Positions 1 to 64,000 of a stretch of 64,000 nt of DNA are shown one piece after another. The DNA is taken from NCBI GenBank assembly GCA_030066905.1, contig JASJAR010000002.1, positions 1 through 64,000 of the forward strand, read 5' to 3'. A program made the position numbers and the translations under genes. Source of the stretch: Paracoccaceae bacterium (lineage in GTDB: Bacteria; Pseudomonadota; Alphaproteobacteria; Rhodobacterales; Rhodobacteraceae). Under the pieces are notes generated by a model that saw only the letters and a program-made list of their open reading frames with translations, made no database searches and was not told where the DNA came from. Within the stretch, counting starts at the first letter, position 1; each line of letters opens with the position of its first letter.

Positions 1-1023
1 ATGAACGCCTTCTGCGCGTCCGTGAACTTCGATGCTTTCATGCGTTTCCGCTCCTCTCCCAGCCAGGGATTCGATGCGAAAAACTCTACCCAAGATCGGG
101 GGCGTTTCCGGGGATCACATCACGACTACGCGGACCCAGCGATGAAAATGGTCATCCTGTCGGGTGACGACATTGAGGCAGTCGAAGAGACTGCAGAGGG
201 CTTGCTCGAGGGGGACGACGCCGACGAAAAGAACGGTGGCGACGTGCTTGTTGCCGCGGAGATGGCCTATTCTCTGGTTTTTGATGCCGAGAGCGAGATG
301 ACCGTGTTCGAAATCGCCGTTGCCGAAGCGGGCACGTATGTATTCTTCACCGAACACATGCCCTTTGAGTTCGAGGCGAACGAACATTTCTTCAAGGATG
401 CGGACGGCACCGATGTGGAGCCGATCGCCCAAGAGCCTGACATGGATCATGACCATGACCATGATCACGGGCATGACGATCACGCCCATGGCCACGACGG
501 CCACGCGCATGGCGAGCATGACCCTCATGCGTGGCTGTCGCCCGACAACGCGGCCGTTTGGCTGAACGTAATCGCCGGCAAGCTCTCCGCCGCCGATCCG
601 GACAATGCCGGCACCTATTTCGCCAATGCCGCCGCTGCGCGGGAGGAGCTCGAAGCCGTCTCGGCAGACGTGAATGCAACCCTCGAAGCGGTGCGCGGCC
701 TGCGCTTCATCGTCTTCCACGACGCCTACCAGTATTTCGAGACGGCCTTCGACTTCCCCGCCTCCGGTGCGATATCGATTGGGGACGCGACCGACCCCAG
801 CCCGGCCCGCATCGCCGAGATCCAGGGCCGTGTCGCCGACGAGAGCATCCAATGCGTCCTGTCGGAGCCACAGTTCAACCCGGGCCTCGTCGCGACCGTT
901 CTGGACGGGACCGAAGCGACCACTGCCGTGCTCGACCCGCTCGGCTCGGACCTCGAACCGGGGCCGGACCTCTACCCGCAGCTACTCCGCAACCTCGCCG
1001 GCTCGCTTGCCAGTTGCCTTTGA
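1..1023 (+). CDS. Chimeric or damaged ZnuA-like zinc-binding protein, 5' end possibly outside window
   Basis: The C-terminal half (from about residue 173, EHDPHAWLSPDNA onward) reads as the second lobe of a ZnuA-type periplasmic zinc-binding protein. It includes the family's HDPHxW motif and a later conserved stretch FIVFHDAYQYFE. It is preceded by a His/Asp-rich loop (about residues 146-172), typical of ZnuA zinc loops. The first lobe expected in ZnuA is absent. In its place residues ~45-140 form an acidic domain I do not recognise (contains AGTYVFFTEHMPFEFEA), and residues 1-40 have no signal peptide. The reading frame is open from base 1, so the true start may lie upstream of the window. 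The simplest reading is a deletion fusion through a His-rich stretch, leaving a probably non-functional remnant. A terminator hairpin follows directly. Confidence 0.6.
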   Translation: MNAFCASVNFDAFMRFRSSPSQGFDAKNSTQDRGRFRGSHHDYADPAMKMVILSGDDIEAVEETAEGLLEGDDADEKNGGDVLVAAEMAYSLVFDAESEMTVFEIAVAEAGTYVFFTEHMPFEFEANEHFFKDADGTDVEPIAQEPDMDHDHDHDHGHDDHAHGHDGHAHGEHDPHAWLSPDNAAVWLNVIAGKLSAADPDNAGTYFANAAAAREELEAVSADVNATLEAVRGLRFIVFHDAYQYFETAFDFPASGAISIGDATDPSPARIAEIQGRVADESIQCVLSEPQFNPGLVATVLDGTEATTAVLDPLGSDLEPGPDLYPQLLRNLAGSLASCL

Positions 1024-1036
1024 TTCGCAAGTCAAG

Positions 1037-1074
1037 ACGGGGCGTCACTGCATTCTGCAGGGCGCCCCGTTTTT
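1037..1074 (+). terminator. Rho-independent terminator after the ZnuA-like gene
   Basis: Perfect 8-bp stem ACGGGGCG (1037-1044) / CGCCCCGT (1063-1070), with a smaller CTGCA/TGCAG-type pairing in the loop, runs straight into a TTTTT tract. It starts 14 bases after the stop codon. This is the clearest intrinsic terminator in the window. Confidence 0.8.
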
Positions 1075-1136
1075 GGGTCTCGACGTCCGATGGTCAACAC
1101 GCCTTGCCTAGGTTGATGCTGCAGCTATTGTGTCAC

Positions 1137-1162
1137 TTGAAAGTTATGACATAACATTACAA
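1137..1162 (+). promoter_or_regulatory. Zur-box-like operator upstream of the COG0523 operon
   Basis: The core GTTATGACATAAC (1143-1155) is a perfect dyad around a central A, inside an A/T-rich flank (TGAAA before, ATTACA after). This resembles the known Zur operator core (GTTATANTATAAC type). It lies about 90 bp before the first COG0523 GTPase start, where repression by zinc-loaded Zur would be expected. Zur itself is not in the window. Assignment is by motif and context. Confidence 0.6.
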
Positions 1163-1242
1163 CACAGCCCCGCGGCTCGGCCCGCCTTTCGATGACAGAA
1201 CACCGCGGCGCCCGCCAAAACGCAGCATCTCAAGGACGGATC

Positions 1243-2322
1243 ATGTCCGACACCCGCGTTCCCGTAACCCTGCTGACCGGCTTCCTTGGGGCTGGCAAGA
1301 CTACCTTGCTCAACGCAGTTCTTGGCGACGCAAGCGCTGGACGCATCGCCGTCATCGTCAACGAGTTCGGCGATGCGGGTCTCGACCACGACCTGATCGA
1401 GGTGGCGAGTGAGGAAACCGTTCTGATGCAGTCGGGTTGCCTCTGCTGCTCGATCCGCGGCGATCTCGGCCGCACGGTTGCGGACCTGCTTTCCCGCCGA
1501 GCGAACGAAGAGCTGCACTTCGACCGCATCGCGATCGAAACCACGGGGCTCGCCGACCCCGGTCCGATCCTGCAGACCTTCACCGTCGATCCGGGGCTTT
1601 CGCGCAACTTCCGTCTCGACGGCGTGGTGACGGTCGCGGATGCGGCGAACGGCCCGGCGACGCTCGATGCGCAATTCGAGGCGGTCTCTCAGGCCGCGAT
1701 GGCCGACCTCATCGTGATCAGTAAGACGGACCTTGTGGAGCCCGTGGCCGCGGATGGCTTTGAGGCGCGCCTGAGGGGCCTCAATCCAACGGCCTCGATC
1801 CTGCAGGCCGAACGCGGCAAGCTGCCCGTGGACGCGCTCTTCGGTCTTGGCGGCTTACGCAGTGAAGCGACAGCGCCTCAGATGCTGGCCTGGCTCACGC
1901 CTCCGGCCCCCGACCCTCTGGCCGGTCTCTCTGGTTTCGCCCCGCCAAAAACGGCGCCGGTCGTCCCAACCCACGACAGCCGAATCCAATCGGTCTCCAT
2001 CGTGCTTGACGACCCAATTCCGGACCGGGTCTTTGAAGTATGGTTGGAAACGCTGATCGCACTGCGCGGCCCCGACATCCTGCGCATCAAGGGGATCGTC
2101 TTTCTTGAAGGGATGGACATGCCCTTCGTCTTCCACGGCGTGCAACACATTTTCGACGCACCGGTGCCACTGCGCGATTGGCATGGGCGCGACACGACTT
2201 CGCGGATCGTGGTTATCGCCCGCGATATCTCTCGCCCAGAATTGCAACGAAGCCTCGACATGCTGCGGGCGCGCTTGCGCAAGAACCCCAAAAACACCCT
2301 GAACGAGGTATCCATTCCATGA
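1243..2322 (+). CDS. COG0523 (CobW/ZigA-like) GTPase, putative zinc metallochaperone
   Basis: G3E-family P-loop GTPase of 359 residues. The Walker [10 protein letters not shown] is at residues 13-21, the COG0523 metal-binding CxCC motif (SGCLCCS) at 66-69, and an SKTD guanine-specificity motif stands in the usual NKxD place. A CobW_C-type tail follows. The start at 1243 is chosen because AAGGAC lies just upstream and the protein then opens [14 protein letters not shown] as in homologues. Family members deliver zinc to client enzymes under zinc starvation. It sits behind a Zur-like dyad and overlaps the next GTPase gene by 4 bp (ATGA), so the two are co-translated. It is shorter than the second GTPase and probably serves a different client. 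Confidence 0.88.
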
Positions 2323-3527
2323 CAGACAACCGACTTCCCGTCACCGTCCTCTCTGGCTTCCTGGGGGCTGGCAAGACGACTCTTTTGAACCGCGTGCTCA
2401 ACAACCGCGAGGGTCGTCGCGTGGCGGTCATCGTCAACGACATGTCCGAAGTGAACATCGATGCGGACCTTGTGCGCGCAGACACAGAGCTCAGCCGAAC
2501 CGACGAAACCTTGGTAGAGATGTCGAACGGCTGCATCTGCTGCACGCTGCGCGACGATCTGTTGGACGAGGTGCGTCGGCTGGCTGCCGAGGGACGTTTT
2601 GACTACCTACTCATCGAGTCGACCGGTATCTCCGAACCGCTCCCGGTCGCAGCCACCTTCGATTTTCGCGATGAAGAGGGCGAAAGCCTTTCAGACGTTG
2701 CCCGCCTCGACACCATGGTGACGGTGGTCGATGCAGTGAACCTGCTCAACGACTACTCCAGCCACGATTTCCTAAAGGATCGCGGCGAGACGCTGGGCGA
2801 GGAAGACGACCGGACGCTCGTGAATCTGCTCGTCGAACAGATCGAGTTCGCGGACGTTGTGATCCTGAACAAAGTTGCGGACGCGGGTCCCGAGCGCACC
2901 GACGCTGCGCGCAAGATCATCCGAAGCCTCAACGCAGATGCCGAGATCATCGAGACGAACCACTCCGATGTGGCGGCCGAGGCGATCCTTGATACTGGGA
3001 TGTTCGATTTCGAGAAGGCTCATGAACATCCGATGTGGGCCAAGGAGCTTTACGGTTTCGCCGACCACGTGCCCGAAACCGAGGAATACGGCGTCGCGAG
3101 CTATGTTTACCGCGCGCGCCGTCCTTTCGAGCCGGAGAAAATCCTCGCCACGCTGAATGGCGACTTGCCCGGCGTGATACGCGCCAAGGGGCATTTCTGG
3201 ATCGCGACGCGCGCGGAATGGGTTGCTGAGTTCTCGCTTGCCGGGGCGCTTTCCTCTGTCAAGCCGCTCGGTACTTGGTGGGCCGCCGTCCCCCGCGAAC
3301 GTTGGCCCGAGCACGAAAGTGCACGCGCCTACATCGCGCAGCACTGGCAAGAGCCATGGGGCGACAGACGACAGGAGATCGTCTTCATCGGAGCGGGCAT
3401 CGACTGGTCCGCGCTGAAGGCCCGGCTGGACGCCTGCCTTTTGCCCGAACACCTCGCACCGGGCCCCGACGCGCTGCCCGACCTGCCCGATCCCTTCCCC
3501 GCTTGGCGCCGCCAGACCGCAGCCTGA
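2319..3527 (+). CDS. zigA: COG0523 GTPase of the ZigA type, zinc metallochaperone
   Basis: A 402-residue G3E GTPase. Walker [10 protein letters not shown] is at residues 13-21, the CxCC motif (NGCICCT) at 72-75, NKVAD as the guanine motif, and a full CobW C-terminal domain. The length and layout match the ZigA/YciC subgroup, which supports growth under zinc limitation by moving zinc to specific proteins in the cytoplasm. The start codon overlaps the stop of the preceding GTPase gene (ATGA at 2319-2322). AztD follows 10 bp later. Two COG0523 paralogues in tandem suggest division of labour. The exact client protein cannot be seen from sequence. Confidence 0.85.
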
Positions 3528-3537
3528 GGACAGACCC

Positions 3538-4722
3538 ATGAAGCCGTTTCTGACCCTTGCCACCGCCCTTCTGGCCGCGGCACCTGCGGTCGCGGACGAC
3601 GATGATGCAAGATACAGGCTCGTCGTGGCCGATGCCGAAGCGCCACAGGTCCAAATTCTGAACCCCGGCAGCGACGCCGCACCGGCTGTCTTCGACATCG
3701 CCTCGCCTGCACGGCTCTATCTTGGCCCGGACGGGCGCCATGCCTGGGCTGTTAGCCGCGATGCGGGCCAGGTGCAGGTCATCGATAGCGGAGTGGCGGA
3801 GGAGGATCATGGCGACCATGCGCATGTTATCCTGCAAGATCCTGAACTGATCGGTGGCCCTGCAACGGGCGAGCGTCCGGTTCATTTCAACATGGACCCA
3901 TCCCGCGTCGCTATCTTCTGGGACGGAACCGGTACCGCGACGCTCCATGATGCCGCTGCCGCCGCCACAGGTGACCTTGCCCCCGTCAAGACGATCGAGA
4001 CCGGCGCACCGCATCACGGTGTCGCGGTCCCCTTGGGCGATTTCACCATTTCCACGGTCGCACCCGAGGGTGAAGGTTTGCCCGATGCCCTCGCCGTGAT
4101 CGGACCGGACGGAGCAGAACTGTCCCGCGTTGGCTGCCTGAACCTCCACGGAGAGGGTAAGGCGGGCGGGTACGTGGCTTTCGGCGGCGAGGATGGCGTC
4201 GCGATCTTCGACACCTCCGTCACGCCGCCCGCAGGCCGCTTTGTTGCCTATCCCGCAGAGGCCCCTGCCGAAGGGATGATCCGAACTATGCTAAGCCCGC
4301 GACACTTCACGGCGCTTATCGGAAACTGGGGCGCCGCGCATATGGCGATCCTCGATCCGTCGGCGGACGCAAGCGACTTCAACTTTATCGAATTGCCCGC
4401 ACCCCGTATGGCTTGGGCACTCGATGATCGGGGTATGATAGGCTTTGCGCTTCTCGCCGATGGGCGGCTAGTGCGGTTTGCGGCTCTGACCGGGCGTATT
4501 CTTGGTGAGATGGGGGGGCTGACCGACGCCTATGCGATGGAGCGAGGCGTTGTCCGTCCTATGGTTTCCGTTGCCGGCGACCGCGTCGCCATATCCGACC
4601 CGGCCGCGGGTCAGGTGGTGCTTGTCGATACCGACACGCTCGAAGTCGTCGAACGGCTTGATGTTGGCGGTCGGCCGCGATCACTTCTTCTTCTGATGGC
4701 CGAGGCAGAGCATGACCACTGA
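3538..4722 (+). CDS. aztD: AztD-like periplasmic zinc chaperone (beta-propeller)
   Basis: Secreted protein of 394 residues with a clear signal peptide (cleavage after about residue 19, APAVA/DDDD) and repeated blade-like segments (LYLGPDGRHAWAV and similar). A histidine cluster EEDHGDHAHV at about residues 88-97 and a C-terminal AEHDH could bind zinc. This matches AztD, which in Paracoccus hands zinc to the AztC binding protein in the periplasm. GAGGA precedes the ATG. It lies in a COG0523/DUF1826 operon and overlaps the next gene. No aztABC transporter genes are visible in the window, so its partner must be encoded elsewhere, or was once the damaged ZnuA-like protein upstream. Confidence 0.75.
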   Translation: MKPFLTLATALLAAAPAVADDDDARYRLVVADAEAPQVQILNPGSDAAPAVFDIASPARLYLGPDGRHAWAVSRDAGQVQVIDSGVAEEDHGDHAHVILQDPELIGGPATGERPVHFNMDPSRVAIFWDGTGTATLHDAAAAATGDLAPVKTIETGAPHHGVAVPLGDFTISTVAPEGEGLPDALAVIGPDGAELSRVGCLNLHGEGKAGGYVAFGGEDGVAIFDTSVTPPAGRFVAYPAEAPAEGMIRTMLSPRHFTALIGNWGAAHMAILDPSADASDFNFIELPAPRMAWALDDRGMIGFALLADGRLVRFAALTGRILGEMGGLTDAYAMERGVVRPMVSVAGDRVAISDPAAGQVVLVDTDTLEVVERLDVGGRPRSLLLLMAEAEHDH

Positions 4723-5356
4723 CCACCTCGTCCAAGAAATTGTCCACGACGATGCCATCCCGGTAGGCGCCGGCAACACGCTCGAGAGCCTTTCGTCCAT
4801 CCACCATCAGGGTGCGGCGGCCGCGATCTGGAAGCGGCAGCCCATTCCGGCATTCCAGTCCTGGATCGATGGGCTCGACCCGGACCTTCTGCCGCGGGCG
4901 CGCATGATCTTGCGCCCCGAAGTCGTCCGTCAGGCCGTCACAGAGATCTTCGACGTCGCGGGCATGCCATCCGGGCCTGAGCGGAACCGGCCGTTGGACG
5001 ATATCGCCGCGCTGTCGGACATCTTCGCGGGGCTTATGTCGGCCCGCTGGGTTCGCCTGCGCCTTGATGTCGTAACCACGAACGCCTGCCGGCGCTTTCA
5101 TATCGACGCGGTGACAGCGCGGCTGGTCTGCACCTATCGCGGCACCGGCACGCAGTACGGCATCTCGACCGACGGCGCCGAACCATCCCGCGTTTTTACG
5201 GTTCCGACCGGCGCGCCGATCCTATTACGCGGCACGCTATGGCCCGAGCGCCCGCGGTCTGCACTGCTGCACCGCTCGCCGCCTATCGAGGGTACGGGCG
5301 AAACACGCCTCGTTCTCGTCCTCGACCCTGTGGACGACCCCGACGAGGCAGTCTGA
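4712..5356 (+). CDS. DUF1826 domain protein of the zinc locus
   Basis: A 214-residue cytoplasmic protein whose middle and C-terminal parts (RRFHIDAVTARLVCTYRGTGTQ, then VPTGAPILLRGTLW) match the DUF1826 family as I recall it. That family is commonly found next to COG0523 GTPases. The HxD and the later Cys resemble a metal-binding cupin or dioxygenase-like core, but no reaction is established. The start overlaps the aztD stop by 11 bp and its own stop overlaps the next start (TGATG), so it is part of the same operon and presumably expressed on zinc depletion. Confidence 0.7.
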   Translation: MTTDHLVQEIVHDDAIPVGAGNTLESLSSIHHQGAAAAIWKRQPIPAFQSWIDGLDPDLLPRARMILRPEVVRQAVTEIFDVAGMPSGPERNRPLDDIAALSDIFAGLMSARWVRLRLDVVTTNACRRFHIDAVTARLVCTYRGTGTQYGISTDGAEPSRVFTVPTGAPILLRGTLWPERPRSALLHRSPPIEGTGETRLVLVLDPVDDPDEAV

Positions 5357-5658
5357 TGCGTGGCAATCGCGGCAAGACGAGCCTCAAGCTCAAGCGCAGG
5401 AACGAGGACCCGATGCGCGAATACGACCGTTTGCCCGAAGAGCTGCGCCGCTGGCTCGCAACTGCGGCCCTGCCTTGGCGCCCCCGGTCGGTTCGTCGCG
5501 CCTTTGACAAGGCAGTCGCACGAACGCAGGATCAAACCAGCGCGCTGAAGGAGCTTGACATTTTGCAAGCCCGGATCGTCGCCAGGGACGCGGGAGTGGT
5601 TTGGGGCGCAGATCACCCGGATGCCGACCGAGCGACGCGACAGGAATCCGAGACGTGA
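5356..5658 (+). CDS. Small basic protein, DUF6525-like
   Basis: A 100-residue, Arg-rich soluble protein beginning MRGNRGKTSLKLKRR, followed by PMREYDRLPEELRRWLA and LPWRPRSVRRAFDKA. I recall this pattern as a short conserved protein of Rhodobacterales (DUF6525); the function is unknown. It is translationally coupled to DUF1826 by TGATG and is the last gene of the zinc operon. Confidence 0.6.
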   Translation: MRGNRGKTSLKLKRRNEDPMREYDRLPEELRRWLATAALPWRPRSVRRAFDKAVARTQDQTSALKELDILQARIVARDAGVVWGADHPDADRATRQESET

Positions 5659-6019
5659 TTGCACCAAGTTGTTCGCAAGCGCCCCAGCAAACGGTCGGCC
5701 AGCGGTGAGTTCGCTTTCCGTCGATAGCACATACTCGGGCCGTGGAATGCGGCGATCCGACGAATGAACGCAGACCCATTGCCCTTTGTCCGAGTCTTCC
5801 ATGTGCTTGCCTCGCACTCGTCAAGTCCGAGACAAGCGCAACGCAATGCGACGACGCGCGATCTTAACATGATCAGGTGCTGCGGACGATGTCACGTACT
5901 GCCTGATATTGCGCCTTAATCTGCACCATCCATCATGTCCGACATCAGCGCCGATGGGACATCTGATTTGATTTCGTAACGGAGGGTTTCTGGCTCATCG
6001 TAACCGCCAAGGAGTGGAG
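5659..6019. other. Intergenic stretch leading into an IS remnant
   Basis: No convincing gene. It contains a short inverted pair ATCAGG (5872-5877) / CCTGAT (5902-5907). From about 5955 the sequence (GGGACATCTGATTTGATTTC) probably is the left end and leader of an IS3-family element whose OrfA starts at 6020. The exact terminal inverted repeat cannot be fixed because the other end is missing. Confidence 0.35.
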
Positions 6020-6202
6020 ATGAGACAGAAACACGGAACACAGAAGCCGCCGGCCGAGAAGGTCATGAAGGACATCCGCCGGCGTACCCGCAAGCAGCAC
6101 TCTGCCGAGGAGAAGATCCGCATCGTGCTCGAGGGCCTGCGGGGCGAAGAGAGCATTACCGGGCTTTGCCGGCGCTCGACGGTTCTCGACCCCGACCCTT
6201 GA
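6020..6202 (+). pseudogene. Truncated IS3-family transposase OrfA
   Basis: Starting at the ATG at 6020 (GGAGTGGAG ribosome site), the product PPAEKVMKDIRRRTRKQHSAEEKIRIVLEGLRGEESITGLCRR is the N-terminal HTH region of a common IS3-type OrfA. After LCRR (about base 6176) homology stops and the frame runs into unrelated DNA, ending at 6202. The rest of OrfA, OrfB and the right inverted repeat are absent. This is a deletion-truncated insertion sequence at a rearrangement junction. Confidence 0.75.
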
Positions 6203-6686
6203 CGACGGCCTCTGGACGGTCGATGTCTCCCAAGCCGAGCTCGACACCGCCCCGGGCTGGCAGGGGACGCGTCTTCTCGACAGATTGCGCATTGAGGACT
6301 GGCCGCCGATCATCCAGGGCCCCTTCGGCAACGGAACATCGCCTCTTCTGGCCTATGGCGGGTTGCGCGACCATGCCGGCGGGCGTTCGCCATCGGGCGC
6401 CGAAACGGCCCGACCGGACGCCGACGCGCTGATCGAGCCGCTCGAAGATGTCGTCGAGTGGAAGGGCCTCGACGTTTTCGGATGGGACGGACGTCTGGGT
6501 GCGCTGCGCGACATGGGCTTCGAACCGGCGACACGGACAATCACGCATCTGACAGTCGATGCGCCCGGTGCCAACGCGGTGCTCGGCTTTTCCAGGCTGC
6601 GGTATCGTTCCAACCAGGGCGGCATCCTGAATGTCGATGCCCGCCGCGCCGACCTCGCCGCCAAAGGGCCGATGGAACGGGTCTGA
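6177..6686 (+). pseudogene. Remnant of a PRC-barrel-like protein, 5' end lost
   Basis: A frame open from the IS junction reads TLDDGLWTVDVSQAELDTAPGW, then RLRIEDWPPIIQGPFGN, then a second unit VVEWKGLDVFGWDGRLGALRDMGFE...ITHLTVDA, ending at 6686. The two units look like PRC-barrel-type beta domains. There is no start codon with a ribosome site at the left edge, which coincides with the point where the IS OrfA is cut, so the first part of the gene has been lost. The domain naming is tentative. Confidence 0.45.
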
Positions 6687-6689
6687 TGA

Positions 6690-6941
6690 TCGATATCCGC
6701 GGACCGACCGCCTTGCCCTCCGACGACCGGGACGCGCGGACCTGGTGCCATCGCCCGCATTGCGGCGATCTATGTCCCGTTTGCACGGATCGGCGTGGTT
6801 CTTCTTGGCCACGATGGGGTTTTCGCGGCCGCGGTTGCGGTCGACCTGGCGACCATCATCGGAGCCGTCTGGTGTCTGAACCGCGTGGCTCCCTGGGCGG
6901 ACTTGCCGGCGAAGCGGGCGCTGGCAAAGAGCGGGGCGTGA
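6690..6941 (+). pseudogene. Possible C-terminal remnant of a membrane protein
   Basis: One frame reads as a plausible membrane segment pair (GAIARIAAIYVPFARIGVVLL and FAAAVAVDLATIIGAVWCL), then a basic tail ending at TGA 6939-6941. There is no start codon in frame downstream of the preceding stop that would give a sensible protein. Together with the adjacent IS scar this suggests the 3' end of a broken gene. Weak call. Confidence 0.3.
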
Positions 6942-7029
6942 GGCGTTAGACAACGGGGATGCGACCGTGTGGACCGTGCGCGCCCTGCGGCGGGTTTCTG
7001 CGCATCCAGAAAGCGCCCTCCGCACAAAG

Positions 7030-7084
7030 TCAAACGCCCGTTTGACATGCCGAAGGGTCGGCCCCATATCCAAACGACCGTTTG
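7030..7084 (+). promoter_or_regulatory. Twin dyad operator and promoter of the TetR-RND operon
   Basis: Two near-identical dyads, TCAAACGCCCGTTTGA (7030-7045) and CAAACGACCGTTTG (7071-7084), lie exactly 40 bp apart. A TTGACA (7042-7047) overlaps the first. A poor -10 candidate, CATATC (7065-7070), follows after a 17-bp spacer and ends just before the second dyad. A TetR dimer on each dyad would cover the promoter, so autorepression of the operon is likely. Confidence 0.65.
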
Positions 7085-7753
7085 AAACCGGAGCGCCGAC
7101 GTTTGGCCGACACCGCCCCGCCGGAAACCGACCGTTCCGCCGCGACCCGCGCACTGCTGGTCACGGCGGCAATGAAGCACTTCGGCGAAAAGGGGTTTGA
7201 TGCCGCGTCGTTGCGCGACATCGTGGCCGACGCCGGCCAGAACCTCTCTGCGGTGAAGTACCACTTCGGGTCGAAAGAAAAGCTCTTTTACGCCTGCCTG
7301 CGGGCGGCAGCACAGCGCATCGGGTCGATGCTTGCACTCGACGGCGGACCGGACTGGCCGGCTGAGCCGCCGGTCACAGAAGGCGCCGCGCGAAAGGCGA
7401 TCCGCGCCCGGCTTGCCTCCGTACTGCGCACCGTCCTCAGCCCCAGGCTCGACCGGGAAGCGCGGTTTCTGTTGCGCCAGATCGTTCTTGGCGGCCACGG
7501 CGCCGAAATGCTCTTTGCCGAGGTCCTCGTCCACCGGGTCGAGGCCCTGGCCCGCTTCATTGCGGTCGCCGAGTGCATCGAGGACGGCGACTACGCCCGC
7601 CGACGGGCGCTGACGATCATCCTCCAGACCATCCTTCTGCCGACGGTTCGAGACGTGGTTCAGCTCAACACCGGATGGAGCGACATCACCGACCATGTGC
7701 CCGACCTCGTCGATACGATCTACCCCCTCCAGCCGGGAGACCCCCGCTCATGA
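7082..7753 (+). CDS. TetR/AcrR-family repressor of the adjacent RND efflux genes
   Basis: A 223-residue regulator with an N-terminal TetR HTH: AAMKHFGEKGFDAASLRDIVADAGQNLSAVKYHFGSKEKLFYACL at about residues 27-72. The C-terminal ligand domain is of the DUF1956/CecR style. The start is uncertain. TTG at 7082 overlaps the second operator; TTG at 7103 (MADTAPPETD) would also keep the whole HTH. The stop overlaps the ATG of the membrane fusion protein (ATGA), so regulator and pump form one operon. Confidence 0.8.
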   Translation: MKPERRRLADTAPPETDRSAATRALLVTAAMKHFGEKGFDAASLRDIVADAGQNLSAVKYHFGSKEKLFYACLRAAAQRIGSMLALDGGPDWPAEPPVTEGAARKAIRARLASVLRTVLSPRLDREARFLLRQIVLGGHGAEMLFAEVLVHRVEALARFIAVAECIEDGDYARRRALTIILQTILLPTVRDVVQLNTGWSDITDHVPDLVDTIYPLQPGDPRS

Positions 7754-9102
7754 ATTGGCGCATCCTGTTGTTCGTCCCTGCCGTCCTTCTCGGCGTTCTC
7801 GCGTTTCGCGCGCTCCAGCCCGCGCCGGGCGACGAGGCCGCGGTTGCCGAGACCGAGCGCGTCTTCACGGTCGAGGCATTCGTGCCGGACCCGGGGCCCG
7901 TGGCGGTATCGGTGGAAGGCTTCGGACGGGTCGAACCGGTGCGCACATGGGAAGGCGTCAGCCAGGTGGACGGGCGGATCGTCGAGATGCTCGACGACCT
8001 TGCCGAGGGCACGATCATCGACGAGGGCACGGTCATTCTCCGGATCGACCCGCGGTCTTACGAGATCGACCGCGACCGGGCGGAGGCCAATCTCCGCTCC
8101 GCCGAAGCCGAACTTGCGGAACTCGACGCGCGGGTGACGACGGTCGAGGGCCAGCTCGAACTCGAACGCCGGATCGAGGACGTCATCGAAGTGGATTTCG
8201 ACCGGCGGCGCCAGCTTCTCGAAACCGGGGCAACCTCGGCGAGCAATGTCGACCAGGTGCAGCGGGATCTCATCGGCCAGCAGCGCAGGGTGCTCGACCT
8301 CGAGAACGAACTGGCGCTGATCCCGGTGCAACGCATCAGCGCCGAGGCCAGTCTGAGGACCCGCGAAGTCGAACTCGAAGACGCCGAGCGGAGCCTGTCG
8401 AACACCGTCATCGAGGCCCCCTTCACCGGCCGCGTCGTTTCCGTCGAAGTCGGCGAGGGCGAATATGTGCGAACCGGTGAGAGCCTCGCAACGCTTGCGG
8501 GGATCGAGGCGGTCGAGGTCGTTGCCGAGGTGCAGCCCCAAGAACTGATCGCCGCTCTGGAGTTGTTGCTTCCCGATGGACCCTCGACATTCGCGCGGCT
8601 CGATCTGACCGATCAGAACCTGGCCCGGCAGGTCATCCGCCTCTCTCGTCTCCAGCCGGTGATCCGGCTTCCGCAACAGGCCGCGGCGCGCTACCCTGCC
8701 GAAATCGTGCGGATCGACGGGTCGATCGACGAAGCGTCGGGGACGATCGGGATCGTCGTGCGGGTGGATCAGGGCGGCGTGCCGAACCTCGCCGAACGCA
8801 GACCGCCGCTGGCGGATGGCTCGTTCGTCACTGTGGAGTTCCGCGCCGAGACCGAAGACGCCCGGCTGACCCTGCCACGCGAGGCCGTGCAGCGCGACGG
8901 AGGCGACACGTTTCTCTATGTGGCCACGGCAGACGACACCCTGGCGCGGCGTGAGATATCCTCGGTCGCGCGGGCCGGCGGACGGGTGGTCGTCGAGGCC
9001 GCGCTCGAAGACGGCGACCGGATCGTGACCGTACCGCCCGAACCCGCCATCCTCGGCCAGAGCCTCGAAGTGGTCTCCGCAGAAGTAGGTGCGGGACAAT
9101 GA
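7750..9102 (+). CDS. RND efflux periplasmic adaptor (membrane fusion protein)
   Basis: 450 residues. There is an N-terminal membrane anchor (MNWRILLFVPAVLLGVLAF). Lipoyl-like halves flank a long coiled-coil hairpin: VSQVDGRIVEMLDDL... before and VIEAPFTGRVVSVEVGEGEYV after, with the coiled coil at about residues 110-210. A beta-barrel domain follows. This is the HlyD/AcrA-type adaptor that links an inner-membrane RND pump to an outer-membrane channel. ATG overlaps the TetR stop and the stop overlaps the permease start. No outer-membrane factor gene is adjacent, so a shared TolC-like protein is likely used. Confidence 0.88.
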   Translation: MNWRILLFVPAVLLGVLAFRALQPAPGDEAAVAETERVFTVEAFVPDPGPVAVSVEGFGRVEPVRTWEGVSQVDGRIVEMLDDLAEGTIIDEGTVILRIDPRSYEIDRDRAEANLRSAEAELAELDARVTTVEGQLELERRIEDVIEVDFDRRRQLLETGATSASNVDQVQRDLIGQQRRVLDLENELALIPVQRISAEASLRTREVELEDAERSLSNTVIEAPFTGRVVSVEVGEGEYVRTGESLATLAGIEAVEVVAEVQPQELIAALELLLPDGPSTFARLDLTDQNLARQVIRLSRLQPVIRLPQQAAARYPAEIVRIDGSIDEASGTIGIVVRVDQGGVPNLAERRPPLADGSFVTVEFRAETEDARLTLPREAVQRDGGDTFLYVATADDTLARREISSVARAGGRVVVEAALEDGDRIVTVPPEPAILGQSLEVVSAEVGAGQ

Positions 9103-12100
9103 TCGGCTACTTCGTCCGCCACCCGGTCGCCGCCAACATCCTGATGATCGCGGCGGCCATCCTCGGGATTTCGGTCATCACAGGCATGGAGCGGGAGAGC
9201 TTTCCCGAGTTCACGCCCTCCTCGGTGACGGTGAGCGTGGTCTATCCCGGCGCCTCGGCCATCGATGTCGACGAGCAGGTCTGCGTCGAGCTCGATTCGG
9301 CGCTGAACGGGCTGAGCGACCTCGACACGCTGGAATGCCAGTCCACCGAAGGGCTGGCCACGGCAACGCTGACGATGGTCGAGGACGGGGACATCTCGCA
9401 GTTTTTCAACGACACGCTCTCGGAAGTGCAGGCGCTTTCCGATCTTCCCGCCGACGCCGAGGAGCCGACGGTGGCGATCGCCGCGCTGGAAGAGCAGATC
9501 GTGCTCCTTGCGGTTTCCGGGATCGACACGCGCGACGGGCTCTTGCGCTACACCGACCGGCTGGCCGCCGAACTCGAAGCGCTGCCGCTGGTCGCCGAAA
9601 CCCGCGTCAGCGGGATCAGCGCGCCGGAACTCACGATTGCGCTCGACCAGGCAGCGCTCCGGCGCTACGGGCTTTCGGCCCGCGACATCACGGATGCGGT
9701 GAATGCAAGGTCGTTCAACCAACCGCTCGGCACCGCGCGCACCGCCGACCGCGAACTGACACTGCGCTACGAAGGGGTGAGCCGTTCGGTTGCCGCGCTC
9801 GAGGACTTGGTGGTGCGCGAAACCGTTGCCGGTGGCTTCGTGCGGTTGCGCGACGTCGCGGATGTGCGCCTCGCTCCTGCGAACCCGGAACAGCAATCCT
9901 TCATCGACGGCGCCAGGGCGGCGACGATCAGCGTTCTGAAGACCAAGGACGCCGATGCGATCAACGCCTTCGCGCAAGTGGAGGAAGTTGTCGAACGCGA
10001 GCGGGCCGCCCTCCCCGACCCGTTCGCAATCACGGTCGTGAACAACGAAACCGAGAATATCCTCGACCGCATCCGGGTCGTCGTCGAGAACACAGCCATC
10101 GGGCTCGTCATGGTGCTGCTCGTAATGGCGGCGGTCTTCAGCTTCCGCGACGCGTTCTGGATCGCCGCCGCTCTGCCGATCAGCTTTCTCGGCGCCTTCT
10201 TTGTGCTCAACGGGCTTGGCGTGACCATCAACATGATCTCGCTCATTGCGATGCTGATGGCCGTGGGCCTGATCATGGACGACAGCATCGTCATCGCCGA
10301 CAACATCGACAAATGGCGCGCCCGGGTGAGCCCCGGGGACGCCTCGATCCGGGGCGCCGCCGAGGTGGCTCCCGGGGTGTTGTCATCGTTCCTGACGACG
10401 GCCTGCGTCTTCACCCCGCTGATGTTCCTTTCGGGCCAGATCGGCTCGATCCTGGAGATTGTTCCGGTGGTGCTCCTCGTGGTGCTCGCCGTCAGCGTCC
10501 TTGAGGCCTTTCTGGTGCTGCCGCACCATCTCAGCCATGTGCATTCCGACCCAGGGGCCCAGGAACGCCGCCTCGCTCCCCGTGCCATTCGCTGGCTCAC
10601 CGACCGGGCCGTCGTACCGGCGGCGCGGGTTCTTGTGCAGTGGCGCTACCTCACGCTGGGGCTCACCTTCGCGGCGCTGCTTGCCACTGTGGGGCTCATC
10701 ACCGGCGGGACGGTGAAGGTCATTGCCTTCCCGACCACCGAGGGCGACACGATCGAGGCGCGGATCGCTCTGGATACCGGAACGCCGCTGGAGCGCACAG
10801 AGGCCGTGGTGGACCGGGTTCTTGGCGCCCTCGACGCGGTCGACGCGGAACTGACCCCGGGAACCGAGGGCGGAGCGCCACTGGTGGAACGGGTCCTCGT
10901 TCGGTTCGCCACGAACCCTGACGTCCGCAACAACGGCCCGCACACGGCAACGGTCACCGTGGACCTTCTCGGGTCGGAACTGCGCAATATCGAAGCCGAC
11001 CGGGTGGCCACGCTCTGGGAGGAACGGGTCGGGTTCGTCTCGGGGCTGGCGCAGTCGAGCTTTGTCCAGACGGCGGGGACGCCGGGCGGCGCCGACCTCG
11101 ACGTCGAACTCTCCTCCCGCGATCTCGGCCAGCTCGAAGCCGCGAGCGAGGCGCTTTACAACCGGTTGATCGTGCGGCCAGACGTCACGGGCGCCTATCA
11201 GGACTTCTCGGGCGGACAGGCGCAAATCGAGATCGTGCTGAACACCTTCGGCGCGACCACCGGCCTCACGCCGCAGAACCTCACCGGGCAGTTGCGCGCG
11301 GCGTTCTCAGGGGACGAGACCGACAGCTTCAGCGAGGGCTTCACCGACCTCTCGGTGCGCGTGGAACTCGGCGATACCGTCGAGACGCTGGCCGATGTGG
11401 AGAGCTTCCCGATTACCCTGCCCGGCGGCGAAGTCACGGCACTGGCGCAGATCGCCGATCTCCAGGTCGTCGACGGCTACGCCCAGATTACCCGTAAGGA
11501 CGGGGCGGCAATTGCCCGGATCATCGGCCAGATCGACCGCGAGGCGACCACCTCGGCGGAGATCTCAGGCGAAATCCTCAACGTCTACGCCCCTGAAATC
11601 ATGGAGGCGTTCCCCGCCGTTTCCGTCGGCATTGGAGGGGCAACCGAAGCTCAGCAGGAGACGCAGACGTCGATCTTCATCGCCCTTCTGATCGGGCTGG
11701 TCGGTGTCTACCTGATCCTCGCCTACCAGTTTCACAGCTATGCCCTGCCGCTCGTCGTGATGCTGTCGATCCCGTTCGCGATCATCGGGGTGGTGCTGGG
11801 GCACATGGCCGTCGGCATCGACCTGGCGATGCCGAGCTTCATCGGCTTTGCCTCTTTGGCCGGGATCGTGGTGAACAATGCGATCCTGTTTTTGGCCTTC
11901 TTCGAAATGGAAAGCGAGGAAAGCGCCGTCGAAGGCGCGATCGAAGCGGTGCGGCACCGGTTCCGTCCCGTGCTGTTGAGCTTCTCGACGACCTTCGTCG
12001 GCCTTCTGCCAATCATCTTCGAGACATCGCCGCAGGCCCAGACGATGGTGCCGCTGGTCACAGCCGTCGCCTTCGGGCTGTTGTCCTCAACGCTGCTGAC

Positions 12101-12218
12101 GATCTTTGTGCTGCCCTCCGCGCTGGCGATCTATTTCGACTGGGCGAGCCTTGAGAAGTGGCGGGCGAGCCGGGCGTCGATGGACGGCCCGGCGGGGGCG
12201 GTCGAGCCGGCAGAGTGA
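9099..12218 (+). CDS. RND-family efflux permease
   Basis: 1039 residues, the usual length of an AcrB/MexB-type proton-driven exporter. N-terminal TM1 (MIGYFVRHPVAANILMIAAA), a large periplasmic domain, and the first TM bundle from about residue 335 containing GLIMDDSIVIADN with the acidic pair typical of TM4. The second half has the same plan (second periplasmic domain, then TM bundle AGIVVNNAILFLAFFE). It forms an operon with the adaptor and TetR gene. The sequence is closer to the MMPL/RND group used for organic compounds than to metal-exporting CusA. The substrate cannot be read off. Confidence 0.88.
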   Translation: MIGYFVRHPVAANILMIAAAILGISVITGMERESFPEFTPSSVTVSVVYPGASAIDVDEQVCVELDSALNGLSDLDTLECQSTEGLATATLTMVEDGDISQFFNDTLSEVQALSDLPADAEEPTVAIAALEEQIVLLAVSGIDTRDGLLRYTDRLAAELEALPLVAETRVSGISAPELTIALDQAALRRYGLSARDITDAVNARSFNQPLGTARTADRELTLRYEGVSRSVAALEDLVVRETVAGGFVRLRDVADVRLAPANPEQQSFIDGARAATISVLKTKDADAINAFAQVEEVVERERAALPDPFAITVVNNETENILDRIRVVVENTAIGLVMVLLVMAAVFSFRDAFWIAAALPISFLGAFFVLNGLGVTINMISLIAMLMAVGLIMDDSIVIADNIDKWRARVSPGDASIRGAAEVAPGVLSSFLTTACVFTPLMFLSGQIGSILEIVPVVLLVVLAVSVLEAFLVLPHHLSHVHSDPGAQERRLAPRAIRWLTDRAVVPAARVLVQWRYLTLGLTFAALLATVGLITGGTVKVIAFPTTEGDTIEARIALDTGTPLERTEAVVDRVLGALDAVDAELTPGTEGGAPLVERVLVRFATNPDVRNNGPHTATVTVDLLGSELRNIEADRVATLWEERVGFVSGLAQSSFVQTAGTPGGADLDVELSSRDLGQLEAASEALYNRLIVRPDVTGAYQDFSGGQAQIEIVLNTFGATTGLTPQNLTGQLRAAFSGDETDSFSEGFTDLSVRVELGDTVETLADVESFPITLPGGEVTALAQIADLQVVDGYAQITRKDGAAIARIIGQIDREATTSAEISGEILNVYAPEIMEAFPAVSVGIGGATEAQQETQTSIFIALLIGLVGVYLILAYQFHSYALPLVVMLSIPFAIIGVVLGHMAVGIDLAMPSFIGFASLAGIVVNNAILFLAFFEMESEESAVEGAIEAVRHRFRPVLLSFSTTFVGLLPIIFETSPQAQTMVPLVTAVAFGLLSSTLLTIFVLPSALAIYFDWASLEKWRASRASMDGPAGAVEPAE

Positions 12219-12226
12219 GCCTGAAC

Positions 12227-12255
12227 GGCGGCGGGACAAAGAAATGCCCGCCGCC
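12227..12255 (+). terminator. Hairpin after the RND operon
   Basis: Perfect 9-bp stem GGCGGCGGG (12227-12235) / CCCGCCGCC (12247-12255), 9 bases after the permease stop. No T-tract follows, so this may be a processing or Rho-assisted end. The stretch from here to about 12515 contains no other gene I can support. Confidence 0.5.
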
Positions 12256-12515
12256 CCGTCCGTCCCAAGGCCGGACCCGGCGGCGCGACCGGGTTCACCG
12301 CGGGAGGAGTAGGAGCCGGCCGCCGCAGGCTCCGTTCACCGCCGGCAGCCACGACCGGGCGCGTTAAACCGGCGCTAACACCGCTCGGCCTATGCCCTCC
12401 GCCGGGAGTGGATGGGAAAGACGATGCGGAAGGCTGCAATCCATACGACCCGGCCGATGGTTCCGGCGGCAGCGCCTGTCTCTTGCCGGACCGGGGAGAC
12501 GCGGGAGAGCGTCCT

Positions 12516-15053
12516 TTGAACATCTGGCGGTCCTTCTTCATCCTCCTCGTCGTTGCGTTCATCGTCGCGGTGGTTTCCGGTTCGGTCGCCGTCCATGTCA
12601 CCGCAAAGCCCCTCCTTGAGGAAATCAAGACCAAGGCTATCGAAACGAGGGCGGAGGCCAGCGCCGAGGCGATCGCCCGAGAACTCGGTCGGATGAAACG
12701 GGAGCTCAGAATCCTCGGCCGCGACACCACCGTTCTTAGGGGTGTGGGCGAACCCGGCGGCATGACGCCCCGGGTGCAGGAGCGGCTGCGCAGGTTCGCG
12801 ACGTTCGGAGAACTCGCATGGCTCCGGGTCTACGACGACCGCCTGCAGGGTCTTTCCGAGACGTCAATCGACAACGATCCCTCGAACTTTTCGGCCTCCG
12901 AGTTCGAGTTGCTGGCACAACGCGCGCTCTCCAGCGTCGACGCCACCGAACCGAGATTGCTTTACCGTCCCGCGGCCGACGGCCAAACCTTTCTCATCAG
13001 CGCTCCTGTCGTTCGGGAGGGCACCGTGATCGGCGCCCTGGTTGGCGAGTTCCCCTTCGACTTCGGCGCGGTGCTGGCGCGGACGGATTTTGCCAACACC
13101 GTCGAGATCACCGACGTCGCAGCGAACCCGGGCAGCGCCGGGCTGAGCGTAACCCCAATCGACGGCACACCGTTCTTTCTTGTCATCGAGCCCAACCACG
13201 CCGCGCTCCAGGCCATGGGCAACGAGCTGATCCGCTCGGTGACGGCGGCCATCCTGGCGGCCCTGGCCCTGCCGTTTGCCGTATTGGCTGTCGGAGGCCG
13301 GAGGGCGATCATCCTGCCCCACGCGGCGCTGGCGGCGTCGCGCGAGGAGTTGCGCCGGAGCGAACGGCGCCTTGCGGAGTTCGGCCGCGTCGTCGCGTCG
13401 GCCAATGACGCCATCGCGATGGCAAACCGCGAGGGGGTCGTCACCTGGGTCAACCGCAGCTTTGTCGAGCTCACGGGCTATTCGGCCGAGGAGATCGTGG
13501 GCCGCAAACCCGGCGACCTGCTGCACGGGCCGGATACGGACCCCGACACCATCGCATTCATCACCGAGGAGAAGGCGGCGGGTCGCAGGTTCGAAGTGGT
13601 GATCCTCCACCGGCGCAAGGACGGGTCGGTGTACTGGAACGACATGGCGGTGACGCCGCTCGTCGATGAAGCGGGGGAGCGCTATGGCTCGTTTTCGGTG
13701 TCCCGCGACATCACAGAGCAGCGTCAGCGCGAGGCCCAGCTTCTGGAGGCGAAGGAGGAGATCGAGCACAAGGCCAATCACGATCCGCTGACCGGCCTGC
13801 CCAATAGGCGCTATGTCGACCGGGTGCTGGCCGAGCGCCGGGACGAAACGAAGACGCTCATCCGCATCGACCTCGACCATTTCAAACATGTCAACGACAC
13901 GCTGGGCCACGCCGCCGGCGACCATGTCCTGTGTCACGTGGCCGAAATCCTTCGCGCCCATGTGCGCCGCGGCGACGTGCCGGCCCGGGTCGGCGGCGAC
14001 GAGTTCGTCGTGGTGCTCGGTCCGGGCTACGACAGCCGGGATGCCGAAGGGCTCGCCCTGCGCCTGCGTGACGAGATCCGCAAGGAGATCACCATCGCCG
14101 GCAAACGCTGCCGCATCGGGGCGAGCTTCGGCGTGGCCAGTTCGACCGACGACCTGCTGGAAGAGAAGGAGCTCTTGGCCTGCGCGGATGCCGCGCTCTA
14201 CATCGCCAAGGACAAGGGGCGCAGCCAGGTGGTGCCCTACACAAAAGACGTTCATGCCACCATTCTCGAGGCCCGGACGATTGCCGGCGAAATCGAGCAG
14301 GCGCTTGCCCGGGGCGAGTTCGTCCCGGTGTTCCAGCCGCAATTCGACGCCAGGACCCACGATTTCACCGGCATGGAAACGCTGCTTCGCTGGCAGCACC
14401 CCGAACGCGGGCTTCTGGGGCCCGACACGTTCCTGTCCATCGCCGACCAGATGTCGGTGATTCCGGACATCGATGCGCAACTCTTCGACAAGGCGCTGAA
14501 GATCGTCGCCGGGCTCGGCAAAGACGGGTTCTGGATACCGAAAGTGTCGTTCAACGTCACCGCGCCACGGCTTCAGGACCCCGCCCTCGTCGACACCTAT
14601 CGGCGCGCCGAGATCGGGGAGACAAAAGTGGCCATCGAGCTTCTCGAATCCGTTCTGGTGGAGGAAGAGAGTTCGGCCTTCTTCTTCTATCTCGACAATC
14701 TCAGAGAGATCGGGCTCGAGATCGAGATCGACGATTTCGGCTCCGGGCATGCGTCGATCATCGGGCTTGGGCAGGTTCAGCCCCATGCGATGAAGATCGA
14801 CCGCCGGCTGGTGATCCCGATCACCGAGTCCGAGACCTCGCGCAGCATGGTGGCCTCGATCGTTGAGATGGCGCGTCATCTGGGGATCAGGGTGATCGCA
14901 GAGGGGGTCGAATCCGAGGCCCATGCCCGGATGCTCGCCGAGCTCGGGTGCGACGTGTTGCAGGGGTTCTGGTTCGCCCGGCCACTGGATGAAGCGGCGC
15001 TGCGCCATCTCCTCACCGCCCGCCAGGCGCCGAGAACCGGCACGGTCGGTTAG
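12516..15053 (+). CDS. Membrane-bound PAS-GGDEF-EAL protein (c-di-GMP turnover)
   Basis: 845 residues from a TTG start at 12516, which has GGGAG 8 bases upstream. An in-frame GTG at 12408 lacks a ribosome site. The order is TM1 (FFILLVVAFIVAVVSGSVAV), a periplasmic sensor region, TM2 around residue 245, then PAS. GGDEF is intact (RVGGDEF), with an RxxD inhibitory site (RRGD) five residues before it. The EAL domain has METLLRW in place of EALLRW. It keeps the metal-binding Glu, NVTAP, ELLES, DDFGSGH and EGVE, so phosphodiesterase activity is plausible. It likely makes or breaks cyclic di-GMP at the inner membrane in answer to a periplasmic or redox signal. Confidence 0.85.
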   Translation: MNIWRSFFILLVVAFIVAVVSGSVAVHVTAKPLLEEIKTKAIETRAEASAEAIARELGRMKRELRILGRDTTVLRGVGEPGGMTPRVQERLRRFATFGELAWLRVYDDRLQGLSETSIDNDPSNFSASEFELLAQRALSSVDATEPRLLYRPAADGQTFLISAPVVREGTVIGALVGEFPFDFGAVLARTDFANTVEITDVAANPGSAGLSVTPIDGTPFFLVIEPNHAALQAMGNELIRSVTAAILAALALPFAVLAVGGRRAIILPHAALAASREELRRSERRLAEFGRVVASANDAIAMANREGVVTWVNRSFVELTGYSAEEIVGRKPGDLLHGPDTDPDTIAFITEEKAAGRRFEVVILHRRKDGSVYWNDMAVTPLVDEAGERYGSFSVSRDITEQRQREAQLLEAKEEIEHKANHDPLTGLPNRRYVDRVLAERRDETKTLIRIDLDHFKHVNDTLGHAAGDHVLCHVAEILRAHVRRGDVPARVGGDEFVVVLGPGYDSRDAEGLALRLRDEIRKEITIAGKRCRIGASFGVASSTDDLLEEKELLACADAALYIAKDKGRSQVVPYTKDVHATILEARTIAGEIEQALARGEFVPVFQPQFDARTHDFTGMETLLRWQHPERGLLGPDTFLSIADQMSVIPDIDAQLFDKALKIVAGLGKDGFWIPKVSFNVTAPRLQDPALVDTYRRAEIGETKVAIELLESVLVEEESSAFFFYLDNLREIGLEIEIDDFGSGHASIIGLGQVQPHAMKIDRRLVIPITESETSRSMVASIVEMARHLGIRVIAEGVESEAHARMLAELGCDVLQGFWFARPLDEAALRHLLTARQAPRTGTVG

Positions 15054-15092
15054 GCCCGGAGGCCTTCTCCGCCCGCAACCGATCAGGCGGGG

Positions 15093-15908
15093 TCAGCCCT
15101 TTGGCTTCCGGCTCGCTGCGCGCGCCACCGCCTCGGCGGCCATCGCCGAGACCAGCGCGGCCCGGTAGTCGGCCGCACCGTGTATATCCGACGCGAGGCC
15201 CTCGGGCGAGATTTCGACGGCGGCGGCCGCCGCGCGCGACCAATCCTCGGCAAGGGCCGCCTCAAGCCCCTCGTGCCGGAACACCCCGTCTTCCCCGGCG
15301 CCGGTCACCGCGACGCGGATGCCGGACGGCGTTTCGGCCGCGAAGACGCCTGCCATCGGGTAGCGCGACGCGGGCTGGGGGAACTTTGCGTAGCCCGAGC
15401 GCGCCGGCTGCGGGAACCGCACCGCGACGATGATCTCGCCCTCTTCGAGATCGGTGGCAAACAGGCCGAGAAAGAAATCCTCCGCCGCGATCTCGCGGGA
15501 GTTGGTGACGATGGTCGCCCCAAGTGCGAGAACGCCGGCGGGGTAGCAGGCGGCGGGGTCGTTGTTAGCAAGCGAGCCGCCGATGGTCCCCCGGTGCCGC
15601 ACGGCCGGGTCGCCGATTCCGGCCGCGAGCCCTGCAAGCCCCGGTATCCGCGCGCGCACAACCTCGGAGGCTGCAACGGCGGCATGGGGGGTCATCGACC
15701 CGATCTCGATCGCGCCGTCGCCTTCGCGGATACCGATCAGGTCTTCGATGCCGGAGATATCGACAAGGTCGCTCGGCGCCGCGAGCCGTGCCTTCATCGT
15801 CGGGATCAGCGTCTGGCCGCCGGCCAGGAGCTGGCCGTCTTCCGCCTCTGCCAGGAGATCGGCGGCCTCGGCAACACTGCCGGCCCGGCGGTAGTTTACA
15901 TGGTACAT
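15093..15908 (-). CDS. coxM: FAD-binding medium subunit of a molybdenum hydroxylase (CoxM type)
   Basis: 271 residues with the FAD-binding motifs of the xanthine dehydrogenase/CO dehydrogenase medium subunit: LLAGGQTLIP near residue 29 and GTIGGSLANNDPAA near 107, plus the CO_deh_flav_C tail. It passes electrons from the 2Fe-2S subunit to acceptors. It follows the CoxS gene by 7 bp on the same strand. The large molybdopterin subunit (CoxL) is not present on either side: the next gene downstream is the convergent GGDEF-EAL gene. Confidence 0.85.
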   Translation of the reverse strand: MYHVNYRRAGSVAEAADLLAEAEDGQLLAGGQTLIPTMKARLAAPSDLVDISGIEDLIGIREGDGAIEIGSMTPHAAVAASEVVRARIPGLAGLAAGIGDPAVRHRGTIGGSLANNDPAACYPAGVLALGATIVTNSREIAAEDFFLGLFATDLEEGEIIVAVRFPQPARSGYAKFPQPASRYPMAGVFAAETPSGIRVAVTGAGEDGVFRHEGLEAALAEDWSRAAAAAVEISPEGLASDIHGAADYRAALVSAMAAEAVARAASRKPKG

Positions 15909-15915
15909 CGCACCC

Positions 15916-16389
15916 TCACATCGCCTTCGCCGCGGCGTCGATGGCCCTGACGATGTTGTGGTAGCCCGTGCAGCGGCAGATATTGCCTTCGAGCTCGTGC
16001 CGGATGGCCGCCTCGTCGAGGGCCTCGCCGGAGGCCCTGTAGCGACGCACCATGTCCACCCCCGCCATGATCATCCCCGGGGTGCAGAAACCGCATTGCA
16101 AACCGTGGTGGGCGTTGAAGGCCGCCTGCATCGGATGCAGTGCGTCGCCGTCGGCGAGCCCCTCGATGGTGGTGACGGCGCGGCCGGCAACGCTTGCGGC
16201 AAGCACGGAGCACGACTTGATCGCCTCGCCATCGAGATGGACGACGCAGGCGCCACACTGGCTCGTCTCGCAACCGACATGGGTTCCGGTGAGCCCCAGG
16301 GTTTCCCGCAGAAAGTCGACGAGCAGGGTGTTGTCGGGCAGTTCGGCCCGCACCGCCTCGCCGTTCACGTTCATCGCCACATCCGCCAT
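15916..16389 (-). CDS. coxS: 2Fe-2S small subunit of a molybdenum hydroxylase (CoxS type)
   Basis: 157 residues. Plant-type [2Fe-2S] site [15 protein letters not shown] (about residues 39-53) with the fourth Cys in IKSCSVLA, followed by the all-helical second [2Fe-2S] domain [12 protein letters not shown]...[13 protein letters not shown]. This is the electron-transfer subunit of enzymes such as CO dehydrogenase, xanthine or isoquinoline oxidoreductases. It lies between ExbD and CoxM on the minus strand. Because CoxL is missing here, the substrate cannot be assigned. Confidence 0.88.
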
Positions 16390-16453
16390 CGCCGAAGCCC
16401 TTCCCGCGCACCGTCGGCGACCCTAGCCCCGCGACCGCCGAGCGCAAGACGCT

Positions 16454-16846
16454 TCACGGCACCGGAATGACAGAGAGCGACACCGGCCCCACACCCGCGG
16501 CGTCGAGCCGGGCGAGAAGTGCGGCCAACCGGGCCGCATCGAAGGCCCGGTCGACCCTGAGCGTGAGCGTTTCTCCGCCACTGTCCTTCACGATCGCGGC
16601 CAAGGCGGCCTCGCCCTGGGCCGCGCCGTAGCCAAGCGACCCGTCCGGGCCGACGAAGAGCACAGCGCCGGGGCTGGCAGGATCGCCCGCGACGGCCTCG
16701 GGCAGCGCCACCTCGATGGGTGCGGGCGGCACGATGCGGGCGGCGAGCAGGAAGAAGATCAGAAGCAAAAAGGCCACGTTGATCATCGGCACCGCGTCGT
16801 CGAGGCGGGGCCGGCGCGGCGGCGGGCGCAGGGAAAACCGGCTCAT
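16454..16846 (-). CDS. exbD: ExbD/TolR-type proton channel subunit 2
   Basis: 130 residues starting at ATG complement 16846-16844. One N-terminal TM (VPMINVAFLLLIFFLLAARI) has the ExbD-type 'D-x-x-P-M-I-N-V' context, followed by a periplasmic domain. The start overlaps the stop of the first ExbD by 4 bp. Two different ExbD copies in one unit are common in ExbB-ExbD-ExbD systems, which drive TonB-like transport. No TonB or receptor gene is adjacent. Confidence 0.8.
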   Translation of the reverse strand: MSRFSLRPPPRRPRLDDAVPMINVAFLLLIFFLLAARIVPPAPIEVALPEAVAGDPASPGAVLFVGPDGSLGYGAAQGEAALAAIVKDSGGETLTLRVDRAFDAARLAALLARLDAAGVGPVSLSVIPVP

Positions 16847-17220
16847 CGGGCGAGGACAAGGCGTGAAAAGCCCGCCCCGCGCAGCGCGTCGATGGCCGCG
16901 ACGAGGTCGCCGGTGCGCGCACCGTCTCGCGGCGCGACGACGACCGGTTCGGTGCGCACCGCCATCAGCGCGTCGAGCGCAGCAGGCAGATCGGCCAGCT
17001 CGACGGGAATGCCGTTGAGCCTCACGCCCTGCGGGAGAACATCGACGAGGCGCGGCGGCCCGGTCCAATCGGTCCCCGCTCCACCGAGGGTCACCGGCAA
17101 GCCGACGTCGCTGCCGAACCGCGAGGCGAGCATGAAGAAGAACAAAAGCAGGAAGACGACATCGACCATCGGCGTGAGCGATGCGCCGCGCCGCGCCCTG
17201 CGCCGGGATTGGAAGTTCAT
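16843..17220 (-). CDS. exbD: ExbD/TolR-type proton channel subunit 1
   Basis: 125 residues. The N-terminus has a basic cytoplasmic stretch and then LTPMVDVVFLLLFFFMLAS, the classical ExbD transmembrane helix with the proton-carrying Asp (MVDVV). A small periplasmic domain follows. It overlaps exbB upstream and the second exbD downstream, each by 4 bp. Confidence 0.85.
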   Translation of the reverse strand: MNFQSRRRARRGASLTPMVDVVFLLLFFFMLASRFGSDVGLPVTLGGAGTDWTGPPRLVDVLPQGVRLNGIPVELADLPAALDALMAVRTEPVVVAPRDGARTGDLVAAIDALRGAGFSRLVLAR

Positions 17221-17867
17221 TCCGCCGCCCGGGCCACTGGCGGGGGGGCGCCTGCGAGAAACAACCGCGTTGCGAGATCTTCCATATCCGTCCCCGCCCG
17301 ATCGATGGCGCTTTCGAACCAGGCCAGCGCCACACCGGCGGGGATCGCCACGCCCATCCCCATCGCCGTCGTCAGAAGCGCAACCCAGATGCCTCCGGCA
17401 AGAGCAGCGGCATCGGCCCCGGCACCGGCCGCTTCGAGAGCCTGAAAGGCCTCGATCATGCCGAGCACGGTGCCGAACAGCCCCAGAAGCGGCGCGATGG
17501 TGACGACGAGTTCGAGCGCCCGGAGCCCGCGCCGGGCAGCCTCGAGGCGCGCCCGTCCGACCCGTTCGACCTCTTCGCGTTGGGCCGCATCGCTGGCGGC
17601 CCCGAGCCGCGCCTCGATCGCGGCCCGGACCAGGCCACTGCGCAACGTCTCGCGCCCCGACACGGCCGTCCGCGCGGCATCGACGTCACCGAGCGCAAAG
17701 GCCGCAACACCCGCCTCGGCGGCCCGGCCGCCCGACCAGGCCCCGAGAGACAGGAGCCGGGCGGTCTTCCAGAAGATGAGCGTCAGCGTGAAGACCGACA
17801 GGGCCAGAAGCAGCCAGACGACCGGTCCGCCCGCCACCAAGAGACCGCCTTCGGCACCCATAGACAT
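17217..17867 (-). CDS. exbB: ExbB/TolQ/MotA-family proton channel protein
   Basis: 216 residues. TM1 near residues 14-33 (GGPVVWLLLALSVFTLTLIF). The conserved MotA/TolQ/ExbB core runs from about residue 116, with IAPLLGLFGTVLGMIEAFQAL and then GIWVALLTTAMGMGVAIPAGVAL. With the two ExbD proteins it should form an inner-membrane motor using the proton gradient. It is first in a minus-strand run that continues into coxS-coxM. Confidence 0.85.
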   Translation of the reverse strand: MSMGAEGGLLVAGGPVVWLLLALSVFTLTLIFWKTARLLSLGAWSGGRAAEAGVAAFALGDVDAARTAVSGRETLRSGLVRAAIEARLGAASDAAQREEVERVGRARLEAARRGLRALELVVTIAPLLGLFGTVLGMIEAFQALEAAGAGADAAALAGGIWVALLTTAMGMGVAIPAGVALAWFESAIDRAGTDMEDLATRLFLAGAPPPVARAAE

Positions 17868-17944
17868 CTCCCAACGTTGCGCGCCGGATCGTGCCTGTCC
17901 CCGACCGGCTTGGCAATGGGGCCGGGTGGTGCGTGGCGGGCGCC

Positions 17945-19555
17945 TCAGGCGACCTCCAGTATCCCGCCCGACAGCGCGCCGAGCGTTACGCCGCCCCCAT
18001 CCAAGGCGACCTCGCCGACGCGCGGCCCCACGAGCGCCAAGGTCTCTTCCATCGAGACCGATTGGTCCGTCGCTCCAAGGTTAAACAGACAGAGCCGCCG
18101 GTCTGCCCCCGCGCCCCGCCAGAACCCCAACACATCCCCGCCCGCGTCGACAAACGCGATGCCGCCGCTCCGAAGGGCAGGCGCGCCTTTCCGGAACGCC
18201 AGCATCTCGCGGTAGAACTCGAGCACCGACCCCGGAACACCGTCCTGGGTATCGACCGCCATCTCGGCATGAGGCGCCTTCACCGGAAGCCAGGTTTCGC
18301 CGGCGCCGCTGAACCCCGCATGTTGTGCTGCCGCCGCCCAGGGCATTGGCGTGCGGGCGCCGTCCCGTCCCTTGTTCTCGGGCCAGAATTTCAAACCGAC
18401 AGGGTCGGTCAGCTCGGCATAGTCGAGCGCGGCTTCCGGCAAACCCAGTTCCTCGCCCTGGTAGAGGCAGATCGACCCCTTGAACGACAAAAGCAGCATC
18501 GCGCAGAGCTTTGCCAGCCGGTCGGGATCGTCGCTGTGTTCTGCCCATCGGGTCAGGTGACGCGGCACGTCGTGATTGGAAAACGCCCAGGCCGGCCACC
18601 CTTCGCCACCGGCGACCGCATCGAAGGCCCCCATGGCCTTTCGGAAATGCGCCGCCGTGAAGGTCGGCCCCAGCAATTCGAAGGAATACGCCATGTGGAG
18701 GCGCTTGCCCGTCGTATAGGCCGCCATCGTCTCAAGCGACCGGGCACCGTCGCCGACCTCGCCAACGGCAACGGCCCCGTAACGGTCGAGCATGGACCGG
18801 AAGCGCTTCAGAAAGACGAGGTTCTCGGGGCGCGACTTGTCGTAGAGATGGGCCTGGTAGCCATAGGTGTTCTCAGGCCCCATTTCGGGCTTGCCGTCGC
18901 CGATGGGCGGGTTGTCGGTGAGCTTGGCGTCATGGAACTGGTAATTCACCGAATCCATGCGAAATCCGTCCACCCCGCGCTCCAGCCAGAACCGGGTCGT
19001 CTCCAGAAGCGCCTCCTGCACCTCCGGGTTGTGGAGGTTCATCTGCGGCTGGGACGGAAGGAAATTGTGCATGTAGTATTGCCGGCGGGCGGGTTCCCAG
19101 GCCCAGGCCGGGCCGCCGAACACCGATTGCCAGTTATTGGGCATCGACCCATCCGGTTTCGGGTCCGCCCAGACATACCAGTCGGCCTTCGGGTTCGCGG
19201 TGTCCGCCCGGCTTTCGTCGAACCAGCGATGGGCATCGGAGGTGTGGGGGTAGACCTGGTCGATCGTGACCTTCAGCCCCAGCCGATGGGCCTCGGCGAC
19301 CAGAGCGTCGAAATCCTCGATCGTCCCGAAAGCCGGATCGACGCCGCAGTGGTCGGCGATGTCGTAGCCCATATCGGCCATCGGCGAGGGAAAGAACGGC
19401 GAGAGCCAGATCGCGTCGACACCGAGGTCGGCCACATGCCCCAGCCGGCGTGTGATCCCACGGAGGTCGCCGAGGCCGTCGCCATCATCGTCCTGAAACG
19501 AGCGCGGATAGATCTGGTAGATCACCGCCCCCCGCCACCAGTCATTCGCGCTCAT
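17945..19555 (-). CDS. aglA: GH13 alpha-glucosidase (AglA-like)
   Basis: 536 residues with the complete GH13 catalytic set: nucleophile Asp201 in DGFRMDSVN, acid/base Glu266 in AVGEVGD and Asp329 in FSNHDVPR. The N-terminus WWRGAVIYQIYPRSFQDDDGDGLGDL matches subfamily GH13_23/30 alpha-glucosidases. No signal peptide, so it hydrolyses imported maltose, sucrose or trehalulose-type glucosides in the cytoplasm. AAGGGG precedes the ATG. It is divergent from soeA across about 180 bp. No alpha-glucoside transporter is directly attached; the ABC genes at 25-29.5 kb are a candidate but not linked. Confidence 0.88.
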   Translation of the reverse strand: MSANDWWRGAVIYQIYPRSFQDDDGDGLGDLRGITRRLGHVADLGVDAIWLSPFFPSPMADMGYDIADHCGVDPAFGTIEDFDALVAEAHRLGLKVTIDQVYPHTSDAHRWFDESRADTANPKADWYVWADPKPDGSMPNNWQSVFGGPAWAWEPARRQYYMHNFLPSQPQMNLHNPEVQEALLETTRFWLERGVDGFRMDSVNYQFHDAKLTDNPPIGDGKPEMGPENTYGYQAHLYDKSRPENLVFLKRFRSMLDRYGAVAVGEVGDGARSLETMAAYTTGKRLHMAYSFELLGPTFTAAHFRKAMGAFDAVAGGEGWPAWAFSNHDVPRHLTRWAEHSDDPDRLAKLCAMLLLSFKGSICLYQGEELGLPEAALDYAELTDPVGLKFWPENKGRDGARTPMPWAAAAQHAGFSGAGETWLPVKAPHAEMAVDTQDGVPGSVLEFYREMLAFRKGAPALRSGGIAFVDAGGDVLGFWRGAGADRRLCLFNLGATDQSVSMEETLALVGPRVGEVALDGGGVTLGALSGGILEVA

Positions 19556-19732
19556 CTGCGGCCCCTTTGCCGATAGGTGCGCCGACCGTGGCGAGACGGG
19601 GCGCGAAGGTCAATTCCCGCAGGGATGCGGGATCGGTCCGCATGCTCGGCCTTGATCGCGCAGCACCGAAAAAATCCGGTCGCATCTGCCGGAGTTAAGC
19701 GACTAATGTCCTTCCCGGAGGACCACTGCCGG

Positions 19733-22567
19733 ATGCCCATCGAACCCGCCCTGGAACTGTCGCCCAGACCCTCCGACGAGGTGCGCCAGACCACCTGCTA
19801 CATGTGCGCCTGCCGCTGCGGGATCAACGTGCACATGAAGGGCGGCCCCGACGGCAAAATGGAGGTGGCCTATATCGAGGGCAACCGCGACCACCCGGTG
19901 AACCGGGGCGTGCTCTGCGCCAAGGGCGCGGCGGGCATCATGCAGCACCTCTCGCCGGCCCGGCTTCGCGCGCCGCTTTTGCGCGACGGACCGAGGGGCT
20001 CGGGGAAATTCAAGGAAATCTCCTGGGACGAAGCCCTGACCCTCGCCACCACCTGGCTCTCCCAGATCCGCCATACCGCGCCCGAAAAGCTCGCCTTCTT
20101 CACCGGCCGCGACCAGTCTCAAAGCTTCACCTCCTGGTGGGCCCAAGCCTTCGGCACCCCGAACTACGCCGCCCATGGCGGCTTCTGCTCGGTCAACATG
20201 GCCGCGGCGGGTATCTACACGATGGGCGGGGCGTTCTGGGAATTCGGCGCGCCGGACTGGGAGCGCACCAGGCTCTTCCTCCTCTTCGGGGTGGCCGAGG
20301 ACCACGATTCGAACCCGATCAAGATGGGGCTGGGGCGCCTCAAAGAACGCGGCGCCAAGTTTATCGGCGTCAACCCCATCCGCACCGGCTACAATGCGGT
20401 CGCCGATGAGTGGATCGGCATTACCCCCGGCACCGATGGGCTTTTGATCCTCTCCCTCATCCATTGTCTGATGAAGGCGGGGAAGATCGATGTCGACTAC
20501 CTCGCCCGCTGGACCAACGCCCCCTGTCTCGTGAATGCCGACGAGACCTCCCCCGACCACGGCGTCCTTCTGCGCGACGTCGCCGGCAAGGAACTCGTCA
20601 TCGACCGACGGACCGGCGCGCTTGTCCCCTTCGACACGGCCGGCGTGCGTCCCTCCCTCACCGCGACCCACGCGGTCGGCGGTGTCACCCACCGCACCGT
20701 CATGGCCCATATGGCCGAGACCTATCTCTCGGACGACTACGCGCCGGAAGCCGTCGCCGAGCGCACCGGGGTCACAGCACCCCGCATCCGCGCGCTCGCC
20801 GCCGAGATCGCCCGGGCCGCCTTCGAGGATCCGATCGTCCTCGACCGGCCCTGGACCGACTTCCGCGGCGAGCGTCACGAGACCATGGTCGGCCGCCCCG
20901 TCTCGGTCCACGCCATGCGCGGCATCTCGGCCCATTCGAACGGGTTCCAAACCGCCCGCGCGCTCCATGTCCTGCAAATCCTCATCGGCGCGGTGGAAAC
21001 CCCGGGCTCGATGCGCTTCAAACCGCCCTATCCGAAACCGGCAACCGCGCACCCCAGGCCCCACGGCTTCCCCCGCCCAGGTCTCCCCCTCGACGGGCCG
21101 CATCTCGGCTTCGTCCACGACCCCGACGACCTACTCATCAACGACAACGGCCTTCCCCGCCGCATCGACAAGGCCTTCACCTGGGAGAACCCGATGTCGG
21201 CCCATGGGCTGATGCATATGGTCATCTCCAACGCCCATGCCGGCGACCCCTACAAGATCGACACGCTCTTTCTCTACATGGCCAACATGGCCTGGAACTC
21301 CTCGATGAGCACGTCCCGGGTTATGGAGATGCTCACCGACAAAGACGAAAGCGGCGAATACGTGATCCCCCGCATCATCTATTCGGATGCCTATTCGTCG
21401 GAAATGGTCGCCTATGCCGACCTCGTCCTCCCCGACACCACCTATCTCGAGCGCCACGACTGCATATCGCTCCTCGACCGGCCCATCTCGGAGCCCGAGG
21501 CCGCCGCCGACGCCATCCGCTGGCCCGTGGTCGAGCCCGACCGAGACGTGCGGGGCTTCCAGTCGGTGATGCTCGACCTCGGCCACCGCCTCGGCCTGCC
21601 GGGGATGTCGAACGACGACGGGACGCCAACGTACAAAGACTACGCCGATTACATGACCCGCCACATCCGCCGCCCCGGCATCGGCCCGCTTGCCGGCTGG
21701 CGCGGCGACGGCAGCTCGGAGGGTCGCGGCGAGGCCAACCCCGACCAGATCGAGCGCTACCGCGAAAACGGGGCCTTCTGGATGGCCCACATCCCCCAGG
21801 AGGCGCAGTTCTTCAAACCCTGGAACGCCGCCTATCAGGATTGGGCGGTGGCCCTCGGTCTCTACGACAAGCCGCTCCCGTACCTTTTCTCGCTCTACGC
21901 CGAACCCCTTCGCCGCTTCCAGCTCGCCGCCGAGGGCAAGCACCGCCTCTCCCCGCCAGACCACCTCCGCGAGCGCATGCTCACGACGATGACCCCGCTG
22001 CCAACCTGGTACGCGCCGTTCGAGGAGAGCGAGATCGACGCGGACGCCTACCCGCTCCACGCCCTCACCCAGCGCCCCATGGCGATGTACCATTCCTGGG
22101 GCTCGCAGAACGCCTGGCTGAGGCAGATACACGGGCAAAACCCGCTCTACATCCCAAGGCCGGTCTGGGAGGAACAGGGGTTTAGGGAGGGCGACTGGGC
22201 CCGCGTCACCTCCCCCGACGGCGAAATCACCGTCCCCGCCGCACGGATGGACGCGCTCAACGACAATACCGTCTGGACCTGGAACGCCATCGGTAAACGC
22301 AAAGGCGCCTGGGCCCTCGGCCGGGCCGCACCGGAAGCCACCAAAGGCTTCCTCCTCAACCACCTCATCCACGAGCTTCTGCCCGAAAAGGGCGACGGGC
22401 TGCGCTGGTCGAACTCCGATCCCGTCACCGGCCAGGCGGCCTGGTTCGATCTCCGGGTGCGGATCGAACGCGTCGAGCCGCAAGCTCGGAGCACGCCCAG
22501 CCACAAGCCCCAGCGCTCGCCGGTCCCGCGCGCGCCCCGAATGCTCCGGCGGCAAAGCGGCCGATGA
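19733..22567 (+). CDS. soeA: Sulfite dehydrogenase molybdoprotein subunit (SoeA-like)
   Basis: 944 residues of the DMSO-reductase superfamily. The N-terminal [4Fe-4S] motif CYMCACRCGINV...GVLCAKG is followed by the molybdopterin domains and a C-terminal MopB-binding domain. There is no Tat signal, so the enzyme is cytoplasmic, as in the SoeABC system that oxidises sulfite to sulfate at the inner face of the membrane. The start is ATG 19733 (GGAGGA 10 bases upstream); ATG 19706 (GGAG upstream) is an alternative. The C-terminus has an unusual Pro/Arg-rich tail. It overlaps the next gene by 4 bp. Assignment to sulfite rather than thiosulfate or polysulfide is by resemblance and gene order. Confidence 0.75.
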   Translation: MPIEPALELSPRPSDEVRQTTCYMCACRCGINVHMKGGPDGKMEVAYIEGNRDHPVNRGVLCAKGAAGIMQHLSPARLRAPLLRDGPRGSGKFKEISWDEALTLATTWLSQIRHTAPEKLAFFTGRDQSQSFTSWWAQAFGTPNYAAHGGFCSVNMAAAGIYTMGGAFWEFGAPDWERTRLFLLFGVAEDHDSNPIKMGLGRLKERGAKFIGVNPIRTGYNAVADEWIGITPGTDGLLILSLIHCLMKAGKIDVDYLARWTNAPCLVNADETSPDHGVLLRDVAGKELVIDRRTGALVPFDTAGVRPSLTATHAVGGVTHRTVMAHMAETYLSDDYAPEAVAERTGVTAPRIRALAAEIARAAFEDPIVLDRPWTDFRGERHETMVGRPVSVHAMRGISAHSNGFQTARALHVLQILIGAVETPGSMRFKPPYPKPATAHPRPHGFPRPGLPLDGPHLGFVHDPDDLLINDNGLPRRIDKAFTWENPMSAHGLMHMVISNAHAGDPYKIDTLFLYMANMAWNSSMSTSRVMEMLTDKDESGEYVIPRIIYSDAYSSEMVAYADLVLPDTTYLERHDCISLLDRPISEPEAAADAIRWPVVEPDRDVRGFQSVMLDLGHRLGLPGMSNDDGTPTYKDYADYMTRHIRRPGIGPLAGWRGDGSSEGRGEANPDQIERYRENGAFWMAHIPQEAQFFKPWNAAYQDWAVALGLYDKPLPYLFSLYAEPLRRFQLAAEGKHRLSPPDHLRERMLTTMTPLPTWYAPFEESEIDADAYPLHALTQRPMAMYHSWGSQNAWLRQIHGQNPLYIPRPVWEEQGFREGDWARVTSPDGEITVPAARMDALNDNTVWTWNAIGKRKGAWALGRAAPEATKGFLLNHLIHELLPEKGDGLRWSNSDPVTGQAAWFDLRVRIERVEPQARSTPSHKPQRSPVPRAPRMLRRQSGR

Positions 22568-23406
22568 GTGCGGCCGACCATACCCCGCCCGGGCCGGCAT
22601 CGACAATCGATGCCGGCGGCCCGCTGCCCATCGCGCTGGCCGCGCTCCTTGCGCTTCAAGCCGGGACCGGGCTCACCGCGCCGGGCCTTTACCGCGACGA
22701 GGGCTGGATCGCAGCGGCCTGGTTCGGAAACGACCTCGTCACGCTCCTTCTTGCGCTTCCGGTCCTCGTCACAGGGGCGGTCTGGCTCAACCGGGGCGGC
22801 GGCGGCGCGGCCTGGATGCTTCTTGCCGGGGCGACCGCCTACGGGGTCTATAACGGCGCGTTCTACCTTCTCGGAGCGACCCTCAACATCGCCTTCCCGC
22901 TCTATGTGGCCATCTCGGTGCTCTCCGCGCTGACCCTCGGGCGCCTCGTCCTGGGCCTTCCGCCCGGTGCGATCGAGGCCGATTTCCCGCACCGCTGGCA
23001 GCGCCGTTTCTGCGCCTTTGCGCTCCTTGCGGTGGGGTCGGGCCTCGGCCTTGTCTGGCTCATGCTCTGGGCCCGCACGGTCCTTCTCGGCGTGGTCCTG
23101 CCTATCGACGAGCCGGTGTTCCGCCTCGTCGCCGCCATCGATCTCGTCCTTCTGGTGCCGGTCCTTCTCGCGGGCGGCGGGCTCCTTTTGCGCCGCGCGC
23201 CCTGGGGCCCGCCGCTGGCGTCCATGGCCGCGACGCTCGGCGCGCTTTATCTCACCGTGCTGACGACGAACTCCGCAGTGCTTATCGCCCGCGGTTATGC
23301 CGAACCCCCGGGCGAACTCCCGGTCTGGGGCGCGCTTCTGGCGCTGATCCTCCTCACGGCGCTCCTGCTCTTTCGCGTTCTTCTCAGAGGCGGGCCCGCC
23401 CGATGA
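22564..23406 (+). CDS. Polytopic membrane protein inserted between soeA and soeB
   Basis: 280 residues with about seven hydrophobic spans (for example PIALAALLALQAGTGLTA, LVTLLLALPVLVTGAVWL, FALLAVGSGLGLVWLMLWA, AIDLVLLVPVLLAGGGLLL, WGALLALILLTALLLFRVLL). I do not recognise the family and see no haem ligand pattern that is decisive. It overlaps soeA and soeB by 4 bp each, so it is made together with the enzyme. SoeABC operons I know of have three genes, so this is an extra component. It may be a second anchor, a quinone-side or export partner, or an unrelated passenger. Confidence 0.7.
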   Translation: MSAADHTPPGPASTIDAGGPLPIALAALLALQAGTGLTAPGLYRDEGWIAAAWFGNDLVTLLLALPVLVTGAVWLNRGGGGAAWMLLAGATAYGVYNGAFYLLGATLNIAFPLYVAISVLSALTLGRLVLGLPPGAIEADFPHRWQRRFCAFALLAVGSGLGLVWLMLWARTVLLGVVLPIDEPVFRLVAAIDLVLLVPVLLAGGGLLLRRAPWGPPLASMAATLGALYLTVLTTNSAVLIARGYAEPPGELPVWGALLALILLTALLLFRVLLRGGPAR

Positions 23407-24149
23407 CGTCCCTGCCCAAAACCACCGAAAAGCGCCTCGGCCTCGCCATCGACCTCGACACCTGCGTGGGCTGTCACGCTTGTGTGACCGCCTGCAAAGG
23501 CTGGAACACCGAGAATTACGGCGCGCCCCTGGCCGATGCCGACCCCTACGGCGCCGCGCCCGAAGGTGCGTTCCTCAACCGCATCCATTCCTTCGAGGTC
23601 ACCCCCGAGGCCGGGCCCGCCCAGCTGGTCCATTTCCCGAAATCCTGCCTTCACTGCGACGACGCCCCTTGCGTCACCGTTTGCCCCACCGGGGCGAGCT
23701 ACAAACGCGTCGAAGACGGCATCGTCCTCGTCAACGAGAGCGCCTGCATCGGCTGCGGCCTCTGCGCCTGGGCCTGCCCCTATGGCGCCCGCGAGATGGA
23801 CCCCGCCGAGAAGGTGATGAAGAAATGCACCCTCTGCGTCGACCGCATCTATAACGAGGCGCTTCCCGAGGAAGACCGGGTGCCGGCCTGTGTGCGCACC
23901 TGCCCCGCCGGCGCGCGGCATTTCGGCGATTTTGGCGATCCCGACAGCACCGTCTCCCGCCTCGCCGCCGAGCGCGGCGGCATCGACCTCATGCCTGAGC
24001 AGGGCACGCGCCCCGTCAACCAATACCTGCCGCCCCGCCCCCGCGACGCCGCGCCCGACCTCGACGTCCTATCCCCCTTCCTCGCGCCCGTCGCCGAAGA
24101 GCCCAAGGGCTTTCTCGGCTGGCTCGACCGCACCCTCGACCGTCTCTAA
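23403..24149 (+). CDS. soeB: Sulfite dehydrogenase iron-sulfur subunit (SoeB-like)
   Basis: 248 residues with four cysteine groups for four [4Fe-4S] clusters: CVGCHACVTAC (about residue 21), CLHCDDAPCVTVCP, CIGCGLCAWACP, and a split fourth group CTLCVDRI...CVRTCPAG. The order is typical of DmsB/PsrB/SoeB electron-transfer subunits. No signal peptide, matching the cytoplasmic SoeA. It would carry electrons from SoeA to the membrane anchor SoeC and the quinone pool. Confidence 0.82.
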   Translation: MTSLPKTTEKRLGLAIDLDTCVGCHACVTACKGWNTENYGAPLADADPYGAAPEGAFLNRIHSFEVTPEAGPAQLVHFPKSCLHCDDAPCVTVCPTGASYKRVEDGIVLVNESACIGCGLCAWACPYGAREMDPAEKVMKKCTLCVDRIYNEALPEEDRVPACVRTCPAGARHFGDFGDPDSTVSRLAAERGGIDLMPEQGTRPVNQYLPPRPRDAAPDLDVLSPFLAPVAEEPKGFLGWLDRTLDRL

Positions 24150-24185
24150 CTCCGACCGGGGACCCCGACCCGCAAAGCGCTGAAC

Positions 24186-25082
24186 ATGCACCCCGCCCCC
24201 TCGATCATCGTCTTCACCGTCCTCTCCGGCCTCGGCTTCGGGCTTCTCGCCTTCCTCGGCCTGGGCCTGCCGGTCGTCACTGGCTGGACGGCGCTCGTCT
24301 TCTTCGCCATCGCCTATCTCCTCGCGGTCGGCGGTCTTGCGGCCTCCACCTTCCATCTCGGCCACCCCGAACGGGCCGTCCTCGCGCTGACCCAATGGCG
24401 CTCGTCCTGGCTCTCCCGCGAAGGGGTGTTCGCCATCGCCGCGCTTCTGGTGATGGCCGCCTACGGCGCGGGGCTGGTCTTTTTCCAGGCCCGCTGGACA
24501 CCCCTCGGCTGGGTCGGCACCGCCCTCAGCCTGGCGACGGTCTTCGCCACCTCGATGATATATGCCCAGCTCAAGACGGTGCCGCGCTGGCACCATTGGT
24601 CGACCCCGGTTCTCTTTGTGGCCTATGCGGTGGCCGGAGGCGCGCTTCTGGCCGGCCAGATCGCCCTTGCCGCCCCATTGCTCCTCGTCGCCGGCGCCGC
24701 CCAGCTTTGGGTCTGGCAAGTGGGCGACACCCGGCTTGCGGCCTCCGGCACGACGCTCGGCACAGCGACCGGGCTCGGCGGCCGGGGCGGCGTGCGGTCC
24801 TTCGAGAAACCCCATACCGGGCCGAACTACCTGACGAAGGAAATGATCCACATCGTCGGCCGCCGCCACGCCCTGAAGCTGAGGATCATCGGGTTTCTCC
24901 TGCTAACGGTCGTCCCCTGGCTGATCCTCGTCGTCCTGCCGTTCTCTCACGCTCTGGCCGGTCTGGCGGTCCTGTCGCACATCGCCGGCGCCTTCATCGC
25001 CCGTTGGCTCTTCTTTGCCGAGGCCGAGCACGTGGTGGGGCTCTATTACGGCGCCCACGCCCCGCCTCCATCCGTCCGGTAA
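24186..25082 (+). CDS. soeC: Sulfite dehydrogenase membrane anchor (SoeC/DmsC-like)
   Basis: 298 residues with eight or so transmembrane helices and the DmsC family pattern: N-terminal MHPAPSIIVFTVLSGLGFGLLAFLGLG, then ASTFHLGHPERAVLALTQWRSSWLSREG. It anchors the enzyme and reduces quinone. It lies 36 bp after soeB. Convergent with the ABC transporter operon to its right, with a GC hairpin between. Confidence 0.82.
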   Translation: MHPAPSIIVFTVLSGLGFGLLAFLGLGLPVVTGWTALVFFAIAYLLAVGGLAASTFHLGHPERAVLALTQWRSSWLSREGVFAIAALLVMAAYGAGLVFFQARWTPLGWVGTALSLATVFATSMIYAQLKTVPRWHHWSTPVLFVAYAVAGGALLAGQIALAAPLLLVAGAAQLWVWQVGDTRLAASGTTLGTATGLGGRGGVRSFEKPHTGPNYLTKEMIHIVGRRHALKLRIIGFLLLTVVPWLILVVLPFSHALAGLAVLSHIAGAFIARWLFFAEAEHVVGLYYGAHAPPPSVR

Positions 25083-25107
25083 ATATTCCTCGGGGGGGGG
25101 CCGCAGG

Positions 25108-25130
25108 CGGGGGGCAGACAGCCCCCCTCC
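25108..25130. terminator. Shared hairpin between convergent operons
   Basis: Stem GGGGGGC (25110-25116) / GCCCCCC (25122-25128) with loop AGACA lies between the soeC stop and the permease stop on the other strand. It is symmetric enough to end transcription from both sides. No T-tract, so moderate confidence. Confidence 0.45.
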
Positions 25131-25155
25131 GCCGGCAGAGCCAGGCGCGCCCGGC

Positions 25156-26037
25156 CTAGCCCTTGACCGCACCCGCCGTCAGCCCACTGACGATCTGGCG
25201 CTGGAAGAAGAGGACCATGATGAAGAGCGGCACCGTCGCCGAGACCACCGCGGCCACGGCGAACATCACGTTCCCCTCGGTCTGGGTCGTGCCCATGAAG
25301 GCGTTGATCGCCGGGATCATCGTGCGGTTGCTCTCCGACAAGACCATCGTGGTGACGGCGAAATCGTTATAGGCGAGCAGGAACGAGAACAGCCCCGTGG
25401 TGATCACGCCGGGCCACATCACCGGGATGATCACCCGCCGGAAGGCCTGAAACTGGGTGCAGCCGTCGACCTTCGCACTCTCGTCGAGCTCCTTCGGGAT
25501 CGATTCGAAGAACGAATGCAGCATCCAGAGCGTGAACGGCTGGTTGATCGCCACGAGCACAATGATCGAGGTCGGCAAGTACCCCCAGACGTTCCAGTCG
25601 AAGAACACCGGCAGGTAGCCCGAGACCAGCGTGATCGGCGGCATCGCGCGGAAGATCAGCGCAAGGATCAAAAGCCAGAAGACATACTTGAAACCTGAGC
25701 GCGACAGCGCATAGGCCCCGAGCGTCCCGATGGTCAGCGACGTCGCAACCACGAAGAGGCAGACAATCGTCGTGTTGATCGCATTCCGCCAGAACTCCTC
25801 CTGCACCCAGGCACCGAAATACCCCGCACCGGTGAAGGGCGTGCCGTATGTCGCCTCGGTGTTCCGCCCGAAGATGGCGTTGGTCCAGTCGGCGATGGAG
25901 AAGAAATCGAGCTCCACCTTGAACGACCCCCACACCGTCCACACGAAGGGGAAGGCGGCCATGATCAGCCAGACGACGATGAAGAGGTTGAGCCCGATCC
26001 TGAGGCCGAGCGGCTTTCTCTGAGCAATCGACGACAT
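25156..26037 (-). CDS. Sugar ABC transporter permease (MalG/UgpE type)
   Basis: 293 residues, six TM helices. It has the binding-protein-dependent permease EAA loop (about residues 190-210: PKELDESAKVDGCTQFQAFRRVIIP) and the MalG-type C-terminus ending RQIVSGLTAGAVKG. It is the CUT1 partner of the permease at 26037-27065 and overlaps its stop codon. It is the last gene of an ATPase-SBP-permease-permease unit on the minus strand. Substrate unknown. Confidence 0.85.
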   Translation of the reverse strand: MSSIAQRKPLGLRIGLNLFIVVWLIMAAFPFVWTVWGSFKVELDFFSIADWTNAIFGRNTEATYGTPFTGAGYFGAWVQEEFWRNAINTTIVCLFVVATSLTIGTLGAYALSRSGFKYVFWLLILALIFRAMPPITLVSGYLPVFFDWNVWGYLPTSIIVLVAINQPFTLWMLHSFFESIPKELDESAKVDGCTQFQAFRRVIIPVMWPGVITTGLFSFLLAYNDFAVTTMVLSESNRTMIPAINAFMGTTQTEGNVMFAVAAVVSATVPLFIMVLFFQRQIVSGLTAGAVKG

Positions 26038-27065
26038 CAGGCGGGCCTCCCCCGGAAATCGCGCCAGGTCCGGATGAGAACCGGCGACAGCAGGATCGCC
26101 ACACCGAGGATTGTCAGCACCGAGGTCGTCGCAGCGGCCGACAATTGCCGCGTCTCCCCGCCGAGATCGTTGAAGATGATCCAGGAGAGCGAGGTCGCAT
26201 GGGCTGCGGCGGTGAACCCGATGATGGGTTCGAAGACCCTGAAGTTGTCCATCAACTGAATGAGCGCCACGAAGGTCACCAGCGGCATCAGATGGGGGAT
26301 CGTCACGTATCGGATCTGCTGCCAGCGCGTCGCCCCGTCGATCATGGAGCTTTCGAGCGTGTCCTGCGGAACCGTCTGGAGCCCCGCGTAGAAAACGACG
26401 AAGGCGAAGGGCGCCGAAGACCAGATGCCGTAGACGATAAGCGAGATCCACATCAGCGGTGTCGACGCCTTGAGCGAGAGATCGGGGTCGTCGGCGAGAT
26501 ACTGAATGAAGTTCCCCAGAACCCCCCGCGCGTCGATCATCCAGAAGAGGATGAGCGAGCCCACCAGCGGCGTCACGATCATCGGCAGGAGCGAGAAGAA
26601 GATCATCAGGCCCCTCAGATGCCGGTGGAGCGAGTTCACCGCCACGGCGATGGCGAACCCGAGCGCGATGAGCGCCGGCGTGCAAACGAATGTATAGGTC
26701 AGCGTGAACGCGAGGGCGCGGTAGAACGGAAGGTTGAACACGATCGACCAGAACTCGCTCCAGCTCTCGCTCGTCGTCCAGGCCTGGCCGATCTCGGCGG
26801 TCGCCAGATGCCCCCGGTCGAGATAGATGTCGAAGCCTGCAAACCGCCCCAGCGGCGCCTCCTCCCAGAGCTCGGCCGTCGCCTCCTGGTCGATGGTGAT
26901 CGAGGTATTGCAGCCGAAGGGCCCGCAATTCTCCGTCTCGATCAGTACCGCCTCATGGGGCAGGAAGAACGACTGCGTGACCACCGAAACGATGGGGGCT
27001 GCGATGAAGACAAGCATCGCCAGCGCCGTCGGCAGGAAGAACCAGAAGAAGGTGCGGTGTTTCAT
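26037..27065 (-). CDS. Sugar ABC transporter permease (MalF/UgpA type)
   Basis: 342 residues. After TM1 there is an unusually long periplasmic insertion (about residues 35-110, containing NCGPFGCNTSITID with a possible disulfide) before TM2. The EAA loop is at VPQDTLESSMIDGATRWQQIRYVTIP. This MalF-like enlargement contacts the binding protein. It pairs with the downstream permease. The gene is 72 bp after the binding-protein gene. Confidence 0.85.
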   Translation of the reverse strand: MKHRTFFWFFLPTALAMLVFIAAPIVSVVTQSFFLPHEAVLIETENCGPFGCNTSITIDQEATAELWEEAPLGRFAGFDIYLDRGHLATAEIGQAWTTSESWSEFWSIVFNLPFYRALAFTLTYTFVCTPALIALGFAIAVAVNSLHRHLRGLMIFFSLLPMIVTPLVGSLILFWMIDARGVLGNFIQYLADDPDLSLKASTPLMWISLIVYGIWSSAPFAFVVFYAGLQTVPQDTLESSMIDGATRWQQIRYVTIPHLMPLVTFVALIQLMDNFRVFEPIIGFTAAAHATSLSWIIFNDLGGETRQLSAAATTSVLTILGVAILLSPVLIRTWRDFRGRPA

Positions 27066-27137
27066 GCTGCCCCGTTGGTCCGGTCCGGGTGCGCCGGCCT
27101 TGCCGCCGCACCCCGCTGCAAAGGTCCTGCGTCGAAC

Positions 27138-28397
27138 CTATTCCAGGAAGCCCTGTTCCCGCGCCGCCGCCGTATAGGCCGCCTCGACATCCGCCAAAGC
27201 CTGTTCGGCACTTTCACGGCCGGCCATGAAGTCGGCCAGTTCGTTGCCGAGCGCGGTGTGCATCAGCCCCATGAACGGCAGGTAGGGATAGGGGATCGTA
27301 CCCATCTCGGCGGCCGCGAAGACCCCCACGGCGGCCTCGGTGGGCTCATAGCCGTCGATCAGCCAGACCGCCTGCTTGGCCACTTCATCATCGGCGAGAA
27401 TTGCCGGCGAGATGCCCTGAACCAGCGCCTTGAACGTCGCCTCGGCATCTTCGTCGGAGATGTTCTTGGCCACCGTCCAGCCGTCCCACCAAAGGGTCGA
27501 AGCCGGGATCGTTCCGCCGCCGACCGTCATCGGCCCGGCAATTGCGAAGCCGTCGATCACCTCCTGCGGCGTGCCCTCGGCATCCGTCAGAACCGCCGCC
27601 CGCGACCCCCACATGTTCATCAGCGCCACGTTACCCGCGCGGAACTCCGCGCTCGTGGCGTTCGAATCGTGGGTCAGGAAGTCGGGGTTCATGTACTCCG
27701 ACAGCGCCTTCATCATGTTGAGCGCGTTGATCCCGGCTTCCGAGTTCACGTTGGGCTCGGCCGTGCCCGGCACGAAATGGGTGCCGCCATAGCCGAGGAA
27801 CATGTTGTTGAACTCCTGGGCGAGGTTCCAGCCCGCCGCATAGGCGCCACCGACCGGGTTTTCCATGATCCCGGCGGCCCGGATCGCCTCGGCGGCCTCC
27901 AGCATCGCCTCATAGGTCGCCGGCGGTTCGAGCCCCAGCTCGTCGAGCACATCCGCGCGGTAGACGAGGTGCTGGGCATTCGCCATGAACGCCACGGCCA
28001 GAATGTCATCGCCCACCCGGATCAGTTGGTTCGGCTGAAGGCCCTGCCCGTAGGCCTCGACCAGATCGTTGAGCGGGCGGATGACGTCCTCGTTGATCAG
28101 GGCGACGATCGACGAGTTCGCGATGATCGCCGAGGTATACTCAGCCGGGTCCCCGGCCATCCCGTCGACGTTGATCTGCTGGTGGTCGGCGGTGAGGTTC
28201 GACCGCGCCTCGATGCCGGCCGCCTCGCCGCAGGACACCGCCGTGCCGCCCACGGTCTGAATGGCGGGGAACTCGTTGCCGACGATGGAAATCCGGCCGC
28301 TTTCGATGCCGCAGCCGTCGGCTGTGTGCCCTCCTGCGAAGGCGGTCGTGGCCATCAGCGCCGCGGCACCGGCCAGAGCGAAGCTCTTCATATACAT
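27138..28397 (-). CDS. Periplasmic sugar-binding protein of the ABC transporter
   Basis: 419 residues with a signal peptide (MYMKSFALAGAAALMATTAFA, cleavage before GGHTADGCG) and the fold signature of CUT1 extracellular binding proteins (YRADVLDELGLEPPATYEAML; FRAGNVALMNMWGSRA). Two Cys near the mature N-terminus (DGCGIES, VSCGEAAG) likely form a disulfide. GGGAG lies 9 bases before ATG 28397. It follows the ATPase gene after 72 bp, which include a GGCGC/GCGCC hairpin (about 28419-28440). Substrate not determined. Confidence 0.83.
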   Translation of the reverse strand: MYMKSFALAGAAALMATTAFAGGHTADGCGIESGRISIVGNEFPAIQTVGGTAVSCGEAAGIEARSNLTADHQQINVDGMAGDPAEYTSAIIANSSIVALINEDVIRPLNDLVEAYGQGLQPNQLIRVGDDILAVAFMANAQHLVYRADVLDELGLEPPATYEAMLEAAEAIRAAGIMENPVGGAYAAGWNLAQEFNNMFLGYGGTHFVPGTAEPNVNSEAGINALNMMKALSEYMNPDFLTHDSNATSAEFRAGNVALMNMWGSRAAVLTDAEGTPQEVIDGFAIAGPMTVGGGTIPASTLWWDGWTVAKNISDEDAEATFKALVQGISPAILADDEVAKQAVWLIDGYEPTEAAVGVFAAAEMGTIPYPYLPFMGLMHTALGNELADFMAGRESAEQALADVEAAYTAAAREQGFLE

Positions 28398-28469
28398 ATC
28401 GTCTTTCTCCCTGTTCTTCGGCGCTCGGTGTCGGCGCCGGGTTCGGTTCAGTCTTTTGTTACACGGCCC

Positions 28470-29519
28470 TCAGGCGTCGATCCGCGCCTCCGTCGATTTG
28501 TCGAAGAGATGGCAGATCGCGGCGGGGACCGACAGCGACACCCGGTCGCCGATCTCCACCCGGTAGTCCTTGGCCGCCTTCACCGAAACGAGCGCGCCAC
28601 CGGCGCGCACGGTAATCATCGTCGCGTCGCCGAGAAGTTCCATCGTGTAGACCTCCGCTGCAATCTCGCCGCCGGTCTCCGCGACGCTTGCATCTTCGGC
28701 CCGGAAGCCGAGGATCGAGGGGCCCTCGGGGCCGGAGAGCCCTTCGATGCGGACGTTCTCGCCCTCGAAGACCCCGCCGGTGATCCGCCCTTCCATAAGG
28801 TTCATCGCCGGCGAGCCGATGAAGCCCGCGACGAAGGTGTTGGCCGGCTTGTCGTAGATGTCGGTGGGCGTACCCACCTGCTGGACGATCCCGGCCTTCA
28901 TCACCACCACACGGTCGGCCAGCGTCATCGCCTCGATCTGGTCGTGGGTGACGTAGATCGTGGTGACCTTGAGCTCGTGGCTGAGGTTCTTGATCTGGGC
29001 CCGGGTCGAGACGCGGAGCTTGGCGTCGAGGTTCGACAGGGGCTCGTCCATCAGAAACACGCTCGGGCGGCGGACGATGGCGCGGGCGAGCGCCACACGC
29101 TGGCGCTGGCCGCCCGAAAGCTCGGCCGGTTTGCGGTGAAGGAAGGGCTCGAGCTCGACCATGGCCGCGGCCCGCTGCACCCGCGCGTCGTGCTCGGCGG
29201 CAGGCACTCTGCGCACCTTCAGGGGAAAACGGATGTTCTCGTAGACATTGAGGTTGGGGTAGAGCCCATAGTTCTGGAACACCATCGCGATGTCCCGGTC
29301 TTTGGGTTCGAGGTTGTTGACCACCCTGTCGCCGATGCTGATCTCGCCCTCGGTGGCATCTTCGAGCCCGGCGATCATCCGCATCGTCGTGGTCTTGCCG
29401 CAGCCCGAGGGGCCTAGGAGGACAAGGAATTCCTGGTCCGGAATGGTCAGGTCGAAATTGTCGACGCCGACAAAGCTGCCCCAGCGTTTCGACACGTTCC
29501 GAAGCTGAATTTCGGCCAT
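28470..29519 (-). CDS. Sugar ABC transporter ATPase (UgpC/MsmK type)
   Basis: 349 residues. Walker A GPSGCGKTT (about 36-44), Q-loop VFQNYGLYP, signature LSGGQRQRVALARA, Walker B VFLMDEPLSNLDA, H-loop VTHDQIEAM, and a C-terminal TOBE/regulatory domain. It energises the permease pair downstream. It is the first gene of its operon, divergent from a SnoaL-like gene. Confidence 0.88.
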   Translation of the reverse strand: MAEIQLRNVSKRWGSFVGVDNFDLTIPDQEFLVLLGPSGCGKTTTMRMIAGLEDATEGEISIGDRVVNNLEPKDRDIAMVFQNYGLYPNLNVYENIRFPLKVRRVPAAEHDARVQRAAAMVELEPFLHRKPAELSGGQRQRVALARAIVRRPSVFLMDEPLSNLDAKLRVSTRAQIKNLSHELKVTTIYVTHDQIEAMTLADRVVVMKAGIVQQVGTPTDIYDKPANTFVAGFIGSPAMNLMEGRITGGVFEGENVRIEGLSGPEGPSILGFRAEDASVAETGGEIAAEVYTMELLGDATMITVRAGGALVSVKAAKDYRVEIGDRVSLSVPAAICHLFDKSTEARIDA

Positions 29520-29573
29520 CTTCCCCCCGTTTGCGGCCCGCGCTTGTCGGCGGGTCCAACGCTACAGACGCCG

Positions 29574-29603
29574 TTTTGCAGACGAATGCAAAAATGCTAG
29601 ACT
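29574..29603 (+). promoter_or_regulatory. Palindromic operator and promoter in the divergent region
   Basis: Perfect inverted repeat TTTTGCA (29574-29580) / TGCAAAA (29587-29593) with a 6-bp spacer. Its left arm contains TTTGCA (29575-29580), which could be a -35, followed after 17 bp by TAGACT (29598-29603) as -10 for the SnoaL-like gene. A repressor on the palindrome would block that promoter and could also control the divergent ATPase gene. No regulator gene is next to it. Confidence 0.5.
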
Positions 29604-29669
29604 CGCGGTTGGCGGTTTGCCAAGAGGTTTTTGGCGCGGCCGGTCCCGAACGAGAAGAAAACCCGAGAC

Positions 29670-30668
29670 ATGCAGGATTATCGAGCAACCGCCGCCGCAG
29701 AGCTTGGCGATCTGCTGACCTGTGCAGAAACCGATATCCGCAGCCGGGCGCGGGCATTGCTCGCGCCGGATGCAAGCTGGCATGTGTCGTCCCCCATCGG
29801 CGATGCGGTCGGCCCGGAGGCGGTCGTCGACGGTTTCGTCTTGCCGCTCCGGGCGGCGCTGTCGGGCTGTCAGCGGCGCGATATCCTCTTCATCGGCGGG
29901 CAGAATCGGCGCCAGACCGGCGGGCAATGGGTGGCTAGTCTCACGCACTATGTGGGGACATTCTCCGCGTCGCTGGGGGGCCTTCGCCCCTCGGGCAAGC
30001 TCGCGTTCCTCCGCTCCGGCGAGTTCTACCAAATCGAGGCGGGGCGCATCGCCCGGGCCCATATCATCCTCGACCTGCTCGATCTCGCCCGGCAGTCCGG
30101 CCGGATGCCGTTGCCGCCCGAACTCGGGACCGAGATCGTCTTTCCCGCGCCGGCCACCCAGGACGGGCTCTTTCCGGTTTCGGGAGACGGAGCCGCGAGC
30201 CTCGACCTCGTCGAAGCCATGCTCGGCGATCTCCACGACTACGACCCCGCGACCTCTGCCAGCCCCGGGCAGACCGGCCCCGACGGCCACTGGGCCGAGG
30301 ATTTCCTCTGGTATGGCCCCGGCGGCATCGGCTCGACCTATCGCTGGGATGGGTTCGTCGCGGACCACCGCAAGTCCTTCCTCCACGCCTTTCCCGACCG
30401 CAAGGGCGGCGACCATTACTGCCGGATCGGCGATGGCGATTATGCCGCGATCTCCGGCTGGCCGTCGATGACGATGACCCACCGGGGCGACTATCTCGGC
30501 GTGCGCGCCACCGGCAAGCCTCTGACGCTCCGGGTGATGGATTTCTACCGCACCGCCACGGGGCCCGGCGGCCATCGCCAGATCGCCGAGAACTGGGTCT
30601 GCCTCGACTACGTCGACCTTTTCTCGCAGATGGGCGTCGACCTCATCGCCCGGGCCAACGCGATCTGA
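29670..30668 (+). CDS. Double SnoaL-like (NTF2-fold) protein
   Basis: 332 residues, no signal peptide, reading as two tandem NTF2/SnoaL units. The first (about 1-150) contains APDASWHVSSPIG and the second (about 195-332) ends FYRTATGPGGHRQIAENWVCLDYVDLFSQMGVD. Such proteins are ester cyclases, isomerases or hydratase-like enzymes acting on small oxygenated substrates. No reaction can be named. It is divergent from the ABC transporter ATPase across a palindromic operator, so it probably acts on the transported compound. Confidence 0.7.
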   Translation: MQDYRATAAAELGDLLTCAETDIRSRARALLAPDASWHVSSPIGDAVGPEAVVDGFVLPLRAALSGCQRRDILFIGGQNRRQTGGQWVASLTHYVGTFSASLGGLRPSGKLAFLRSGEFYQIEAGRIARAHIILDLLDLARQSGRMPLPPELGTEIVFPAPATQDGLFPVSGDGAASLDLVEAMLGDLHDYDPATSASPGQTGPDGHWAEDFLWYGPGGIGSTYRWDGFVADHRKSFLHAFPDRKGGDHYCRIGDGDYAAISGWPSMTMTHRGDYLGVRATGKPLTLRVMDFYRTATGPGGHRQIAENWVCLDYVDLFSQMGVDLIARANAI

Positions 30669-30724
30669 ACCCCCGACCTTTCGCCGGAAAGCTCGCCCGC
30701 CCCGACCCTTCGAACGAAGCATCG

Positions 30725-31780
30725 CTACCGGATGCGCGCCTCGGTGTTGGCATCGAAAAGATAGCCCCGTGCCGGGTCGAAGCCGAGCCCCACCTTGCCG
30801 CCCTCGCCGGTGCGTTCGTCACCGCGCTCCTCGACAATCAGCTTCTCGCCGGTCGCCGCATGGAGATAGGCGAAAGACACACCGCCCAGCGCCTCGGTGA
30901 GTTCCACCGTCTTGGTGTCTCCCGGCACGATCTGAAGATGCTCAGGCCTCAGCCCGAGGATCACCGAACTCCCCTCCGAGGGCAGGGTCACGTCCATCTC
31001 CACCGACCGCCCCAGCGCCGGCACCTCCACCGCGCCGCCCTTTACGGTGCCCTTCAGGAAGTTCATCGACGGCGAGCCGATGAAGCCCGCCACGAACCGG
31101 TTGTCGGGGTCGCGGTAAAGATCCATCGGCGCGCCCACCTGTTCGATCACCCCGGCGCGCAGGACGACGATCTTGTCGGCCATCGTCATCGCCTCGACCT
31201 GGTCGTGGGTGACGTAAATCATCGTCGCCCCAATGTCCTTGTGAAGCCGCGCGATTTCCACGCGCATCTCAACGCGGAGTTCCGCATCGAGGTTCGACAA
31301 AGGCTCGTCGAACAGAAACACCTCCGGGCCCCGGACGATCGCCCGCCCGATCGCCACCCGCTGGCGCTGGCCCCCCGAAAGCGCCGCGGGCTTTCGCTTG
31401 AGGTAGTCGTCGAGCTTCAGAATCCGGCTCGCCTCGGCGACCTTGGTCGTGATCTCGGACGCCGGGTGCCCGGTCATCTTCAGACCGAACCCCATATTCT
31501 CCTCGACGCTCATATGCGGGTAGAGCGCATAGGTCTGGAACACCATCGACACGCCCCGGTCCGACGGGTCGAGCCGCGTCACATCCCGCTGCCCGATCCG
31601 GATCGCGCCGTCGGTGGTCTCTTCGAGCCCCGCGACCATCCGCAATAGCGTCGACTTTCCGCAGCCCGAGGGGCCGACGAAGACGCAGAACTCCCCGTCG
31701 TCGATCTCAAGGTCGACCCCGTGGATCACCTGGGTTTCGCCGTAGCGTTTGATCACCTTCTTGAGCGTGACACCGGACAT
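30725..31780 (-). CDS. Galactoside ABC transporter ATPase (UgpC/MsmK type)
   Basis: 351 residues. Walker A GPSGCGKST (about 36-44), Q-loop VFQTYALYP, signature LSGGQRQRVAIGRA, Walker B VFLFDEPLSNLDA, H-loop VTHDQVEAM, then a TOBE/OB regulatory part (ILGLRPEHLQIVPGD). It lies 3 bp after the IclR gene on the same strand, divergent from the binding protein and permeases at 32.7-36.3 kb. It is therefore the likely motor of that transporter although it is not in the same transcript. Confidence 0.85.
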   Translation of the reverse strand: MSGVTLKKVIKRYGETQVIHGVDLEIDDGEFCVFVGPSGCGKSTLLRMVAGLEETTDGAIRIGQRDVTRLDPSDRGVSMVFQTYALYPHMSVEENMGFGLKMTGHPASEITTKVAEASRILKLDDYLKRKPAALSGGQRQRVAIGRAIVRGPEVFLFDEPLSNLDAELRVEMRVEIARLHKDIGATMIYVTHDQVEAMTMADKIVVLRAGVIEQVGAPMDLYRDPDNRFVAGFIGSPSMNFLKGTVKGGAVEVPALGRSVEMDVTLPSEGSSVILGLRPEHLQIVPGDTKTVELTEALGGVSFAYLHAATGEKLIVEERGDERTGEGGKVGLGFDPARGYLFDANTEARIR

Positions 31781-31783
31781 CCC

Positions 31784-32605
31784 TCAAACCCCTGTCATTT
31801 CGAATGATTTTGTCTCTTCGGGGAAGCGCCAGGTCTGGGCCTCCCGGGCAATCGCGGTCGCGGTGGCCTTGATGTCCGGCACCAGCTCTTCCAGTGCGCC
31901 AAGGTCTGTGCGCCCGGTCGAGGATGTCACCGACAAGGCTCCGAGCATCCGGCCCGACGATGTCAGGATCGGCGCGGCCACGCAGATGATCCCCGGCTCA
32001 TGTTCTTGGCGGTCGAAGCTGTAGCCGCGCGCCCGGATGTCCTTAAGCTCCGCCCGCAGCTCGGCCTCCGAACTGAGCGTCGTGGCCGTGAAACGGTGGT
32101 AGGATTGCCGGGCGAGTACCGCCCCCAGTTCGTCGTCCGGCAGGAAGGCCATCATCGCCTTGCCGACCCCGGTGCAATAGGCGGGCCCCACCTTGCCGGC
32201 CGAGGAATACATCTCGATGGGCTGGGCGGCGTTGCGCTTGTCGACATAGAGCACCTGCCCGCCGTCGAGTTGCGCCAGGTGCACCGTCTCCCCTGCCGCC
32301 GCCGCCAGTGCATCCACGTGGGGTCGTGCGATGGGAGCGAGGGAGGATTGCGCCCAGGCCGCATGGGCGAGCCGGACCAGACGGATGCCGAGACTGTAGG
32401 TCTGCCGCTCGCTGTCGTAGGCCAGCATTCCCTGGCCGAGAAGCGTCTGGACGAACCGGTAGAGCGTCGCCTTCGGGTAGGGGCTCGCGTCGAGGAGTTC
32501 GGAAAACTTCACCGGACGGCCGGCAGCGGCCACCTGGTCGAGCACGCCGAGTGCCTTGCCGACGGTCCCCCCCTCGGCGGTGTCGTCCCTTTTGCTTGCG
32601 GCCAT
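31784..32605 (-). CDS. IclR-family regulator of the galactose locus
   Basis: 273 residues from ATG complement 32605 (AGGGAGGG upstream). N-terminal winged HTH (ALGVLDQVAAAGRPVKFSELLDAS...TLYRFVQTL) and the IclR effector domain (GVGKAMMAFLPDDEL; GYSFDRQEHEPGIICVAAPI). It sits in front of the transporter ATPase and divergent from the transporter/galactose catabolic genes. A perfect 19-bp palindrome in the intergenic region is its probable operator. Likely effector: galactose, galactonate or KDGal, by context only. Confidence 0.83.
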   Translation of the reverse strand: MAASKRDDTAEGGTVGKALGVLDQVAAAGRPVKFSELLDASPYPKATLYRFVQTLLGQGMLAYDSERQTYSLGIRLVRLAHAAWAQSSLAPIARPHVDALAAAAGETVHLAQLDGGQVLYVDKRNAAQPIEMYSSAGKVGPAYCTGVGKAMMAFLPDDELGAVLARQSYHRFTATTLSSEAELRAELKDIRARGYSFDRQEHEPGIICVAAPILTSSGRMLGALSVTSSTGRTDLGALEELVPDIKATATAIAREAQTWRFPEETKSFEMTGV

Positions 32606-32643
32606 CGCCGCCCTCCCTGACGGTCCTCCTCCCGAGAACCTTG

Positions 32644-32710
32644 TTGACAAGGATACGCGAGTCGCGGTTAGAATATCAATATGTAAAACTGGGTTTCAAA
32701 TAATGAAACC
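32644..32710 (+). promoter_or_regulatory. Promoter and IclR-type operator of the galactose operon
   Basis: TTGACA (32644-32649) and TAGAAT (32669-32674), spacer 19, form a plausible promoter reading into the binding-protein gene. Right after the expected start of transcription lies the perfect palindrome GGTTTCA-AATAA-TGAAACC (32692-32710), similar to IclR-family (KdgR-like) sites. A bound IclR protein there would block the promoter. Confidence 0.65.
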
Positions 32711-32740
32711 TGTCCATAGTGGAACACCAGGGAGGACACC

Positions 32741-34006
32741 ATGCGTTCCATGCTCAAAGCGTCCGTCGGGGCGCTCGCCGGCGTTGCATTCACCGCTTCG
32801 GCCGGGTTTGCCGGCAGCCATTCCAACCTCGAAGGCACGTTGCGGATCATCTCCGACATGTCGAACCCCGCGCCGCGCGCGGTGATGGAACAGCTCGCCG
32901 CCGACTTCGACGCGATGCACCCGAACCTCACCGTCGAGCTCGACATCGTCGACCGCGAGGCCTGGAAAACGCAGATCCGCAACGCACTCTCGGCGAACCC
33001 GCCCGATGTGGTGAACTGGTACGCCGCGACCCGGATGCGGCCTTACGTCGATGCCGGGCTGTTTATGGACATCTCCGACCTCTGGGAAGACCCGGCCATG
33101 GCCGATCTCGCCTCGACGAAGGGGGCGCTGACCCTCGACGGCGCCCAGTGGGGCGTGCCCTACACCTACTACCAGTGGGGCGTGTACTATCGCAAAGACA
33201 TCTTCGACGAGCTCGGCCTCTCCGAGCCATCGACATGGGAAGAGGAACTGGCGAACTGTCAGGCGATCCTCGATTCGGGCCGGAAGTGCTATACGATCGG
33301 GTCGAAGTTCCTTTGGACCGCCGGCGGCTGGTTCGACTACATCAACTCGCGCACCAACGGCTATGAGTTCCACATCGAACTGGCCACCGGTCAGGTGCCC
33401 TGGACCGACCCGCGCGTTCGCCAGACCTTCGAGAACTGGCGCCAGCTGATCGACATGGGTGCTTTTGTCGATGACCACCAGTCCTATTCGTGGCAGGAAG
33501 CGCTGCCCTTCATGCTCGAAGGCGAAGCGGCGGCCTACCTCATGGGCAACTTCGCGGTCGCGGCCATGCGCGACGGCGGGCTCACTGACGACCAGCTCGA
33601 CTACTACCAGTTCCCGACCATCAACCCCGATGTCGCTCCGGCCGAAGACGCGCCCACCGACACGTTCCATATCGCCTCTGGCGCCCAGAACGTGGAAGCC
33701 GCCAAGGCGTTCCTACTCTACGTGACGTCGCCCGAAGTCCAGACCGACATCAACGGCGGCGACAAGCTCGGCCAGCTTCCTGTGAACGCGGCGGCCTCGG
33801 TGTCGGACGACAAGTTCATCCAGCAGGGCTTCGACGTTCTGTCGAACAATGCAACAGGCGGGATCATGCAGTTCTTCGACCGCGATTTCCCGGCAGAGAT
33901 GGCCTCGGTCGGCATGGAAGGCCTCCAGGAGTTCATGGTCTTCCCCGACAACCTCGACGATATTCTGGCGCGCCTCGAGGACGCCCGCCAGCGCATCTAC
34001 GAATGA
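32741..34006 (+). CDS. Periplasmic sugar-binding protein of the galactoside ABC transporter
   Basis: 421 residues with signal peptide (MRSMLKASVGALAGVAFTASAGFA/GSHS). Typical CUT1 binding-protein features: PRAVMEQLAADFDAMHPNLTVEL and YYRKDIFDELGLSEPSTWEE; a Cys pair (NCQAIL...RKCYTIG) likely forms a disulfide. GGGAGGA precedes the start. First gene of the plus-strand operon that continues through permeases to galactose enzymes, so a beta-galactoside or galactose is the probable ligand. Confidence 0.83.
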   Translation: MRSMLKASVGALAGVAFTASAGFAGSHSNLEGTLRIISDMSNPAPRAVMEQLAADFDAMHPNLTVELDIVDREAWKTQIRNALSANPPDVVNWYAATRMRPYVDAGLFMDISDLWEDPAMADLASTKGALTLDGAQWGVPYTYYQWGVYYRKDIFDELGLSEPSTWEEELANCQAILDSGRKCYTIGSKFLWTAGGWFDYINSRTNGYEFHIELATGQVPWTDPRVRQTFENWRQLIDMGAFVDDHQSYSWQEALPFMLEGEAAAYLMGNFAVAAMRDGGLTDDQLDYYQFPTINPDVAPAEDAPTDTFHIASGAQNVEAAKAFLLYVTSPEVQTDINGGDKLGQLPVNAAASVSDDKFIQQGFDVLSNNATGGIMQFFDRDFPAEMASVGMEGLQEFMVFPDNLDDILARLEDARQRIYE

Positions 34007-34016
34007 TATGACACCA

Positions 34017-34071
34017 GGGCGGGCAGATTGCCCGCCCCGACCCCCACCGTAGGGTGGGCAATCTGCCCACC
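34017..34071. repeat. Pair of mirror-related hairpins between SBP and permease genes
   Basis: Hairpin 1: GGGCGGGCA-GAT-TGCCCGCCC (34017-34037). Hairpin 2: GGTGGGCA-ATC-TGCCCACC (34053-34071). The core of one is the reverse complement of the other (GGGCAGATTGCCC versus GGGCAATCTGCCC), so the two can also pair with each other as one long stem. REP-like element placed where it would stabilise the abundant binding-protein mRNA and reduce readthrough into the permeases. Confidence 0.6.
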
Positions 34072-34101
34072 TGGCGACCATCCGACCGGGGACCCCGCGC
34101 C

Positions 34102-35046
34102 ATGGCCAACACCGCCCTGCCCGCCTCCGAAGCCGCCAGGCTCGAACCGCGCCGCGGCTGGTACAGGCGCAACGAGATCGCGCTCACGCCGTGGCTGTTC
34201 CTCGTCCCCGGCATCGCGATGTTCTCGATCTACGTGATCATCCCGATCTTCCAGAGTTTCTGGATCAGCTTGCACGAATGGGACGGGCTCGGGGAGATGA
34301 CATGGGTCGGCACCGCCAATTACGAACGCCTCCTGTTTGACGACCGCAAGTTCACGGTCTCGTTCTGGAACAACGTCAAATGGCTCGTGCTCTACCTTCT
34401 GGCCATCCCGATGGGCCTCTTCATCGCGCTGTTTTTGAACCAGACCGTGCGCGGCATCCGCTTCTACAAGTCGATGTTTTTCTTCCCCTTCGTGATCTCT
34501 CAGGTCGTCGTCGGCCTCGTCTTCTCCTGGTTCTATCTCCCCCGCGAAGGGCTTCTGAACGCCATTCTCGTCTTCTGGGGGTTCGAGCCGGTCAACATCC
34601 TCGGCGACCCGAGCCTTGCCACCTACGGCATCATCGCCGCCGGTCTCTGGCCGCAGACCGCCTATTGCATGATCCTCTATCTCACGGGCCTCAACGCGGT
34701 GGACCCCGAACAGATCGAGGCGGCCCGGCTCGATGGGGCGAAAGGCTGGAAGATGCTCTGGTACGTCGTCCTGCCGCAACTGAAGCCTGCAACCTTCATC
34801 GCCTTCGTCGTCACCATCATCGGCGCGCTTCGCTCCTTCGACTTCATCGCGGTCATGACCAACGGCGGACCCTTCGGCTCCACCCGCGTCCTCAGCTTCT
34901 ACATGTTCGAGGAATCGCTCTCCGAATTCGGCTTCCGCATGGGCTACGGCGCAGCCATCGCCGTGGTGCTCTTCTTCATCATGCTCGTCTTCATCGCCTA
35001 TTTCCTCTGGTCGATGTGGCGCGACGAGAAGGAGGCGCGGCGATGA
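34102..35046 (+). CDS. Galactoside ABC transporter permease 1 (MalF/UgpA type)
   Basis: 314 residues, six TM helices, beginning MANTALPASEAARLEPRRGW, TM1 ALTPWLFLVPGIAMFSIYVIIP-like. EAA loop DPEQIEAARLDGAKGWKMLWYVVLP. Standard length with no large loop. Its stop overlaps the start of the small MmcQ/YjbR-like gene. Imports the sugar bound by the upstream protein. Confidence 0.84.
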   Translation: MANTALPASEAARLEPRRGWYRRNEIALTPWLFLVPGIAMFSIYVIIPIFQSFWISLHEWDGLGEMTWVGTANYERLLFDDRKFTVSFWNNVKWLVLYLLAIPMGLFIALFLNQTVRGIRFYKSMFFFPFVISQVVVGLVFSWFYLPREGLLNAILVFWGFEPVNILGDPSLATYGIIAAGLWPQTAYCMILYLTGLNAVDPEQIEAARLDGAKGWKMLWYVVLPQLKPATFIAFVVTIIGALRSFDFIAVMTNGGPFGSTRVLSFYMFEESLSEFGFRMGYGAAIAVVLFFIMLVFIAYFLWSMWRDEKEARR

Positions 35047-35402
35047 GCGTGACGCAAGAGGATGTCGACGCGATCTGCAAGAACTTCCCCGGGGCCACCC
35101 GCGCCGACCCGCCGGAGCTCATAAGCTGGAAGGTCGGCGGAAAGATGTTCGCCTGCTTCGGCGGCCAGGACAACCGCGACGGCGTCTCTGTGAAGACCCC
35201 CGACACCGAAACCGCGCGGATGCTGATCGAGACCACGGGCGCGATCCGCGCAAAGTATTTCCACGCCTCCTGGGTGCGCCTGCCCTATGAGGCCACCGAG
35301 CGGGACGAACTCCGCCACCGGCTCGGCGTTTCCTACGACCTCGTCCGCGCGAGCCTGAAAAAGGCCGAGCGCGCCGCATTGGCACCGCGGGAGGCCGTCT
35401 GA
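35043..35402 (+). CDS. MmcQ/YjbR-family small protein between two permease genes
   Basis: 119 residues with the YjbR/MmcQ fold pattern: short helix, then PELISWKVGGKMFACFGG, GVSVKTPDTETARMLIE, and the closing YDLVRASLKKAERA. This is a CyaY-like DNA-binding fold found widely, with no firm function. It is coupled on both sides (ATGA with permease 1, TGATG with permease 2), so it is translated with the transporter. Unusual passenger in an ABC operon. Confidence 0.7.
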   Translation: MSVTQEDVDAICKNFPGATRADPPELISWKVGGKMFACFGGQDNRDGVSVKTPDTETARMLIETTGAIRAKYFHASWVRLPYEATERDELRHRLGVSYDLVRASLKKAERAALAPREAV

Positions 35403-36250
35403 TGTTCCCCACGCCCCTCGAAAAGACCTCCCGCGCCTGGCAACTGACCTACCAGGGACTTCTGCCCCTCGCGCTCCTCTTCTGGCTCCTGCCGCTGATC
35501 GCGGTGGCGGTCTTTTCGGTCAAACCCGACGCCGACTTCACCAATGGCAATTACTGGGGCGTGCCCTCGTCCTTCGAACTCATCTCCAATTACGGCCGGG
35601 TCTTCTTCGACAGCGACATGCCGCGCTACATGCTGAACTCGGTGCTCATCACGGTCCCCACCGTGATCGGCGCCGTCGCGCTCTCCTGCATGACGGGCTT
35701 CGCCCTCGGCATCTACCGCTTCCCCGGCAACCTTTTGATCTTCTTTCTGTTCATCGCGGGCAATTTCGTCCCCTTCCAGATCCTCATGGTGCCGGTGCGC
35801 GACCTCACGGTGAATCTCGGCCTCTACGACACCAAGCTCGGCCTCGTCCTTTTCCACATCGCCTTCCAGACCGGGTTCTGCACGCTTTTCATGCGCAACT
35901 TCATCCGCGCCCTGCCCTACCCGCTGATCGAGGCCGCCCGGGTCGAAGGGGTCGCGGAATGGCGCATCTTCGTCTTCGTTGTCCTGCCCTTGATGAAACC
36001 CGCCATCGCCGCGCTCTGCGTGCTGATCTTCACCTTCATCTGGAACGACTATTTCTGGGCGGTCGTGCTCACCCAGGGCCCCGACGCCCAGCCCGTGACC
36101 GCCGGCATCACCGCCTTCAACTCCCAGTTCCGCGCGGCCTATCACATGATGTCGGCGGGCTCGATCGTCGCCGCGATCCCACCGGTGGCGATGTTCTTCC
36201 TGATGCAAAAGCACTTCATCGCCGGTCTCACGCTCGGAGCGGTGAAATGA
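35402..36250 (+). CDS. Galactoside ABC transporter permease 2 (MalG/UgpE type)
   Basis: 282 residues, six TM helices, EAA loop LPYPLIEAARVEGVAEWRIFVFVVLP, C-terminus HFIAGLTLGAVK typical of MalG-type CUT1 permeases. It is coupled to the preceding small gene by TGATG. Two hairpins (36278-36297 and 36309-36336) separate it from the dehydratase gene. Confidence 0.85.
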   Translation: MFPTPLEKTSRAWQLTYQGLLPLALLFWLLPLIAVAVFSVKPDADFTNGNYWGVPSSFELISNYGRVFFDSDMPRYMLNSVLITVPTVIGAVALSCMTGFALGIYRFPGNLLIFFLFIAGNFVPFQILMVPVRDLTVNLGLYDTKLGLVLFHIAFQTGFCTLFMRNFIRALPYPLIEAARVEGVAEWRIFVFVVLPLMKPAIAALCVLIFTFIWNDYFWAVVLTQGPDAQPVTAGITAFNSQFRAAYHMMSAGSIVAAIPPVAMFFLMQKHFIAGLTLGAVK

Positions 36251-36277
36251 GCCGGCCGGCGTCGCTTCGCCAGTTTC

Positions 36278-36336
36278 GCCCCGGCAACCTCCGGGGCTCC
36301 GCCCGTCCCGACCCCGATCCTTGGTCCGAAGGGTCG
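36278..36336 (+). terminator. Two hairpins between transporter and catabolic genes
   Basis: GCCCCGG (36278-36284) / CCGGGGC (36291-36297), then CGACCC (36309-36314) / GGGTCG (36331-36336), just before the dehydratase ATG at 36342. No T-tract. They may attenuate or tune expression rather than end it, as the next genes run the same way. Confidence 0.35.
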
Positions 36337-36341
36337 CGCCC

Positions 36342-38048
36342 ATGACCAAACGCCGCTCCACCCACTGGTACGGCAAGCTCGACCGCGACGGGTTCATCCA
36401 CCGCTCCTGGATGAAGAACCAGGGGCTTCCCGACCATGTCTTCGACGGCCGCCCCGTCATCGGGATCTGCAACACCTGGTCTGAACTCACGCCCTGCAAC
36501 CACGGGCTTCGCGATCTGGCCGAACACGTCAAGCGCGGGGTCTGGGAGGCCGGCGGGCTCCCGGTGGAATTCCCGGTCACCTCCTTGGGCGAAACCCAGA
36601 TGAAGCCCACCGCGATGCTCTTTCGCAACCTCCTCGCGATGGATGTCGAGGAAAACATCCGCGCTTACGGGCTCGACGGGGTGGTGCTTTTAGGGGGGTG
36701 CGACAAGACCACGCCGGGCCAGCTCATGGGCGCGGCCTCGGTCGATCTCCCGGCCATCGTCGTCTCCTCGGGCCCGATGCTCAACGGCAAGTGGCGCGGG
36801 AAAGACATCGGCTCGGGCACGGATGTCTGGAAATTCTCCGAAGCGGTCCGCGCGGGCGATATGACGCTTCAGGACTTCATGGCCGCCGAGGCCGGCATGT
36901 CGCGCTCGGCGGGCGTCTGCATGACAATGGGCACCGCCTCGACCATGGCCTCCCTCGTCGAGGCGATGGGGATGGCGCTGCCCACCAACGCCGCGCTTCC
37001 GGCTGTCGACGCAAGGCGCGGCACGCTGGCGCATCTCACCGGCCGGCGCATCGTCGAAATGGTCGAGGAAGACCTCAAGCCGTCGGACATCCTGACGAAG
37101 GCGGCGTTCGAAAACGCGATCCTGACAAACGCCGCGGTCGGCGGGTCGACCAATGCGGTCGTCCACCTTCTGGCCATCGCCGGCCGGGTCGGGGTCGACC
37201 TCACGCTGGCGGATATCGAGAAGGGCTCCGACATCCCGCTCCTCGTAAACTGCATGCCGTCGGGGCAGTACCTGATGGAGGATTTCGCCTATGCCGGCGG
37301 CATCCCGGTGGTGCTTAAGGAGCTTGCCGCCCATCTCCGCGCCTCCAAGACCGTTCTCGGCGGCGACATCTCGGCCTTTGCCGACGGGGCCGAGTGCTTC
37401 AACCGCGACGTCATCCGCCCCTTCGACGATCCGGTGAAACCCGCCGCCGGGCTCAGGGTCCTGCGCGGCAACCTCGCCCCCGACGGGGCCATCGTGAAAC
37501 CCTCGGCGGCAACCGACGCGCTCCTCGAACACGAGGGCCCGGCTTACGTGTTCGAAAACATCGAAGAGCTCAAAGCCGATATCGACCGCGACGATCTCCC
37601 CGTCACCCCCGACACGATCCTCGTCCTCAAGGGCTGCGGCCCGAAGGGCTATCCCGGGATGCCCGAGGTCGGCAACATGCCGATCCCCGCCCGGCTCATC
37701 AAAGAAGGCGTGCGCGACATGATCCGCGTCTCGGACGCGCGGATGTCCGGCACCGCCTACGGCACGGTCATCCTCCATGTCGCCCCCGAGGCGCAGGCCG
37801 GGGGGCCGCTGGCCTTCGTCGAGACCGGCGACCGCATCCGCGTCTCCGCCTCGAAGGGCGAACTGACGCTCCTTGTCTCCGACGACGCGCTTGCCCGCCG
37901 CCGTGCCACCTGGAAACCCGACCCGCCGCGCGCGACCCGGGGCTACCAGAAGCTTTATGTCGACACCGTTCTTCAGGCCGACCGTGGCGCCGATCTCGAC
38001 TTTCTCGTCGGCAAGGACACCCGCATCCCAGACCGCGAGAGCCATTGA
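36342..38048 (+). CDS. IlvD/Edd-family sugar-acid dehydratase, probable D-galactonate dehydratase
   Basis: 568 residues. Fe-S/Mg-dependent dehydratase of the IlvD/Edd family, sugar-acid branch: GICNTWSELTPCNHGLRDLAEHV and VLLGGCDKTTPGQLMGA carry the cluster cysteines, and GGSTNAVVHLLAIAGR and VSDARMSGTAYG are present. In an operon with KDGal kinase and KDPGal aldolase the expected reaction is D-galactonate to 2-keto-3-deoxygalactonate. Close relatives act on L-arabinonate, so specificity is inferred from context. The classical DgoD (enolase superfamily) is not present; this enzyme replaces it. Start ATG 36342. Confidence 0.8.
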   Translation: MTKRRSTHWYGKLDRDGFIHRSWMKNQGLPDHVFDGRPVIGICNTWSELTPCNHGLRDLAEHVKRGVWEAGGLPVEFPVTSLGETQMKPTAMLFRNLLAMDVEENIRAYGLDGVVLLGGCDKTTPGQLMGAASVDLPAIVVSSGPMLNGKWRGKDIGSGTDVWKFSEAVRAGDMTLQDFMAAEAGMSRSAGVCMTMGTASTMASLVEAMGMALPTNAALPAVDARRGTLAHLTGRRIVEMVEEDLKPSDILTKAAFENAILTNAAVGGSTNAVVHLLAIAGRVGVDLTLADIEKGSDIPLLVNCMPSGQYLMEDFAYAGGIPVVLKELAAHLRASKTVLGGDISAFADGAECFNRDVIRPFDDPVKPAAGLRVLRGNLAPDGAIVKPSAATDALLEHEGPAYVFENIEELKADIDRDDLPVTPDTILVLKGCGPKGYPGMPEVGNMPIPARLIKEGVRDMIRVSDARMSGTAYGTVILHVAPEAQAGGPLAFVETGDRIRVSASKGELTLLVSDDALARRRATWKPDPPRATRGYQKLYVDTVLQADRGADLDFLVGKDTRIPDRESH

Positions 38049-38133
38049 TGGAATACCTGACCGTTTTGCGAGGCATACGCCTGCCATACACATCGCATAC
38101 GCTTTGCCGACACCCGTTTTCGGAGCGTCGGTC

Positions 38134-38901
38134 ATGACCCGACCGACCTTCCCCGACCTTGAAGGGGCCTCGGTCTACATCACCGGCGGCGGCGCGGGCA
38201 TCGGTGCCGAACTCACCCGGGGGTTTCTCGAACAGGGCGCCAAGGTCGCCTTCGTCCAGCGTTCCGACGCCTCCGCTTTCGCCGACGAAATGGAAGAGGC
38301 CACCGGCAACCGGCCCCATTTCATGGCCTGCGACATCACCGATATCGCGCGACTTCAGGCAACGATTTCAGAGGCTTCCGAGCATCACGGGCCGGTCACT
38401 GTGCTGGTGAGCAACGCCGCGAACGACAAGCGGCATGCCACGCTCGACGTCGACGAAGACTTCTGGGACTGGTCGACGGCGATCAACCTGAAGTCCTATT
38501 TCTTCGCCGCCCAGGCGGTTATCCCGGGCATGCGCGCGGCCGGGGGCGGCTCGATCATCAACTTTTCATCGATCAGCTACATGATGGGAAATTCGGGCTA
38601 CCCGATCTATACGACGTCGAATTCCGGCATCAACGGCATGACCCGGTCGCTCGCGCGCGAGTTCGGCCCCGACGGTATCCGCGTCAACGCCCTTGCGCCG
38701 GGCTGGGTGCTGACCGAAAAGCAGCTCGAAATGTGGGCGACCGAGGAGGATTTGGCAGCACATCTCGACAGGATGTGCCTCAAAAAGCACCTCAAACCAC
38801 AAGATATTGTGTCGCCCTGTCTCTTTCTGGCATCCTCCACCTCTGCGGGGATGACCGGTCAGGCGCTCGTCGTCGATGGTGGTGTGGTGGTGACCGGATG
38901 A
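38134..38901 (+). CDS. SDR-family sugar dehydrogenase, probable galactose 1-dehydrogenase, with Lys-to-Asn change
   Basis: 255 residues. NAD-binding TGGGAGIG (17-24), SNAAN-type motif (VSNAAND about 92-98), catalytic Ser146 in FSSIS, Tyr159 in IYTTSN. The lysine of the classical YxxxK motif is replaced by Asn163 (codon AAT at 38620-38622). The stop overlaps the kinase start. By position it should oxidise D-galactose to galactonolactone. The missing lysine would lower classical activity unless another residue substitutes, so it may be a divergent subfamily or an impaired enzyme. Confidence 0.75.
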   Translation: MTRPTFPDLEGASVYITGGGAGIGAELTRGFLEQGAKVAFVQRSDASAFADEMEEATGNRPHFMACDITDIARLQATISEASEHHGPVTVLVSNAANDKRHATLDVDEDFWDWSTAINLKSYFFAAQAVIPGMRAAGGGSIINFSSISYMMGNSGYPIYTTSNSGINGMTRSLAREFGPDGIRVNALAPGWVLTEKQLEMWATEEDLAAHLDRMCLKKHLKPQDIVSPCLFLASSTSAGMTGQALVVDGGVVVTG

Positions 38902-39809
38902 GTGGAGAAGCGGCCTATTGCGACTGGGTCGCGGTCGATTGGGGCACGACGCGCCTGCGGGCCTGGGCGATGCGTGGGGGCTCGGTCGCCGCCGAGGCGG
39001 TGTCCGACAAGGGCATGAATTCGCTTGAGAAAAACGAGTTCGAAGCCGCCCTCCTCCAGGCCGTCGAGCCCTGGCTTGGGCAGGGCCGGATGCGGGTCTT
39101 CGCCTCCGGCATGGTCGGCGCCCGCCAGGGCTGGGCCGAGGCCCCCTACCGCGCCGTCCCCTGTCCGCCGCTCGCCGGCCCCGGGATCGCGGTGGAGACG
39201 GCCGACCCTCGCCTCCACGTCACGATCCTGCCGGGGCTGAAACAGGCCGCCCCGGCCGACGTCATGCGGGGCGAAGAGACCCAGATCGCGGGTTATCTTT
39301 ATCAAAATCAAGGCTTTGACGGCGTGGCCTGTTTGCCCGGCACCCATTCGAAATGGGCCGAAGTCTCCGCCGGCGAGGTGGTCAGCTTCCGCACGTTCAT
39401 GACCGGCGAGCTCTACGACTTCCTCGCCCACGCCTCCGTCCTGCGCCATTCGGTCGGCGAGGGCTGGGACGCCGCGGCCTTCGAGATCGCCCTGTCCGAC
39501 ACGCTCTCGCGCCCCGAAAGCCTCGGCGCAAAGCTCTTCGGCATCCGGGCCGAGGGGCTCCTCGACGGCCTCCCCCCGGCCGCGGCGACCGCTCGTCTGT
39601 CCGGTCTCCTGATCGGCGCAGAACTGGCTGCCGCGCGGCCCTATTGGCTCGGTCGCGACGTCGTTGTGATCGGCGCCGAAACGGTCTCGGCGCGCTATAT
39701 CGAGGCGCTCGAAAACCAAGGGGTTTCAGCGGCTTACGCAAATTCCGACGAGATGACGCGGGCCGGTCTGATGCGTGCCAGCGAAGCTTTCCGCGAGGCC
39801 GCCGAATGA
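38898..39809 (+). CDS. dgoK: 2-dehydro-3-deoxygalactonokinase
   Basis: 303 residues, DgoK family of the sugar-kinase superfamily. ATP-phosphate motif [13 protein letters not shown] at the N-terminus, [10 protein letters not shown] and [11 protein letters not shown] in the middle. Phosphorylates 2-keto-3-deoxygalactonate to the 6-phosphate in the De Ley-Doudoroff pathway. ATGA overlaps on both sides couple it to the SDR and the aldolase. Confidence 0.88.
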
Positions 39810-40405
39810 GCCGCCCCCTGATCGCGATACTCCGCGGCATCACGCCCGCCGAAGCCGTCCCGGTCACCCAAGCCCTGATCGAGGCCGGGATCGACCGGAT
39901 CGAAGTGCCGCTCAACTCGCCCGACCCGCTCGACAGCATCGCCCGGATGGTGGACGCCTTCGGCGAACAGGCACTGATCGGTGCGGGCACGGTGCTCACG
40001 CCGGGAGACGTCCGGGCGGTGGGAGAGGCCGGCGGACGGATGATCGTCTCGCCCAATCTCGACACCGCCGTGGTCGGGGCGACCAAGTCTCTGGGAATGC
40101 AATCTTTTCCGGGCGTCTTCACCCCGACTGAATGTTTTGCCGCCCTTGCGGCCGGCGCTGACGGGCTCAAGGTCTTCCCCGCCTCGCTTCTCGGCACCGA
40201 AGGGCTGAAGGCGGTCCGCGCGGTCCTACCCAAGGACACAGATGTCTACATGGTCGGCGGCGTCGGCGAGGCGGATTTCGCCGTTTACCGCGCCGCCGGA
40301 GCGTCCGGGTTCGGGCTTGGCTCGTCGCTCTACAAACCCGGCGCGAAGGCGGCCGATGTCGCCCGTCGTGCCGCCGCCATCGTCGCGGCGTGGGACGAGA
40401 TATGA
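39806..40405 (+). CDS. dgoA: 2-dehydro-3-deoxy-6-phosphogalactonate aldolase
   Basis: 199 residues, class I KDPG/KDPGal aldolase fold. Schiff-base Lys122 in GLKVFPAS and Glu33 in RIEVPL. Cleaves KDPGal to pyruvate and glyceraldehyde 3-phosphate. Coupled to dgoK (ATGA) and to the lactonase gene (4-bp overlap). Confidence 0.87.
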
Positions 40406-41265
40406 CCGCGGCGATCTACGACCCGACCCGCTGCGAACTCGGGGAGGGGCCGCTCTGGCACCCGCTCCGCGGCCAGCTTTTCTGGTTCGACATTATCGGC
40501 AAGCGCCTTCTGACCCGGCAGGGCGATGCGACCCGCCACTGGCAGTTCGACGAGCACGTCTCGGCCGCGGGCTGGGTCGACGAAACCGCCCTCCTCATCG
40601 CCTCGGAGACCCGGCTCTTCCGGTTCGACCTGGAAACGGGGCATGAGGACGACGTTGCCGAGCTGGAGGCGGACGTTTCAGCCACCCGTTCGAACGACGG
40701 CCGCGCCGACCCCTGGGGCGGGTTCTGGATCGGAACCATGGGCAAAGCCGCCGAGCCGGACCTCGGCGCGATCTACCGCTACTACCGGGGCGAGTTGCGC
40801 CAGCTCCAGGCGCCGATCACCATACCCAATGCGATCTGCTTTTCGCCCGACCGCACGACGGCATACTTCACCGACTCGCCGACGAGGATCGTACGCCACC
40901 AGCCGCTCGACCCACAGACCGGATGGCCGGCGGGTGACGCCGAACCCTGGCTAAACCTCCGCGCCCCCGACCTTGTGCCCGACGGCGCGGTGACGGACGT
41001 CGAAGGCAATCTCTGGATCGCCCATTGGGGGGCGGGCCGGGTCTCCGCCTACGGCCCGGACGCGCGGCTTTTGCGCTCGGTCGAGGTGCCCGGTCTTCAT
41101 GCGACCTGTCCGGCCTTCGGCGGCTCCGACCTTACGACGCTCTATTGCACCTCGGCGATGGAAGGCATTGCAGCGCCGATCCGCGAAGAAGTGCCCGAGA
41201 ACGGGATGACGTTTGCGGCCAGGGGCGTGGCAAAGGGCCGGGCCGAACCCAAGGTCGTCCTGTGA
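40402..41265 (+). CDS. SMP-30/gluconolactonase-family lactonase, probable galactonolactonase
   Basis: 287 residues, six-bladed propeller of the SMP-30/regucalcin family. Metal ligands expected at Glu15 (LGEGPLW), Asn in RSNDGRADP and [10 protein letters not shown], and Asp in [11 protein letters not shown] are all present. Hydrolyses the aldonolactone made by the SDR. Its stop TGA overlaps the GTG start of the beta-galactosidase. Confidence 0.82.
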
Positions 41266-43160
41266 CCCCGGAACTCGGCGTCTGCTACTATCCCGAGCAC
41301 TGGGACGAGGCGCTTTGGGCCGAGGATGCCGCGCGCATGGTGGCGACCGGCATCTCCTGGGTCCGGATCGGCGAATTCGCCTGGTCGCGCCTCGAACCGA
41401 CATCCGGCAGCTACGACTGGGCCTGGCTCGGCCGGGCCATCGAGACGCTCGGCGCGGCGGGCCTCAAGGTCGTCCTCGGGACACCGACCGCCACGCCGCC
41501 CCGGTGGATGCTCGACCGCCACCCCGACATGCTCGCGCTCGACGCAGACGGCCGACCGCGCGGTTTCGGCTCGCGGCGGCATTACTGCTTTTCCCACGAG
41601 GGGTATCTGGCGGACTGCCGCAGGATCGTCACAGCACTCGCCAAGCGCTACGGGGCGAACCGGCACGTGGCCGCCTGGCAAACCGACAACGAATACGGCT
41701 GTCACGACACGACGCTGTCCTATTCGGCGGCCGCCCGCGACGGGTTCCGAAACTGGCTCGCCCAGCGCTACCAGTCGCCCGACGCGCTCAACCGCGCCTG
41801 GGGCAATGTCTTCTGGTCGATGGAGTATGCCGACTTTTCCGAGGTCGGGCTCCCCAATCTCACCGTGACCGAGCCGAACCCGGCCCATGCGATGGATTTC
41901 CGGCGCTATTCATCGGACATGGTCGTGCGGTTCAACCGGGTTCAGGCAGAGATCCTGCGCGCCCATTCGGATGCGCCGCTCATCCATAACTACATGGGCA
42001 ATATCACCGATTTCGACCATTTCGCCGTCGGCGCCGACCTCGATATCGCGAGTTGGGACAGCTACCCCTTGGGGTTCCTCCTAGACCGTGTCGATACCGG
42101 CGAGGCGGAGCGGCGACGTTACGCGCGCCAGGGTGACCCCGATTTTCAGGCCTTCCACCACGATCTCTACCGGGCGGTGGGCGGGGGTCGCTGGTGGGTG
42201 ATGGAGCAGCAGCCCGGCCCGGTGAACTGGGCGCCCTGGAACCCCGCGCCCCTGCCGGGGATGGTGCGGCTCTGGAGCCTCGAAGCCATCGCCCACGGCG
42301 CCGAAGTCGTGAGCTACTTCCGCTGGCGGCAGGCGCCCTTCGCCCAGGAGCAGATGCATGCGGGGCTTCTTCGACCCGACAGCGCGCCGGCGCCGGGCCT
42401 CGGCGAGGCGGCGGCAGTGGTCGAGGATATCACCGCTCTTGGAGAGGTCCGACAGGAAGAAGCGCCGGTGGCGCTGGTCTTCGACTATCCCTCGGCCTGG
42501 GCCTGGGACATCCAGCCCCAGGGTCGCGACTTCAGCTATCTCGGCCTCGCCTTCGACGCCTACCGCGCGCTGCGGCGGGCGGGGCTCAGTGTCGACATTC
42601 TGCCGCCGGACACCGAGCGACTTGCAGGTTATCCACTGGTGCTCATTCCGGGGCTCTTTGCCTGGACCGACACCCTTCGCGCCGTGGTCGAACGCCACAC
42701 CGGCGTCGTCCTGGCGGGACCGCGAACGGGGTCGAAGACCGCAGACTTCTCGATCCCCGTCCCGCTGCCGCCGGCCATGCCTGGGCTCGATCTGACGGTC
42801 ACGCGGGTCGAAAGCCTCGCGCCCGGCATCGAGATCGAGATCGAAGGCGGCGGCCTCGTCCGGCGCTGGTTCGAACATCTCGAAGGGCCGGCCCCCGGGC
42901 TCTTGCGCAGCGCGGCCGGAGACGTTCTCGCGATGGAGGGCAAACGCGCCTATCTCGCAGGTTGGCTCGATGCCGCTGGGTGGGATCGGGCCATCGGGCT
43001 GGCGGCTGGCGCGGCGGGGCTCGAGGTCGATCCCCTGCCCGAAGGTCTGCGGATTCGCGACTGCGCCTCCCACCGGTTCGCATTCAACTACGCCCCCGAA
43101 CCCAGAAGCTACAACGGCCGCACGCTCGAACCGGGAGGCGTCGCCTGGTGGCCGAGGTGA
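41262..43160 (+). CDS. GH42 beta-galactosidase
   Basis: 632 residues from a GTG start that overlaps the lactonase stop (GTGA). The GH42 pattern starts at once (GVCYYPEHWDEALWAEDAARM). Acid/base Glu144 in WQTDNEYGCH and nucleophile Glu315 in WWVMEQQPGPVNW. A trimerisation domain and a C-terminal domain follow. No signal peptide, so it splits imported beta-galactosides in the cytoplasm, feeding galactose into the pathway encoded by the same operon. Confidence 0.9.
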   Translation: MTPELGVCYYPEHWDEALWAEDAARMVATGISWVRIGEFAWSRLEPTSGSYDWAWLGRAIETLGAAGLKVVLGTPTATPPRWMLDRHPDMLALDADGRPRGFGSRRHYCFSHEGYLADCRRIVTALAKRYGANRHVAAWQTDNEYGCHDTTLSYSAAARDGFRNWLAQRYQSPDALNRAWGNVFWSMEYADFSEVGLPNLTVTEPNPAHAMDFRRYSSDMVVRFNRVQAEILRAHSDAPLIHNYMGNITDFDHFAVGADLDIASWDSYPLGFLLDRVDTGEAERRRYARQGDPDFQAFHHDLYRAVGGGRWWVMEQQPGPVNWAPWNPAPLPGMVRLWSLEAIAHGAEVVSYFRWRQAPFAQEQMHAGLLRPDSAPAPGLGEAAAVVEDITALGEVRQEEAPVALVFDYPSAWAWDIQPQGRDFSYLGLAFDAYRALRRAGLSVDILPPDTERLAGYPLVLIPGLFAWTDTLRAVVERHTGVVLAGPRTGSKTADFSIPVPLPPAMPGLDLTVTRVESLAPGIEIEIEGGGLVRRWFEHLEGPAPGLLRSAAGDVLAMEGKRAYLAGWLDAAGWDRAIGLAAGAAGLEVDPLPEGLRIRDCASHRFAFNYAPEPRSYNGRTLEPGGVAWWPR

Positions 43161-44065
43161 CGCCCTTCGGCGCCTTGGGGGATGGCCGCAAGGTCCACGC
43201 GATCGACCTTCGCAACGGGACGCTCTCGGCCCGTGTGCTCGACTACGGCGCCCGGCTGGTGCTCTATCGACGCGGGTCCGGCCCAAATATCTCCGTCGCC
43301 GGCACACTTCCGGATTACGAAAACGAAAAACGCTATTTCGGGCCGATCATCGCCCCGGTCATCAATCGCATCGCCGGCGCGCGGGCGGAGATCGACGGGC
43401 GGCGCTGCACGTTCGATGCCAATCAGGACGGCCGCCACACGCTCCATTCGGGGCGCGCGGGCTCCCACACGGCGATCTGGGCGGTCTCGGCCAGCGATGC
43501 CGCCTTTGCCACGTTCACGCTCGATCTCGCCGACGGCGCCGGCGGGTTTCCCGGCAATCGCCGGATCACGGCACGCTACGCCTTGGAAGACGACGGGCTC
43601 AGCCTCGACATCGAAGCCACCACCGACGCACCGACCTTGATGAACCCGGGCTCCCATGGTGTCTGGAACCCCGACGGCGCTCCCGATTGGTCCCGGCTCA
43701 GCCTCACCGTTCCCAGCGAACGCTTTCTTCCGACTACGCCGGAGGACCTCCCGACAGGCGAGATCGCCTCAGTGGCAGGCACTCTTTACGATCATCGCGG
43801 CCCCCGGCCCCCAGACTCGTCGCTCGACCACAATTACTGCTTCGAGCCGCACTTCGGTCTGCGCGCCCGGCTCGAGGGCGACAGAGGTGTGTTGGAGGTC
43901 CATTCGGACGCGCCGGGTTTGCAGGCCTATGCCGGGGGCCGCGAGGGCATTGCGCTCGAGCCGCAGCTTTGGCCCGACGCGCCGAACAACCCTCAATTCC
44001 CGTCGATCCGCCTCGCGGCGGGCGAGACCTTCCGGCAACGTTCCCGATTTCTCATCGTCGCATGA
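43148..44065 (+). CDS. galM: Aldose 1-epimerase (galactose mutarotase)
   Basis: 305 residues. GTG 43148 has GGGAGG 9 bases upstream. GTG 43157 (overlapping the previous stop) is the alternative. Catalytic features: VINRIAGARAEIDG, HTLHSG, His in NPGSHGVWN, DHNYCFEP, and Glu in ALEPQLWPDAPN. Interconverts alpha and beta galactose released by the GH42 enzyme so that the dehydrogenase can use it. Last gene of the galactose operon. Confidence 0.85.
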   Translation: MAEVTPFGALGDGRKVHAIDLRNGTLSARVLDYGARLVLYRRGSGPNISVAGTLPDYENEKRYFGPIIAPVINRIAGARAEIDGRRCTFDANQDGRHTLHSGRAGSHTAIWAVSASDAAFATFTLDLADGAGGFPGNRRITARYALEDDGLSLDIEATTDAPTLMNPGSHGVWNPDGAPDWSRLSLTVPSERFLPTTPEDLPTGEIASVAGTLYDHRGPRPPDSSLDHNYCFEPHFGLRARLEGDRGVLEVHSDAPGLQAYAGGREGIALEPQLWPDAPNNPQFPSIRLAAGETFRQRSRFLIVA

Positions 44066-44072
44066 GCGCGCG

Positions 44073-44115
44073 CCGGCCACACCCTGCCGGTCTGGGCCCG
44101 CGACGCCTTTTTTTC
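44073..44115 (+). terminator. Weak terminator candidate after galM
   Basis: Stem CCGGC (44073-44077) / GCCGG (44086-44090), followed 18 bases later by a run of seven T (44109-44115). The gap makes it atypical; no other element is visible before the next gene at 44188. Confidence 0.3.
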
Positions 44116-44187
44116 GCCGAAGGACCTGCCTAGGGTCGCGGCCATGCGCCTATCTGCCCCCACGCAACCCTCGGGCCGACCCGGCTG

Positions 44188-44643
44188 ATGGCCGAGCGCG
44201 AGCCCCCTCCGCCGCGGCGTATCTTCGTCGCCGGCCTGCTGGCGGCCCTGCTCGCGGGCGGGACGACGGCGCTGGTGTCCTTCGGTGCGGTCACAGCGCC
44301 AGACACCGAAACCTTCCGCTTCTCCCGCGGCACCGTTCTGGCGGCCGGAGAGGAGGCACGGCTTCGCGGGGCGCTTGCCGCCGCCGTGGCGGACGACCGG
44401 ATTACAGTGACGGTGACTGGCCATAGTGGAACCTTGGGCGAGGCGGCGGCGAACCTGGCCCTGAGCGAGGACCGGGCAGAACGGGTCCGCACCATCGCCC
44501 TCGACATGGGGCTCGCTGCCGACCGGATCACTGCGTCGGGGGTCGGCGGCGGGGCCCCCCTGCCGCGCGAGGCGGGCCAGTCCGAGCGTGCCCATGAAGC
44601 ATCGCTCGCGCGGGTGGAGGTCACGCTCCAGCGGCGGCGATGA
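44188..44643 (+). CDS. Small membrane-anchored OmpA-like protein
   Basis: 151 residues. A Pro/Arg cytoplasmic start (MAEREPPPPRR), one TM (IFVAGLLAALLAGGTTALVSFGA), then a compact OmpA C-terminal-like domain with TVTGHSGTLGEAAANLALSEDRAERVRTIALDMGLAADRI. The usual peptidoglycan-contacting Asp is not obvious. First gene of a five-gene run (44188-48368) coupled by overlaps. Function unknown; the domain suggests cell-wall contact in the periplasm. Confidence 0.65.
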   Translation: MAEREPPPPRRIFVAGLLAALLAGGTTALVSFGAVTAPDTETFRFSRGTVLAAGEEARLRGALAAAVADDRITVTVTGHSGTLGEAAANLALSEDRAERVRTIALDMGLAADRITASGVGGGAPLPREAGQSERAHEASLARVEVTLQRRR

Positions 44644-45332
44644 TCGGGCGTCTGGCACCCTGGGGCATTGCCCTTCTCGTCGCGGCCGGATCGGCAGCCT
44701 TTGCCCTTGGCGCGCGCCTGCCGCTGCCATTCGACGGCTTCGCCACGCTCGTGGCGGCCACCGGTGCCTTTGTGGGAACGGTGACCCTCGGCCTCCTCCT
44801 GCCGGCAAGCTGGCTCTGGAGCGATGCCGAGCGCCTCCATCACGCCTTCCGCGCCCGCCACGGGCTTTCGGACACCCGCACCCGGCTCGCGCTCGACGCG
44901 ATTACCGCCGCCCACGGCCGGGCCACCGCGCTCCGGGCGGCCTCGGCCCGCTTTGCCGACGATCTCCGCGACCAGACCGGGCGCGCGGCCGACGCGCTCG
45001 ACGCGGCCGCGCGGGACATCTTTTACGACCCCGAGACGCTGGCCTCGCACAGAGCGACGCTGGTGCGATCCGAGCTCATCGAGGAAGCCGTCGTTGCCCA
45101 TGCCCGTATGCGCGCCAAGTCGCGGGGCGAAACGATCGAGGCGCAGATCGCCGCCTCGCGCGGGAAGGTCTCGGCTGCCCTCGCGTCGCTCGAAGAGGCC
45201 TTGGCATCTGCGGAAGGTCGCGCGGCGAACCGGCTCCTGACCGAGGTGGGCGTCGCCTCCGAAACCGCGGAAACCTTGCTTCGGCCACGGAGCACAACCA
45301 TGTCTTCCAGCAGAATCTCAGAGGATCATTGA
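44640..45332 (+). CDS. Two-TM coiled-coil protein of the envelope cluster
   Basis: 230 residues. Two TM segments at the N-terminus (APWGIALLVAAGSAAFALGA; LVAATGAFVGTVTLGLLLPASW), then a long Ala/Arg/Glu-rich helical region (about 75-215) likely to form a coiled coil. The layout resembles the XpaC-like partner of TelA/VWA clusters, but I cannot confirm homology. ATGA overlap with the upstream gene and TGATG overlap with the next gene. Confidence 0.6.
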   Translation: MIGRLAPWGIALLVAAGSAAFALGARLPLPFDGFATLVAATGAFVGTVTLGLLLPASWLWSDAERLHHAFRARHGLSDTRTRLALDAITAAHGRATALRAASARFADDLRDQTGRAADALDAAARDIFYDPETLASHRATLVRSELIEEAVVAHARMRAKSRGETIEAQIAASRGKVSAALASLEEALASAEGRAANRLLTEVGVASETAETLLRPRSTTMSSSRISEDH

Positions 45333-47014
45333 TGCGAAGGACCCTAAACCTGGCCATCGCGGCGACCGTCATGGCAGGGGCACTCGGAGCAACGACGCTG
45401 CGGGCCGAGCCGGGCCAGCTTCTGGCCGAAACGGTCACTGCCCCGGTGCGCGATTGCAACTCCGGCTGGATTGCTGACATGCCGCTCATAGCCTGGGGGG
45501 CGGACGGCGTTGTGGCCTATGCCAACGGCAGTTCGCTGACACCGGACGGCGGACTTTTAGGGGCGGCCGGTCTGTCCCTGGCGCTGACCGTGGAGGACAA
45601 TTTCGAAGATCAGCTCGAGGCCTATCTCGCCTGCGAAACGCCGTATCTGCGGGGCACGCTTGGAATGCTCGCCGCCGCCGCGCCGGTCACCGAGGCCGAC
45701 GCGCGCACCGAGCAGGTCGTGTTCTTCAAGCACTCCTTCTCTGCCGGGGACGGCATTGTCGGCGGCGAGGGCATCGCGCGAATCGAGGACCTTGCCGGCC
45801 AGCGGATCGCCGTGCAGGCGAACGGGCCACATGTCGATTTCGTCGGCCGCGTGCTGGCTGACGGCGGGCTCTCCTTCGACAATGTCGAGATCGTCTGGAC
45901 GGCGGACCTCACCGGCGACGGCGACACGCCGTCGGCCGCCATGCTCGACGGGCGGGCGGACGCCGCCGCCGTCATCCTCCCAGACGCGCGTTTTCTGACC
46001 TCTGACGGCACAGTCGGAACCGGCGCCGAAGGCTCGGTGCGGGGGGCCACGATCCTCATTTCGACGCAAGAGGCAGCCTCGGTGATTTCCGACTACATCG
46101 CCGTGCGTGCCGACTACTTCGATGCCAACCGTCAGCAGATCGCCGAGATGACGAACCTTCTGTTCCGCGCCGAAGAAGAGATGCGGCGGTTCATGGCAGA
46201 TGCCGGCGATCCGCGCCGGGCTGAGATGGCCGCGCTGATGGGCGACGCCCTCCTCGGCGGCCTGCCGCCCGAAGAGGGTGTCTTTCTCTGGCAGGACGCC
46301 ATCACCGACGGCTGGGCAGGCAACTCGCGCCATTTCGCCGACCCGAACGAGCCGCGCCGGTTCGAGGTTCTGCTCGAGGAGGTCAACATAGCGCTCCGCG
46401 GCGCCGACCGGCTGAGCGTGCCGGCAAATCTTGCCACGGCCGGGTGGGACTATACCGCGCTGACCGACGGGCTCACCGACCTCGACGAACGCCAGATCGC
46501 AGCCTTCGACCCCGAGGCGGCGGCGGCCGCCGTTCGAACGCTCCGGCGCACAGGCCAGCTCGACGCCAACACCCGGATCGACTTTGAGGTGTATTTCGCC
46601 CCGGATTCGACGGACTTCCCGGTGGCGCTCTATGAGGCGGACTTTCAGGAGATCCTCCGGCTCGCATCGACCTATTCAGGGGCGATCATCACCGTCGAGG
46701 GGCATTCCGATCCGCTCTACTATCTTCAGCGGGAGCAGGACGGTGCTGACAATGCCGAACTCCGTGCGATCCGGACCAGCGCCCAGAACCTCTCGATGGA
46801 CCGTGCCATCGCCGTGGTGGACGCGCTTGGCGATTATGCAAGCGATGCCGATCTCCGGATGAACCGCGACCAGTTCACGGTGGACGGCGTCGGAATCACG
46901 AGCCCGCGGCACAACCCGCCCCGAACCGAAGCCGAATGGCGGGAGAACATGCGGGTGCTGTTCCGGGTGCTGACCGTGCAGGCGGAAGCCACGACTTTCG
47001 CGCCGTTGCAGTGA
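45332..47014 (+). CDS. Substrate-binding domain fused to an OmpA domain
   Basis: 560 residues with signal peptide (MRRTLNLAIAATVMAGALGATTLRA). Residues ~35-330 read as a periplasmic binding protein of the NMT1/ABC taurine-nitrate/phosphate type (IEDLAGQRIAVQANGPHVDFVGRVLADGG; LDGRADAAAVILPDARFL). Residues ~415-555 form an OmpA-like domain (IDFEVYFAPDSTDFP...IITVEGHSDPLYYLQ...SMDRAIAVVDAL). No ABC permease is nearby, so this is probably a sensor tethered to peptidoglycan rather than a transporter subunit. GAGGA precedes the start. Confidence 0.72.
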   Translation: MRRTLNLAIAATVMAGALGATTLRAEPGQLLAETVTAPVRDCNSGWIADMPLIAWGADGVVAYANGSSLTPDGGLLGAAGLSLALTVEDNFEDQLEAYLACETPYLRGTLGMLAAAAPVTEADARTEQVVFFKHSFSAGDGIVGGEGIARIEDLAGQRIAVQANGPHVDFVGRVLADGGLSFDNVEIVWTADLTGDGDTPSAAMLDGRADAAAVILPDARFLTSDGTVGTGAEGSVRGATILISTQEAASVISDYIAVRADYFDANRQQIAEMTNLLFRAEEEMRRFMADAGDPRRAEMAALMGDALLGGLPPEEGVFLWQDAITDGWAGNSRHFADPNEPRRFEVLLEEVNIALRGADRLSVPANLATAGWDYTALTDGLTDLDERQIAAFDPEAAAAAVRTLRRTGQLDANTRIDFEVYFAPDSTDFPVALYEADFQEILRLASTYSGAIITVEGHSDPLYYLQREQDGADNAELRAIRTSAQNLSMDRAIAVVDALGDYASDADLRMNRDQFTVDGVGITSPRHNPPRTEAEWRENMRVLFRVLTVQAEATTFAPLQ

Positions 47015-47024
47015 GGGACCGGGG

Positions 47025-47765
47025 ATGAAAGCCAGATCGGCCTCGACCTACATCGCGCTTGCCATCGCGGCCTTCATTGCCGTGGCGATCTTCAACGAAG
47101 CCCCGGGCCGGCGCGAGACCGCGCGTGCCCCCGTGGTACCCGATTGGGCGGCGATTGCCTCATGGCCGAGTTTCGAGGCGTCGACGGTTGAGGCCACCCC
47201 CGATCCGGGACGGACATTCACCGTAATCGTTCTCGACGATTCGGGGTCCATGGGAAGCGACATCGAGCCCGCCAAGACCGCCGTGGTCGCCGCGCTCGAC
47301 GCGATGGAGCCGGCGGACCGGGTCGCGGTGATCGGCCTCAACACCGGCGAGATTCTTCCCTTCCTGGATGTGCGCGAAGCGCGCGGCGTCCTCGCCGGGC
47401 GGCTCGCGCCGGTTGTCAGCGACGGGGGCACGCCGCTGACGGCGGCGGTTCGTGCCTCTCGCGTCGCCCTCGAGGCGCAGGCATCGGTCGCGGGCGGGTT
47501 CGGAACCTACCGTATTCTCATTACCACAGACGGGGCCGCCGACGCCGAAGACGCGCTCGAAGCCGAGATTGAGGACCTCGCGCGAACCACCCCGATCCAG
47601 GTCGCAACCATCGGCGTCGGTATCCGCGGCGACCACATCCTGCGACGTCCCGACCTCGCCACGTTCGTCGAAATCGACAATGTCGGCGAATTGGCCACGG
47701 CGCTGCGCGATGCCATCGCCGAAGAGCAGACCTTCAGCGCAATCACCACATTCGAGGGGGGGTAA
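47025..47765 (+). CDS. VWA-domain protein with N-terminal membrane anchor
   Basis: 246 residues. TM at residues 5-24 (SASTYIALAIAAFIAVAIF), then a von Willebrand A domain (about 65-235) with an intact MIDAS: DDSGSMGSD, a Thr in GGTPLT, and TTDGAAD. The domain faces the periplasm and binds a metal-dependent partner. Ten bases after the SBP-OmpA gene; likely acts with it. Confidence 0.8.
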   Translation: MKARSASTYIALAIAAFIAVAIFNEAPGRRETARAPVVPDWAAIASWPSFEASTVEATPDPGRTFTVIVLDDSGSMGSDIEPAKTAVVAALDAMEPADRVAVIGLNTGEILPFLDVREARGVLAGRLAPVVSDGGTPLTAAVRASRVALEAQASVAGGFGTYRILITTDGAADAEDALEAEIEDLARTTPIQVATIGVGIRGDHILRRPDLATFVEIDNVGELATALRDAIAEEQTFSAITTFEGG

Positions 47766-47768
47766 CCC

Positions 47769-48368
47769 ATGGGCCGCCGGATCGATCTGAAATGGGACGA
47801 ATGGAACCCCGGGCTCGACACCGACGACATGACGCTGGCCGAGGTGCTCGCCACGATGCCGGCCGCGAACGCCGACGAAGTCCCCGAGATTATCAAGAAG
47901 TATGAAAATCCCGACTCCCCCGACGCGCTGCCGGGGGCGATCCATCTTGATCGTCACGATTGCATCCACGTCCTTCTGGGGCGGGGCCTCCATGTCCAGG
48001 ACGAAGCCTTCGTGATCGGCGCCACAATGGGGGCCGCATCAGACATCACCGACGAGGCCATCGACCTCTTCGTGCGTGTCTCGACGACCGAATACCCGAA
48101 ACACTGGCGGTTCGAACCCGAGCACATCGCCTCGTTTCGCCTCGGCGTCGGCTTCGCGGTCGACAATCTCAACAATGCCGACCTTCACCTCATCCCGATG
48201 GAGGCGGAACCCTGGCAGTCGAAGAAGGTGGCCGAGGCGCGGCGAGAGCTTGGGATTTCGAAGCACGAGCTTCGCGCCTATTTCCGGAAGGCCGAACTGT
48301 TGGTGCCGGGGACCCGTGCGAGCCGTCGGCTGGACACCAGCGCCCACCGAAAGGACGGTGCGATCTAG
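47769..48368 (+). CDS. Coq4-like protein with HDxxHx11E motif
   Basis: 199 residues, soluble. RHDCIHVLLGRGLHVQDEAF carries HDxxH followed by 11 residues and Glu, the zinc motif of Coq4 (a ubiquinone-biosynthesis scaffold that also has decarboxylase-like activity). The rest (ASFRLGVGFAVDNLNN; PWQSKKVAEARRELG) also recalls Coq4. No other ubiquinone gene is near. It follows the VWA gene by 3 bp and ends 4 bp into the convergent BKACE gene. A lipid-quinone link for this cluster is speculation. Confidence 0.6.
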   Translation: MGRRIDLKWDEWNPGLDTDDMTLAEVLATMPAANADEVPEIIKKYENPDSPDALPGAIHLDRHDCIHVLLGRGLHVQDEAFVIGATMGAASDITDEAIDLFVRVSTTEYPKHWRFEPEHIASFRLGVGFAVDNLNNADLHLIPMEAEPWQSKKVAEARRELGISKHELRAYFRKAELLVPGTRASRRLDTSAHRKDGAI

Positions 48369-49198
48369 GCCGCCGGGCGCAGCCCGAGCATTTCGCGGGC
48401 CTGGGCGAAGGTCGCAACCGGGCGCTCGTAGCGCTCGCAGATGTCCACGGCCCGCCGCACCAGGGCTGCGTTGGAGGGCGCCAGGGTGTGCTTGTCGATC
48501 CGGACGTTGTCCTCAAGCCCGGTCCGGGCATGACCGCCCGCGGCGATGGACCATTCGTTGAGCTCGAGCTGGTGACGCCCGATGCCGGCCGCGCACCATT
48601 CGGTGCCGGGCGCGAGGCGGTCCAACGTCCTGACCATGAAGTCGAAGGTCTCGCGGTCTGCCGGCATGGCGTTCTTCACGCCCATCACGAACTGGACGTA
48701 GAGCCGGCCGGGGAGCGTCCCGGCCTTATGCAGAGCGACGGCCTGGAAGACATGGGAAAGATCGAAAGCCTCCACTTCCGGCGTGACGCCGTAGGTCGTC
48801 ATCTCGCTCGCGAGCCACTCGACAAGGTCCGGCGGGTTCTCATAGACCCGAGTGGGAAAGTTATTCGACCCGACCGAGAGCGATGCCATGTCGGGTCGCA
48901 GCGGCAACATTCCGCCCCGCGTCTTCCCTGCTCCTGAACGACCTCCGGTCGAAAGCTGGATGATCATGCCCGGGCAATGCGCCTCGAGCCCCTCTTTCAG
49001 CCGCGCAAATCGTTCGGGGTCGGAGGTCGGCGTCTCGTCGTCGTTGCGCACATGCGCATGCACGATGCTCGCCCCCGCCTCGAAGGCCTCCTGCGTACTT
49101 TCGACCTGTTCGGCGACCGAGATCGGCACGGCCGGGTTATCCGACTTCCTCGGGACCGATCCGGTGATGGCGACGCAGATGATGCAGGGCTTGGTCAT
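48365..49198 (-). CDS. BKACE-family enzyme (beta-keto acid cleavage)
   Basis: 277 residues of the BKACE (DUF849) family. Zinc ligands IVHAHVR (His-x-His, about 46-48) and Glu in TGLEDNVR are present; QLSTGGRSG and VGSNNFPTRVYENPP are family patterns. Such enzymes condense a beta-keto acid with acetyl-CoA, giving acetoacetate and a CoA-ester; the prototype cleaves 3-keto-5-aminohexanoate. Substrate here unknown. Convergent with the Coq4-like gene; otherwise alone. Confidence 0.85.
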   Translation of the reverse strand: MTKPCIICVAITGSVPRKSDNPAVPISVAEQVESTQEAFEAGASIVHAHVRNDDETPTSDPERFARLKEGLEAHCPGMIIQLSTGGRSGAGKTRGGMLPLRPDMASLSVGSNNFPTRVYENPPDLVEWLASEMTTYGVTPEVEAFDLSHVFQAVALHKAGTLPGRLYVQFVMGVKNAMPADRETFDFMVRTLDRLAPGTEWCAAGIGRHQLELNEWSIAAGGHARTGLEDNVRIDKHTLAPSNAALVRRAVDICERYERPVATFAQAREMLGLRPAA

Positions 49199-49938
49199 GC
49201 GAACTCAGGTCTTTTCGGGCGGCGATTTCCGCCGCTGGCGGACCCATCGTTCTTCGTTTTGGCACCGGAGGGCAAGGGGGCGAAACGCATGAGCCGGGCG
49301 GCGAAGCGAGGTGTGGGCTTGGGGAACTCCGCTTTTCGAAAACCGGCAGCACGCAACCACACAAAGGTGCTGCCCGACCGTTGCTGACGACCGGGCAACA
49401 CTCTGTTCGAGCCATGGACCCAGTAGGTCCAACTTTCGCCACTATTGCCGGACAACGATTACGCAGGAACCGCTCGAAACCCGCTACATCGAACTCATAC
49501 TCACATTTGGAGGGATCGCCTCGGCGGTCCCTTCATCTATTCGGACCTGCTCCTCCCTTGAGGCTCTGAGCCCTTTAGGTTCTCCGCGGCGCCCGGACAG
49601 CATTGAAATAAGCCGGGGACACACACGCGCAACAGATACGCCGCAGGAGAACTTGACCAGTATCTAGCTTTCGCCCCCGGTCGCCTCAATCTGCACTTTG
49701 GGTCATTTTCACGCGCCTTGCGACGATAATCCTCGCCGCGTTAGTGTATTGTTAAGATCAAGCGAACGACGCACAACGAAATCTGGAATTAATAGCGCCT
49801 TGCACCCGTTATAGTTGTCCCGACGGGAATGATTTTGTCCGCCGTCTTTTGGCCTTCGCGATACGCAAATAACCCCCGATTGGCCTCAATTCTGCCAATC
49901 GCCAATGGGACTCAGGCACCAGAAATCTTGGTGTCCGA
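49199..49938. other. 740-bp A/T-richer intergenic region before the quorum-sensing locus
   Basis: Noticeably less G+C-rich than its surroundings, especially 49400-49930. Short frames in it (for example 49311-49667) have no convincing start, codon bias or recognisable protein. No tRNA, clear terminator or IS end is seen. It may hold promoters of the divergent BKACE and 49939 genes or decayed DNA. Confidence 0.5.
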
Positions 49939-50250
49939 ATGCTTACCGTCATTCAAGACTGGATCGAGGTCGAAGGCCAAATCGTCGAACAGGCGCGCGC
50001 GGAGGGGCGGGAAGTTCTGGCCCCTGAACGGGCGACCTGCCGGCTGGCCCAGGCGCTCATCGACGACGGGTACGATCCCGATCAATTCGTACGGCTCGTT
50101 CGCGCCGATACGCTTCTGTTCCCACCCCCGCACAGCGTGCGCCGCGTCAGGCTGGCGATGGCAGCGCGCATCGATTTCTTCGCCGATGGGCAATCGGGCC
50201 ATGCCAGGGAGGTCTACCGCATCTTGCGAGGCAATCAACCGGCGCGATAG
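49939..50250 (+). CDS. Hypothetical 103-residue protein near the lux genes
   Basis: Soluble, mixed-charge protein (MLTVIQDWIEVEGQIVEQARAEG...DDGYDPDQFVRLVRADTLLFPPPHSVRRVRLAM). Family not recognised. The end is 9 bp from the convergent LuxR-domain gene. Codon use fits its neighbours, so it is probably a real gene. Confidence 0.5.
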   Translation: MLTVIQDWIEVEGQIVEQARAEGREVLAPERATCRLAQALIDDGYDPDQFVRLVRADTLLFPPPHSVRRVRLAMAARIDFFADGQSGHAREVYRILRGNQPAR

Positions 50251-50259
50251 CATCGCGAC

Positions 50260-50736
50260 CTAGCTCAACGAGGCCGCCATTCGCCGCAGTTCGGTGTCAA
50301 ACGGAGAGTCCATCTCGATGTCGCTCGTGAGGTCATGGAGCCGAACAAGGTCCGCCGACAGCCTCTCGATCTCCGCTTCCGAGAAATCCCGATCCGTCGC
50401 CGCGAAACTTCCAAGTGACCGCGTTCCAGAGGACTCGACAGCGATCGACACGCCGTATGTCAGACCGAACTCCGCCGCCGCCGGAAGGATCCCGGCTTCG
50501 TCGAGATCCGCCAGGTCAGACCAGCGGGCCCACCCGAGATTTTCCACGCCCCATCGCACGGTCGGATCGGCGAGGATAAAGCCACGCCTCGAATATTCGT
50601 CCATCCATGCCTTCGGATATGTCTGGAAGATGTACCGCGAGGTCGTGTATTCGAGGTGGAGACCGATCGCAAATCCAATTGGACTTACATTTTTCAGCTC
50701 GCCGAGTACGGCCTTCACCTCGTCGATAGATGACAT
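50260..50736 (-). CDS. LuxR-type autoinducer-binding domain without HTH
   Basis: 158 residues from ATG complement 50736. It contains the autoinducer-binding core with Trp/Tyr/Asp-Pro in the family spacing (AWMDEYSRRGFILADPTVRW) and GVSIAVESSG. The protein stops where the HTH should begin, and no HTH is encoded downstream in any frame. It is divergent from a full LuxR. Like the truncated TraR relative TrlR, it might form inactive heterodimers with LuxR or titrate the signal, but this is inference. Confidence 0.65.
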   Translation of the reverse strand: MSSIDEVKAVLGELKNVSPIGFAIGLHLEYTTSRYIFQTYPKAWMDEYSRRGFILADPTVRWGVENLGWARWSDLADLDEAGILPAAAEFGLTYGVSIAVESSGTRSLGSFAATDRDFSEAEIERLSADLVRLHDLTSDIEMDSPFDTELRRMAASLS

Positions 50737-50817
50737 CCTGTTCCCCAAACGGCCGACACGACGTGCCGACCTGCGCAATTCCGCGCCTACCCTAGGCGAA
50801 GGTGACGGCGTAAAGCA

Positions 50818-51462
50818 ATGTCATCTATGACAAATCAAGAGAGCATGGACGAGCGAGAACGCAAATTGCGCGACTACGCATTCGACGAGCTCGCCCCCAG
50901 CGGGTATTTCGTCGCGTTCCGCGTCGCTTTCCTCCGCCCGGAGTTCGAGTTCAACTCGCTGCCGCGCGCCTGGGTGCTAAAATACACCCAGCACGGCCTG
51001 ATGATGCATGACCCGGTCATGCGGTGGATCTATGGGAATTCCGGGTCGGTGCCCTGGAGCCAAACCGGGTTCGACGATACGCAAGGCGTGCTCGCGGAAG
51101 CCTCCCAGCACGGCCTGAACTACGGCCTGGCCGTGTCGATCGTGGACCCCGCCGATCCCGGCATCCGCAGCTTCGGGAACTTCTGCCGAAGCGACCGGGA
51201 GTACCAACCCCACGAGGCCAAGGACCTGGTCGGCCGGCTGGAGCTCTTCTTTACCGATCTAGAGGCGCCCGCCGACATCACCGAGGCCGAGGTCGAAGCG
51301 CTTCGTCTGCTCAAGAACGGTCTTCTGATCAAGGAGGTCGCCTTCGAGCTTGGCATCTCCGAGGGCGCGGTGAAGCAGCGCCTGCGCGGCGCCAAGGACA
51401 AGCTCAATGCGAGAACGACGCCTCATGCCGTTTCGGTGGCCAGCGATTTCGGTCTGATCTGA
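50818..51462 (+). CDS. luxR: LuxR-family quorum-sensing regulator
   Basis: 214 residues. Autoinducer-binding domain with AWVLKYTQHGLMMHDPVMRW (Trp/Tyr/Asp-Pro pattern) and GLAVSIVDP. C-terminal HTH (about 152-200) with EAEVEALRLLKNGLLIKEVA and LGISEGAVKQRLRGAKDKL. It is followed 116 bp later by the synthase gene. Should respond to an acyl-homoserine lactone and control luxI and other genes. Confidence 0.83.
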   Translation: MSSMTNQESMDERERKLRDYAFDELAPSGYFVAFRVAFLRPEFEFNSLPRAWVLKYTQHGLMMHDPVMRWIYGNSGSVPWSQTGFDDTQGVLAEASQHGLNYGLAVSIVDPADPGIRSFGNFCRSDREYQPHEAKDLVGRLELFFTDLEAPADITEAEVEALRLLKNGLLIKEVAFELGISEGAVKQRLRGAKDKLNARTTPHAVSVASDFGLI

Positions 51463-51543
51463 CGATCTGTGGAGATCATGCCGCAGTTGCAAAGAAGGAG
51501 ACCGCTTCCACTCCATTGGTCTTGTTGTATGCCCCGTGGCTTG

Positions 51544-51564
51544 ACCTACTTGCGCCATGTCGGT
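51544..51564 (+). promoter_or_regulatory. Lux-box-like dyad before luxI
   Basis: ACCTAC (51544-51549) and GTCGGT (51559-51564) form an imperfect dyad of 21 bp, similar in arm sequence and length to lux boxes (ACCTG...CAGGT type). It lies only 15 bp before the proposed TTG start and next to the ribosome site, closer than a standard activator site, so it could also be an operator. Weak. Confidence 0.35.
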
Positions 51565-51578
51565 CGGGGGACTTGGCC

Positions 51579-52241
51579 TTGAGAAGCATCGTTTTCGATA
51601 TGGCGACCATGCATTTGCACGGGTCGTTCTTCTATGACTTCCTCAAGCTTCGGAAGCTCTTCTTCGTCGATGAACTCGGCTGGGACATTCCCACCGACGG
51701 TGTCGTCGAGATGGACCAGTACGACACGCCGCTTGCGAAATACGCCGTCGTCGAGCACGAGGGGCGGGTGATTGCCGGGGCGCGGTGCCAGCCAACCGAC
51801 GTCAATTGGGGTATCTACACGACAATGCTCGAAGACGCGTCCCGGGGGCTTCTCGTCGACATTCCGAAAGAGCTCTTCGACCCGACCCGGAAGGGCCCCA
51901 AGTTCTGGGAGGGCACCCGGCTCGTGGTGTCCAACGAAGTGTCAACGGTCATGGCGCGAACCCAGTGCCTTGCGCTGGTGATCGACGGGTTGATGCGCAC
52001 GATCGATGCCCATGGCGGCGCATCTATGATTACGCTTTCGCCGCTGGCGCTGGAGCGGAGCGCCCGTCTGGTCGGGCTCCAGACGCAACGGGTCTCCGGC
52101 GCCTATCAGAGCGGTTCGGACGGCCGGGAATATGCTGTGTTCGAGTCAAAGGTAGCGCGCGCGGTGGACCGCCTTCGACAGCTTGGCATCGACCCCGAGA
52201 CGGCGGCCGTCACCCCACCGCTCTATCGCAGCGCCGTTTGA
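51579..52241 (+). CDS. luxI: Acyl-homoserine-lactone synthase (roseobacter LuxI type)
   Basis: 220 residues from a TTG start (GGGGGA 7 bases upstream) giving MRSIVFDMATMHLHG, which fits roseobacter homologues. ATG 51600 is the alternative. Autoinducer-synthase signatures are present: LRKLFFVDELGWDIP, DQYDTPLAKYAVV, and the GARCQPT and EGTRLVVSNEV region with the conserved Arg and Glu. Makes an acyl-homoserine lactone from SAM and an acyl carrier. Confidence 0.8.
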   Translation: MRSIVFDMATMHLHGSFFYDFLKLRKLFFVDELGWDIPTDGVVEMDQYDTPLAKYAVVEHEGRVIAGARCQPTDVNWGIYTTMLEDASRGLLVDIPKELFDPTRKGPKFWEGTRLVVSNEVSTVMARTQCLALVIDGLMRTIDAHGGASMITLSPLALERSARLVGLQTQRVSGAYQSGSDGREYAVFESKVARAVDRLRQLGIDPETAAVTPPLYRSAV

Positions 52242-52259
52242 GGGTTTGCGACATGCGGT

Positions 52260-52277
52260 CGGCGGCTTGAACCGCCG
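52260..52277. terminator. Hairpin between luxI and pnkp
   Basis: CGGCGG (52260-52265) / CCGCCG (52272-52277) with loop CTTGAA, 19 bp after the luxI stop and in the gap of two convergent units. No T-tract. Confidence 0.35.
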
Positions 52278-52382
52278 GAACATCCCTCCGATTTCGGGGT
52301 GGCCTGCCATGGCATTGAATCGAGGCCCAACCCGGCCCTGCGCGCCATGCCGCTCTGCCTGGGAACGGGACCGCCGAACCGT

Positions 52383-54929
52383 TCAAAGGCGCGGGTCGAC
52401 CGGTTCGCTCTCCAGCGCAAGTACCGCGAGCGCGCATTCGTGCACCTGGCGCAGGGGGCGACGCTCGACGAAACGGTGGAGGCCTTCGAGGCCGATCCGG
52501 AACTCACGGTCCGCCAGAGAAAACTTGCGTCCGAGCCCGCGCTTGCGCAACCGTGCGACGTTGGCCTCGAGATCGTATTCCGGCCCGTAGATGATCCGCA
52601 GATAATCGCGGCCCCGCACCTTCATGGCCGGCTGAACCAGACCCTTTGCGCCACGAAGGACAAAGGCGTTCGGCTTCAGGACGACGCCCTCGCCGCCTGC
52701 CGCCGTGTGTGCCTCCCACCATTCCGTTACCTCGTCGCACTGGGCCTTGTCGGTGGGATCGATCCGCCGCCAGCCCGTCGCTTGGAGGATCGGGTCGGCC
52801 TCGCAGAGTGCCGCCAGCGTCGTCATATGCCAGTCATGCGCGCGGTCGGTTTGCACATGGCCTTCGCTTGCCAGAATGTGGAAGGGCGCGATGCGGTAGT
52901 CCTCCAGTGTCTCGGCGCTCCAGCAATACCCGTCGATGGTCCGGCGCATGGCCAGAGCCTTGTCGCGCAGTCCGGCAGCATCGGATCGAAGGTTTTGGGT
53001 CCCTGCGATCGTGCGTGCATCGAGCGCGCCAATAAGAGCCGCGGCGGAATGCTCGGCTGCGGTCACAGTCGGATAGTATTGCTTCCGGAGCAGCACGCTC
53101 GCCTTGGCAGACCAGGGCATCACCTCGGCGTCAAGCAGGAGCCAGTCGGTGTCCAGCGCGTCCCACAGCCCTGTTTTGCCAATCGCTTGACCCAGGCGCC
53201 CCACGACCGCCGCTTCGAGAGCATCGTCGGCAAAGAACGGGCGTCCGGTACGGGTGAAGACCACGCCGGCCTTGCCGTCTTCCACCCCGAACCGCGCCCG
53301 TGCGGCTGTGGCATCGCGGGCAATGACAAGGAGCGCCCGCGAGCCCATGTGCTTTTCTTCCACCACGAGGTCGGACACCCCGCGCGTGGCAAAGAAGTCC
53401 AGTGCCTCGGCGGGGCGTTCGAGATAGGGCCCCTCCGGTGCTGTCGGGCATGCCGCCATGGTGGGGGGCAGATAGATCAGCCAGCGCGGATCGACGGCGT
53501 AGCGGCTCATCACTTCGAGGGCAGCAAGCGCGTTTTCCTCCGGAATGGTCACCACGCCGCCCAACCTCGTCTCGATCCGCTGCTTGCGGGCAAAATCGTC
53601 GAAATAGAGGAGCCTGTCGTGGTCCTGCTGCGCAGTGACGTCGCGCCCCGGATCAAGCGGTTTTGCCGGTACGCTATAATGCGCGAGCGCGGGCACCGCG
53701 ACCGTCTCGCGCTCCGGCCAGCGCAGGGCGGTCAGCTTGCCGCCGAAAACGCAGCCGGTGTCGATGCAAAGCGTGGAGTTCAGCCATTCCGCTTCGGGCA
53801 TCGGCGTATGACCGTAGATCACGTCCGCATCGCCGCGGTAGTTCCGCGCCCAGTCGAGCCGGACCGGCAGGCCGAACTCATCGACTTCGCCGGTTGTCTC
53901 GCCAAAGAGCGCGAAACTGCGCACGGCGGCCGAGCCGCGCCCGTGCATTTCCTCCTTGAGGCCGGCATGGGCGATGACGAGTTTTCCGCCGGCAAGCCAG
54001 GCGTGGGAGCGCAGGCCATCGAGAAACCCGTGGGCTGCCTTGCGGAATGCCTCCGAGGCCCCGTCCATCTCGGCGACAGTGGTTTCCAACCCGTGGTTCA
54101 CCGTCACCTTTCGGCCGTAGAGCCAGCGCGCGAGCTTCTGGTCGTGGTTGCCCATGACGGCATGGCCCGTGCCTTCGGCGCACATCCCCATCACCAGACG
54201 CAGGCAATCGATGTTGCGCGGGCCGCGGTCGGTGATGTCGCCGACGAAGAAGGCGCGCCGTCCTTCGGGGTGGCGGGCCGACAGCAGGCTTTCGCCCGGC
54301 GAATAGGGGTCGTGGGCATAGCCGAGCCGCGTCAGCAAGGCGGTGAGTTCGTCGAAACAGCCGTGAAGATCGCCGATGATGTCGAACGGCCCATGGTCAT
54401 GGCGCTGGTCGGTCCAGAGCGGCTGGCGATCGATTTCGGGTGCGGCCACTTCGCAGGGCGCGTTCATGATGTGGACCTGCCGGAAGCCCTCCTTCTTCAG
54501 ACCCTTCAGCGAGCGCCGGAGCGCGCGGGAATGGTTCCGAGCGACATGGGGCCCGAAATCGCGATTCGCCCGACCGGCGTTGCGGTCGTGACAAAGCTCG
54601 GGGTCGATGTTGAGCACCAGAGCCAGAGGCAGCGCATGGTATTTCCGCGCCAGAGCCACGAGTTCGGCCCGGTCCGGGCGCTGAACCGATGTCGCGTCGA
54701 TCACCGTCAGGAGCCGGCGTCTGAGCCGGATACCGGCCGTGTAGCGCAGCAGGTCGAAGGCGTCGGCGGACGCAGACTGATCGGTCTCGTCGTCGGCGAC
54801 AACGGCACGGCAGGCATCAGACGAAACGATCTCGGTTTCTGCGAAATGCGCCCGTGCGAAGGTCGACTTGCCCGAGCCCGTGGGCCCGATCAGGACGACG
54901 AGCGCGAAGTCGGGAATTGAGATCTTCAT
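52383..54929 (-). CDS. pnkp: Polynucleotide kinase-phosphatase-ligase (bacterial Pnkp)
   Basis: 848 residues with three modules in the order of bacterial Pnkp. An N-terminal 5'-kinase has P-loop GPTGSGKST (15-23). A metallophosphoesterase carries GDLHG (186-190), GDITDRGP (230-237) and GNHD (260-263). A C-terminal adenylyltransferase/ligase-like domain carries EEKHMGS with the probable lysine nucleophile Lys526. It heals 5'-OH and 2',3'-cyclic phosphate ends of cut RNA and works with Hen1 in RNA repair. It is last in the repair operon and overlaps the nucleotidyltransferase gene by 4 bp. Confidence 0.92.
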   Translation of the reverse strand: MKISIPDFALVVLIGPTGSGKSTFARAHFAETEIVSSDACRAVVADDETDQSASADAFDLLRYTAGIRLRRRLLTVIDATSVQRPDRAELVALARKYHALPLALVLNIDPELCHDRNAGRANRDFGPHVARNHSRALRRSLKGLKKEGFRQVHIMNAPCEVAAPEIDRQPLWTDQRHDHGPFDIIGDLHGCFDELTALLTRLGYAHDPYSPGESLLSARHPEGRRAFFVGDITDRGPRNIDCLRLVMGMCAEGTGHAVMGNHDQKLARWLYGRKVTVNHGLETTVAEMDGASEAFRKAAHGFLDGLRSHAWLAGGKLVIAHAGLKEEMHGRGSAAVRSFALFGETTGEVDEFGLPVRLDWARNYRGDADVIYGHTPMPEAEWLNSTLCIDTGCVFGGKLTALRWPERETVAVPALAHYSVPAKPLDPGRDVTAQQDHDRLLYFDDFARKQRIETRLGGVVTIPEENALAALEVMSRYAVDPRWLIYLPPTMAACPTAPEGPYLERPAEALDFFATRGVSDLVVEEKHMGSRALLVIARDATAARARFGVEDGKAGVVFTRTGRPFFADDALEAAVVGRLGQAIGKTGLWDALDTDWLLLDAEVMPWSAKASVLLRKQYYPTVTAAEHSAAALIGALDARTIAGTQNLRSDAAGLRDKALAMRRTIDGYCWSAETLEDYRIAPFHILASEGHVQTDRAHDWHMTTLAALCEADPILQATGWRRIDPTDKAQCDEVTEWWEAHTAAGGEGVVLKPNAFVLRGAKGLVQPAMKVRGRDYLRIIYGPEYDLEANVARLRKRGLGRKFSLADREFRIGLEGLHRFVERRPLRQVHECALAVLALESEPVDPRL

Positions 54930-55729
54930 ATCCGACGCTCCACGATGTCGCGGAAGACCTGATCGGCGGCCTCGCGGTGGGCTCCCGGCGCCGATTGGGG
55001 TTGCTCGTTCCGGGCAATGTCCAGTTCGCGCTCGATCAGGTCGTCGATCGCCGAGATGCGCGGCCCATCGCCGGTTTCCTTCGCGGCGGCTTTGGCCTCG
55101 AGAAGCCTCGCGACCTCAGCAACCAGCGGCGGTTCGAGCCGGAGGCCCGCTACAAGCGCTTGGAGGTTCATCGGCGGGGGCTCCGGCCGAGATCGGCTCC
55201 AACGCAATGCCAGCGCCGGACGCAGAACATAGAAGTACTTCTTGTAGTTGACGGCCTCCCGTCCGGCGATGTGGCGCTGCCACTGACCCTGCCCAAGATG
55301 CAGATAGTGATGCCGGCACGCAAAGTGATGAGCGACCTGTACCGCAAGCGCCTCCAGCGTCCGGCACTCTGCCTCGGACCACCGGTAGCGCACCGGGCTC
55401 GACAGCCATTCCAGCAGCACCGGGTTCGGTTTCAGCAGCAGGTTGAGGGCCTTCCGAAGGTCCCATCCGTTGATGTCGAGGTCGTCCGAAATCGGCAGTT
55501 CGATCACGTCGCGGCCGGGTGTAAGGCTGAGGTACCAGTCCCGCTCATGGGCATAGACGAAGCGAACGTCGTAATCGCTGTCGGGGGAGGGAAAGCCCCA
55601 GGCCCGACTGCCGCTTTCGACTGCAAAGAGAATCCGGACGTTCCAATCGGCCTCAATGGCATCGAGCTTTTCGGAGATGGCGGACCGAACGTCTTTGTCG
55701 ATCAGGGCTTCGAATGCCGGAAGGGTCAT
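54926..55729 (-). CDS. YcgL-type nucleotidyltransferase in the RNA-repair operon
   Basis: 267 residues of the DNA-polymerase-beta superfamily, COG3541 group: ILFAVESGSRAWGFPSPDSDYDVRFVYAH carries the GSxxW and D-x-D catalytic pattern. It overlaps both hen1 (4 bp) and pnkp (4 bp), so it is an integral member of the operon. It probably adds a nucleotide to an RNA end or to a protein. The substrate is unknown. Confidence 0.82.
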   Translation of the reverse strand: MTLPAFEALIDKDVRSAISEKLDAIEADWNVRILFAVESGSRAWGFPSPDSDYDVRFVYAHERDWYLSLTPGRDVIELPISDDLDINGWDLRKALNLLLKPNPVLLEWLSSPVRYRWSEAECRTLEALAVQVAHHFACRHHYLHLGQGQWQRHIAGREAVNYKKYFYVLRPALALRWSRSRPEPPPMNLQALVAGLRLEPPLVAEVARLLEAKAAAKETGDGPRISAIDDLIERELDIARNEQPQSAPGAHREAADQVFRDIVERRI

Positions 55730-57120
55730 GCCACCCTCCGGAAAACGGCTATCTGCGACGGGGCCCCATGTGTGTCGTCGAAGGGCCCGAGCGGCCCGGT
55801 CTCGACAGTATACCCAAAGGCCCCGGCTACGCGGGCAGCCCAGTCGCCGAACTCCGCGCGGGTCCATTCGAACCGGTGATCGCGGTGGCGAAGCTGGCCC
55901 TCGGCCATGCCTTCGAAGAGCGCGTTGTATTCGCGGTTCGGCGTCGTGACGACGACGAGGCCCGGGCGGGCGTCGCCGAAGAGCGACAGCTCCAGTGCCG
56001 AGAGCCGCGGTGGGTCGATATGTTCGATGACCTCGACGAGCGTGGCCGCGTCGAACCCCTGCCAGCGCCGGTCGCCGTAGGTGAGGCTGCCCATCTGAAG
56101 CCGGATGCGCTCGGCCATCGCCTCTCCCGCCTCGTCGAGATAGAGCCGGCGCCGTGCGATCTCGAGGGCTCGCACGGAGGGGTCCACCCCGCAGATCCGG
56201 TCGATCCCGCGTTCGCGTTTCAGCCGGCGGATGAGCTTGCCCTCGCCGCAGCCGAGATCGAGCACGGAACGTGCGCCGGCCGCGAGGATGGCATCGCGCA
56301 CTGCGTCGAGCCTCAGATCGTGGAGCCGGATCGGCTTTTCGAGTACCTCCTCGGCCTCCGCCGCCGGCGCCTCCTCCCCGTCTTCTTCGGGCAGGGCGTC
56401 GCTCAGCCGGTCGAGGGCCGCCTCGACAAGCCCGCGGCGGTGTTTCAACGCCCGCCTGGCGATCATGTCCTTCTCGGGATGGGCCGGCAGCCAGTCGCCG
56501 CCCTTGGCGAGGAGTTTTTCGACCTCGGCGGCATCGATCCAGTAATGCTTGGCGTTGTCGAGCACCGGAACCAGCACGTAGAGATGCGACAGGATCTCGG
56601 CGAGCCGCGCCGTAGTCGAAAGACGCAGATCGAAGATCGCGCGCCTGCCGCTCTCGTCGAGCGGGACCGCCTCGACCGCATAAACGAGGGGAAGAAAGAG
56701 CCGCTCGATCACCTCGAGCCCGCCCGACACGGCGACCGGTACGACGCGGAGCTCGAAAGGCAGCGCGCGGTCGGCCAGCCACTGGCGCTCCTTCGATTTG
56801 CCCGCCATCGTCTGACCGATGGCTCGCGCCATGGCGACCGACAGCAGCGAGTTCGCCGCATAGGGCCGGTCGTTGACATATTGCGCCAAGAGCCCGTCGC
56901 CCTTCTCCAAGCGGCCGCGCACCAGTGCGACCGGGTCGACGGAGAGATGGAGTACGGCGCGGCAGCGCGCCTCGCCGACATCGGGAAAGAAGATCGACAT
57001 CCTGCCCACCGCCGTGTCGCGCTGGTGCAGATGGTCGGGGTGCTTGTGGAGCAGGAACCCTAGGTCTCGCGCCGGATAATCGGCGGGGTCGGCCGAGGTC
57101 AGCGTGATCTCGATCTGCAT
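55726..57120 (-). CDS. hen1: Hen1 3'-terminal RNA ribose 2'-O-methyltransferase
   Basis: 464 residues. The N-terminal half (1-250) is the bacterial Hen1-specific domain and the C-terminal half a SAM methyltransferase. It has LDLGCGEG (about 287-294) and metal-binding EVIEH (363-367), with His412/His415 in RHRDHRFEW. Bacterial Hen1 methylates the 3'-terminal ribose at the cleavage site before Pnkp ligation, so the repaired RNA resists recutting. The ATG follows the rtcB stop with no gap. Confidence 0.92.
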   Translation of the reverse strand: MQIEITLTSADPADYPARDLGFLLHKHPDHLHQRDTAVGRMSIFFPDVGEARCRAVLHLSVDPVALVRGRLEKGDGLLAQYVNDRPYAANSLLSVAMARAIGQTMAGKSKERQWLADRALPFELRVVPVAVSGGLEVIERLFLPLVYAVEAVPLDESGRRAIFDLRLSTTARLAEILSHLYVLVPVLDNAKHYWIDAAEVEKLLAKGGDWLPAHPEKDMIARRALKHRRGLVEAALDRLSDALPEEDGEEAPAAEAEEVLEKPIRLHDLRLDAVRDAILAAGARSVLDLGCGEGKLIRRLKRERGIDRICGVDPSVRALEIARRRLYLDEAGEAMAERIRLQMGSLTYGDRRWQGFDAATLVEVIEHIDPPRLSALELSLFGDARPGLVVVTTPNREYNALFEGMAEGQLRHRDHRFEWTRAEFGDWAARVAGAFGYTVETGPLGPFDDTHGAPSQIAVFRRVA

Positions 57121-58536
57121 CTAGCGTTTCTTTTTCTGCCAGAAGGGCGGGATGTCGCCGGCCATGATGCAGCCGTAAGGGTCGATGTAATCGACGACGT
57201 CGGCGAGCCCGTATGATTTGATCTGCGCGACGACCGCATCGGCGTTCTTGTAGCTCGACGGCAGTTCGGAGGCGTCGACAGTGCCGGCATGGAACCGCAC
57301 GTCGATCCCCGCCGTCTCGGCGTCGAGCGCCTGGTCCGGGGTCAGCTTGCCCATTCGCCGGCGGTGTTCGGAGCGCGAATAATTGCGCCCCGCGCCATGG
57401 GGGCTGAAGCCGAGACCGGTTTCGGCGTCCTTGCCGCGCACGACGAGCACCGGTTCGGCCATATTGAGCGGAATGAGCGTGAGGCCGGTGGCGTCGGCGG
57501 CGAACTCGCGCCAAGCCGGGGTCGCCCCCTTGCCGTGGTAGTAAAGCCCGCCGCGCTCGAAAACGAAGTTGTGCTCGTTCCAGAAACGGTCCCCGACCTC
57601 GGCTCCGGCCGCTGCCGCCGCCCGGTCGTGGATCGCCTCGTGGTTCGCCTTCGTCCAGGCGCGGATCAGTTGCAGCGCCGCCCAGTATTCGCGCCCGTCC
57701 TCGGTGTCGGCCGGAATCCATGCATTCTGGCGTGCCGTGTCGGGTGAGATCTCCGCCCGGTGGCGCTCGGCCACGGCCATGCCGGCCTTGTAGACCATTG
57801 CGCCCGGTCCTCGGGAGCCGTGATGCGTGACCATCGCTGTCCGCCCGGTCGCGCGGGACCGCCCGACGTAGAGAAAGTGGTTGCCGTCGCCCTGGGTGCC
57901 GAAGTGCTCGTCCACCATCCGTGTCGTCTTCGTACCGTTCGTGAACGGGTTTTCGCGCATTGCCGCAGCGATATCCTTCGGCGCCGACCAACGGTCACCC
58001 TGGGGCCTTCCGCCGGGGCCGAAATGGGTGACGGATTGCGCCGCGTCGAGCACGGTTTTGGGGTCGGCGGACCCCAGATCGGTGATCATCACCGAGCAGC
58101 AGATGTCGGCCGAGTGCATCCCGGGATGAATCGCGTTCCGCGCCGCGGCCACGCCGCCGACGGGGATCGTCCCCACTGGCCCCGCCGGGCAGGCATCGGG
58201 CATGATGGCGCCGGCCTCGATCGTGGGCACGCGCATCAGCTCGGTCATCGTCTCGCGCACCTTGGCGATGTTGGCCTCCTCGTCGGGGTGGCTCGCCTCG
58301 ATGTTAAAGTGAAACGGCACCTCGCCCGGCGCGCGCAGGTCTCGGGTGACCGGGGCTGGCGGGATTTCCGGTTCAAGCTCCGCCCGGATACGTACCAGGC
58401 CAAAACCCTCGGCGCGCATGGCGTTCGCGCGCGCCAGAAGATCGGGGTAACGCGGCCCCGGCGGGTGGCCCCAGTCCTTGAGGTGATCGCCGGTGACGGG
58501 ATCGTATTCGCGCTGCTCGGTCATCTTTGGGCTCAT
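57121..58536 (-). CDS. rtcB: RtcB-family RNA ligase
   Basis: 471 residues. Mn-binding Asp144 and Cys146/147 in HSADICC, His220 in GDGNH, His238/239 in THHGSRG, and the guanylylated His380 in SPHGAGRNYSR, the RtcB signature. It joins 2',3'-cyclic phosphate or 3'-phosphate ends to 5'-OH ends using GTP. The start could be 58536 (MSPKM) or 58524 (MTEQREYDP); neither has a strong ribosome site. First protein gene after the Y-RNA array. Confidence 0.92.
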   Translation of the reverse strand: MSPKMTEQREYDPVTGDHLKDWGHPPGPRYPDLLARANAMRAEGFGLVRIRAELEPEIPPAPVTRDLRAPGEVPFHFNIEASHPDEEANIAKVRETMTELMRVPTIEAGAIMPDACPAGPVGTIPVGGVAAARNAIHPGMHSADICCSVMITDLGSADPKTVLDAAQSVTHFGPGGRPQGDRWSAPKDIAAAMRENPFTNGTKTTRMVDEHFGTQGDGNHFLYVGRSRATGRTAMVTHHGSRGPGAMVYKAGMAVAERHRAEISPDTARQNAWIPADTEDGREYWAALQLIRAWTKANHEAIHDRAAAAAGAEVGDRFWNEHNFVFERGGLYYHGKGATPAWREFAADATGLTLIPLNMAEPVLVVRGKDAETGLGFSPHGAGRNYSRSEHRRRMGKLTPDQALDAETAGIDVRFHAGTVDASELPSSYKNADAVVAQIKSYGLADVVDYIDPYGCIMAGDIPPFWQKKKR

Positions 58537-58579
58537 CTAACGGGAAGTGTTGACGAAATTGCGGCGAGGGTCCGGGGGA

Positions 58580-58642
58580 CCAGGGAAACGTCAGATCTCC
58601 GGACCGGGCTTTTGCGATGCGGTCCCACGGGCATTCCCTTGG
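58580..58642 (-). ncRNA. Y-RNA-like module 5 (short, degenerate)
   Basis: Stem strands CCAAGGGA (58642-58635) and TCCCTGG (58586-58580) enclose an RNA of 63 nt. It shares the motif GAATGC-NNNN-GGGACCGCAT on its 5' side with the four other modules, but the 3' motif CTTG is replaced. An internal hairpin GGACCG/CGGTCC replaces the tRNA-like part. Last element before rtcB. No tRNA-like domain. Confidence 0.5.
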
Positions 58643-58671
58643 GCCGGACATTTTCTCGGTGTCCGAACGAC

Positions 58672-58799
58672 CCCGGCGACAAGGTCTGCAAGAAACAACC
58701 CCGGGTCCCGCTCGTGCCAGAGAGCGCCTGCAAGGTGGGGAGTCGAACCCCACGGAGCGCCGGGAAGGTGCGCATGTAGTTCCTCGGGCATTCGCCGGG
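58672..58799 (-). ncRNA. Y-RNA-like module 4 with tRNA-like domain, short acceptor
   Basis: Outer stem CCCGGCGA (58799-58792) / TCGCCGGG (58679-58672), 8 perfect pairs, then internal-loop motifs ATGC and CTTG. A second helix GAGGAAC/GTTTCTT has two G-U pairs. Inside lie a T-arm with TTCGACT loop (58735-58753) and a D-arm GCTC/GAGC with GG in its loop. Only about nine bases link T-arm and D-arm, so the acceptor-like stem of the other modules is nearly gone. Confidence 0.7.
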
Positions 58800-58824
58800 A
58801 TCGCTGTTCGGTCGCGCTCAAGTA

Positions 58825-58955
58825 CTGGCGACAAGTGGGGATGAAATTGATACGCGCTCTGCCGTTTGAGCTACGCGCCGTCATGGTCGGCGCGGCGGGA
58901 CTCGAACCCGCAACCTCGGGTGCTTAATACCTGTAATTCCATCTGCATTCGCCAG
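58825..58955 (-). ncRNA. Y-RNA-like module 3 with circularly permuted tRNA-like domain
   Basis: Outer stem CTGGCGA (58955-58949) / TCGCCAG (58831-58825), 7 perfect pairs, then the ATGC/CTTG internal loop. The second helix GATGGAATT/AATTTCATC has 9 pairs with one G-U. The inner part reads in the order T-arm (GCGGG-TTCGAGT-CCCGC, 58895-58911), a 7-bp acceptor-like stem CGCGCCG/CGGCGCG closed by the loop ACCATGA, T-A, then D-arm GCTC/GAGC. This order is a tRNA with its ends moved to the anticodon side, as in YrlA RNAs. Confidence 0.8.
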
Positions 58956-58979
58956 ACGCTGTTCCTTTCCTTTCCTAGT

Positions 58980-59116
58980 CCCGACGACAAGGTGTTGGCG
59001 AAACGTTTCTTCCGCTCTACCGCTGAGCTACGCGCCAATCCCGAAGGCGTTGCCGCGGCGGGACTCGAACCCGCGACCAAAAGATTACTGATGTAGTTCC
59101 GCCTGCATTCGTCGGG
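58980..59116 (-). ncRNA. Y-RNA-like module 2 with circularly permuted tRNA-like domain
   Basis: Outer stem CCCGACGA (59116-59109) / TCGTCGGG (58987-58980), 8 perfect pairs. ATGC/CTTG internal loop. Second helix GGCGGAAC/GTTTCGCC, 8 pairs with one G-U. T-arm GCGGG-TTCGAGT-CCCGC (59058-59074). The acceptor-like stem (outer CGCG/CGCG, inner CAA/TTG) is capped by a classical CC-TTCG-GG tetraloop, then comes D-arm GCTC-AGCGGTA-GAGC. Best-preserved tRNA mimic in the array. Confidence 0.82.
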
Positions 59117-59140
59117 CATATCCTTTCTTTTCGTTCGGGT

Positions 59141-59206
59141 CGGGCGGACAAGCGGATGACGAGACGAGCACATTTCACAGATGTAGTCCCGCCGGCATTC
59201 CGCCCG
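59141..59206 (-). ncRNA. Y-RNA-like module 1 (short, no tRNA-like domain)
   Basis: Outer stem CGGGCGGA (59206-59199) / TCCGCCCG (59148-59141), 8 perfect pairs, with the same ATGC/CTTG internal loop as modules 2-4. Second helix CGGGAC/GTCTCG, then a small ACAT/ATGT hairpin. At 66 nt it lacks T- and D-arms. First element after rsr. Confidence 0.72.
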
Positions 59207-59222
59207 GATGTGTCTTTCGGGT

Positions 59223-59248
59223 CGGACGGGCCAGGTATGGCCCGCCCG
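59223..59248 (-). terminator. Hairpin just after rsr
   Basis: CGGGCGGGCC / GGCCCGTCCG (10 pairs, one G-U, loop ATACCT) lies 7-32 bases beyond the rsr stop, in front of the Y-RNA-like array. No T-tract follows. It may be a partial terminator or a processing signal separating the rsr mRNA from the Y RNAs. Confidence 0.5.
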
Positions 59249-59254
59249 GTTCTC

Positions 59255-60811
59255 TCAAAGGTCGATCGCCTCGATCTCCCGCGTCCAGTGCTCGGCACCC
59301 GAGTGTCCGGCCGCGAAATCGGCAATCTGTCCGAAGACGGCGTCGGAGAAGCCGCCGATGTTAAGGACGTCGTCCCGTTTGGCCGCCTGGGTCGTGCCAT
59401 ACGGCGCGATATCCAGGCACACGAGACGCGCCTTCGGGTTGCGGCGCTTCAGCCGGTCCCATTCCTTCATCAGAGCTGTTCCGCGACCCCCGCCCCGAGC
59501 ATCGGCCCAGGACTGGTTGTCGGACACGATCACGACCAGATCGGGCGACTTGCCCTCGCGGTTGAGCCGCGCGATCGGGGCCGAGACGGTCGTCCCGCCC
59601 CCTGCCAGCGCCGCGAGTTTCTCGGCGTTGGTCAGGATCGTGTCGCGGGGCTCCAAACGTACATCGCGCACGTCGAAGTCGAACGGCATTATGCGCGCGC
59701 CGCGGTTCTGCCGGAGCATCGCCGCCGCGACCAGCGCAGCCACATCGACGTGCCGCACGACCGAGGCCTTGCCACGACCGTACCCCGTTACGGGCCAGGT
59801 CATCGACCCCGAAACGTCCGGTGCCACCACGACCTGCCCGCCGACAGCCGGCACGTTCGCGACGGCAAGTTCCATCGCATCGTGCAGCGCCTCTCGGATC
59901 GCGCCCGGGATTTCCGGTGCGAGGTTCTGGGCGGCGACCATTAGCTGGTACGGAAAGGCCTTCGCCTTTCTGATCCGCTCCGCGTCACGGAGCTTCCCGG
60001 CGACCAGCTTCACTTCCTTGGCGACGCCGAAAACGCCGTGCCGCTGGAAGGTGTTGAGGTTCTGCCGCACCATCTGCCACGAGCCGTTGCGTGCGATCCG
60101 CGCCCAGTGCCGGGTCGACAGCTCCAGTTGCGTCAGCATCTGGAACGGCACGTCCGGCACCTCGCCCTTCCCGGTCTCCTTGAAGACCAGCCAGGCTTGC
60201 AGGGCTTCCGGCAGACGCGACACGTCGCACGGTTTGCCGACGATCCAGGCGAAGAGCGCCTCCCGCTCGGCCGAGGCCGGTTTCGGGTGCACCATCTTGA
60301 TCACATCCGCCAGCGACGGGTCGTTGCCGACATTGGCGTTGAGCATCGCCCGGTCGGGCGCGCTGTTCAGCCAGTGCTGCACCATCGCTTTCGGCGCCGA
60401 GCCGAGGGACTTCCGCCCCGTCTGGCCCGAACGCACGACCTGCACGAAGGTCCGCAGCATCTTGCCGTTATCGACCACCCGGCCGAACGCGCGCCGAAAG
60501 AGCGCCGGATCGCGCCGGGCGAGGATCGCCAGCAGCACCGCCGGCATGTCCTTCATATGGCCCTTCTGCCGGGCATAGATCGCCGCCTTGGCGAGGTATT
60601 CGGCCTCGACGGCTTCGGCCACCATCACCACGTATTCCAGTTCGGCTTCGGCCGACTGGTAGTACATGCCGCCGAACGTCCCGGTCACGGCCACCTGCGC
60701 GAGCGCCTGGGCGTCATCGTATGCGTAGGCCGGCGCCCCGTGGGCGTTCTTGGTGTCTGCCCGCGGAAGCAGCCGGCCTTTGATCGATGCAAACACGGAT
60801 TTGTTTGCCAT
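59255..60811 (-). CDS. rsr: Rsr, bacterial Ro60 (TROVE domain) RNA-binding protein
   Basis: 518 residues from ATG complement 60811 (AAGAAGGA 8 bases upstream); ATG 60820 is too close to that site. The N-terminal TROVE HEAT-repeat ring (to about residue 310) is followed by a VWA-like domain with an intact MIDAS, DVSGSM (Asp332, Ser334, Ser336). Ro-family proteins bind Y RNAs on the outside of the ring and misfolded RNA ends in the hole. The five Y-RNA-like modules directly downstream are its expected partners. Divergent from rtcR. Confidence 0.92.
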   Translation of the reverse strand: MANKSVFASIKGRLLPRADTKNAHGAPAYAYDDAQALAQVAVTGTFGGMYYQSAEAELEYVVMVAEAVEAEYLAKAAIYARQKGHMKDMPAVLLAILARRDPALFRRAFGRVVDNGKMLRTFVQVVRSGQTGRKSLGSAPKAMVQHWLNSAPDRAMLNANVGNDPSLADVIKMVHPKPASAEREALFAWIVGKPCDVSRLPEALQAWLVFKETGKGEVPDVPFQMLTQLELSTRHWARIARNGSWQMVRQNLNTFQRHGVFGVAKEVKLVAGKLRDAERIRKAKAFPYQLMVAAQNLAPEIPGAIREALHDAMELAVANVPAVGGQVVVAPDVSGSMTWPVTGYGRGKASVVRHVDVAALVAAAMLRQNRGARIMPFDFDVRDVRLEPRDTILTNAEKLAALAGGGTTVSAPIARLNREGKSPDLVVIVSDNQSWADARGGGRGTALMKEWDRLKRRNPKARLVCLDIAPYGTTQAAKRDDVLNIGGFSDAVFGQIADFAAGHSGAEHWTREIEAIDL

Positions 60812-60894
60812 TGCTCTCATCCTTCTTTCGAACGCTGCCGTTGTGAACGGATTCGCCCGGCGGCGAGAGGAAAACCTGAAAATCCCTCAAGCAT

Positions 60895-60939
60895 CTGTAT
60901 TTAATACCAGAAATACCGTTGTTTCCCAGTAGCCGACAA
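60895..60939 (-). promoter_or_regulatory. Candidate promoter and dyad in front of rsr
   Basis: On the minus strand TTGTCG (60939-60934), spacer 18, TATTTC (60915-60910) is a weak sigma-70-like promoter. A near-palindrome CTGTATTTAATACCAG (60895-60910) touches the -10 element and could bind a regulator. No GG-N10-GC sigma-54 element (TGGCAC-N5-TTGC type) is visible between rsr and rtcR. Confidence 0.35.
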
Positions 60940-60952
60940 TGCTACTTATTCG

Positions 60953-62581
60953 ATGATATCTGGATTTATCGAATTGGATCGTGCATTGCGCAACGTCGTC
61001 ATCGGCTTTCTCGGCACCCAGCTCGACCAGGGTCGGAAACGTCGCTGGAAACCTACCGTGAGCCTCTTTGCCCATGACGGCTTCGCGGTCGACCGTCTGG
61101 AACTCCTCTATGACGAGCGCTTCATCCGCCTCGCCGAAGGCGTGCAAAAAGAGATCGAGGCCGGATCGCCGGGGGCTGAGGTTCGACTCGTCCGGCTCGA
61201 CCTCGAAGACCCCTGGGACTTCCAGGAGGTCTACGGCAAGCTCTTCGACTTCGCCCGCGACTACGGGTTCGACGAAGACCGGGAGCGCTACCATGTCCAC
61301 CTGACGACCGGCACCCATGTCGCGCAGATTTGCTGGTTCCTCCTGACCGAAAGCCGCCATGTCCCGGCGCGCCTCATCCAGACCGGCCCGCCGCGCGGCG
61401 AAGACGCACCGTCGACGCTCGACGTGATCGACCTCGATCTCAGCCGCTACAATGCGCTCCAGCAGCGCTTCGACGTGATGGCGCGCGAGTTCAGCGACAT
61501 GCTGAAAGGCGGGATCGAAACGCGGAACCGTGCCTACAACGCGTTGATCGACCGGATCGAACTCGTCGCGTCGAGTTCGGACGCGCCGATCCTCTTGCTC
61601 GGAGAAAGCGGAACCGGCAAGAGCGAGCTCGCGCAGCGGATCTACGAGCTCAAACTCCAGCGGCGGCGGGTCAAGGGCCGCCTGGTGCAGATCAACTGCG
61701 CCACCCTCCGCGGGGGCTCGGCGCTGCCGACCCTTTTCGGTCAGCGCCGCAGCCACACGGGACAGGCAGGTTCGGAACGCAGCGGGCTTCTGCGTGAAGC
61801 AGATGGCGGCGTGCTTTTTCTCGATGAGGTCGACGAGCTTGGGCTCGACGAGCAGGCCGTTCTTCTCCACGCCATCGAAACGGGGCGCTACTACCCGCTC
61901 GGTTCGGATCACGAAGTCACCAGTCGCTTTCAGGTCATTGCCGCGGCGAACCGCGATCTTGTGTCGATGACGGCCGAGGGAAGGTTCCGGCCCGATCTGC
62001 TGTCGCGCCTGAACCTCTGGAGCTTTGCGCTGCCGAGCCTTCGCGAACGGTCCGAGGACATCGAGCCGAACCTGTTTTTCGAACTCGCACGCGCCGAACG
62101 CGTTCTCGGCCGGCAAGTCGGCTTCAATGCGGATGCCGCCGATGCCTATCTGCGGTTTGCCGGCGACCCCGGCACGACCTGGTCGGGCAATTTCCGCGAT
62201 CTGGGAGGGTCCGTTCAGCGCCTCTGCACGCTCGCCCATCGCGGGCGGATTACCCGCGCGATGGTCGACGCGGAAATCGAAACATTGCAGTCGATGTGGC
62301 AGGGCGCCGGACGCGATGACGACTTGCGACTGCTTCTAGGCATCCTCGGCGAGGCAGCCGGCGCGCTCGATCCATTCGACCGGGTTCAGCTTGCCGAAAC
62401 CATTCGGGTCTGCCAAGGCTCCGCCTCGCTCAGTGCGGCCGGCAGAACCTTGTTTTCCGCATCGCGCAAGATGAAGACCAGCCGGAACGACGCCGACCGC
62501 TTGAGGAAATACCTCGCCCGTTTCGGCCTCACTTGGGATGCCGTCAACGCCGCGGCTCCCCATCACCGGGCGACATCGTGA
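60953..62581 (+). CDS. rtcR: RtcR, CARF-AAA+ activator of the RNA-repair operon
   Basis: 542 residues. N-terminal CARF-type sensor (about 1-170, with HLTTGTHVAQICW). Central AAA+ domain has Walker A GESGTGKS (217-224) and Walker B GVLFLDE (286-292). C-terminal HTH (about 490-535: SLSAAGRTLFSASRKMKTSRNDADRLRKYLARFGLTWDAV) matches RtcR well. The sigma-54-contacting GAFTGA loop is degenerate: residues 266-271 read RSHTGQ. In E. coli the protein activates rtcBA with sigma-54 on sensing RNA fragments with cyclic phosphate; here the mode may differ. Divergent from rsr, no clear ribosome site. Confidence 0.9.
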   Translation: MISGFIELDRALRNVVIGFLGTQLDQGRKRRWKPTVSLFAHDGFAVDRLELLYDERFIRLAEGVQKEIEAGSPGAEVRLVRLDLEDPWDFQEVYGKLFDFARDYGFDEDRERYHVHLTTGTHVAQICWFLLTESRHVPARLIQTGPPRGEDAPSTLDVIDLDLSRYNALQQRFDVMAREFSDMLKGGIETRNRAYNALIDRIELVASSSDAPILLLGESGTGKSELAQRIYELKLQRRRVKGRLVQINCATLRGGSALPTLFGQRRSHTGQAGSERSGLLREADGGVLFLDEVDELGLDEQAVLLHAIETGRYYPLGSDHEVTSRFQVIAAANRDLVSMTAEGRFRPDLLSRLNLWSFALPSLRERSEDIEPNLFFELARAERVLGRQVGFNADAADAYLRFAGDPGTTWSGNFRDLGGSVQRLCTLAHRGRITRAMVDAEIETLQSMWQGAGRDDDLRLLLGILGEAAGALDPFDRVQLAETIRVCQGSASLSAAGRTLFSASRKMKTSRNDADRLRKYLARFGLTWDAVNAAAPHHRATS

Positions 62582-62661
62582 GCAGACCGTCGCCGGGTTC
62601 GGTTTCGGCAAGCAGCCATGTCCACTGGGCCGAGGAGACGGGCATTGCTTCAAGAGGGAAT

Positions 62662-62738
62662 TGGTAGCGGAGGAGGGACTTGAACCCCCGACACGCGGAT
62701 TATGATTCCGCTGCTCTAACCAACTGAGCTACTCCGCC
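62662..62738 (-). tRNA. tRNA-Met (anticodon CAT)
   Basis: 77-nt cloverleaf including encoded CCA. Acceptor GGCGGAG, D-arm GCTC...GAGC, anticodon stem GCGGA/TCCGC with loop ATCATAA (CAT at 34-36), T-arm with GTTCAAGT. It matches the elongator-type tRNA-Met of alphaproteobacteria by memory. Confidence 0.93.
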
Positions 62739-62792
62739 GGAGCGAGGCGGTGGTTACGATCCGCAGCCCTGCCAGTCAACCCGAAATCGGGT

Positions 62793-64000
62793 TCATTCAC
62801 GGGCCCGCAGGACCTGAGCCGGTCGTGCCGCCAGCGGGCGCCAGGCGAAGGCGAGCCCGGCAACGAGCGTCGCGATCAGGCCGCCGAAAACGATGGCGAT
62901 GGCCGAAACCGGCTCGAAGACGTAGGCCGTATCCATCACGTAAATCGACACGGCCCATCCGCCGATGCCACCGACGAGGATCGCAACGACCCCGGCGGCG
63001 GCCCCGAGGGTGGCCGAGCGGAGCGCGAAGTTCGCCAGAACCGACCGGCGCGCACCGCCAATGGTCTTGAGGATCGCCGCCTCGTAGGTCCGCGCGCGCT
63101 CGCCGGCCGCCGCCGCCCCGATCAGGACGATGAATCCGGTCAGAAGCGTGGCCGCCGAGCCATAAGTCACCGCCGCCGCAATGCCGGCAAGCACGTCGGA
63201 GACCCGCTCGATGGCGTCCTTGACGCGGATCGCGGTGATGTTCGGGTAGGTGTCGGCGGTCTCGCGGAGGATGGCGGGCTCGGCCTCCGCCTCGGCATAG
63301 ACCGTCGCGATATGTGTGTGCGGCGCGCCCTCGATCGCGGTTGGGTTCATCGACAGGATGAACCCGATACCGGCGGTCGAGAAATCGACCTCCCGGAAAC
63401 TCGTCACCCGGGCGGTGATCGGACGGCCAAGCACGTCGACAGTGATCGTATCGCCGATTTCGAGCCCGATCTCGAGCGCTTCTTCGGTGGCGAAGCTCAC
63501 CTGGGGCTCGCCGGTGTAATCCTCAGGCCACCAGGCACCGTCGGTAACGATGGCACCTTCGGGAGGGACGGCGGAATAGGTGATCCCGCGGTCGCCTTGG
63601 AGGACCCAGTGATCGCCGCCGGTCTCGGCGGCCGGCCGGCCGTTGATCTCGGTGATGATGCCCCTCAGCATCGGGGCGGTTTCCACCCGGCTGACGGCTG
63701 GATTCTCGCGAAGACCGCCGAGGAAGGGGTCGAGCTGGGCGGTCTGGATATCGACCATGAAGAAGGATGGCGCGACCCCCGGCAGGTCGCGCTCGATGGC
63801 GCCGCGCAGGTTTGCGTCGATCTGGCCGACGGCGGCGAGCACCGTGAGGCCGAGCCCCAGCGACAGGACGACCGACCCCGCTTCGCTTCCCGGTCCGCCA
63901 ACGGAAGACAGCGCCAGGCGGAGGGTGGTTCGGCCGCGCAGGGCTTTCGAGCGGGCAAGGCCGCGCGCAAGCCGCCTGATCCCGGCCGCCGCGAGCAGGA
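62793..64000 (-). CDS. FtsX-like ABC transporter permease, partial
   Basis: C-terminal about 400 residues; the frame is open to the window edge, so the N-terminus lies beyond. It has a periplasmic MacB-like domain (for example AVSRVETAPMLRGIITEING), then three TM helices (LLTGFIVLIGAAAAGERARTYEAAILKTIGGARRSVL is the FtsX-type loop after a TM), ending WRPLAARPAQVLRARE. It resembles the YbbP group of large permeases with two FtsX units that export or handle lipids, usually paired with a YbbA-type ATPase upstream. Confidence 0.82.
   Translation of the reverse strand, partial: LLAAAGIRRLARGLARSKALRGRTTLRLALSSVGGPGSEAGSVVLSLGLGLTVLAAVGQIDANLRGAIERDLPGVAPSFFMVDIQTAQLDPFLGGLRENPAVSRVETAPMLRGIITEINGRPAAETGGDHWVLQGDRGITYSAVPPEGAIVTDGAWWPEDYTGEPQVSFATEEALEIGLEIGDTITVDVLGRPITARVTSFREVDFSTAGIGFILSMNPTAIEGAPHTHIATVYAEAEAEPAILRETADTYPNITAIRVKDAIERVSDVLAGIAAAVTYGSAATLLTGFIVLIGAAAAGERARTYEAAILKTIGGARRSVLANFALRSATLGAAAGVVAILVGGIGGWAVSIYVMDTAYVFEPVSAIAIVFGGLIATLVAGLAFAWRPLAARPAQVLRARE

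Follow-up and report, generated by a model that had tools for sequence, protein, structure and literature searches.

A five-gene cassette of a Paracoccaceae bacterium encodes a solute-binding protein fused to an OmpA-type domain together with VWA and Coq4-like proteins

Results

Gene content and layout of the cassette

The window analyzed here is a stretch of 64,000 nucleotides from a Paracoccaceae bacterium (assembly GCA_030066905.1, contig JASJAR010000002.1). It carries five genes, designated A to E, all of which were found at the positions given in the initial annotation of this DNA:

44188-48368, + strand: five-gene cassette A-B-C-D-E
44188-44643, + strand: gene A, 151 aa, N-terminal membrane anchor and OmpA-like domain (PF00691, 2.6e-11)
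44640-45332, + strand: gene B, 230 aa, two N-terminal hydrophobic segments and a predicted cytoplasmic helical region (from hydrophobicity)
45332-47014, + strand: gene C, 560 aa, exported solute-binding protein (SBP) fused to an OmpA-type domain (PF09084, structure model)
47025-47765, + strand: gene D, 246 aa, membrane-anchored VWA protein (PF13519, MIDAS)
47769-48368, + strand: gene E, 199 aa, soluble Coq4-like metal-site protein (HDCIH-x11-E, residues 63-79)

The gene set and the tight coupling described for it were both borne out, as the five ORFs overlap or nearly touch. Read directly from the sequence, A and B overlap by 4 bases (44640-44643) and B and C by 1 base (45332), while C and D are separated by 10 bases and D and E by 3. 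Median junctions across five-gene loci were -4 for A/B (19 loci) and 18, 11.5 and 3 for B/C, C/D and D/E (20 loci each). A domain scan of the five cassette proteins found no permease or ATPase, no nuclease or NTPase domain, no FtsZ-like protein, GTPase or kinase, and no TelA (PF05816), the last in agreement with the initial annotation. By-eye reading of the genes directly flanking the cassette found neither permease nor ATPase. No promoter-like site or RNA element revealing regulation was found at the cassette, and no RF00442 guanidine-I riboswitch was found at gathering within the window, including 5' of the cassette.

Genes C and D

The SBP domain of gene C spans residues 43-374 and the OmpA-type domain residues 415-548, both approximately. 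NMT1 (PF09084) was matched above its cut-off (2e-5), and OmpA (PF00691) was matched below it (0.0014; 19.3 bits, cut-off 27.2). In the AlphaFold2 model (pLDDT 89.6), the SBP domain resembled TauA (6ssy; Z 25.9, 289 aligned, 3.6 A) and the OmpA part resembled the peptidoglycan-binding domain of TagL (5m38; Z 14.1). Gene C thus carries a type II solute-binding domain of NitT/TauT-type ABC importers. The canonical peptidoglycan-binding motif of OmpA domains comprises a conserved Asp and an Arg. In gene C, the motif VEGH[SA]D was present in all 20 five-gene loci and R491 was invariant across 38 sequences; judged by sequence and model, the protein should grip peptidoglycan via this domain. Gene D matched VWA_2 (PF13519) at 1.3e-7, has a hydrophobic stretch at residues 3-28 and retains an intact MIDAS, which reads DDSGS in the window and DxSxS in 20/20 five-gene loci.

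Genes A and B

Gene A has a hydrophobic stretch at residues 11-36. The canonical OmpA Asp is absent from it: a script found GH[ST]G in 19/19 cluster copies located (GHSG in the window, GHSG or GHTG overall), and because of this absence gene A, unlike C, probably does not grip peptidoglycan. The gene A HMM matched the C-terminal end of an SBP-OmpA protein of about 520 aa that is encoded in longer operons, described below (4e-25 in locus L040). By sequence, gene A is the counterpart of the C-terminal portion of this second SBP-OmpA protein (A'). Most A' proteins likewise lack the canonical Asp, with GHTD occurring in 2 of 33.

Gene B has hydrophobic stretches at residues 5-29 and 34-56, and the window copy gave no meaningful Pfam match, including to XpaC (PF10112). 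Five of its 20 orthologues matched PF10112 at E<=0.1, the best of them at 2.7e-6 and 27.9 bits (cut-off 29.8) over residues 14-205 of P0008. When the gene B profile was compared with canonical XpaC using hhalign, E was 0.0022 with a probability of 13%. Gene B is, on these sequence comparisons, weakly XpaC-like.

Gene E

The initial annotation had reported an exact Coq4 motif, HDxxHx11E, in gene E; it is present at residues 63-79 and was kept in 25/25 gene E relatives. This motif is described for Coq4 in a section of PMC9774615. The window protein has no Coq4 match in Pfam. When it was scanned against PF05019 with five relatives, the relative at L057 alone matched (0.0055; 16.5 bits, cut-off 22.9), and those at L049, L053, L021 and L076 gave no match. 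The structure model (pLDDT 84.9) was aligned by VIA-align to the Coq4-family entries 3msq (Z 6.8) and 6e12 (Z 7.2, a value that on its own could reflect a common helical arrangement), and the next row scored 2.6. None of the 50 matches listed by Foldseek for the same model was a Coq4 entry; 49 were protein kinases and the remaining one a viral polymerase (best E 0.52). Nor was a Coq4 entry found when gene E was compared with the sequences of solved structures, whether as a single sequence or as a 17-sequence profile. A Coq4 fold is probable; the evidence for Coq4 kinship consists of the motif, a single Pfam match below the cut-off and the Z of 7.2.

Gene E therefore shares with the Coq4 family (PF05019; Alr8543, PDB 6E12) its motif and probable fold, and differs in falling below the Pfam cut-off, in its length of 199 aa and in being encoded with envelope genes. 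PF05019 had no match at E<=0.001 in 27 genomes (the window's own and 26 of the family), so general ubiquinone synthesis does not appear to run via the Coq4 family there.

Distribution and conservation

According to the initial annotation, lack of a conserved gene order would refute its reading. The reading withstood this check: A-B-C-D-E occurred in identical order in 20 of the 60 loci found with a gene C profile. These five-gene cassettes are scattered, mainly among marine bacteria. In the sampled family, gene C was detected in 7/394 genomes (E<=1e-10); gene E was detected in six of these seven and in none of the other 387 (E<=1e-6). Among 299 sampled genomes of the phylum, gene E was found in the window's own genome only. 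One locus (L080, genome G025) carries A-B-C-D without E, so E can be dispensed with in some cases. Conservation is highest for C and E, with mean pairwise identities of 0.73 and 0.74, respectively, followed by D (0.48), A (0.44) and B (0.37). The flanks, surveyed up to 10 kb with a simple gene caller and with the window and L080 included, held 250 genes in 22 loci; four families recurred in at least three loci, among them ABC ATPases in general (six loci).

Longer relatives with TelA and an ABC importer

Of the 60 gene C-profile loci, 39, from many phyla, hold a longer relative of the cassette, composed of an SBP-OmpA protein, a VWA protein, a second SBP-OmpA protein, a helical membrane protein, TelA and a TIGR03427-type ABC importer. 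The start of gene D lies within 200 bases of gene C in 32/39, the helical protein occurs in 31, a TIGR03427-type SBP lies within the flanks of 24 and TelA is present in 21. A gene E relative is found within the flanks of 5/39, whereas E is fixed in the five-gene cassette. On a Vibrio plasmid (L094), a hypothetical gene preceding the importer ATPase was considered as a candidate E and rejected, since it fails to align with E and the motif is missing from it. Profile comparison gave no support to a relation between gene B and the helical protein (probability 2%) and nothing between the latter and canonical XpaC, although one of the 20 helical proteins scanned (L070) matched PF10112 at 6.8e-13.

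In operons such as those of Hahella HN01 (L049) and the Vibrio penaeicida plasmid (L094), C and D are homologous to those of the window and adjacent. The order there is C-D-A'-B'-TelA rather than A-B-C-D-E, and the window cassette differs further in having neither TelA nor importer genes and in an A protein that lacks the SBP domain. These comparisons make the cassette look like a pared-down version of the longer operon from which the importer is missing, and we infer that the direction of change was loss. The likeness to TelA/XpaC/VWA clusters that was noted at the outset holds, and most likely reflects descent, since relatives of C, D and A are accompanied by TelA in 21/39 longer loci and by the importer SBP in 24/39. 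Nor is the window alone in lacking TelA, as 10/39 longer loci have the helical protein and SBP and gave no TelA match.

An XpaC/TelA-type role, namely tolerance of envelope stress or toxic compounds with the SBP-OmpA protein serving mainly as a structural wall clamp that senses no solute, would be in keeping with a weakly XpaC-like B and with the TelA genes of the relatives. In a passage of PMC3498285, xpaC-yaaN is placed in the sigma-W regulon of Bacillus subtilis, and an excerpt of PMC12791056, citing Collins 2010, reports that a Listeria lmo1967 (TelA) mutant is more sensitive to nisin and tellurite. Unlike XpaC-TelA stress pairs (PF10112, PF05816), however, the cassette has no TelA, and the genome holds a canonical XpaC-TelA pair of its own on contig C29, where its sole TelA match and its sole PF10112 match in whole-genome searches are both located. 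Within gene C, moreover, the SBP part is about as conserved as the OmpA part (identities of 0.74 and 0.77), and a pure clamp would need no such conservation. We regard this role as unlikely.

A guanidine-I-controlled importer in the same genome

The initial annotation had stated that no transporter permease is present. This holds for the cluster; beyond it, a TIGR03427 importer preceded by a guanidine-I riboswitch (RF00442, 79.4 bits) lies on the same contig, about 160 kb from the cassette, in an operon that includes an arginase-family hydrolase. The importer SBP and riboswitch occur together in the same 12 of the 20 five-gene genomes, four of them Mameliella (9/17 with these four counted once), against a background of 61/394 family genomes with the importer SBP. 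Among sampled family genomes, the SBP was present in 4/6 with the five-gene cassette and 57/388 others (Fisher p 0.006, with relatedness ignored). In two loci, L027 and L044, the importer operon adjoins the cassette.

Such co-occurrence, together with the importer SBPs flanking longer loci, favors a role as a transport helper. In this reading, wall-bound C would scavenge a solute, either concentrating it or delivering it to an ABC importer whose genes lie elsewhere, most likely the TIGR03427 importer under guanidine-I control, and the products of D, A, B and E would assemble or adjust C. Against this, no TIGR03427 importer was found in 8/20 five-gene genomes, an absence that is uncertain since some are MAGs (L024/G287 is 77% complete). 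In an SBP tree with several long branches and a midpoint root, the Rhodobacteraceae importer SBPs formed a 32-row group apart from the longer-operon SBPs (support 100/100). The proposal that the lost importer was the Rhodobacteraceae guanidine importer is thus unsupported, and the latter is not simply the one that the operon lost. RF00442 was absent at gathering from four longer loci scanned (L040, L049, L070 and L074) and, with stricter filters, was found in 1/29 longer-operon genomes, outside the locus. The guanidine-I guanidinase/ABC operon has an SBP of the same superfamily as C but is a separate operon with a separate SBP group. Overall, we hold a transport-helper role to be rather improbable, while still deserving consideration.

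Discussion

The lack of a permease or ATPase in the cassette, combined with the eight genomes in which no TIGR03427 importer was found, leans toward sensing over transport, and sensing outside the cell is plausible. Our best explanation, to which we assign as a whole a probability of about 0.4, is that the five genes act as a single functional unit that is passed on and moves as a block, and that their products make up a complex, tethered to peptidoglycan, that senses or captures a solute and acts on a metal/lipid protein. Its ligand, contacts and signalling are those we infer as follows. Gene C would be exported and held on peptidoglycan by its OmpA domain, and its TauA-like domain would open and close on a small solute, with small nitrogen compounds, guanidine-like or otherwise, as candidates. 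The membrane-anchored VWA protein, D, would read the state of C via its metal (MIDAS) site, with A as a putative periplasmic, membrane-anchored adaptor. Gene B would carry the signal through the inner membrane and control E inside the cell. The soluble product of gene E, which has a metal site and probably a groove that binds lipid, would act at the membrane.

VWA and OmpA-domain proteins also occur together in the FtsZl1/VWA/OmpA membrane-remodelling systems described in part of PMC2875224; the cassette differs from these in having no FtsZ-like protein, GTPase or kinase. A sporadic, self-contained cassette could also be read as anti-phage defence, and PADLOC found the OmpA part of gene A weakly like ZorB (5.9e-4). 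Its only other match was a faint one of D to BrxB (0.033), and in contrast to Zorya, no ZorA motor partner is encoded among the five genes, leaving the weak ZorB match of A by itself. As the five proteins also have no nuclease or NTPase domain and their relatives sit with importers, we consider defence very improbable.

The sensor or capture complex can be extended to a bolder proposal, which we put forward as speculative and unlikely: the wall-tethered SBP of an ABC importer was freed from its transporter and connected, via VWA and an XpaC-like membrane relay, to a Coq4-like metal/lipid protein. A solute outside the cell, perhaps guanidine or a similar small nitrogen compound, would in this way control the state of an enzyme of membrane lipids. 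No description of this gene set appeared among the top-ranked open-access literature matches, and if the proposal is true, the cassette would represent a kind of envelope signalling device not described before.

TelA and XpaC occur widely, and little is understood about either. The recurrence of XpaC/TelA-type genes beside wall-tethered SBPs and one ABC importer family provides a testable context for them. The short cassette is a minimal five-gene set in which the SBP and the Coq4-like protein are far better conserved than the other three. This makes it a practical model for studying what is sensed or moved by the larger operons, and it places the Coq4 metal motif in a context other than general ubiquinone synthesis.

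Results

Organization of the cassette

Genes A to E follow one another on the forward strand of the window, with junctions that overlap or leave gaps of no more than 10 bases:

44188-44643, +, gene A, membrane-anchored OmpA-domain protein
44640-45332, +, gene B, protein with two N-terminal hydrophobic segments, the remainder helical
45332-47014, +, gene C, exported fusion of a solute-binding protein (SBP) and an OmpA domain
47025-47765, +, gene D, membrane-anchored VWA protein
47769-48368, +, gene E, soluble protein

The upstream genes, read by eye, presumably serve sugar metabolism, and the downstream gene has the opposite orientation. Across 43900-48600, no sigma-70-like promoter was found, and a single weak terminator-like site was predicted, fewer than in shuffled sequences. 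Two LuxR-like genes and a third gene, which we take to resemble an autoinducer synthase, occupy 50260-52241; an NCBIfam scan of 51600-52238 gave no match at 1e-10. An RNA repair locus lies at 52383-62581:

Pnkp (TIGR04075, 1222 bits)
RlaP (PF10127)
Hen1 (TIGR04074)
RtcB-family protein (match under cut-off)
Ro60/Rsr-like protein (match under cut-off)
58822-59115, -, two YrlA Y RNAs
RtcR (NF038308, over cut-off)

Distribution and conservation

C is present in 7/394 sampled genomes of the same family, six of which also have E; E was not found in the remaining 387. The seventh C-bearer, G025 (Pseudoponticoccus marisrubri, contig of L080), has a glycine-betaine-type SBP gene directly after A-B-C-D. 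A C-profile scan of named genomes yielded 60 loci, 20 of which (L021-L039, L044) have the order A-B-C-D-E; these 20 and the 394-genome sample partly comprise the same genomes and are not independent sets. By title the 20 are Rhodobacteraceae, except for one Geminicoccaceae and one Chromatiales metagenome-assembled genome (MAG). Their median junctions are -4 (A/B, 19 loci), 18 (B/C), 11.5 (C/D) and 3 bases (D/E), and few flanking genes recur. The cassette is a self-contained, sporadically distributed unit. The MAG titled Chromatiales (L037) holds a Rhodobacteraceae-type cluster, and one titled Euryarchaeota (L070) holds a bacterial-type cluster, in each case presumably through binning error or transfer.

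Mean pairwise identity, calculated over 16-17 five-gene loci together with the window (of the four Mameliella, three were omitted; A of L029 not located), was 0.74 for E, 0.73 for C, 0.48 for D, 0.44 for A and 0.37 for B. E and C, the metal-site protein and the binding protein, stand far above the others and are therefore the core of the cassette. Conservation is about the same in both halves of C.

Relationship to longer operons

The remaining 39 loci carry a longer cluster, and their titles cover Desulfobacterota-type bacteria, Spirochaetales, Verrucomicrobia, Lentisphaerae, Bacteroidota, Poribacteria, candidate-phyla bacteria, Hahella, Oceanobacter and the Euryarchaeota MAG. D lies within 200 bases of C in 32/39; a second SBP-OmpA protein, A' (~520 aa; membrane anchor, SBP domain and OmpA domain), occurs in 33, a helical membrane protein in 31, TelA in 21, and a TIGR03427-type SBP, permease and ATPase in 24, 21 and 23, respectively, counts in which some contigs end before all genes could show and "TIGR03427-type" refers to a custom profile of this analysis. 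Scored directly against TIGR03427 (cut-off 333.9), L040 and L049 reached 476 and 536 bits, and whole-genome searches gave matches at 1e-60 in 23 of the 29 longer-operon genomes, 18 of which exceeded the cut-off. An E relative lies within the flanks of five longer loci (L049, L053, L057, L076, L077), and the Hahella locus (L049) reads E, permease, ATPase, C, D, A', helical membrane protein B', TelA, SBP. Seven Vibrio plasmids carry C relatives; the operon is present on the one inspected, annotated as OmpA family protein, vWA, "phosphate ABC transporter substrate-binding/OmpA family protein", toxic anion resistance protein and "putative urea ABC transporter substrate-binding protein".

A profile of the short window A matches the C-terminal part of A' (4e-25 in L040). 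On the simplest reading, the cassette is a reduced form that has lost TelA, the importer and the SBP-bearing part of A and in which E has become fixed; we infer loss rather than gain because the long form is spread more widely.

Predicted properties of C, A and D

In structure comparisons of the C model (pLDDT 89.6), the SBP part was closest to TauA (6ssy, Z 25.9), then SsuA, CmpA and NrtA, and the OmpA part matched the peptidoglycan-binding domain of TagL (5m38, Z 14.1, 23% identity). VEGH[SA]D is found in 20/20 five-gene copies of C, and residue R491 does not vary among 38 sequences. The Asp of the OmpA motif helps hold diaminopimelate; as all 19 copies of A read GH[ST]G, A is without it. 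GHTD occurs in only 2/33 A' proteins, so the absence of this Asp in A is old. The MIDAS motif DxSxS of D is present at 20/20 five-gene loci.

Gene E

All 25 E relatives carry HDxxHx11E. By VIA structure comparison, run as a second look, the E model (pLDDT 84.9) placed two Coq4-family structures on top (Z 7.2 and 6.8; next 2.6). One E relative matched PF05019 at 0.0055; four others and window E did not. Passages of one source describe two Mg ions held by this motif in PDB 6E12 and geranylgeranyl monophosphate in the older entry 3KB4 (PMC9774615). PF05019 found no match in 27 family genomes, which argues that E is probably not a general ubiquinone gene there. Elsewhere, a Verrucomicrobiae E relative (L053, 16221-17543) sits inside a 441-aa protein with a faint Tla3_C match (0.0091). 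Relatives on Streptomycetaceae and Nostoc plasmids (L092, 8980-9588; L093, 9016-9549) adjoin no annotated envelope genes; the former has an AarF/UbiB kinase gene nearby, and the latter adjoins histidine kinases.

Gene B and TelA

XpaC (PF10112) was matched by 5/20 B orthologues at E<=0.1, the best match (2.7e-6) running along the profile, and not by window B; hhalign against seven family XpaC sequences gave a probability of 13% despite an E of 0.0022. The most fitting description of B is weakly XpaC-like. A canonical XpaC-TelA pair lies on another contig of the window's genome (C29; L015, 5442-8724), separate from the cassette and followed by what we take to be a DUF2927-like lipoprotein, and TelA is encoded elsewhere in each of the seven C-bearing family genomes; TelA could therefore act in trans. 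An XpaC/TelA-type stress device is a live alternative reading of the cassette; a purely structural clamp is argued against by the conserved SBP half of C. In G025, two different XpaC-type genes adjoin in the TelA region (L121, 2490-4393).

A possible link to guanidine import

At ~206-211 kb of the window's own contig (C41 of genome G000; L089, 14079-18693), a guanidine-I riboswitch (79.4 bits) precedes a TIGR03427 SBP, permease, ATPase, arginase-family hydrolase (PF00491) and a small His-rich protein with no Pfam or NCBIfam match. The operon matches guanidinase/ABC operons described in passages of PMC12186494, and the hydrolase is probably a guanidinase. Such an operon adjoins the cassette downstream and convergently in L027, and upstream and divergently in L044. 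Riboswitch and SBP occur in the same 12/20 five-gene genomes (four Mameliella). The SBP is found in 61/394 family genomes: 4/6 five-gene genomes vs 57/388 others (p 0.006), or 4/7 with G025 included (p 0.013), both ignoring relatedness. Of 30 family SBP loci fetched, 20 were scanned, and all 20 carry the riboswitch; it is present in only 1/29 longer-operon genomes, outside the locus. Counting against a firm link, eight of the 20 genomes, some of them MAGs, are without the guanidine-I importer, and in a tree the Rhodobacteraceae SBPs form their own group apart from longer-operon SBPs. We therefore treat guanidine as a lead rather than a finding.

Discussion

That the cassette is a transport helper is a live alternative; it has no permease, and the TIGR03427 importer is absent from 8/20 carriers, so the evidence leans towards sensing. 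A search of open-access papers found no description of this five-gene set, which we regard as a reduced relative of the TelA/VWA/SBP-OmpA operons. The favoured reading is a wall-tethered sensor or capture complex, in which C on the wall would bind a putative ligand, D would read the state of C through a putative contact, A and B, also in putative contact, would pass the signal through the membrane, and E would respond at its inner face.
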